Source: a virus
Virus record (IMG/VR): IMGVR_UViG_3300024260_000049
Coordinates: 1 to 25,733 of that record
Reading direction: 5' to 3' (one strand)
Length of the DNA stretch: 25,733 bases
Position numbers and translations under genes: made by a program. The notes beneath the pieces were generated by a model. The model saw only the letters and a program-made list of their open reading frames with translations, was not told the DNA's origin and did no database searches. Of this stretch, positions 1 through 25,733 are shown piece by piece (positions within the stretch are counted from its first letter, which is position 1; each line of letters opens with the position of its first letter).

Positions 1-744
1 TTTCTTCTTTAGCTTTAGCTTTTTCAGCATCTGCAATTACTTTAGCTGCTGCTTTTTCTTCTTTAGCTTTAGCTTTTTCAGCATCTGCAATTACTTTAGC
101 TGCTGCTTTTTCAGCTTTCTCTGCTGCACCTGCGTTTGCAACTGTTTCAGTAAAGTCTTTATTACCTGCTAAGATAAGACCAGCAATTTTTTCAGTAAGA
201 TCTTCTTTTCTAATCATTTGAACTACACGAACAAAACCTTCTTGTTCAGCAATAGTTTCAATTGTTTTATCAGAAAGAGAATCTGTTTTACCATTTTTAA
301 AACTGTTTACAGCTGTACCATTAGATAGGCTGTACTGAGATACAATACTTGTTGTAATAGCATCTCTAAATGCAAGTAAATCAAAAGAACATTCTGGTCT
401 TTCTGGAGCTACTGCATATACTTTAGCAACTTTTTCTTTTGAAACTTTAACTGCGGCTTCTGCTGCAACTGGAGGAACAGCATCTTCTGCAAGTGTTTCA
501 GTGTTAGCTGAAATATCTAAATTGTCAGCAACTGGTGCTTGTGTTGCAACTGGCTCTGATGCGATAGTTGGAGCTACTTCTGCAACTGCTTCTACTGCTA
601 CTGGAGCTTCTATTGATGGAGCCATTGCTGCCTCTATATTAATCATTGGTGCCACTGGAGCTACCTCGGCTACTACTGGTGCTACTACTGCTGCTGCGTC
701 TACTGATGGTGCTACTGTTGTGTTTGTGTTAGTATTTGTGTTCA
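1..744 (-). CDS. Ala/Val/Lys-rich repeat protein, C-terminus cut by window edge
   Basis: An open frame starts with ATG at 744, behind an AGGAAAAATT ribosome site, and runs 248 codons off the left edge without a stop. Residues 1-110 are low-complexity Ala/Pro/Val (start MNTNTNTNTTVAPSV). Residues about 110-200 are of normal composition and may fold (FDLLAFRDAITTS..., then IAEQEGFVRVVQMIRKEDL). From about 205 the chain is an Ala/Lys/Glu helix containing an 18-residue repeat (KVIADAEKAKAKEE) copied at DNA level. I do not recognise a family; the layout suggests an elongated structural or DNA-associated protein, which is inference. Its MNTNT start resembles that of the 7824-9077 gene. The C-terminus is not visible. 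Confidence 0.75.
3..110. repeat. 54-bp tandem repeat in coding sequence
   Basis: Two consecutive copies of a 54-bp unit encoding 18 Lys/Ala/Glu-rich residues (tctttagct at 5 and again at 59). The array may continue beyond the left edge. In-frame unit length fits a coiled-coil or helical rod that grows by whole units. Confidence 0.8.
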
Positions 745-841
745 TAATTTTTCCTGTGTCCCTATAGGGCTCTTGTTTAGTTTTCGATCAGAGATTTCTC
801 TCAACTCCAGTTTGTTCGAGTGTCTCAACTTCTATATTTAT

Positions 842-1060
842 TTAAAGATTACCATTAAGTGCTTCATCTCTATGATGCTCTCTTATATCAGAACGTCTTT
901 GTGATGAAATACCATATGGTATTACTATTTGTAAATCTGTTTCATCACCAACATGTAGCATCATTGTATCAAATAATGTCGTTGGTAATTCTATACTTAA
1001 TTCGTCTTTTTCAAAACAAATAAACTTTGGTGTTATATTTACTACTGTAAACTTACTCAC
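842..1060 (-). CDS. hypothetical protein, 72 aa
   Basis: Small unrecognised protein starting MSKFTVVNITPKFICF. The start is GTG, placed so that it overlaps the TAG of the 26-codon gene upstream by one base, typical translational coupling. N-terminal half looks beta-rich; the C-terminus is charged and His/Arg-rich (SSQRRSDIREHHRDE). No membrane segment or known motif. Only its compact operon position supports it. Confidence 0.6.
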   Translation of the reverse strand: MSKFTVVNITPKFICFEKDELSIELPTTLFDTMMLHVGDETDLQIVIPYGISSQRRSDIREHHRDEALNGNL

Positions 1061-1140
1061 TACTTACCGTTATTCCAAGGTGCTGGATTAGACCAGTGCC
1101 CTGGGTTCGCACTATGAAAATCATCATATCTACTTGCCAT
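1060..1140 (-). CDS. small hypothetical protein, 26 aa
   Basis: ATG at 1140 preceded by AAGGAGTTGCAA, a near-perfect ribosome site in the end of the preceding gene (overlap 11 nt). The product MASRYDDFHSANPGHWSNPA... is rich in Trp, Pro, His and Asn. Its stop overlaps the GTG of the next gene. Function unknown; the strong ribosome site and coupling on both sides are the evidence. Confidence 0.6.
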   Translation of the reverse strand: MASRYDDFHSANPGHWSNPAPWNNGK

Positions 1141-1474
1141 TTGCAACTCCTTCTTTAAGTTTATCTAATTTAATTTTAAGTCTTAAAATATCATCATCAC
1201 TAAAATGATAAGCACTTAAGAATTTTTCCACTTCAATAAATGTATCAAATAAATGTTCATCTGCTTGAGGTTCATCATCTACCATACATCCACCACTCAT
1301 ACAAGTGGCTTGGTCTTCATCATACACACATACAAAATAACCGTTTTCACGTTCATTAACTATATAATAATAATTTTGTTTCTCTTGAAATGTAGCCACA
1401 AATGGTGTACTAAAATAACATTTCTTTCCTTTAAATAAAGGAACTTGATCTTCTTCTAGATACGTTTTAAACAT
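1130..1474 (-). CDS. hypothetical protein, 114 aa
   Basis: Unrecognised soluble, acidic protein. It has a possible beta-rich N-terminal half (MFKTYLEEDQVPLFKGKKCY) and a two-cysteine stretch CMSGGCMVDDEPQADEH that could bind a metal, though only two Cys are present. The C-terminal third is helical and ends in Lys-rich DKLKEGVANGK. It overlaps the upstream gene by 8 nt, so is probably co-translated. Confidence 0.65.
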   Translation of the reverse strand: MFKTYLEEDQVPLFKGKKCYFSTPFVATFQEKQNYYYIVNERENGYFVCVYDEDQATCMSGGCMVDDEPQADEHLFDTFIEVEKFLSAYHFSDDDILRLKIKLDKLKEGVANGK

Positions 1475-2483
1475 TAGTTTTTCCTAATGGTTCTACATGT
1501 TTTAAAAAGAAACTTGTAGATATTTTATGATCACCAAAATTTCTACCACTAATCCATACTCGATTAAAACTTATATCATTTGGTTCACCATCTTCATTTA
1601 CTGAAGTAGGAATTCTTTTTCCATCAATATATAAAGTTCCAAATGTCATATCTTCTAATCCCATCTGTCCATTAGAAACAGATACATTCTTAATATTATG
1701 TTTTGCACAATACCAATCAGAAGTATCAGAATCAATACGATCAGAACTTATTGTTCTTTCCCATGTTTCATCCAGCTCTTTTAATTTAAAAACTTCTGCA
1801 TCCTCTTCAGTCATAAAAAATGTTTCATCAACATCTTGATAATTAATCAGAATATCTTTAAATGATTCATCATCTATGTGCTCATACAAGCCTTTAATTT
1901 CATCATCTTTATCAACGTAAAAATCACTTTTTAAAAAGTTTCTAAAACTCCATTGAAATGAACTTCTACTAGCTAATTCTAAATCAATAAGTTCGTAATA
2001 ATTACACATAAAATTAGAAAAATCATCTTTATCTAATTCATCACCATCTTCTAATTTAGCAACTGCCCAACTTGGAAAATCTTCAACTTTTTTAAAAATA
2101 TCAAACTCATTTTTATTGAACTTATCCTTGTATTTTAAATACATTTCTAAGTCTTCCATTGATAATTGCCTAACATCAGATTCATGAATACTAAATTCAT
2201 TTTCTAATATACAATATATCTCACTAGCCGTATTACCGTGCCACTCTAAAAATATATCAATAACTTTTGATTTACCTACCTGTTCTGAAATCAAACGAAT
2301 ACATTCATCATTTGAATTATCAATAAGTTCCCCTAATTCATCATTACCTAATTCTTTAATTATATCTAATTCATTACTTATAATGAATCGAATAACATGT
2401 TGATCAAACTTTACATCATCTGAATTATCTTCTGAAAATGTATATCCTGCTTTATTTAAAACAAGAATAGTTTGTAAATTCAT
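1467..2483 (-). CDS. hypothetical acidic protein, 338 aa
   Basis: A strongly acidic (Asp/Glu-rich) protein of unknown function. The N-terminus MNLQTILVLNKAGYTFSED is closely echoed by the separate 24-residue peptide at 2870-2944, hinting at a conserved N-terminal module. The middle is helical and charged; the last 80 residues look beta-rich (FGTLYIDGKRIPTSV, RVWISGRNFGDHKIS). The ATG overlaps the previous stop as ATGA. The acidity is compatible with a DNA-mimic or scaffold-type protein, but nothing identifies either. Confidence 0.7.
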   Translation of the reverse strand: MNLQTILVLNKAGYTFSEDNSDDVKFDQHVIRFIISNELDIIKELGNDELGELIDNSNDECIRLISEQVGKSKVIDIFLEWHGNTASEIYCILENEFSIHESDVRQLSMEDLEMYLKYKDKFNKNEFDIFKKVEDFPSWAVAKLEDGDELDKDDFSNFMCNYYELIDLELASRSSFQWSFRNFLKSDFYVDKDDEIKGLYEHIDDESFKDILINYQDVDETFFMTEEDAEVFKLKELDETWERTISSDRIDSDTSDWYCAKHNIKNVSVSNGQMGLEDMTFGTLYIDGKRIPTSVNEDGEPNDISFNRVWISGRNFGDHKISTSFFLKHVEPLGKTNV

Positions 2484-2650
2484 AAGTACATCTTTAATAA
2501 TGCGGTTGCTGCTTGCATAGGTATTTCAAAAAGTTTTTTATCACCTTCTTCTAAACTATATCCAACTGCTGCACAATATTGTTCAAAAGCTGATTTTAAT
2601 TCAATCTTATCAAGACCTTCAATTTCTGCTATCTGTTCATATGCTTTCAT
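2480..2650 (-). CDS. small hypothetical protein, 56 aa
   Basis: Frame MKAYEQIAEIEGLDKIELK... ending TALLKMYL. Start ATG at 2650 lies inside the end of the preceding gene (14-nt overlap) and the stop shares ATGA with the next. The product is mostly helical and acidic. Unknown function; supported by tight coupling on both sides and by sensible composition. Confidence 0.65.
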   Translation of the reverse strand: MKAYEQIAEIEGLDKIELKSAFEQYCAAVGYSLEEGDKKLFEIPMQAATALLKMYL

Positions 2651-2873
2651 TTTTTTTACCTTGTTTATCTAATCTTTTTTGAATTAAATCTTTTCTTTTA
2701 GTTGATTCCAAATCTGCTTCAATAAGCATTATTGTACCTTTTACATTTTCAATGTAATGTTTATATGCTGTCTTCATAACTGATTCATCATCAATCTTAT
2801 CAGATGAACTTTTAATACTTACTAAATGTTTATTCAGTAAGTATATTAATAGTTTTAGTTTTAACTGTTTCAC
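2637..2873 (-). CDS. hypothetical protein, 78 aa, basic and helical
   Basis: Starts at GTG 2873, which overlaps the TGA of the 24-codon gene upstream (GTGA). The product MKQLKLKLLIYLLNKHLVSI... is helical with a Leu-rich amphipathic start and a Lys/Arg-rich C-terminus (KRKDLIQKRLDKQGKKNESI). The N-terminal helix is amphipathic rather than clearly membrane-spanning. No family recognised. The start relies on the coupling. Confidence 0.6.
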   Translation of the reverse strand: MKQLKLKLLIYLLNKHLVSIKSSSDKIDDESVMKTAYKHYIENVKGTIMLIEADLESTKRKDLIQKRLDKQGKKNESI

Positions 2874-2944
2874 GCTTTTTCCGAAGCACTTTCATTAAAA
2901 GTGTATCCACTTTGGATAGCTGTTTGAATTATTTGCAAATTCAT
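2870..2944 (-). CDS. 24-aa peptide resembling the N-terminus of the 338-aa protein
   Basis: A 24-codon frame MNLQIIQTAIQSGYTFNESA... with an ideal AAGGAGATATATAAT ribosome site directly upstream. Residues 1-19 align with the start of the 338-residue protein at 1467-2483 (MNLQ, GYTF and an acidic/Ser tail shared). It may be a truncated paralogue left when the homing endonuclease next to it (2959-3669) entered, or a functional leader peptide coupled to the next gene by GTGA. Confidence 0.6.
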   Translation of the reverse strand: MNLQIIQTAIQSGYTFNESASEKA

Positions 2945-2958
2945 ATTATATATCTCCT

Positions 2959-3669
2959 TTATATGTTTATTTGTATATCTTTTAATGATATATATGAACT
3001 TGTTGTATTGTGTTTAATTCTAATAAGTTTTATATTATTTAAATCACAATATTGATCTTTTATCAAGTCGTTTATTTGAGTTTTTTTAAATTGTATTTCT
3101 CCTCCAAATCTTTCACTTGATTGAAAATGTTGTCTTCCATCAAATTCTATACATATATTATGATCAGGTAAATAAAAATCAAAAGGTAAAGTAAGAATAT
3201 TTTTACAATCTTTAAATTTAAAATTAAAATTAAAATTTATTTTATTTTCAATTAATATTCTTTCAACAACTCTTTCTCCTCGTGACATACTACATTGTTT
3301 GCATCCAAAACTTCGTAAATGAGATTTCGGCAATTGTTTAAACATTCCATGTTTTTTACATATAATTTCAACCTCTTTTTTTAAAGATTGAAATTTAACT
3401 AAAGAATAATCATATATGTTTCCATGTATTTTAATACTATCATTTATAAAATCTTCTGTTGTTCTTCTATATTTTTTTGAACATTTTGAACAACCTTGTT
3501 TATGATGAATATGATCAGCATATGACTTTTCAAAAGTTCCATGTATTGGACATATAATAATCATTTTATTTAAAACTTGAGTAAAAATAGATAGTGAATA
3601 ATCATATTTATCATTGTATATATATTTTCCTCTTATTTTAAACTCTTCGATTGATACTAATTTTGACAT
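2959..3669 (-). CDS. free-standing homing endonuclease, DUF723-like repeats plus Vsr/PD-(D/E)XK-like nuclease
   Basis: The 236-residue product has two copies of a zinc-finger-like DNA-binding repeat (YDYS...V.IIC..HG.F...H....GC..C, about residues 20-65 and 85-130). A nuclease domain follows: LPFDFYLPDHNICIEFDGRQHFQ region near residues 165-190, with Asp, Glu and a Gln-His pair typical of Vsr-like (EDxHD / PD-(D/E)XK) homing enzymes. Such enzymes nick or cut a target gene to spread themselves. It has its own ribosome site (AAAAAGGATTATT) and no intron around it. It sits between rnhA and a truncated small gene. It is more AT-rich than its neighbours and is a relative of 19226-20122. Family assignment is from recalled motifs. 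Confidence 0.8.
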   Translation of the reverse strand: MSKLVSIEEFKIRGKYIYNDKYDYSLSIFTQVLNKMIIICPIHGTFEKSYADHIHHKQGCSKCSKKYRRTTEDFINDSIKIHGNIYDYSLVKFQSLKKEVEIICKKHGMFKQLPKSHLRSFGCKQCSMSRGERVVERILIENKINFNFNFKFKDCKNILTLPFDFYLPDHNICIEFDGRQHFQSSERFGGEIQFKKTQINDLIKDQYCDLNNIKLIRIKHNTTSSYISLKDIQINI

Positions 3670-3697
3670 AATAATCCTTTTTAAGACATATTATATC

Positions 3698-4132
3698 TTA
3701 TATAACATTATGTGCAGCTGAATTTGCTAATTTATCTACACGATTATTATATATGTTTGACCCATGTCCTTTAACCCAATTAAAATGAATTGTGTGCTTA
3801 TCTCTAAGTTCATCAAGTTCAATCCAAAGTTCTTTATTTGCAACATCTTTCTTAGCAGCTGTTTTCCAATTCTTAACTTTCCAGTTATGAATCCATTTTT
3901 CTAGACCATCTAGAACATATTTAGAATCAGAAAATAAATCTATCTCACATGGTTCTTTAATAGCTTCTAGTCCTTTAATAACTGCCATAAGTTCCATTTG
4001 ATTATTAGTAGCGTGTTTAACACCTCCTGAATCTTCTTTTTCATGTTTGCCAAAGACAAGGATAAATCCCCATCCACCTTTACCAGGATTGCCTAGTGCG
4101 CTACCATCTGTATGTAACTCAACTTTTTTCAT
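3698..4132 (-). CDS. rnhA: ribonuclease HI
   Basis: Hydrolyses the RNA strand of RNA-DNA hybrids, for example removing replication primers. At 144 residues it is the normal single-domain length. The four catalytic acidic residues are visible: Asp9 (LHTDGSALGNPG), Glu47 (NNQMELMA), Asp69 (LFSDSKYV) and Asp133 (NRVDKLAN). The flexible-loop His123 (WVKGHG) and the Trp-rich basic handle (KWIHNWKVKNWKTAAKK) are also present. It therefore should be active and of the bacterial/host-like type. Its ATG overlaps the previous gene's stop by ATGA. With the primase-helicase of the plus-strand operon it would form part of the phage replication set. Confidence 0.95.
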   Translation of the reverse strand: MKKVELHTDGSALGNPGKGGWGFILVFGKHEKEDSGGVKHATNNQMELMAVIKGLEAIKEPCEIDLFSDSKYVLDGLEKWIHNWKVKNWKTAAKKDVANKELWIELDELRDKHTIHFNWVKGHGSNIYNNRVDKLANSAAHNVI

Positions 4133-4692
4133 CTATTACATCCTCCAGTTTCTTCAATACAATCAGGATCATGACACTCCGTGCATATTTCAAACTCTTC
4201 AAAATTAGAAGGATATTCTTCCATAAGTTCTTTAAGTTTTTCCTCGCTTGGAATTACCAATTTATAATTAATACAAATCGGTTCAATTTCCTTAACAAGT
4301 TCACTATAAGTATCATAATCTTTTTCAATTGTTAATTCACCAGTGCTACATATTTCAACATAAGCACTGAATGAATCATTAAATTTTCTGATTACAATTT
4401 CATACTCTTCTGCTCCGTCTATATAAAAAGCATTACAATAATCATCTTTATCATCAAATTCCTTAGGAAGTATTTTTTGAAACTCATCCCAATCGTTATA
4501 GTTAATACCACCGAATTTTTTGAATCCTTCTTCAAACAATTTGATGTCTTGTAATGTTTCACATTCGATCCACATTGTAAAATAACCTTCATCATCATCT
4601 TCGCATTCATATTCTGTGCCTATATGTTCGTCGTAATATGCTAGAATAGCTGTTCTATTCTTACTTGGAATATATCCGTTATCATAAGTCAT
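4129..4692 (-). CDS. hypothetical acidic protein with C-terminal cysteine cluster, 187 aa
   Basis: Unrecognised, strongly acidic protein. The C-terminus CTECHDPDCIEETGGC holds four Cys and a His, a plausible small zinc site. The rest alternates predicted strands and helices (EIVIRKFNDSFSAYVEICS). The ATG is at 4692, overlapping the 52-aa gene upstream by 11 nt, and the stop overlaps rnhA. No function can be given. Confidence 0.7.
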   Translation of the reverse strand: MTYDNGYIPSKNRTAILAYYDEHIGTEYECEDDDEGYFTMWIECETLQDIKLFEEGFKKFGGINYNDWDEFQKILPKEFDDKDDYCNAFYIDGAEEYEIVIRKFNDSFSAYVEICSTGELTIEKDYDTYSELVKEIEPICINYKLVIPSEEKLKELMEEYPSNFEEFEICTECHDPDCIEETGGCNR

Positions 4693-4840
4693 GTTTTACC
4701 TTTACTAATTTTAAAGTCTTTAGATCAAATGTAGTATCTGATTTTTTAACTTTTTTTTTACTAATAGATTTGGCCAATTTTTCCTTTGGCCATCTATCCA
4801 TTGTATCGTTTGTGTATAAACCTGAACCTGCATCATACAT
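4682..4840 (-). CDS. small basic hypothetical protein, 52 aa
   Basis: Frame MYDAGSGLYTNDTMDRWPKE..., with a Lys-rich middle (KSISKKKVKKS). AAGGAA lies upstream of the ATG. It overlaps both neighbours (8 and 11 nt). Unknown function; the basic middle could bind nucleic acid, which is inference only. Confidence 0.6.
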   Translation of the reverse strand: MYDAGSGLYTNDTMDRWPKEKLAKSISKKKVKKSDTTFDLKTLKLVKVKHDL

Positions 4841-4997
4841 CAAATGTTCCTTGTTTCTTTTTTATTACCTTTTTAGGGATAATCTGTTTACCAGCTGCTT
4901 TCAACTTTTCAACCGTATTTGGAAATAATATTCCTTTAACTGGCTTATACGCACTTTCTGGAATAGTGCTTTGACTTGAATGAATTTTATTTTTCAT
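4833..4997 (-). CDS. small basic hypothetical protein, 54 aa
   Basis: Frame MKNKIHSSQSTIPESAYKPV..., C-terminal half strongly basic (KKVIKKKQGTFDV). The ending KKxGTFDV resembles the KSDTTFDL stretch of the next gene, so the two may be diverged duplicates. The start lies inside the preceding gene's end (11-nt overlap). Confidence 0.6.
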   Translation of the reverse strand: MKNKIHSSQSTIPESAYKPVKGILFPNTVEKLKAAGKQIIPKKVIKKKQGTFDV

Positions 4998-5190
4998 CAA
5001 AATTTTTAATGAAATCTTGTAATTCCATAACTTTTGTTTTATGTTTACCTATTCTTTTATAAAGAACCACATTAATAGTTGATCCTGACAATCTTTGAAC
5101 ACCATGAACATGATATCTTTTTTTACCAGTCTTTATATCTTTAACTTCTAATCTTTCAAGTAGAATTTTATTTAAAATATCACCGTTCAT
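4987..5190 (-). CDS. small basic hypothetical protein, 67 aa
   Basis: Product MNGDILNKILLERLEVKDIK... has alternating strand-like segments rich in Lys/Arg/His (GKKRYHVHGVQRLSGSTINVV, then LYKRIGKHKTKV), resembling a small beta-barrel nucleic-acid binder. That is an impression, not a match. The ATG overlaps the stop of the previous gene by one base. Confidence 0.65.
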   Translation of the reverse strand: MNGDILNKILLERLEVKDIKTGKKRYHVHGVQRLSGSTINVVLYKRIGKHKTKVMELQDFIKNFDEK

Positions 5191-5888
5191 TATTTATAAT
5201 CTCCGTTTTTAAAATTCTTAATACAAATTAAAATTCCAGCTTTAGAAGTTTTTGTACCTTTTGTTTGTAAAAGATTTTTTAAAAGTTTTAAATTATACCA
5301 ACTAATGATAGGTGAAAGTGAAAGCTCTTCTGTTTCATCATTCTTTAACGCTAGTTCAGCTTCCTCACCAAGATGAAGATTATTAGCATCTTCATCTATT
5401 CCATAAACTCCCATTTCAAATGTAGATGTATATATTAAATCACAAATATCTTCATTTGATGGATCCCATGATGGATCCATTTCTTCACATATATTAATAA
5501 ACTCATTTTCTAAATTCTTAACTACAATTTCTTTCACTACAATTTCTTTCACTACAATTTCTTTCACTACAATTTCTTTCACTACAATTTCTTTCACTAC
5601 AATTTCCTCTAATAAATCTAATTTTTCAAGAACACGTTGGACTGCGCCTTCACCATTATCACGATCATAACCTCCAGTACGAAGTTCATCAGAACTTAAA
5701 TCAATTTTCATAATTCGACCTTTTAAATAGTCAAAGTAATCTTGTTCTTTTAAAAGTTCAGCTGCTTCAGCTGTAGTCATGTCTTCAGGGGTAAAATGTA
5801 ATATGCCCATACCAAGTGGTTGTGATGCATTATATAATGCTGCTAAAATCTCTGGTTTCTTATCTGCGTTAATTTTTAATGTTGCCAT
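5190..5888 (-). CDS. hypothetical protein with EIVVK pentapeptide repeats, 232 aa
   Basis: Residues 1-95 form a domain I have seen in many phage and prophage hypothetical proteins (ALYNASQPLGMGILHF, then FDYLKGRIMKIDLSSDELR, then GYDRDNGEGAVQRVL). Its function is unknown to me. Residues about 93-123 are six copies of EIVVK, a short strand/helix linker made by a 15-bp tandem repeat. The C-terminal 110 residues are acidic then basic (ISWYNLKLLKNLLQTKGTKT). It starts at ATG 5888 and is coupled to the next gene. Repeat number probably varies between strains. Confidence 0.75.
   Translation of the reverse strand: MATLKINADKKPEILAALYNASQPLGMGILHFTPEDMTTAEAAELLKEQDYFDYLKGRIMKIDLSSDELRTGGYDRDNGEGAVQRVLEKLDLLEEIVVKEIVVKEIVVKEIVVKEIVVKEIVVKNLENEFINICEEMDPSWDPSNEDICDLIYTSTFEMGVYGIDEDANNLHLGEEAELALKNDETEELSLSPIISWYNLKLLKNLLQTKGTKTSKAGILICIKNFKNGDYK
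5521..5610. repeat. 15-bp tandem repeat, five perfect copies plus one diverged
   Basis: The unit actacaatttctttc starts at 5521, 5536, 5551, 5566 and 5581, with a diverged sixth at 5596. It encodes EIVVK on the minus strand. Perfect identity suggests recent slippage expansion; the 15-bp unit keeps the frame. Confidence 0.95.
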
Positions 5889-5897
5889 TTTTTTTCC

Positions 5898-6200
5898 TTA
5901 AAATGTATCGCGTAGTTCGATATCTAATTTTTTAGCCATTCGAATAAATTCACTTGGCAGTCCCTAAATCACTTGCTATGTAATCTTCACATAACTCGCT
6001 TCTACTAGGCTTAAACTTATCAATCATACTAATGCGTTGCCCAAAGATTTCGTACTTTCTATAGTCGTCTTGATCTAACAATATTGCAAATTTCCATTCA
6101 GGAAATTCTTTTAAATAAACCAACATATTGAACTATCATTAAATTCAAATAAAAAATATCCTGACCCATATTAGACCTTAGTACAAGTGAATGGTACCAT
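5898..6200 (-). pseudogene. frame-broken small hypothetical gene
   Basis: The longest intact piece is 58 codons (6126-5950, MLVYLKEFPEWKFAILLDQD...). Just before its stop, skipping one G of a GGG run continues naturally as GLPSEFIRMAKKLDIELRDTF to a stop at 5898. Upstream, another frame reads SGYFLFEFNDSS, which would join the MLVYL frame after a further shift, and an in-frame TAA follows a possible ATG at 6200. Together these look like one gene of about 90-100 codons with two or three lesions. It could be decay, a programmed shift, or read errors. Function unknown. Confidence 0.6.
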
Positions 6201-6203
6201 ACT

Positions 6204-6224
6204 AATTATCTGCTTTAGATAATT
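6204..6224. other. perfect stem-loop, 8-bp stem
   Basis: aattatct, a 5-nt loop, then agataatt. T-rich sequence follows on the plus side only, where no gene is being terminated, so its role is unclear. Confidence 0.5.
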
Positions 6225-6243
6225 TTTATTTCTTTTCTTTAGT

Positions 6244-6265
6244 GGACGCTTATGAATAAGCGTCC
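6244..6265 (-). terminator. stem-loop directly after the 6266-6865 stop codon
   Basis: A perfect 9-bp stem (ggacgctta / taagcgtcc) with a TGAA/TTCA loop begins at the base after the TAA. No T-tract follows in the direction of transcription, so it may be an RNA-stabilising or processing hairpin rather than a strong terminator. Confidence 0.5.
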
Positions 6266-6865
6266 TTAGATATAGCGAATGTTTTTTTTTAAAATAAACA
6301 TCGTTGCATATGTGTCACACGCTTTAGGAGTAAGTCTTAAATCTTTTTTCATCCTAGTAATAGCTAAATCTTCTAATTCAATAACACTTGTTTTACTAGC
6401 CTCATATGTCGCAAGTAATTCTTTTAACAATTTACTCTTTAATAAAGTTCCACCTTTATATATAAAACCTCGACCTGTATCTTTTTTCAATGCATCAAGA
6501 CAATCATTAAACCTTTTATTTGAATGATTCTCTTTTAACTGTTTAGTCTGAGTACTGTACATATTTTGTATCTCTTTGTACACTTCTCTTTCTATTTTAA
6601 GAATATGGCCTCTTGGTGCTGGACCCATTTCTACTTTAACGTTTTCTAATATCTTTAAAGCTTTTTTATCTGAAACAAGGTGTCTTAGATATCCATCTTC
6701 TAAAGCTTTTTTAATATATTTAGTTCCTGTTAAAAAATCAAATATTTCTATATTTGATCTTAGTGATTCAACTGAGCTATTATATTTTATAGCTCCTTCA
6801 CCACCCAAGTGAGTTCCACATATTCCATTTCTCATAACACTGGTCATAAACCCTTCATCTATCAT
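6266..6865 (-). CDS. hypothetical protein, 199 aa
   Basis: Unrecognised helical, basic protein. A Gly-rich start (GICGTHLGGEGAIKYN) is followed by helices with many Lys/Arg and a C-terminal LAITRMKKDLRLTPKACDTY segment. It has no signal peptide or membrane span. It is the last gene before the stem-loop at 6244-6265, so probably ends a transcript segment. Confidence 0.7.
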   Translation of the reverse strand: MIDEGFMTSVMRNGICGTHLGGEGAIKYNSSVESLRSNIEIFDFLTGTKYIKKALEDGYLRHLVSDKKALKILENVKVEMGPAPRGHILKIEREVYKEIQNMYSTQTKQLKENHSNKRFNDCLDALKKDTGRGFIYKGGTLLKSKLLKELLATYEASKTSVIELEDLAITRMKKDLRLTPKACDTYATMFILKKNIRYI

Positions 6866-6877
6866 ATTATTCCTTAT

Positions 6878-7807
6878 TTATTTTCTTATTTTTACCATTT
6901 TACTAGTAAAATTGTAATTTCCTAATACTTCAACTAATTCATCCATTTTAAAGTTTGAATCATCAAGTACTTTCTCATTTATCTTATCAAAATTTACATC
7001 TATCTTTTTATCACTTGTTATTAAAATATACATTTCATTAATGGTATGACCTGTATTGTTATTAACAACAATATATTTCGAATTATTTGGATAACTATTT
7101 GTAACTACATTATGTGCAATTACTCCTACTTTTCCAGTATCTTCAACTGTTAAAAGTGTTCTGTATTTCTGATGACTACTAAACTTAAAAATTAATCTTT
7201 GTCCATTGTGTAATACTTTAGGAACAACTAATCTTGAATCACCGTCTTGTCTTGATAATAAGTCAGAAACATCATTATTAGATAGCATAACTGAGCAATC
7301 TTTATTTGATGATATATAATAACTATTACTTTGTCTATATATATTTAAAGATGCATTATAACCTAAAAAGTTATACATCTGTTTACCGAATTTAGTATTA
7401 TTTAAATAACTAATTTCACCTTCAACTTTAGTACATGAAGCTAACGCTCTTGCACCTTTAATGTTAAGATACTCTACTTTAGAATACCAAACATCATCAA
7501 GTTTTTCAATTTTTATAATATTCGAACCGTTTAAAGTAAGACTTGAAATAGCTGAAATATTTGAACTACTTTCGTGAACTGCATTAGAATCATCATATGA
7601 TTTAAATTCTGATTCTATGTGAACACTAATCGTTTCAATAATTTCTTTTCTTGCTATATTTATAGCCTCTTGTCTTTTTGGACTTTCACCAAAACCAGTA
7701 AGAACATTAACATTCGAATTAGTAACTTTTAAGAACCACTCAGGTTGAGTAGCACCAAAAGCACTTAATTCTAAACACATTATGATAGCCAGTATAACTC
7801 TTTTCAT
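6878..7807 (-). CDS. secreted LPP20/DUF4384-like protein, 309 aa
   Basis: Residues 1-19 form a classic signal peptide (MKRVILAIIMCLELSAFGA) with an AxA-like signal peptidase I site; the Cys at 11 is not in a good lipobox. Residues about 23-120 resemble the LPP20 domain of Campylobacterota envelope proteins (PEWFLKVTN, then LTGFGES, AINIARKEIIETISVHI, and a Ser-rich stretch before VWYSKVEYLN). Residues about 160-250 look like DUF4384 (DCSVMLSNNDVSDLL, VLHNGQRLIFKF, LLTVEDTGKVGVIAHN). An exported envelope protein in a phage replication-type operon is unusual and suggests capture from the host, perhaps altering the cell surface. Family recognition is from memory. Confidence 0.7.
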   Translation of the reverse strand: MKRVILAIIMCLELSAFGATQPEWFLKVTNSNVNVLTGFGESPKRQEAINIARKEIIETISVHIESEFKSYDDSNAVHESSSNISAISSLTLNGSNIIKIEKLDDVWYSKVEYLNIKGARALASCTKVEGEISYLNNTKFGKQMYNFLGYNASLNIYRQSNSYYISSNKDCSVMLSNNDVSDLLSRQDGDSRLVVPKVLHNGQRLIFKFSSHQKYRTLLTVEDTGKVGVIAHNVVTNSYPNNSKYIVVNNNTGHTINEMYILITSDKKIDVNFDKINEKVLDDSNFKMDELVEVLGNYNFTSKMVKIRK

Positions 7808-7823
7808 AACTTATCCCTTTAAT

Positions 7824-9077
7824 TTAAAATTTACTTAGACCAATTAAATATTTAGCTTCTATTTGGTCTAATGTAATGTTTGGCTTATTGTCAATAACTA
7901 TACGTTTAGCATAGCTTCCTGCAATAGCATACTTATCTGCTACATCATAATATCTTTCAATGACTTCAAGCTTTGAGGCTTCATAATCAAATCCCGAATT
8001 ATATCCTGTAACTTTAACCCACATACGAGCACCATACTTATGAATAAATTGATAATCATGTGTATTAAATCTTAATGGGATATCTAGGCCCAAATCTTTA
8101 ATTTCTGAATCAATATAAAATCTTGCATTAACAACACCCGCATCGTTTAATTCAAAATCTTTTAATTTAACTCCAATTGGATTAATAGCGGATTTTGCTA
8201 TATATCCTCTGATTGCGAAATTTCTTGAATCGACCGGAGCTGAATCACTATTACCAAATGCATAATGAAAATTAACATATTTCATATCAATCATAAATTT
8301 AGTATTTGATACTTTTGGGGTACTTCTTCTAACACCAGACTTTTCACCTTTGCGAACTCTGATTTTAGCAGCTGTTGTTTTGATATTCATTGATTGAATT
8401 TTTTCAACTACATCATCAAATGTATATAAACCATCTAAAGATTTAAATTCTAAACCTTTTGATGTGTTCTTTACAACTAGTCCAAAATGCTTGCAATCTA
8501 CTTTATTACGTTCATCTTGGTCTTTTGTTTCAACCATATAAGTTGTTAGCCCGATAAGCTTATGATTATCCAACCATACTCTTCTTGCACTAATTTTCTT
8601 ATACAGCCTTCGATGCTTTAAAGTTCGTACTACTTCATCTTCTGTTGGAAATCTCCAAAGCTTTTTAATAGTACTAAGACTCTTATCTGATTTAACTTCA
8701 CCTTGTGATGCTAATTCCATAAGTTCATTTGCTTCAACTAGACCAATGTTATTAACATTGCACCAATCATTTGCAGCTTTAAGTCTATCAATTTGCCATC
8801 TCATACCACTAATAATTTCTGTAATTCCATAAAATTTATCATATGGTTCGTGATGATCATAAGATATTCTAACATTTGGTGGTTCTTTAAAAGTCTCCAT
8901 ATCATTTATTAAAACACTTAAATGTTTTTTTAAATTACTTCGATACTCTCGAACTATATAATTAACCGCTGCTGAATTATCGAAATTGTTATTTACGAAA
9001 GATTTTACTCTTTCTAGTTCCTCTTCAATAATACTAATAGTTTTATTCATTGTATTGTTACCTGTATTTGTATTCAT
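7824..9077 (-). CDS. hypothetical protein, 417 aa
   Basis: The frame is open from an ATG at 9104, but the ATG at 9077 is better: AAGGAAATTAAG precedes it and it avoids most overlap with the previous gene. The start MNTNTGNNTMNKTISIIEEE is followed by a helical N-terminal half (residues 10-170) with a PYDKFYGITEIISGMRW segment. The C-terminal half is beta-rich (ARFYIDSEIKDLGLDIPL, GARMWVKVTGYNSGFDYEA), perhaps an OB-like fold. That would fit a nucleic-acid-binding protein, but it is only a visual impression. Function unknown. Confidence 0.7.
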   Translation of the reverse strand: MNTNTGNNTMNKTISIIEEELERVKSFVNNNFDNSAAVNYIVREYRSNLKKHLSVLINDMETFKEPPNVRISYDHHEPYDKFYGITEIISGMRWQIDRLKAANDWCNVNNIGLVEANELMELASQGEVKSDKSLSTIKKLWRFPTEDEVVRTLKHRRLYKKISARRVWLDNHKLIGLTTYMVETKDQDERNKVDCKHFGLVVKNTSKGLEFKSLDGLYTFDDVVEKIQSMNIKTTAAKIRVRKGEKSGVRRSTPKVSNTKFMIDMKYVNFHYAFGNSDSAPVDSRNFAIRGYIAKSAINPIGVKLKDFELNDAGVVNARFYIDSEIKDLGLDIPLRFNTHDYQFIHKYGARMWVKVTGYNSGFDYEASKLEVIERYYDVADKYAIAGSYAKRIVIDNKPNITLDQIEAKYLIGLSKF

Positions 9078-9093
9078 CTTAATTTCCTTTGCT

Positions 9094-9594
9094 TTATAAA
9101 GCACTTTTGTAATTATCCTCGCCTTCTGCGATACATGTTTCTATTATACGTTTTCTATTTTTTCCTGCTAGTGATTGTATAAATTTAGCAGCAGCTGTTG
9201 TGATCTTAGATGCTTCTTTAGGAGAACCATCTGTAAATGTAATTTCTTCTAAAACATCTTCTGCTGGTACACTCCACTCTTTTGACAATCTTAATATATG
9301 ATCATGGTCTCTAGTTTCGAGATCTTCTAGTTTCATTGTTAAAGATCTATGTCTTTTAAAACCAGTATTCTTAGTAACCTGTACCATTATATAATGATAT
9401 AGTTCACTAACATCTTTAATTTCAATTTTCTGCTCTCCTGTTGAGTGCTTACTTTTAAAATATGTAGTACCATCTGTTTCGATATTTCTATCAAATATTG
9501 TGAATGTAATTTCACGACCTGAAAATTTAATATCTAAATCTTCATCTTTTAATATACAGCGTATAATATACGCTGATTTAGCTAAATTAACCAT
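9094..9594 (-). CDS. hypothetical protein, 166 aa
   Basis: Unrecognised. Starts MVNLAKSAYIIRCILKDEDL; the N-terminal half looks beta-rich (GREITFTIFDRNIETDG), the C-terminal half helical and basic (ASKITTAAAKFIQSLAGKNR). It overlaps the preceding 77-aa gene by 13 nt. No motif assigns a function. Confidence 0.7.
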   Translation of the reverse strand: MVNLAKSAYIIRCILKDEDLDIKFSGREITFTIFDRNIETDGTTYFKSKHSTGEQKIEIKDVSELYHYIMVQVTKNTGFKRHRSLTMKLEDLETRDHDHILRLSKEWSVPAEDVLEEITFTDGSPKEASKITTAAAKFIQSLAGKNRKRIIETCIAEGEDNYKSAL

Positions 9595-9815
9595 AATGAT
9601 TCCGTTGCTGTAAAGATTGAAAAAGTTTGAAAAGTTTCTACTATATCAGATTTACTTCTTTTTCTTTCTCTATAAATTTCAAACTCTTTAGACATTAAAT
9701 CACCTTCTTCTGTGATTACTACTATTTCTTGTTCATTTAACTGATTTAAAATCAACTCTGCTAATTCTTCTTCTTTAGATATTAAATCACATTCTTCTGT
9801 TACTATTTTAGTCAT
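9582..9815 (-). CDS. small acidic protein with an internal duplication, 77 aa
   Basis: ATG at 9815 behind AAAAAAGGAGTCATA. Two imperfect copies of a 16-residue stretch lie head to tail: IVTEECDLISKEEELAE and VVITEEGDLMSKEFEIYRE. The first 60 residues are very acidic; the last ones are hydrophobic/aromatic. Function unknown. Confidence 0.65.
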   Translation of the reverse strand: MTKIVTEECDLISKEEELAELILNQLNEQEIVVITEEGDLMSKEFEIYRERKRSKSDIVETFQTFSIFTATESLWLI

Positions 9816-9833
9816 TATGACTCCTTTTTTAAT

Positions 9834-10023
9834 TTACAATTCTATTATATCGTCGTCGATATAATCACCACTTCTCTTTGATTCCGTTGTATACTTACGC
9901 GGCAAAAATCATCTGCTTTAGTACATATATAATTTTACCATCTATACAATGAGTATTTATTACACTCCAGTATCCATCTTTAACTAACTTATTTGCTTCT
10001 TCTAATAATTCTTCACGTAACAT
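9834..10023 (-). pseudogene. frame-broken small hypothetical gene
   Basis: An intact 42-codon piece (10023-9895, MLREELLEEANKLVKDGYWS...) stops just after a TTTTT run. In another frame the sequence continues as LPRKYTTESKRSGDYIDDDI... to a stop at 9834, immediately before the next gene's ribosome site. The joined product of about 62 residues looks natural, so one or two single-base changes have broken it. The 42-aa form alone could also be made. Confidence 0.55.
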
Positions 10024-10186
10024 TATTTAATACCTTTAATATTTTTAACATAGAAATAACAATGTTATTTCCCTAATGTTTAAATAAAATTTAGCTTTTC
10101 TCTATAAGCTAATTTTAAATCCTGAGCAATAATATTTTATGCTCTTTATGTACCTCTTTCTGGGCTTTGTACGTCTTCCCAATATA

Positions 10187-10203
10187 GTTATTTCTATGGT
10201 AAC
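10187..10203 (-). promoter_or_regulatory. promoter-like motif, perfect copy
   Basis: On the minus strand it reads GTTACCATAGAAATAAC, the full consensus repeated at 11902-11918. It lies just after the terminator-like hairpin at 10242-10271 and upstream of the minus-strand genes from 10023. Candidate phage promoter or operator. Confidence 0.5.
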
Positions 10204-10241
10204 TTTATTAATTTCTCAATTAAAAAATGCGGAAAAATGCA

Positions 10242-10271
10242 TCTTTTCTTGAAATTAAAGACAAGAAAAGA
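10242..10271 (-). terminator. hairpin after the 10280-10804 gene
   Basis: A 10-bp stem (tcttttcttg / caagaaaaga) with a 10-nt loop. It is followed on the minus strand by TGCATTTTTCC and further T runs. A second 8-bp stem (tataaagg/cctttata, 10272-10292) overlaps the stop codon. Together these are a plausible transcript end. Confidence 0.5.
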
Positions 10272-10279
10272 TATAAAGG

Positions 10280-10804
10280 TTATCCCTTTATATCAAATAT
10301 CTTACCAAATCCTTTGGGTTCTGGTAAGCCTAAAGCTTCTTTTAGTTCTTCATCTATCATCATACGATCCATTTTCATTTTCATCGTATTCAATTTCTTA
10401 GTATATAATTGTATACCTTCAGTTAAAACGGTAAGAGATTTTATATTTTCTTGCTTCTCACTGTTTAATATATCAACAGTTTCTAATAAAGCATTGTGCT
10501 TTTCAACCATTTTTTTACGGTCATCTAAGCACTTTTTCTTCTCTTCTGTCAAGAAACATTGACTCAATTTTAGCTGAGTTACAGCATCTAATAGTTGATA
10601 AACGTATTGTATATCAACATATTCTTTTGTGATTCCTTGCTCTTTTGCTTCGGTTACTGCTTCAATTACTTGCTCTAATGATTTTTTCTTAGACATATTA
10701 ATGTCCTCCATAATTAAAAAATAACTTCGATCTTCTGATGTTATTTTATTGTTCTGTATTGTTGTTGGTTTACACCATGCTAATACACTATTTTTTCCAG
10801 TCAT
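10280..10804 (-). CDS. helical coiled-coil hypothetical protein, 174 aa
   Basis: I prefer the ATG at 10804 (AAAGAGGTCAGTA upstream). The GTG at 10876 has no ribosome site and would put the conserved motif at 10832-10849 inside the gene. A strong alternative is the ATG at 10696 (TGGAGGACATTAAT upstream), giving 138 residues starting MSKKKSLEQVIEAVTEAKEQ. The product is largely helical with coiled-coil character (KKKCLDDRKKMVEKHNALLE) and a Met/Lys-rich C-terminus (NTMKMKMDRMMIDEELKEAL). It resembles small scaffold or head-associated proteins in texture only; function unknown. Confidence 0.65.
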   Translation of the reverse strand: MTGKNSVLAWCKPTTIQNNKITSEDRSYFLIMEDINMSKKKSLEQVIEAVTEAKEQGITKEYVDIQYVYQLLDAVTQLKLSQCFLTEEKKKCLDDRKKMVEKHNALLETVDILNSEKQENIKSLTVLTEGIQLYTKKLNTMKMKMDRMMIDEELKEALGLPEPKGFGKIFDIKG

Positions 10805-10831
10805 TACTGACCTCTTTGTTTTATCTAATGT

Positions 10832-10849
10832 ATTAATTTCTATGGTAAC
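10832..10849 (-). promoter_or_regulatory. promoter-like motif upstream of the 10280-10804 gene
   Basis: Reads GTTACCATAGAAATTAAT on the minus strand, 28 nt before the chosen start codon and just after the hairpin at 10882-10900. The order terminator, motif, ribosome site, gene is the best single argument that the motif is a promoter. Confidence 0.55.
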
Positions 10850-10881
10850 TGTTTGTATTTCTCCGAAAAAAGCCACAAGAA

Positions 10882-10900
10882 AGGACCCAAAAAAGGTCCT
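10882..10900 (-). terminator. hairpin after the 10905-11570 gene
   Basis: AGGACC, a T-rich 7-nt loop, GGTCCT, then TTTCTTG on the minus strand, starting 4 nt after the stop codon. A short stem with a weak T tail; candidate intrinsic terminator. Confidence 0.5.
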
Positions 10901-10904
10901 AATA

Positions 10905-11570
10905 TTACAAAATATTTTGTAAATCTTCAGTTAAATATATCTTAAATAGTTTTTTAAGATTTTCAGATCCTGAATTTTGTATAATACTTTTGTAATAATC
11001 TAATAGTTTAGATTTATTATCCATTGATGCATCTAATAGGTTTAGCATATCACTGAACTTATTTTTCTTCTTTTCATTGGTAATTGTATCTTCTATATCA
11101 GTCATCATTGTGTTAAATGATTGATATTGCTTTTGAGAATTTTCTATTTGATCGCATATTTTTTGTTGAGTGTTATCACTTAACTGTTCTAATGCATCAT
11201 GTAGTCCTTCCACATTTTCCTTTTCTAAATACTCTTTCATATAAATATATGGTAATGTATTCATTACAAATCTTGCTATATTCTTTACAAAAGCAAGTTT
11301 TATACGATATGGTTCGTTTTCGATATCAGCAATGTCGATAGCTAAGTACATGTTTAAATCTTCAACCATTTTTTTAATGTAATCATTAAAAAAGTTATTA
11401 AATTCAGTCTTATACATATTATCAAGATCTTCTTCGAATACTAACCAATTAAAGCCACGTATTTGAAATTTTGATATTTGATCTACTACGTCCTGCATAT
11501 AATATAAATTACTTTCTTCTTGTTCATTATTGATTGTTAATCCGTCTACCGGTTGTTTTACTTTTAACAT
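10905..11570 (-). CDS. hypothetical helical protein, 221 aa, first gene of the leftward unit
   Basis: Starts MLKVKQPVDGLTINNEQEES with ATG at 11570. Nearly all helical and acidic, with aromatic-rich helices (FNNFFNDYIKKMVEDLNMYL) and a Lys-rich turn (NEKKKNKFSDML). No motif identifies it. It is the first leftward gene from the divergent region. A variant of the promoter-like motif sits 39 nt upstream and a hairpin follows the stop, so it may be a single-gene transcript. Confidence 0.7.
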   Translation of the reverse strand: MLKVKQPVDGLTINNEQEESNLYYMQDVVDQISKFQIRGFNWLVFEEDLDNMYKTEFNNFFNDYIKKMVEDLNMYLAIDIADIENEPYRIKLAFVKNIARFVMNTLPYIYMKEYLEKENVEGLHDALEQLSDNTQQKICDQIENSQKQYQSFNTMMTDIEDTITNEKKKNKFSDMLNLLDASMDNKSKLLDYYKSIIQNSGSENLKKLFKIYLTEDLQNIL

Positions 11571-11608
11571 TTCTAGCCCTTATTGTCTTACAATTTCTTA
11601 TACTTACT

Positions 11609-11622
11609 ATTTCTATCTTAAC
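11609..11622 (-). promoter_or_regulatory. variant promoter-like motif upstream of the 10905-11570 gene
   Basis: Reads GTTAAGATAGAAAT on the minus strand, differing from GTTACCATAGAAAT at two adjacent bases, and is followed by AGTAAGTATAAG. It lies 39 nt before the ATG, similar to the spacing at 10832-10849. Confidence 0.5.
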
Positions 11623-11870
11623 TTTAAATTATCTTTAAAGATCAAAATAAAACTTTACTGTACTGGCATTAGCTACTATTTATTAATATGTATTCGCTTT
11701 AATGATATATGCATCAGTAATTTTTTCGTCTGTTGTTAGCATATCAATTTGATACTAAGTATCTATTAATACGCTTTCACGTATCAATTTGACCCGCTTT
11801 CAAAATCCTTACTTATCCGCTCCTCGAAATTAATCGATTTACATCCTAGTCTTGTTTTATTAATCTATTT

Positions 11871-11918
11871 ATTTCTATGGTAACTAATGGTATTTCCCAG
11901 AGTTACCATAGAAATAAC
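11871..11918. repeat. inverted pair of the GTTACCATAGAAAT motif
   Basis: atttctatggtaac at 11871-11884 faces gttaccatagaaat at 11902-11915 across a 17-bp spacer. The pair could fire transcription in both directions, bind a dimeric protein, or form a hairpin. Confidence 0.8.
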
Positions 11919-11949
11919 ATATAAAAATCCATAAGAAAGAGTATTTATA

Positions 11950-11988
11950 CTTTTTATTTTATCTTTTTATTTTATCTTTTTATTTTAT
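11950..11988. repeat. three tandem AT-rich 13-mers (possible DNA-unwinding element)
   Basis: ctttttattttat is repeated perfectly at 11950, 11963 and 11976. Three tandem AT-rich 13-mers recall the unwinding element of bacterial origins; the sequence is not the same as in E. coli and the resemblance is one of layout. Confidence 0.85.
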
Positions 11989-12003
11989 TATCTAAAAAGA
12001 TAA

Positions 12004-12107
12004 CGATCTTTTAGGGTAGAAAAATAAGTTACCATAGAAATCTTTTACTTTTATTTCTATGGTAACTTTTCTACCCTAAAAGATCGCAACTTCTACCCTA
12101 AAAGATC
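12004..12107. repeat. large inverted repeat plus a direct repeat copy
   Basis: Arms 12004-12041 and 12053-12086 are complementary over about 34 bp, with four extra bases (ataa) in the left arm and an 11-bp spacer. Each arm combines two modules: gatcttttagggtagaa and gttaccatagaaat. The first module occurs again as a direct copy at 12091-12107 (ttctaccctaaaagatc), 22 bp after 12069-12085. It could act as a protein-binding array, bidirectional promoter, or cruciform/origin structure. Confidence 0.85.
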
Positions 12108-12135
12108 ATAATTTCTATCCTTGTCGCTATTTAAA

Positions 12136-12149
12136 TTTAACATAGAAAT
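12136..12149 (+). promoter_or_regulatory. degenerate promoter-like motif before the rightward operon
   Basis: tttaacatagaaat followed by tatatctataaataaa, 64 nt upstream of the ATG at 12213, in plus orientation. It keeps the ATAGAAAT core of the repeated motif. A full-consensus plus-strand copy lies further up at 12028-12041. Confidence 0.4.
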
Positions 12150-12212
12150 TATATCTATAAATAAATTTACTAGAACAAATGTATAGTAATTCAAAAACCA
12201 AAAAGGTAAAAA

Positions 12213-13187
12213 ATGCGCAAAAAAGAATATAACGTTAAGATTCCGGTTATAAGTATAACAACTAGTAATGAAGTAATCAAACAAGAAACAATTGTTATAC
12301 AAGAGCACGATGCTCTTGTTAAATATAAAATGTTAAGTATTAATAATTTCGGAGAAGGTACTGTCCACTGTCCTGGTTATTTTAATAACAAAACTAATTT
12401 TATTATAGGTGAACAGAATTCCTTATTATCTGTTAATCGTAAAGTTGAGGTACTTGTAAAAAATACTTCTGAATTAATTGATTCAGATATGTATATGCTT
12501 TATCCTATTCCATGTTTTAGCATGGAACAAAGTTTAATTTTAGACTATACAACCAAAGAAGGAACTACTTATGAAATTCCTTTAACTTTCGAATTAGGAA
12601 AATTATTTGGTAGATTTTTAGTGAATGATAATATTCAATTTGATGGTATACCAGACGGGTTTATAAACTTATTTGTAAATCGTAAAAATGGTACTTCGCT
12701 TAATAAGAATTTACTTATTAATTCTAATGCTGATTTTGTGTTAGGTATACTACAAGGGTATTATAAAGAAGTAGGTGAAAGAGGATTTTATATATTACCA
12801 AATGTTAATATATATACTATAAGTACTATTCTAAATTATCTTGGATCAAGTTATTCTATTAGAAATTCTAAGAATAACTCAAAGAAAGTTTATATGCAAT
12901 TGCCTACAATTTTTAAAGATAGATGTGGTCCGTTATTTTATAAAAAAGATCAATTTGTAGTTACATCTGCTGGTCTTGTAAAAGTATCACATTTCGGTGA
13001 TCATGAATCATATATGTTAGAATCTAAAAATGATTTAGAAGAAAAGATTAATTTAGGTACAATTTTAGCTATTCCATATAATTCTATAAGCTTTGTAGAA
13101 AGTCTTGATAATAGAGTATATGATTTAACTGCTGAACGAGGTGATGCTACAAATTATGCTATGAACTTTACACCGTTTTTAAAAAAT
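12213..13187 (+). other. C-intein coding part (residues 1-325)
   Basis: Intein half ending with Asn325, followed by Ser326 as the +1 nucleophile. Together with the 44-residue N-half at 17651-17782 it totals 369 residues, a normal size for an intein with an endonuclease domain. That domain seems inactive, because both LAGLIDADG motifs are degenerate. Confidence 0.7.
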
Positions 13188-13358
13188 TCAGATGGTGATA
13201 TTTTAGCGGCTTCTGGTATTTTTACAAAAGAAGGTTTAGCTGATGCTCAAGTATTTAGTCCTGATTCGAAAGAATATTACAAAGATTTAAACGAAGGTAA
13301 AATCAATCAGTGGATTGCTGATGATGCGATTCTTGGTCTATATAACTCAACAAAATAA
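12213..13358 (+). CDS. C-intein fused to the DGD segment of phage RNA polymerase beta'
   Basis: The 381-residue protein reads as two parts. Residues 1-325 look like the larger half of an intein: a first degenerate LAGLIDADG motif (ELGKLFGRFLVNDN, 127-140), a second (FVLGILQGYYKEVG, 175-188, lacking the catalytic acid), block F (VYDLTAERG, 302-310), and block G ending FTPFLKN325. The usual block B TxxH appears as GEQN and the penultimate His is Lys, so chemistry may be slow or altered. Residues 326-381 match RNA polymerase beta' starting inside the active site: SDGDILAAS, LADAQ, then DDAILGLYNST, with nearly the spacing of DFDGDQMAV...QDVVLGLYYMT in E. coli. It starts at ATG behind AAAAAGGT. 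The partner half is 16526-17785. A free-standing decayed intein is the alternative. Confidence 0.8.
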   Translation: MRKKEYNVKIPVISITTSNEVIKQETIVIQEHDALVKYKMLSINNFGEGTVHCPGYFNNKTNFIIGEQNSLLSVNRKVEVLVKNTSELIDSDMYMLYPIPCFSMEQSLILDYTTKEGTTYEIPLTFELGKLFGRFLVNDNIQFDGIPDGFINLFVNRKNGTSLNKNLLINSNADFVLGILQGYYKEVGERGFYILPNVNIYTISTILNYLGSSYSIRNSKNNSKKVYMQLPTIFKDRCGPLFYKKDQFVVTSAGLVKVSHFGDHESYMLESKNDLEEKINLGTILAIPYNSISFVESLDNRVYDLTAERGDATNYAMNFTPFLKNSDGDILAASGIFTKEGLADAQVFSPDSKEYYKDLNEGKINQWIADDAILGLYNSTK

Positions 13359-13380
13359 ATAACAATAATAAGGTTCAATA

Positions 13381-16300
13381 ATGAATACAACAATAATAAA
13401 TGAAACAACAAACGGACAGGTTTTCTCAACAGCACCATCTTTAAATGGTTCTGTTAATTGGAAAGATAGAATTAAAGTAAACGACATCAGGGAATACTGG
13501 TTATCTTCAGTTGGAAAAGAACTTCTTCAAGAAGATGAAACTGTTCGTATTACTGCTGTTCTCCCATGGGAAAAGAATGGTAAGCTTGTAGATAGTCAAA
13601 TTACTATACATGAACAAGTTAGAAGTGCGGATGAATTTATCGCACTTATGGAAAAGAAGTATGCTGGTATTAGAGACAATGAATGGAAACGTTTAGTTGG
13701 TTGGTCTATGTCTTCTGCAACATTCCAATATCAAACTCCAGGTGCGGATGGGAAACCAATTGCTCCTAGTAAGAGTTCAGTAAGAACTCTTGAGAGTTTT
13801 GTTATAGATATGGATGCTCATACTGAAAAAGAAAAGGGCTCTAGGTTTCATTTCAACTCATATAATGATAATTCAAGAAGATTAATTGCTGCGATTGCCG
13901 TTAATAAAATAAACAAAATATTTAAAACACTTAATATGGATTTAATTCTAAAGCCATTAAAAGCATATGCTACTGGTGGTGGTTTACAATTCATTGTAAA
14001 ATTTACTCGTCCTATTTTAGCAAACGAAGCTGATAAAATATTCTTACATATTAAGTCTGCTGCTAAAACAATGAAAGATCGTATTAATATTTACGGTCTT
14101 GATGCTTTATCTAATATAGAAACTTGTTTCTTGGACTTTGATGTTTCATCAACGGATATTGCACATACACAACGTGTTTCTGGTACAGTTAATCCTAAAA
14201 GTGGATACCTCGGAAGTTTTGCTGAAGAGATTCGTGATTTATATGATGAATCTAAGATAGATGCAGCTAAGGCTGAAATGCTTGAAGCATTAGATGATAG
14301 CGTTTTTCAAGATGAGACTATTGATGGTCTTAGAAAATTTTATCATGCTCAAGTAGTTAAATTTAAAGAATTATTTAAAGATCGTAAAGTACAAGATGAA
14401 AAAGGTAATAATAAATTAGACGCGTTTGGTAATACTATTCCAATTTCATGGGATATAGTTCCTGATGCTGTAATGCATAGTGCTACTATATTAAAGCATG
14501 TTGATGATACATTTAGAGATGGTGATAAATCACTTTGGGCCAATTATCAAGATTATGATATACTTAAAGATGTTTCTAGTGCTGATCAAGCTAAATTTAT
14601 GGGAAGCTTTCTTAATATAAATGAAGCTGCTACAACTGCTAGATATGTTTCTTATCATTGTCCATTTCACCCAGAACAAGATCCAAGTTTTGCAATATAC
14701 ACCAATGCTGACGCACCTGTTGCATATGCAAAAGACTTTCATGATGGTGGTGAAATTTATAATGCTATTACTTTTCTTATGGCACTTCAAAAGATTACAC
14801 GTACAGAAGCAATACATAAATTTGCTTTAGCTTTTGGTATTCAATTAAAAGCTGCGGTTCGTAAAGAATTTGGTAAAGAAGAAACAAGTAACGAAGTTAT
14901 GAAACTAATTAGTGAAATAGATACTGAAAATTTTGTATACTATCGTTTAGCTAATAAGAACAGAGCTTGTATTATTAGAGAATTTGAACAAGGTGAAGCT
15001 TATACATTTGATGGAACTAAAATGATGTCAGATCATATCTTACTTCATCAACTTGGTAAAGTTGGAGCAGATAAAGAACTTAGAGCAGTATTCCATGAGA
15101 AGTTTGAAGAACGGGTTTTAATTAATGCATTTGAAGAATTTAATCCGGGTAAGCCACATCAGTACACAAAAGGTTTTATTAAATATATTAACCTTTGGAT
15201 TCCAGGTAAAGCCTATTTAAAAATACATGAAATGTCTGAAGTAATTGATCAAATGGATATTAAAAGTGCATTAGGTCTTATTAAAAATAGACTTCCTGTT
15301 ATGGATTTTTATTTACATCAGATTACACAAAAGGGTTCAATTGAATATCTAATTAACTGGTTAATTAACACTGCACACTTTAATCGTATGAGTACTCTTC
15401 CTGTTATTACTACAGTTCAAGGTACAGGTAAAGGTGTATTTGTAACTAATGTTCTTGAGCATTACTTAAATCATAAATATGTTAATGTTGTTACATCTGA
15501 AAAGATTTCAAGTAACTTCAATGCATTTATGGAACAAAGTTCTTTAATCGTTCTTGATGAAGGTGATTTTTCTAAATCACATGAAGTTGATAATCTTAAA
15601 CTTCTTACTGGTAATGAATTTATTCAGGTTGAAAAGAAAGGTATTGATTCGCAAAAAATGCGTAGACATTTTAATTTATTAATGCTTACAAATGGAGAAA
15701 CACCTTTAATTCATCCATCTAATGATAGACGTATGACATACTTTCGTGGTGATGTTACTCTACTTGATTCTATTGAGCATGCTGGTTTTGATACTATTGA
15801 TAATTTTATACTTGCTGTTAAAGAAGAAGTAGATGAATTTTGGGCTATTCTTTTAAAGACAACTCCTAAACCTGAATGGAATAATGCTAATCTTAAAGAC
15901 AATCAATTTAACAAACAAATACTTTTAATGCATCCTTTTGGAAAACTTATTATTAAAATGATTGAAAATGAATGGAATGAGATTAAACTACAAATATCTG
16001 AAAACATTGATGATAATGTTGTAATTGCAGCGAATCTTGAAATGGTATCAAATATACAAAAAGCTTTTGAATCAACAGGTACTGTAGATTTAACACTGAT
16101 TAATAAATACATTAAAAGTTTACCATTTAAATCGTTTGTTTCTGTACAACAATTTATCAAAAGCAATGCTTTACATAAAAATGGTATTGAAATTCAAAAT
16201 ACTGGTACAGCTGTTCTTTTACATATAAACAAGTATAAACTTAAAGAACTTATTAAAATGGAGAACAATCTAGGTAAATTATTTGATTGTTATAATTCAG

Positions 16301-16476
16301 AGAATCTTGACAATACTCTTAATGATGTAAATTCACATCATGATCTGGATAATGATGGTCATGTTGCTGATATATTAGAAGATGTTGGTTTAGCTCCAAT
16401 TAATAATACAGATCCATTAAATTTATCTCCGATAGCTCCAGGTGTTCCTGCTGCTCCCTCAACAATCATGCAGTAA
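13381..16476 (+). CDS. phage primase-helicase, 1031 aa
   Basis: A fused enzyme to lay primers and unwind DNA at the fork. N-terminal part: an archaeo-eukaryotic-type primase core with VIDMDAH (Asp143, Asp145 as metal ligands) and ATGGGLQF (about 197-204). A zinc-finger-like stretch follows (YHCPFHPEQDPSF, Cys427/His430), as in CHC2-type primase parts. C-terminal part: a superfamily 3/DUF5906-like helicase with Walker A QGTGKG (G681-G685, Lys684), Walker B LIVLDEGD (Asp726, Glu727), sensor MLTNGE (Asn771) and an arginine-finger candidate NDRRM (783-784). The last 70 residues are acidic, then Pro/Ala-rich and disordered, perhaps a docking tail. It lies between the two split-intein beta' genes in the same operon, with an AATAAGG ribosome site. 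The domain calls rest on motifs; the exact primase subfamily is uncertain. Confidence 0.85.
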   Translation: MNTTIINETTNGQVFSTAPSLNGSVNWKDRIKVNDIREYWLSSVGKELLQEDETVRITAVLPWEKNGKLVDSQITIHEQVRSADEFIALMEKKYAGIRDNEWKRLVGWSMSSATFQYQTPGADGKPIAPSKSSVRTLESFVIDMDAHTEKEKGSRFHFNSYNDNSRRLIAAIAVNKINKIFKTLNMDLILKPLKAYATGGGLQFIVKFTRPILANEADKIFLHIKSAAKTMKDRINIYGLDALSNIETCFLDFDVSSTDIAHTQRVSGTVNPKSGYLGSFAEEIRDLYDESKIDAAKAEMLEALDDSVFQDETIDGLRKFYHAQVVKFKELFKDRKVQDEKGNNKLDAFGNTIPISWDIVPDAVMHSATILKHVDDTFRDGDKSLWANYQDYDILKDVSSADQAKFMGSFLNINEAATTARYVSYHCPFHPEQDPSFAIYTNADAPVAYAKDFHDGGEIYNAITFLMALQKITRTEAIHKFALAFGIQLKAAVRKEFGKEETSNEVMKLISEIDTENFVYYRLANKNRACIIREFEQGEAYTFDGTKMMSDHILLHQLGKVGADKELRAVFHEKFEERVLINAFEEFNPGKPHQYTKGFIKYINLWIPGKAYLKIHEMSEVIDQMDIKSALGLIKNRLPVMDFYLHQITQKGSIEYLINWLINTAHFNRMSTLPVITTVQGTGKGVFVTNVLEHYLNHKYVNVVTSEKISSNFNAFMEQSSLIVLDEGDFSKSHEVDNLKLLTGNEFIQVEKKGIDSQKMRRHFNLLMLTNGETPLIHPSNDRRMTYFRGDVTLLDSIEHAGFDTIDNFILAVKEEVDEFWAILLKTTPKPEWNNANLKDNQFNKQILLMHPFGKLIIKMIENEWNEIKLQISENIDDNVVIAANLEMVSNIQKAFESTGTVDLTLINKYIKSLPFKSFVSVQQFIKSNALHKNGIEIQNTGTAVLLHINKYKLKELIKMENNLGKLFDCYNSENLDNTLNDVNSHHDLDNDGHVADILEDVGLAPINNTDPLNLSPIAPGVPAAPSTIMQ

Positions 16477-16525
16477 GTTTCCTGCGTGATTAACAAATAT
16501 TTATATATTATCGAAGGACTAGTCA

Positions 16526-17785
16526 ATGTTAAAAGTTTTAAACATAAATAACTTTATTAAAACAAATAAAGTACAAGAAGTAACCAATCGTCAATCCTTT
16601 ACAAAGGAAGGTAAACCAACGACTGATGGTTTATATTCAGAAACTATTTTTGGTATTACTTCTGATGAGATTAGTACAAATTTTGCTTATATCAATCTTA
16701 GTACTTGGATTATACATCCAAGTATATTGGGTTCTTTAACAAAAGTTAGTACTCTTTTCAAAAAAGTTATCTATGGTGATAAAAAAGCCGTTATTGAAAA
16801 TGGCATGTTAGTAGAATCTGAAAATGGTTCTAGTGGTGTAGGTTTTTTATTCAATTCTTGGAATAAACTAGATTTTAAAAATTACCTCACTGAAAAAAAT
16901 AAACCTGTTGTAAACTTCTTTCAAACTATTGCAAGAGATGAAGTTTTTATAAATAAATATTTAGTTGTTCCACCAAAGTTTAGAATGTATACACAAAAAC
17001 ATGGTATAACAGTAGAAGATGAAATAACTATGTTTTATAAGAGACTTTTGGGTTTAACAGTAATTGGTTCTGCTGATAATGATCTTATGCAAGCTATTTT
17101 AAAAAATTCAAATAAAGATTTAGAAATTCAAAAAGCTGTTATTATTATATATGACTTTTTTCTTTCTAAATTAGAAAAGAAAGAAGGACAATTTAGAAGT
17201 TCTTTAATTTCTAAACGTATTGATAATAATGTTAGATTAGTTGCAAATGCTCGACCTGATTTACCTTTCAATTGTGCTGGATTACCTTGGCATGTTCTTT
17301 TAAATATATTTGATGCTTTTATAGTTGGAAGTTTAAATAAAAATATATTCTCAGAAGACTATAGTAAAGCATTAGGTGTTGAACAATTTAGTTCATCTAA
17401 ATTTGGTACACACTTTGATTATATATTTAGAAATGTAGATACATATACGGAAGCTAATCCTGGTAAAAGGGAAATATGGGTTAAAGTTTTAAAAGAAATG
17501 TTTGATTATCATCCTGAGTTAAAGGTATTGTTAAAGCGGGATCCTGCTTGGAATAAGGATAGTTATCATGCACTATTTCCTGTTATAATCCCTACTAATT
17601 CGTTTCATATTGTAGTTAATTCATTACTATATAAACCACTTGGTGGTGATAGTTTTAATACTAACTTTACAACTGGTGTTAAAGATAATTGTATTTGTCA
17701 AGACGAAGATGGGTACATTAGTACTAAATCTGATCAATCTTACTATATAAGAAGTTTAAACTATTTATTTGATAATTTAGGATGA
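16526..17785 (+). CDS. RNA polymerase beta' N-terminal part ending in an N-intein
   Basis: Phage-type RNA polymerase beta', first segment. Matches to bacterial beta': DGLYSETIFG (34-43, as DGLFCARIFG), IHPSILGSL region, RLVANARPDLPFNCAGLPW (237-255, double-psi barrel strand), and KRDPAWNKDSYHALFPVII (337-355, as NRAPTLHRLGIQAFEPVLI). The N-terminal zinc ribbon is missing, as usual in jumbo-phage enzymes. The match runs to KPLGGD375, the position of the first catalytic Asp (NAD of NADFDGD), and breaks there. Residues 376-419 (SFNTNFTTGVKDNCICQDED and on to SLNYLFDNLG) are not polymerase and fit a short N-intein with Ser1. The DGD half of the loop is encoded at 13188. GAAGGAC precedes the ATG. 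Its stop is 4 nt before a homing endonuclease gene. Confidence 0.85.
   Translation: MLKVLNINNFIKTNKVQEVTNRQSFTKEGKPTTDGLYSETIFGITSDEISTNFAYINLSTWIIHPSILGSLTKVSTLFKKVIYGDKKAVIENGMLVESENGSSGVGFLFNSWNKLDFKNYLTEKNKPVVNFFQTIARDEVFINKYLVVPPKFRMYTQKHGITVEDEITMFYKRLLGLTVIGSADNDLMQAILKNSNKDLEIQKAVIIIYDFFLSKLEKKEGQFRSSLISKRIDNNVRLVANARPDLPFNCAGLPWHVLLNIFDAFIVGSLNKNIFSEDYSKALGVEQFSSSKFGTHFDYIFRNVDTYTEANPGKREIWVKVLKEMFDYHPELKVLLKRDPAWNKDSYHALFPVIIPTNSFHIVVNSLLYKPLGGDSFNTNFTTGVKDNCICQDEDGYISTKSDQSYYIRSLNYLFDNLG
17651..17782 (+). other. N-intein coding part (44 residues)
   Basis: Starts with the Ser codon after Asp375 and ends at the gene's stop. A 44-residue N-half ending after a SLNYLFD-type N2 block fits the atypical split inteins that have short N-fragments. 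The start is chosen because joining Asp375 to Ser326 of the partner gives D-S-D-G-D. Cys389 is an alternative intein start but leaves 13 extra residues in the loop. Confidence 0.65.
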
Positions 17786-17789
17786 TAAG

Positions 17790-19229
17790 ATGTTATACCA
17801 AGAAATTTTTTATAATTTAGATAAAGTGTTTGTCGGAAAATCATTAAGAGTATCATCTAACCCAGACAATAAACAAAAAGAATTGGTATATGAAATAACT
17901 AAAAGATACCCAATATTAAAAGATGATTTTAAAATTAGATGTTACATAATTAAAAATGGTATACTGATTGATAGTTTACTTTGCAAAAATTGCAAAGTAA
18001 ACTATGTCAAATTTAATTCTCCATCAAAAGGTTTTGCTACTTATTGTTCTCCAAAATGCGCTAATACATCTGATGAATTTATAGAATCTTCAAAAAAAAC
18101 ATGTATGTTGAAATACGGACACGAATTCAGTTTTGCTAGTCAAGTAATTAAAAATAAAAAGACAAGTACATTAATTAAAAAATTTGATACTTTAAATAGT
18201 GAATTTTTAACAGATAAAAATTTTATAATAAAAAATTTTATAATCAATGACTTTTTTAATGCTAAAGAATTTATGTTATATTTTAATTGTAGTCAGGGAA
18301 CTGCTTATAAAACTATTAATGATTTGAAAATTAATTATAAAAAAAGAAGAGGAAATAGTGAAGCTGAATTTGAGATAATGAAATTTATAGAAGAATCCAC
18401 TATTCAAGGGGATCGTAGTTTAGGAATTGAATTAGATATTCTATCTAATGATTTCGCAATTGAATATAATGGTTTAATGTTTCATTCTTTTGGTATATCA
18501 AAATATACAATGTTTAATAATTATGAATTAGAATCAAAAAATAAAAATAAGCATTTATTAAAAACAAAAATTGTTGAATCTAATAATTTACAATTATTTC
18601 ATATATTTGAGAATGAATGGAATAATAAGAAAGAAATATGGAAAAGTGTAATTAATTCAAAAATGGGAAGAACTACTAAAATATTTGCAAGAAAATGTAT
18701 AATAAAAGAAGTAGATTCTAAAACTTCAAAATGGTTTTTGGATAATAATCATTTACAAGGCAATAGATATTCTAAAATCAATTATGGTCTTTATTATAAT
18801 GATGAATTAGTTAGCTTAATGACATTTGGTTCACCAAATAATTCAAAATCTTTTGAGTATGAATTAATAAGATTTTGTTCAAAATTAAATTATACTATTG
18901 TCGGTGGAGCTTCAAAATTATTAAAACATTTTGAAAAGATAATTAAACCTAAAAGTTTAGTAACATATGCGAATAAAAGATGGAGTTTAGGAAATCTTTA
19001 TAAAACCATTGGGTTTACATTTTCACATGAATCTAATCCAAATTATTTTTATTTCAAAGAAGACGATGATATTTTATTTTCAAGAAATAAATTTCAGAAA
19101 CATAAATTATCAAAATTATTAGAGAATTTTGATAATAATTTAACGGAGACAATTAATATGTATAATAATAATTATAGAAAAATATATGACAGTGGTAATT
19201 TAGTTTTTTATAAGGAATATATAAAATGA
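17790..19229 (+). CDS. homing endonuclease (zinc finger, HTH, Vsr-like nuclease), 479 aa
   Basis: Domains in order: an N-terminal Cys4 finger (LLCKNCK ... YCSPKC, about 65-92); a helix-turn-helix-like stretch (FMLYFNCSQGTAYKTINDLK, about 155-175); and a PD-(D/E)XK/Vsr-like nuclease (about 185-275, with GIELDIL, FAIEYNGLMFHS and LLKTKIVESNNLQLFHIFEN). Last comes a conserved C-terminal domain (NNHLQG, YGLYYNDELVSLMTFG, IVGGASKLLKHFEK, YANKRWSLGNLYKTIGF). It is a paralogue of 21307-22851. It sits 4 nt after the beta' N-part and overlaps the next endonuclease by ATGA, so no intron surrounds it. It is AT-richer than its neighbours. It probably cleaves the polymerase gene of a rival phage. Confidence 0.8.
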   Translation: MLYQEIFYNLDKVFVGKSLRVSSNPDNKQKELVYEITKRYPILKDDFKIRCYIIKNGILIDSLLCKNCKVNYVKFNSPSKGFATYCSPKCANTSDEFIESSKKTCMLKYGHEFSFASQVIKNKKTSTLIKKFDTLNSEFLTDKNFIIKNFIINDFFNAKEFMLYFNCSQGTAYKTINDLKINYKKRRGNSEAEFEIMKFIEESTIQGDRSLGIELDILSNDFAIEYNGLMFHSFGISKYTMFNNYELESKNKNKHLLKTKIVESNNLQLFHIFENEWNNKKEIWKSVINSKMGRTTKIFARKCIIKEVDSKTSKWFLDNNHLQGNRYSKINYGLYYNDELVSLMTFGSPNNSKSFEYELIRFCSKLNYTIVGGASKLLKHFEKIIKPKSLVTYANKRWSLGNLYKTIGFTFSHESNPNYFYFKEDDDILFSRNKFQKHKLSKLLENFDNNLTETINMYNNNYRKIYDSGNLVFYKEYIK

Positions 19230-20122
19230 AAAAAAATGAACATTTTGATATAATTTTAAAATTCCAAGAAATTTTTCCATTATATAATTATTCAAATGTT
19301 AAATATAAAAATTATCATACTAAAGTTGATATAATATGTCCAATTCATGGATTATTTAAACAAAGCCCAAAAGCAATCATAAATCATAAAAATGGATGCG
19401 TACATTGTACTAAAAAAATAACAATATTAAATTTTAAAGATAAGTCAAATAATATACATGATAATAAATATGATTATTCAAAAGTTGAATTTATATCATC
19501 TACTATTAAAGTTGATATAATATGTCCAATTCATGGATTATTTAAACAAAAAATGACTAATCATATACATTATAATCAAGGTTGTCCAAAATGTTCTTCT
19601 ACTCATAAATCAAATATAAATTTATTTATCAAACGAGGAAATATAATTCATAATAATAAATATGATTATTCAAATGTTCTTTATATAAATTCAACAACAA
19701 AAGTTGATATAATATGTCCAATTCATGGATTATTTAAACAAATGCCTCAATCACATATTAATAAAAAAACTGGTTGTCCTGAATGCAATGAATCAAAAGG
19801 CGAAAAAATTATTAATAATTTTTTAATTGATAATAATATAATCTTTAAATCTCAAAAAAAATTTAAAGATTGTAAAAATAAAAATTCTTTACCTTTTGAT
19901 TTTTATTTAATAGATTATAATATTTTAATAGAATATGATGGAATTCAACATTTCCAACCAGTTGAATATTTTGGTGGTGAATTAAATTTTAAAATTATAC
20001 AACAAAATGATTTAATAAAAAATAATTATTGTAAAGATAAAAATATAAAACTTATAAGAATACCATATAATTGTGAATTAAATTATAAATTAGAGGAGAT
20101 CAAAAATGAACTTAAAATTTAA
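19226..20122 (+). CDS. homing endonuclease with three DUF723-like repeats, 298 aa
   Basis: Three copies of a Cys/His DNA-binding repeat (YS.V......KVDIICPIHGLFKQ....H....GC..C) occupy about residues 20-190. A Vsr/PD-(D/E)XK-like nuclease follows (SLPFDFYLIDYNILIEYDGI then QHFQPVEYFGG, about 230-255). It is a relative of 2959-3669, which has two repeats. Its start overlaps the previous endonuclease as ATGA. Its last 17 bases overlap the start of the beta' third segment, supplying that gene's GAGGAG ribosome site. The three repeat cores are identical at DNA level, suggesting recent duplication or gene conversion. Confidence 0.8.
   Translation: MKKNEHFDIILKFQEIFPLYNYSNVKYKNYHTKVDIICPIHGLFKQSPKAIINHKNGCVHCTKKITILNFKDKSNNIHDNKYDYSKVEFISSTIKVDIICPIHGLFKQKMTNHIHYNQGCPKCSSTHKSNINLFIKRGNIIHNNKYDYSNVLYINSTTKVDIICPIHGLFKQMPQSHINKKTGCPECNESKGEKIINNFLIDNNIIFKSQKKFKDCKNKNSLPFDFYLIDYNILIEYDGIQHFQPVEYFGGELNFKIIQQNDLIKNNYCKDKNIKLIRIPYNCELNYKLEEIKNELKI
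19322..19741 (+). repeat. three near-identical 40-bp repeat cores inside the endonuclease gene
   Basis: aaagttgatataatatgtcc and the following 20 or so bases recur at 19322, 19508 and 19700 (spacings 186 and 192, both multiples of 3). Each encodes KVDIICPIHGLFKQ. Flanking repeat parts are diverged, so the cores are either under strong constraint or recently homogenised. Confidence 0.9.
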
Positions 20123-21254
20123 TCAGGAGTTTGTATATCCTGAACATACAATTCGACCTATATGGGTTGAACAACGTTTATCTAAATTCTTTACTACTCT
20201 AAAGCAAGATACGGATAGAAATTTATCAAGTAAGATGCTTCAAGATGCTATTGTTGATAACTTAGAAGAAAACATACTTCATTCAAAAATTAAAATAAAG
20301 AAAGTACTTGATATAAAAGGTATTGAGGTTTTAATTCATAAATTGGATGAAGTTACTGAAAATGGTACTGAGTTTATGTGGTACTATTATTTACTAATGC
20401 AGGCAGGTTTTACGTTAAGTTCTGTAATACCAAGCTCTTTTCAACCGGAAGCTTTAGTTTTACCTAAACAATTCGTAAAAGAAAAGAATGAGCTTGTTAA
20501 AGTTTATCAAGATTCTAAAAAAACAACTGAAGATGCTTTAAAATTTCAAAAAGCAGTTACTAAAATTGCGGAGAAAGTAAAAGTATATTTTGAAGAAAAT
20601 AATATTGATGTTGTAGATTTAATGAATTCTGGTGCTAAGGGTAATGTTTCACATATTCAATCATTACTATTGTCTGTAGGTCTAAGTATTAACTCATTTG
20701 GTGAAATTAATGATGTTATTGATAATTCTCATTCAGAAGGTATGACACAGACACAATTTTTTAATGGTAGTTCACAAGCAATTCAAGCACTGTATGCTAA
20801 AAGTTCCGAGACATCTAAACCTGGATACCTAGGTCGTAAACTAGGTGCAATTACAGAACGTATTAAACTTAGTAAAATGCTAGATTGTGGTACTAAGAAT
20901 TATTTTGAATTAAAGATTCGTGATAAAGATATGCTAAAATCATTTGAAGGTCGTTATTATAAATCTAAAGCTGGTTTAGAACTTCAAATTGATAAAAATT
21001 CAGACATTGTTGGTGATGTTATTAAATTAAGAAGCCCTTTATTTTGTAAAGCAAAAGATGGAATATGTCAACGTTGTTATAATAAACAATACATAGATAG
21101 ATTACATCTTAAAACTGGAGATAATATTGGTCTAATGGCAAGTACTGGTTTAACTGGAAGTCTAGTTAACTTAACACTAAAAAAATCTCATGTTGGGGTT
21201 GGATTAGATAAAGCAAATGTTGATTTTAGAGAAGAAATTAAATCCTTATATTAA
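20106..21254 (+). CDS. RNA polymerase beta' third segment: F-loop, bridge helix, trigger-loop start
   Basis: The 382-residue protein aligns with bacterial beta' downstream of the catalytic loop. Rim-helix region: WYYYLLMQAGFTLSSVIP with LVLPKQFVKEKNELVKVYQD (as IPEKKHEII). F-loop: LMNSGAKGNVSHIQSLLLSV (172-191, as MADSGARGSAAQIRQLAG). Bridge helix: EGMTQTQFF ... YLGRKLGAITERI. Zinc site: Cys261 (LDCGT) and CKAKDGICQRC (Cys314, 321, 324), the full four. Trigger-loop first half: GDNIGLMASTGLTGSLVNLT then LKKSHVG, with Lys and His where E. coli has Arg933 and His936. It then ends 18 residues later, without the second trigger-loop helix or the beta' C-terminal region. GAGGAG precedes the ATG; a strong hairpin overlaps the stop. 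Confidence 0.9.
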   Translation: MNLKFNQEFVYPEHTIRPIWVEQRLSKFFTTLKQDTDRNLSSKMLQDAIVDNLEENILHSKIKIKKVLDIKGIEVLIHKLDEVTENGTEFMWYYYLLMQAGFTLSSVIPSSFQPEALVLPKQFVKEKNELVKVYQDSKKTTEDALKFQKAVTKIAEKVKVYFEENNIDVVDLMNSGAKGNVSHIQSLLLSVGLSINSFGEINDVIDNSHSEGMTQTQFFNGSSQAIQALYAKSSETSKPGYLGRKLGAITERIKLSKMLDCGTKNYFELKIRDKDMLKSFEGRYYKSKAGLELQIDKNSDIVGDVIKLRSPLFCKAKDGICQRCYNKQYIDRLHLKTGDNIGLMASTGLTGSLVNLTLKKSHVGVGLDKANVDFREEIKSLY

Positions 21255-21262
21255 GGATTTAA
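21238..21262 (+). terminator. hairpin overlapping the stop codon of the beta' third segment
   Basis: A perfect 11-bp stem (ttaaatcctta / taaggatttaa) with a 3-nt loop, followed by TTTAAATTCCTTTTAGTTTT. The stop TAA lies in the right arm. It marks a transcript end here or protects the 3' end, and it supports this being the true gene end. Confidence 0.6.
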
Positions 21263-21306
21263 TTTAAATTCCTTTTAGTTTTCGGCATATATAACGAGGA
21301 GAATTT

Positions 21307-22851
21307 ATGAACCTTAAACAAATTATAAATAAATATAGAAATAAAAAAGGAATTTGGTGGCCATCTTTACAAAAAGATATTGAATTTATAAAACATTTTG
21401 ACAATATTTATTCTTTTGCAAAAAATGAAAATGTTCAATTTAAAGCATATATAGTAGAACATGATTTAAATTATGATACGTGTAAATGTCCATCGCCTAA
21501 TTGTAATAATCTTAAAAGATTTAATAAAAATAAAAATAAATTTTTCGTTTATTGTTCAGATGAATGTAAATTAAAAAATGTTGGAAATAATATAAGTAAT
21601 TCTAAAAAAAACCTATCAAAAGTTGTAAATGAAAATATTCAAACAAAAAGAAGAAATACAAATCTTGAAAAATATGGATACACTGAACAATTTATAGGGT
21701 TAAAATCTCAAATAAAAAAAAATATACTTGATAAATATGGAGTAGATAATATTTTTAAAGATAAAGATTTTAAATTATCAAGAAAATCTAAAAATTATAA
21801 TAATCAAGAATTTAATTTACATTTAGATGAATGGTTAAGTTTTACCAGTGATGACTTTATTAAAAAATTTGGTTCTGAACCATATACTAAAGAAATTGCT
21901 AACTATTTTAATATATCATTAGATAGTGTAAGAAATAAATTACAAAAGTTAAATATAAAATATAAAAAACATTCTACATCTTTTGCTGAATCAGAGATAA
22001 TAGATTTTATAAACAATCCTGATACAATTCAAGGTGATAGAATATTAATTAATAAGGAACTTGATATTTTAGTTCCTAATAATTTTGCAATTGAATATCA
22101 TGGTTTAATGTTTCATAGTCACGGTATAAGCGATTATTCTATGTTCAATAACCCAATACCTGATATAAATAAACATCTCGTTAAAACTGATTTATGTGAA
22201 GATAAAAACATTCAGTTATTTCAAATATTTGAAAATGAATGGCAGATGATTCATCTACAAAATATATGGAAAAGCATTATTAATTCTAAATTAAATAATA
22301 CAAAAAAAATACATGCAAGAAAATGTGTAGTCAAAGAAGTTGATATCAAAGATTCAAAAATTTTCGAATCGAATAATCATTTGCAAGGAATTGGTAATTC
22401 AAGTATTAGATATGGGTTATATTATAAAGATGAACTTGTTAGTTTAATGACTTTTAAAAAAGATGTTAAATACCAATGGGAATTAAATAGGTTTTGTACA
22501 AAATTAAATAATACTATAGTTGGTGGCGCAAGTAAACTTTTAAAACATTTTGAACGAACAATTAATCCAAATACATTATTAAGTTATGCAAATAGAAGAT
22601 GGAGCACAGGAAATTTATATAAAACTATTGGTTTTATTCACTTGCATAATTCATCATCAAATTATTTTTATTTTCATAATGATGATAAATATAATTTAAA
22701 ATCTAGAGTAAACTTTCAAAAACATAAATTAGAAAATAAACTAAAATTATTTGATAAAACTTTATCTGAAACTAATAATATGTTTAATAATGGATATCGT
22801 AAAATTTACGATTCTGGTAATATGGTATTTTTAAAGACATATAACAAATAA
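21307..22851 (+). CDS. homing endonuclease (zinc finger, HTH, Vsr-like nuclease), 514 aa
   Basis: Paralogue of 17790-19229 with the same order of domains: Cys finger (CKCPSPNCNN ... YCSDEC), a repeat resembling NUMOD/intron-endonuclease DNA-binding modules (NLEKYGYTEQF, ILDKYGVDNIFKD), HTH-like region (EIANYFNISLDSVRNKLQKL), nuclease (KELDILVPNNFAIEYHGLMF, LCEDKNIQLFQIFENEW), and C-terminal domain (NNHLQG, YGLYYKDELVSLMTF, GGASKLLKHFER, YANRRWSTGNLYKTIGF). It has its own GAGGAG ribosome site after the hairpin of the beta' gene. Its position right after the prematurely ending beta' segment suggests that it marks another break of the polymerase gene. Confidence 0.8.
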   Translation: MNLKQIINKYRNKKGIWWPSLQKDIEFIKHFDNIYSFAKNENVQFKAYIVEHDLNYDTCKCPSPNCNNLKRFNKNKNKFFVYCSDECKLKNVGNNISNSKKNLSKVVNENIQTKRRNTNLEKYGYTEQFIGLKSQIKKNILDKYGVDNIFKDKDFKLSRKSKNYNNQEFNLHLDEWLSFTSDDFIKKFGSEPYTKEIANYFNISLDSVRNKLQKLNIKYKKHSTSFAESEIIDFINNPDTIQGDRILINKELDILVPNNFAIEYHGLMFHSHGISDYSMFNNPIPDINKHLVKTDLCEDKNIQLFQIFENEWQMIHLQNIWKSIINSKLNNTKKIHARKCVVKEVDIKDSKIFESNNHLQGIGNSSIRYGLYYKDELVSLMTFKKDVKYQWELNRFCTKLNNTIVGGASKLLKHFERTINPNTLLSYANRRWSTGNLYKTIGFIHLHNSSSNYFYFHNDDKYNLKSRVNFQKHKLENKLKLFDKTLSETNNMFNNGYRKIYDSGNMVFLKTYNK

Positions 22852-22879
22852 TTAATAATTAAATCAAAAAGGATTAGGA

Positions 22880-23179
22880 ATGGCTAAGAAAAAAGTAGAA
22901 GCAGTAGTTGAAGAAGTGGCTGAAGTGGTTGAAGAAGTAGAAGCAGTAGTTGAAGAAGTGGCTGAAGTAGTTGAAGAAGTGGCTGAAGTAGTTGAAGAAG
23001 TGGCTGAAGTAGTTGAAGAAGTTGAAGTAGTTGAAGAAGTAGTTGAAGAAGTTGAAGTAGCTGAAGTTGAGAAAACTTTTAGAGAACTTGGTAATACTGT
23101 AGTTGCTCGTAAAAGAGATTTACCTACATTAAAAGTAACATCTTCTGATAATATAGTTCGTTCAGGTTTCACAGTATAG
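22880..23179 (+). CDS. acidic Val/Glu-repeat protein, 99 aa
   Basis: AAAAAGGATTAGGA precedes the ATG. Residues 5-65 are almost only Glu, Val and Ala in a seven-residue pattern (VEEVAEV), encoded by an imperfect 21-bp DNA repeat. This predicts a very acidic helix or coiled coil. Residues 66-99 (TFRELGNTVVARKRDLPTLK...) are of normal composition and may be the functional end. Acidic repeat tails can act as linkers or DNA mimics; function unknown. The opposite strand is also open but is a shadow with no ribosome site. Confidence 0.7.
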   Translation: MAKKKVEAVVEEVAEVVEEVEAVVEEVAEVVEEVAEVVEEVAEVVEEVEVVEEVVEEVEVAEVEKTFRELGNTVVARKRDLPTLKVTSSDNIVRSGFTV

Positions 23180-23216
23180 TGAGTGATTTAGTTAGAGTTT
23201 AATTTAAAGGATTGGT

Positions 23217-23429
23217 ATGAGTTGGTTTGAAGAACAAAAGCATCATAGAACGATGAAAGAAGCAACTGGTGTAGTATCAGAAGATACTACTGCAGTTGCT
23301 TATGTCCCTGCTGTAGAAGCTATTGTTTCATCAGCAGCTGCACCTATTGTAAATCAAAATAGTAATTCTGTTACTATTGATGGAGTTACAACATATGAAA
23401 CTACTCCTAGTTGGGGTATGACAATATAA
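23217..23429 (+). CDS. small hypothetical protein, 70 aa
   Basis: AAAGGATTGGT precedes the ATG. The start MSWFEEQKHHRTMKEATGVV is amphipathic. The middle is Ala/Val/Ser-rich and the end beta-like (NSVTIDGVTTYETTPSWGMT). Unknown function; resembles small virion-associated proteins in texture only. A hairpin overlaps the stop. Confidence 0.65.
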   Translation: MSWFEEQKHHRTMKEATGVVSEDTTAVAYVPAVEAIVSSAAAPIVNQNSNSVTIDGVTTYETTPSWGMTI

Positions 23430-23452
23430 TTTATAAGCTTAGGCTTATAAAT
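23429..23452 (+). terminator. hairpin after the 70-aa gene
   Basis: A 10-bp stem (atttataagc / gcttataaat) with loop ttag overlaps the stop codon and is followed by attcttgtgttt. Candidate intrinsic terminator with a modest T tail. Confidence 0.55.
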
Positions 23453-23523
23453 ATTCTTGTGTTTAAAATCAAAGAATAATATTTAATTGATCTAACAAAT
23501 ACATATAATAAAAGGACAATTAA

Positions 23524-24111
23524 ATGGAAAAAATAAATAATGTAACATATACTAATCAAAAAGAAACACAAGACATAAAGCAAAATTTATTTCTTGCAAG
23601 TAAAGGAATATGTCCTTTATTGGGCAAACGTTTTGCTATTGATAAAATGGTTGCAGATCATCAGCATAAATTAAAAGCTGAACCTTGTACTACTTGGGAA
23701 GAGGGGGGTAAAGGTTTAATTCGTGGTACAATCGAATTTAGAGCAAATGCTTTAGAAGGGAAGATTGTTAATAATTGGTCTCGTCTTGGATTAGCTAAAG
23801 ATTATGACTTACCAACATATCTTAGAAACTTAGCAGATTATTTAGAAAATCCTCCTGCTGCTAAACTTAGTGAGTGCTATGCTTATTATTCAGAAAAACC
23901 AAAACGAATTAAAGTTAAGATAAGTGAGTATAAAAGAGTAGCTAAATACTACCTTGAATTACACCCTAGAAAACGAACAATCATTAAAAAACCTGTATAT
24001 GTAACAGATAAATGGTTAGCTTTGTTACAATTAACAAATGATCATATAGATAAAATAAATTTTGAAAAAGCTGAACGTAAAAGGATAAGACTTGAAAATA
24101 AAAATAGATAA
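23524..24111 (+). CDS. recombination endonuclease VII-like HNH nuclease, 195 aa
   Basis: T4 gp49-type enzymes resolve branched DNA such as Holliday junctions before packaging. The match is GICPLLGKRF (29-38), VADHQHKL (44-51, the DHxHK active-site loop), RGTIEFRANALEGKIVNN (67-84, helix with Asn) and LPTYLRNLADYLENP (96-110). Zinc-site cysteines are reduced to CPLLGK with no second CxxC, as in the CPLTG-type phage subgroup. The C-terminal 80 residues are Lys/Arg-rich and helical (KPKRIKVKISEYKRVAKYYL), probably DNA-binding or dimerising. AAAAGGACAATTAA precedes the ATG. The last codons overlap the next gene. Confidence 0.85.
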   Translation: MEKINNVTYTNQKETQDIKQNLFLASKGICPLLGKRFAIDKMVADHQHKLKAEPCTTWEEGGKGLIRGTIEFRANALEGKIVNNWSRLGLAKDYDLPTYLRNLADYLENPPAAKLSECYAYYSEKPKRIKVKISEYKRVAKYYLELHPRKRTIIKKPVYVTDKWLALLQLTNDHIDKINFEKAERKRIRLENKNR

Positions 24112-24358
24112 GCCTATGGTTTTAGATGGGTTTATAAATAATAAAAAAATATCACCAGATGGAAATTTTACATTTGTACCTGGTGATTATGCAATGGAAC
24201 AGCAGACAGCTTTGTTAAATGCTAAACAAGATGGAGTATTCGATAACTTATCAAAAAAAAGATTAATCGAAATGGATCTTGAAAATAAAAAAAGAATTGA
24301 TGAGTATAATAAAATTAATAAATTAAAAATTAATCACATTAGCCTGTTAAAAGGATAA
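24092..24358 (+). CDS. hypothetical protein, 88 aa
   Basis: Likely TTG start at 24092 behind AAAAGGATAAGAC, within the end of the endonuclease VII gene. The product MKIKIDKPMVLDGFINNKKI... is partly strand-like, then strongly charged and helical (KKRLIEMDLENKKRIDEYNK). The first nine residues recur in a 12-codon stub at 24430. Function unknown. Confidence 0.55.
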   Translation: MKIKIDKPMVLDGFINNKKISPDGNFTFVPGDYAMEQQTALLNAKQDGVFDNLSKKRLIEMDLENKKRIDEYNKINKLKINHISLLKG

Positions 24359-24365
24359 TGAAAAA

Positions 24366-24433
24366 ATGTTTTAAAAAAAGATAAATTAGCATTAAAATAT
24401 CAAAAAGCAGTGAGTGCATATGGTAAATTATGA
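24366..24433 (+). pseudogene. frame-broken short reading frame
   Basis: ATGTTTTAAAAAAAG: as written the frame stops after two codons. A one-base change in the T or A run would open LKKDKLALKYQKAVSAYGKL to the TGA at 24431-24433, which shares ATGA with the next stub. A homopolymer error or decay of a 22-codon gene are equally likely. Confidence 0.35.
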
Positions 24434-24468
24434 AAATAAAAATAAATAAACAACTAATATTAATATAG
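24430..24468 (+). pseudogene. 12-codon stub, truncated copy of the 24092 gene start
   Basis: ATGAAAATAAAAATAAATAA matches the start of 24092-24358 (TTGAAAATAAAAATAGATAA) at 18 of 20 bases. It encodes MKIKINKQLILI then stops. Probably a duplicated and truncated gene start. Confidence 0.45.
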
Positions 24469-24529
24469 CGGGCTCACAAAGAAATATATTAATAAGAGAA
24501 GCTTTAACATTAAATGAGAGGAATTATAT

Positions 24530-25327
24530 ATGAATATCGAAATTTTACAAAAAATTAGAAAATTACCACCTTTACCTGAGTCAGTAATTCAAATTGAAAA
24601 ACTATGGAAAAATCCTGAATCTACAATCATAGATCTATCAAACGTAATAGAAAAGGATGCACTATTGACTGTAGGTATTTTGAAATCTGCTAACTCACCA
24701 ATTTATGGATTTTCTCGAAAAATAACTTCAATAAAACAAGCAACATCATTATTCGGGATGGCAACAATACGAGGGTTTGCATTATCACATGCAATAAGAA
24801 ATACATTTCAAATTGATATGTCTCCATATTTAATTTCATTAGATAATTTTAAGGAGTTGATATCAAAACAAAATAAGTTGGCAACATTATGGTGTAAGGG
24901 AAAAGACCGTTCAATCATAGATTTAATTACAACTTCATCATTTCTCGTTGAAGTTGGAAGAGTAGTAATTGCGTGTCATTTGAAGAATGAAAAGTTAGTA
25001 GATGAATTTCAAAAAAAACTAAAATACAAAAAAAGTGATGTTGCTGAAAAAGAAGTCATGGGAATGAATACTATAGAAGTGACCGCTGAGATTTTCAAGA
25101 AGTGGTGTTTAGACATAGATCTTATAGATGTAATATCGCACAGCGATAATCCCAAAGGGTCGATTAAAAATTCAATTCCTGCTGCATACCTAAAGGCAAT
25201 TCGAGTTGCTATACCAATAACTGGAGTAATTACTGCTGAAAGTAAAAAAGAAGCAAGAGATATTATAAGGTATTATAAATTAGATCTTGAGGGGTTTGAA
25301 AGGGCTATATCCGCTTTATGTGATTAG
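24530..25327 (+). CDS. HDOD-domain protein, 265 aa
   Basis: HDOD domains are HD-related folds without the catalytic metal residues, found in bacterial signalling proteins. Visible match: LPPLPESVIQIEKLWKNPES (11-30), LSNVIEKDALLTVGILKSAN (36-55), then SPIYGFSRKITSIKQATSLFG (56-76, the conserved loop) and the following helix TIRGFALSHAIRNTF. The whole protein is one HDOD domain with no attached partner domain. GAGGAATTATAT precedes the ATG. HDOD proteins are abundant in Campylobacterota and rare in phages, so this is probably a captured host gene that may alter host signalling or development; its partner is unknown. Confidence 0.85.
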   Translation: MNIEILQKIRKLPPLPESVIQIEKLWKNPESTIIDLSNVIEKDALLTVGILKSANSPIYGFSRKITSIKQATSLFGMATIRGFALSHAIRNTFQIDMSPYLISLDNFKELISKQNKLATLWCKGKDRSIIDLITTSSFLVEVGRVVIACHLKNEKLVDEFQKKLKYKKSDVAEKEVMGMNTIEVTAEIFKKWCLDIDLIDVISHSDNPKGSIKNSIPAAYLKAIRVAIPITGVITAESKKEARDIIRYYKLDLEGFERAISALCD

Positions 25328-25371
25328 TATTTTGTTAGATATAAATAGAATAAATTAACAGAGGAGAAAAT

Positions 25372-25733
25372 ATGGGAATATTTAGTAAGTTTAGAAGAGA
25401 AATAAAAGAAACTGTATCAGAAATAAAAGAAACAGTTGAGGAAGTAGTAAGACCAGTAATATGGTCAGTTGAGAAAGTAGTTGATGAAACTAAAGAAGTA
25501 GTTGAGAAAGTAGTTGATGAAACTAAAGAAGTAGTTGAGAAAGTAGTTGATGAAACTAAAGAAGTAGTTGATGAAGTAGTTGATGAAACTAAAGAAGTAG
25601 TTGAGAAAGTAGTTGATGAAACTAAAGAAGTAGTTGAGAAAGTAGTTGATGAAACTAAAGAAGTAGTTGAGAAAGTAGTTGATGAAACTAAAGAAGTAGT
25701 TGAGAAAGTAGTTGATGAAACTAAAGAAGTAGT
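25372..25733 (+). CDS. 11-residue-repeat protein, C-terminus beyond window
   Basis: ATG at 25372 behind GAGGAGAAAAT; 120 codons are visible with no stop before the edge. The start MGIFSKFRREIKETVSEIKE could dock the chain. From residue 33 the sequence is eight copies of an 11-residue unit, VEKVVDETKEV. An 11-residue periodicity is known from LEA-like, apolipoprotein-like and right-handed coiled-coil proteins that lie on membranes or form long rods; which applies here cannot be told. It is low-complexity, charged and without Cys. Confidence 0.75.
   Translation, partial: MGIFSKFRREIKETVSEIKETVEEVVRPVIWSVEKVVDETKEVVEKVVDETKEVVEKVVDETKEVVDEVVDETKEVVEKVVDETKEVVEKVVDETKEVVEKVVDETKEVVEKVVDETKEV
25468..25733 (+). 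repeat. 33-bp tandem repeat, at least eight copies
   Basis: Copies begin at 25468, 25501, 25534, 25567, 25600, 25633, 25666 and 25699 and run into the edge. All are near-identical except that at 25567, where the second to fourth codons read GATGAAGTA instead of GAGAAAGTA. The unit keeps the frame, so copy number may vary freely. Confidence 0.95.

Follow-up and report, generated by a model that had tools for sequence, protein, structure and literature searches.

A repeated 14-bp word as a predicted early-type promoter of a multisubunit RNA polymerase in uncultivated phages

A 14-bp word, GTTACCATAGAAAT, recurs before genes in an uncultivated phage and in related contigs, and it is most likely an early-type promoter, predicted here, of one of the phage's multisubunit RNA polymerases. 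We refer to the motif with this core as P1 (looser form, RTTAnYATAGAAATAATA). P1 is probably read by the virion polymerase, which would switch on early genes, with a second word, P2, for late genes. The sequence directly displays recurrence, orientation, start-codon spacing, conservation in relatives, and a separate second class; from these we infer promoter activity, start site, timing, and the polymerase involved. Phages with multisubunit RNA polymerases offer one of the few models for promoter finding without a normal sigma factor, and to our knowledge their promoter words have been established experimentally in few cases. P1 and P2 probably represent the early and the late promoter of a distinct clade of uncultivated phages, with start sites predicted to ∼10 nt, and provide defined DNA targets for tests of recombinant phage polymerase; mirror-image pairs of P1 and a structured RNA linked to it are new leads. 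No paper containing the motif was found in the literature searched.

The window, which is the whole stretch of DNA analyzed (25,733 nt; positions 1 to 25,733 of IMG/VR virus record IMGVR_UViG_3300024260_000049), contained nine matches to GTTACCATAGAAATA with up to three mismatches, compared with a mean of 2.4 and a maximum of 6 in 100 shuffles. A previous sequence-only reading had listed six full copies and three variants and had seen no others in the window. All six proved exact for the 14-mer, and every match with up to three mismatches fell at 10044–12150. The variants at 11609–11622 and 12136–12149 were located correctly; the third, placed at 10047–10060, was off by 3 nt and lies at 10044–10057 (Table 1). 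Five of the nine copies point leftward and four rightward. The 14 unpaired exact copies yielded the extended form TTGRGAAATACAAATA-GTTACCATAGAAAT-AAATATATTARTAAA; ACCA is the commonest strong form, and the strong form contains ACCATAG. Copies had also been described 28–65 nt before start codons and, in two cases, directly after a terminator-like hairpin. The distances to the starts at 10804(-), 11570(-), and 12213(+) agree with this (Table 1), and hairpins at 10900–10882(-) and 10294–10270(-) lie upstream of the 10836 and 10190 copies, respectively.

Table 1. Positions of P1 and P2 sites, associated elements, and genes (window coordinates unless a relative is named)
Feature	Position	Strand	Remarks
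P1 variant TTTAACATAGAAAT, reverse-oriented	10044-10057	+	just upstream of 42-aa ORF
P1 exact, extended form	10190-10203	-	equivalents G002 8447+, G004 9923+
P1 exact, extended form (GAGAAATACAAACA upstream)	10836-10849	-	31 nt before ATG 10804; equivalents G002 8007+, G004 9646+
P1 variant GTTAAGATAGAAAT	11609-11622	-	38 nt before gene 10905-11570
P1 exact, extended form (GGGAAATACCATTA upstream)	11871-11884	-	no ORF of at least 20 aa directly behind
P1 exact	11902-11915	+	back-to-back with 11871-11884, 17 bp between
P1 exact, left arm of mirror-image pair	12028-12041	+	
P1 exact, right arm of mirror-image pair	12053-12066	-	spacer CTTTTACTTTT, 5-bp direct repeat
P1 variant TTTAACATAGAAAT	12136-12149	+	63 nt before gene 12213; equivalents G002 6963-, G004 8622-
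Near-perfect palindrome, 84 bp, around facing pair	12004-12087	.	folds at -47 kcal/mol, z -11
Mirror-pair spacers	window 12042-12052; G002 7084-7094; G004 8717-8727		
Mirror-pair spacers, G001	135746-135755, 150836-150845, 176262-176271		
Structured RNA, ∼115 nt	G004 35126-35240 (L108:15226-15340); G002 36514-36628 (L103:16614-16728)		
P2 TAACAAATA	16491-16499	+	26 nt before RNA polymerase beta-prime N-part gene
P2 TAACAAATA	22842-22850	+	29 nt before ORF 22880-23179; same arrangement G002 223-, G004 161-
P2 TAACAAATA	23493-23501	+	22 nt before endonuclease VII-like gene
Gene, function not recognized	10280-10804	-	behind P1 element
Conserved gene, function not recognized	10905-11570	-	62-63% identity in G002, G004; behind P1 element
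Conserved gene, function not recognized	12213-13358	+	first gene of rightward primase/RNA polymerase cluster
Primase-helicase-like protein	13381-16476	+	
Phage RNA polymerase beta-prime, N-terminal part	16526-17785	+	
Phage RNA polymerase beta-prime, C-terminal part	20106-21254	+	best PDB match AR9 nvRNAP chain 7s00_D

The P1 core, ATAGAAAT, was the top-enriched 8-mer 15–70 nt upstream of genes (23 of 170 genes, 16-fold), gene starts being our own uncurated ORF calls. Of its 137 copies, 26 lay outside genes of the same strand with a start on that strand no more than 60 nt downstream, where ∼5 were expected (permuted-word control, 3.4%; p about 1e-12). Most of these 26 were followed by a ribosome-binding site 6–43 nt after the motif and 6–9 nt before the start, and the P1 leaders were 13–55 nt long. 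Because ribosome-binding sites begin as near as 6–8 nt past the motif, the transcript would start close behind it, provided that these sites are in the message. Terminator-like stems of at least 6 bp were present within 30 nt before P1 in 12 of the 26 cases, compared with 26 of 142 control regions. The view that the motif does not resemble a sigma-70 promoter was borne out: with TTGACA and TATAAT required 16–18 nt apart, 9900–12300 held 13 weak sites versus 16.6 in shuffles. Genes preceded by P1 (n = 10) encode thymidylate synthase, a helicase, a radical SAM protein, a homing endonuclease, one unknown family, and terminase; ten genes were assigned per promoter class, a small sample in which four or five of each had no match. 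Terminase, behind a mirror-image pair, is the only virion function among the ten. Small genes also follow P1. The terminase gene is usually late, and its position behind a P1 pair speaks against the early class.

An IMG/VR scan with a 15-mer returned 85 exact stretches, most of them in viral contigs outside the clade and without the extended context; P1 enrichment was absent from 11 other contigs with one exact match each. With up to two mismatches, the motif matched 31 times in G001 (181,622 bp), 6 times in G002 (92,280 bp), and 12 times in G004 (84,234 bp), versus 4, 3, and 7 matches for the reversed word. G002 and G004 exceed the control only modestly, and there it is position bias that carries the case. 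Confinement to the 2-kb region, together with a lack of nearby transcript starts, had been named as favoring an origin iteron or repressor site; in this search beyond the window, relatives included, the motif was not so confined. Gene order in the window is shared by G002 and G004 (71–76% identity for the RNA polymerase parts and 51–59% for the primase). By gene order, G001 at its left end overlaps G002 at its right end; the contigs, all of them fragments like the window, therefore appear to derive from a clade of jumbo phages whose genomes would measure ∼270 kb. A DNA-level search among annotated phages gave no match, and relatives at the protein level (PBS1, AR9, MarsHill, and others) were distant (<60% identity). 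Viral contigs were also searched with single proteins and with profiles, and no clade members besides G002 and G004 emerged.

The arrangement of P1 at the divergent locus was conserved. The window, G002, and G004 each carry the motif before the homologue of gene 10905–11570 (ATAGAAAT 44 nt upstream in G002, at 7236+, and 20 nt upstream in G004, at 8847+), a mirror pair in mid-region, and the motif before the homologue of gene 12213–13358, and the order and orientation of P1 in this intergenic region are kept in both relatives. To its left in the window lie small genes without recognized function.

The mid-region copies at 12028 and 12053 form a mirror-image pair (GTTACCATAGAAAT, 10–11 bp, ATTTCTATGGTAAC), which is retained at the same place in G002 (7070–7108) and G004 (8703–8741). 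Six good mirror pairs were found, spaced by 10 or 11 bp, and every spacer was a 5-bp direct repeat (CTTTT-A-CTTTT, ATTTG-T-ATTTG, CAATT-CAATT-C, AAAAT-AAAAT, ATTTT-ATTTT, and AAAAG-AAAAG) whose sequence varied from phage to phage. Shuffled spacers gave such a repeat with a probability of 0.003–0.11 each, or about 1e-9 jointly if independent, although this feature was singled out post hoc, and among pairs that are themselves related. A possible cause is slippage, with spacer length under selection. The pairs might constitute a distinct regulatory device, with facing polymerase sites one helical turn apart in a hairpin-capable palindrome (a two-way switch, loading site, or replication start not known in other phages), a suggestion that we regard as tentative and rather doubtful. 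Mirror-pair matches in bacterial genomes were chance occurrences or terminators, each solitary and with differing spacer lengths, and the Rfam matches to the window palindrome were microRNA-hairpin models far below threshold. The sequence CTACCCTAAAAGATC occurs three times in 12004–12109, twice as the outer arms of the palindrome and once as a further direct repeat.

In G002 and G004, a conserved RNA of ∼115 nt lies directly after P1 and ahead of RNA polymerase genes. Its predicted fold is rod-like, with 43 pairs, 7 of which have changed on both sides yet are kept. It had no match in Rfam, and its loop word occurs in other viral contigs without the same context. In the window, the P1 copy at 10190–10203(-) is followed by a non-coding stretch that ends in a terminator-like hairpin (∼10188–10080) and then by a 42-aa ORF (ATG 10023). 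A stretch similar to 10080–10188(-) is present at G002 8461–8570, the arms of the two reading, by eye, GTAC/GTAC and GTGC/GCAC; it is possibly a small RNA. Behind another extended P1 copy, 11690–11870(-) contains no ORF of at least 20 aa and has a modest fold z-score (-2.15), and it is possibly a non-coding RNA present in the window alone of the three syntenic phages. Reverse copies resembling the one at 10044–10057 occur at G001 1499 and G002 8592. In the RNA, a reverse copy might pair over a long range with a copy upstream of it, a tentative idea given that a terminator-like hairpin sits between them.

The second word, P2 (TAACAAATA; word AACAAATA), was enriched 15–70 nt before genes mainly in G001, with three further sites in the window. 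AACAAATA also precedes the homologous beta-prime N-part gene in G002 (2670-). Four of the ten G001 genes behind P2, a small sample, encode virion functions (tail sheath, major head protein, head protease, and head-tail adaptor). An EM-derived model of P2 drifted to AT-rich noise, and exact-word counts were used instead. Parts of RNA polymerase beta-prime are encoded in the window, G002, and G004, and G002 and G004 carry a second, fused beta-prime and also a beta part; either polymerase set may be incomplete. The window beta-prime matched both the non-virion (80 bits) and the virion (56 bits) beta-prime of AR9. Its gene lies behind P2; for the second beta-prime of G002 and G004, the preceding elements are a P1 site and the structured RNA.

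AR9 early promoters, AAATATATATTAT-(6N)-G, are read by the virion RNA polymerase (PMC5312081), and the late promoters, AACA-(6N)-TA/G, by the non-virion RNA polymerase (PMC5312081, PMC9209446). As a positive control, the same pipeline applied to AR9 ranked TATATTAT and ATATATTA, the known AR9 early promoter, first; therefore, the method recovers the known answer. ATAGAAAT was not enriched in AR9 (3 of 64 copies near starts). Like P1, the AR9 early promoters are a long conserved word tens of nucleotides before early genes, present dozens of times per genome in a phage with its own multisubunit RNA polymerases and a separate late class. P1 differs from them in sequence, with ACCATAG in its strong form, and in its mirror-image pairs, of which AR9 has none among 23 exact early motifs in 250 kb. 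A conserved G six nucleotides past P1 was not seen; the 7th nucleotide was A (0.38), T (0.38), or G (0.15). P2 shares AACA with the AR9 late promoters, the sites having been selected for it, and in the small sample assigned it stands before virion genes in 4 of 10 cases, whereas P1 does so only for the terminase; P2 differs in the fixed AAAT after AAC. TA or TG at N6 was only marginally enriched (10 of 20 P2 sites versus 14 of 52 inside genes, p = 0.058), so P2 is best described as AR9-like, short of proven identity to the AR9 late promoter. The early promoters of phiKZ and phiR1-37, compared by description, are also AT-rich conserved words before early operons that differ between phages (PMC7598289), and P1 resembles such jumbo-phage early promoters in being a conserved, repeated, transcription-oriented motif before presumed early operons.

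A promoter read by the phage's own polymerase, which the sequence-only reading had suggested, remains the best-fitting account: a multisubunit RNA polymerase is encoded, and the motif is scattered before genes in relatives. In the mechanism we propose, a phage multisubunit RNA polymerase, most likely carried in the virion, would recognize P1 just past the terminator of the preceding unit and begin RNA synthesis about 1–11 nt downstream of the final T of P1. The early genes turned on would be small host-takeover genes, those of DNA and nucleotide metabolism, and the primase/RNA polymerase cluster, and P2 would serve late virion genes via a second polymerase, after the AR9 strategy. Against a promoter stand the mirror pairs, back-to-back pairs, and reverse copies that do not face a nearby gene; the variant at 10044–10057(+) faces away from its neighbor and does not fit a simple promoter.

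Stoperators of mycobacteriophages such as L5 are asymmetric words of ∼13 bp, dispersed and oriented with transcription. P1 shares these traits (13–14 bp, scattered, near gene starts), and its mirror-image pairs resemble dimer sites, as might be expected of a dispersed operator whose many copies let a phage repressor or silencer block transcription. However, P1 sits at transcription-unit starts after terminators, where the interval between terminator-like stem and ribosome-binding site leaves scant room for another promoter; sigma-70-like sites fall below expectation in 9900–12300, no repressor or integrase was recognized among the window proteins searched (the genomes are incomplete), and an operator would not be expected to have one word for early and another for late genes. 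We consider an operator very improbable. A replication origin at 11870–12150, with the motif as iteron and the large palindrome as melting site, would suit the location between divergent gene blocks beside the primase gene, the 84-bp palindrome, and the mirror pair kept there in three phages. It leaves P1 outside the cluster unaccounted for; G001 has three good pairs and many single copies over 181 kb, and single copies show start-codon spacing. We give the origin very little credence. The promoter accounts better than either the operator or the iteron for the distances to start codons and for the division into early and late genes.

P1 might instead act in RNA, as a signal for processing or translation in the 5' leader of a transcript whose promoter lies farther upstream; predicted motifs are present in AR9 leaders (PMC5312081), and reverse-oriented copies, e.g. 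that at 10044, adjoin ribosome-binding sites. The extended copies in G002 and G004, however, lie just outside and 5' of the closing stem of the conserved RNA, as a promoter would, and upstream room behind the terminators is scant. We consider a leader signal highly unlikely. A role for P1 as a middle or continuous promoter of the newly made non-virion polymerase, reading an AR9-like AACA-N6-TA within TTTAACATAGAAATA, in which TAGAAA would be the fixed spacer, is unlikely but deserves more weight. The variants at 10044 and 12136 fit AACA-N6-T[A/T], the AR9 late consensus being AACA-(6N)-TA/G (PMC5312081), and P1 and P2 stand in tandem before some genes (G001 81161/81127, G002 6963/6942). Tested for AACA at -11 to -8 and TA/G at -1/+1, P1 did not conform, its commonest strong form being ACCA; furthermore, N6 is not conserved in AR9, and AACA is found in a class of its own, P2, ahead of virion genes. 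We favor the virion polymerase as the probable reader of P1.

Two other features of the window may be recorded. Homing endonuclease genes at 17790–20122 and 21307–22851 (+) lie beside and between the RNA polymerase gene parts, and related copies are numerous in G001, G002, and G004. A protein with an HDOD domain, a bacterial signaling domain (E 5.7e-31), is encoded at 24530–25327 (+).
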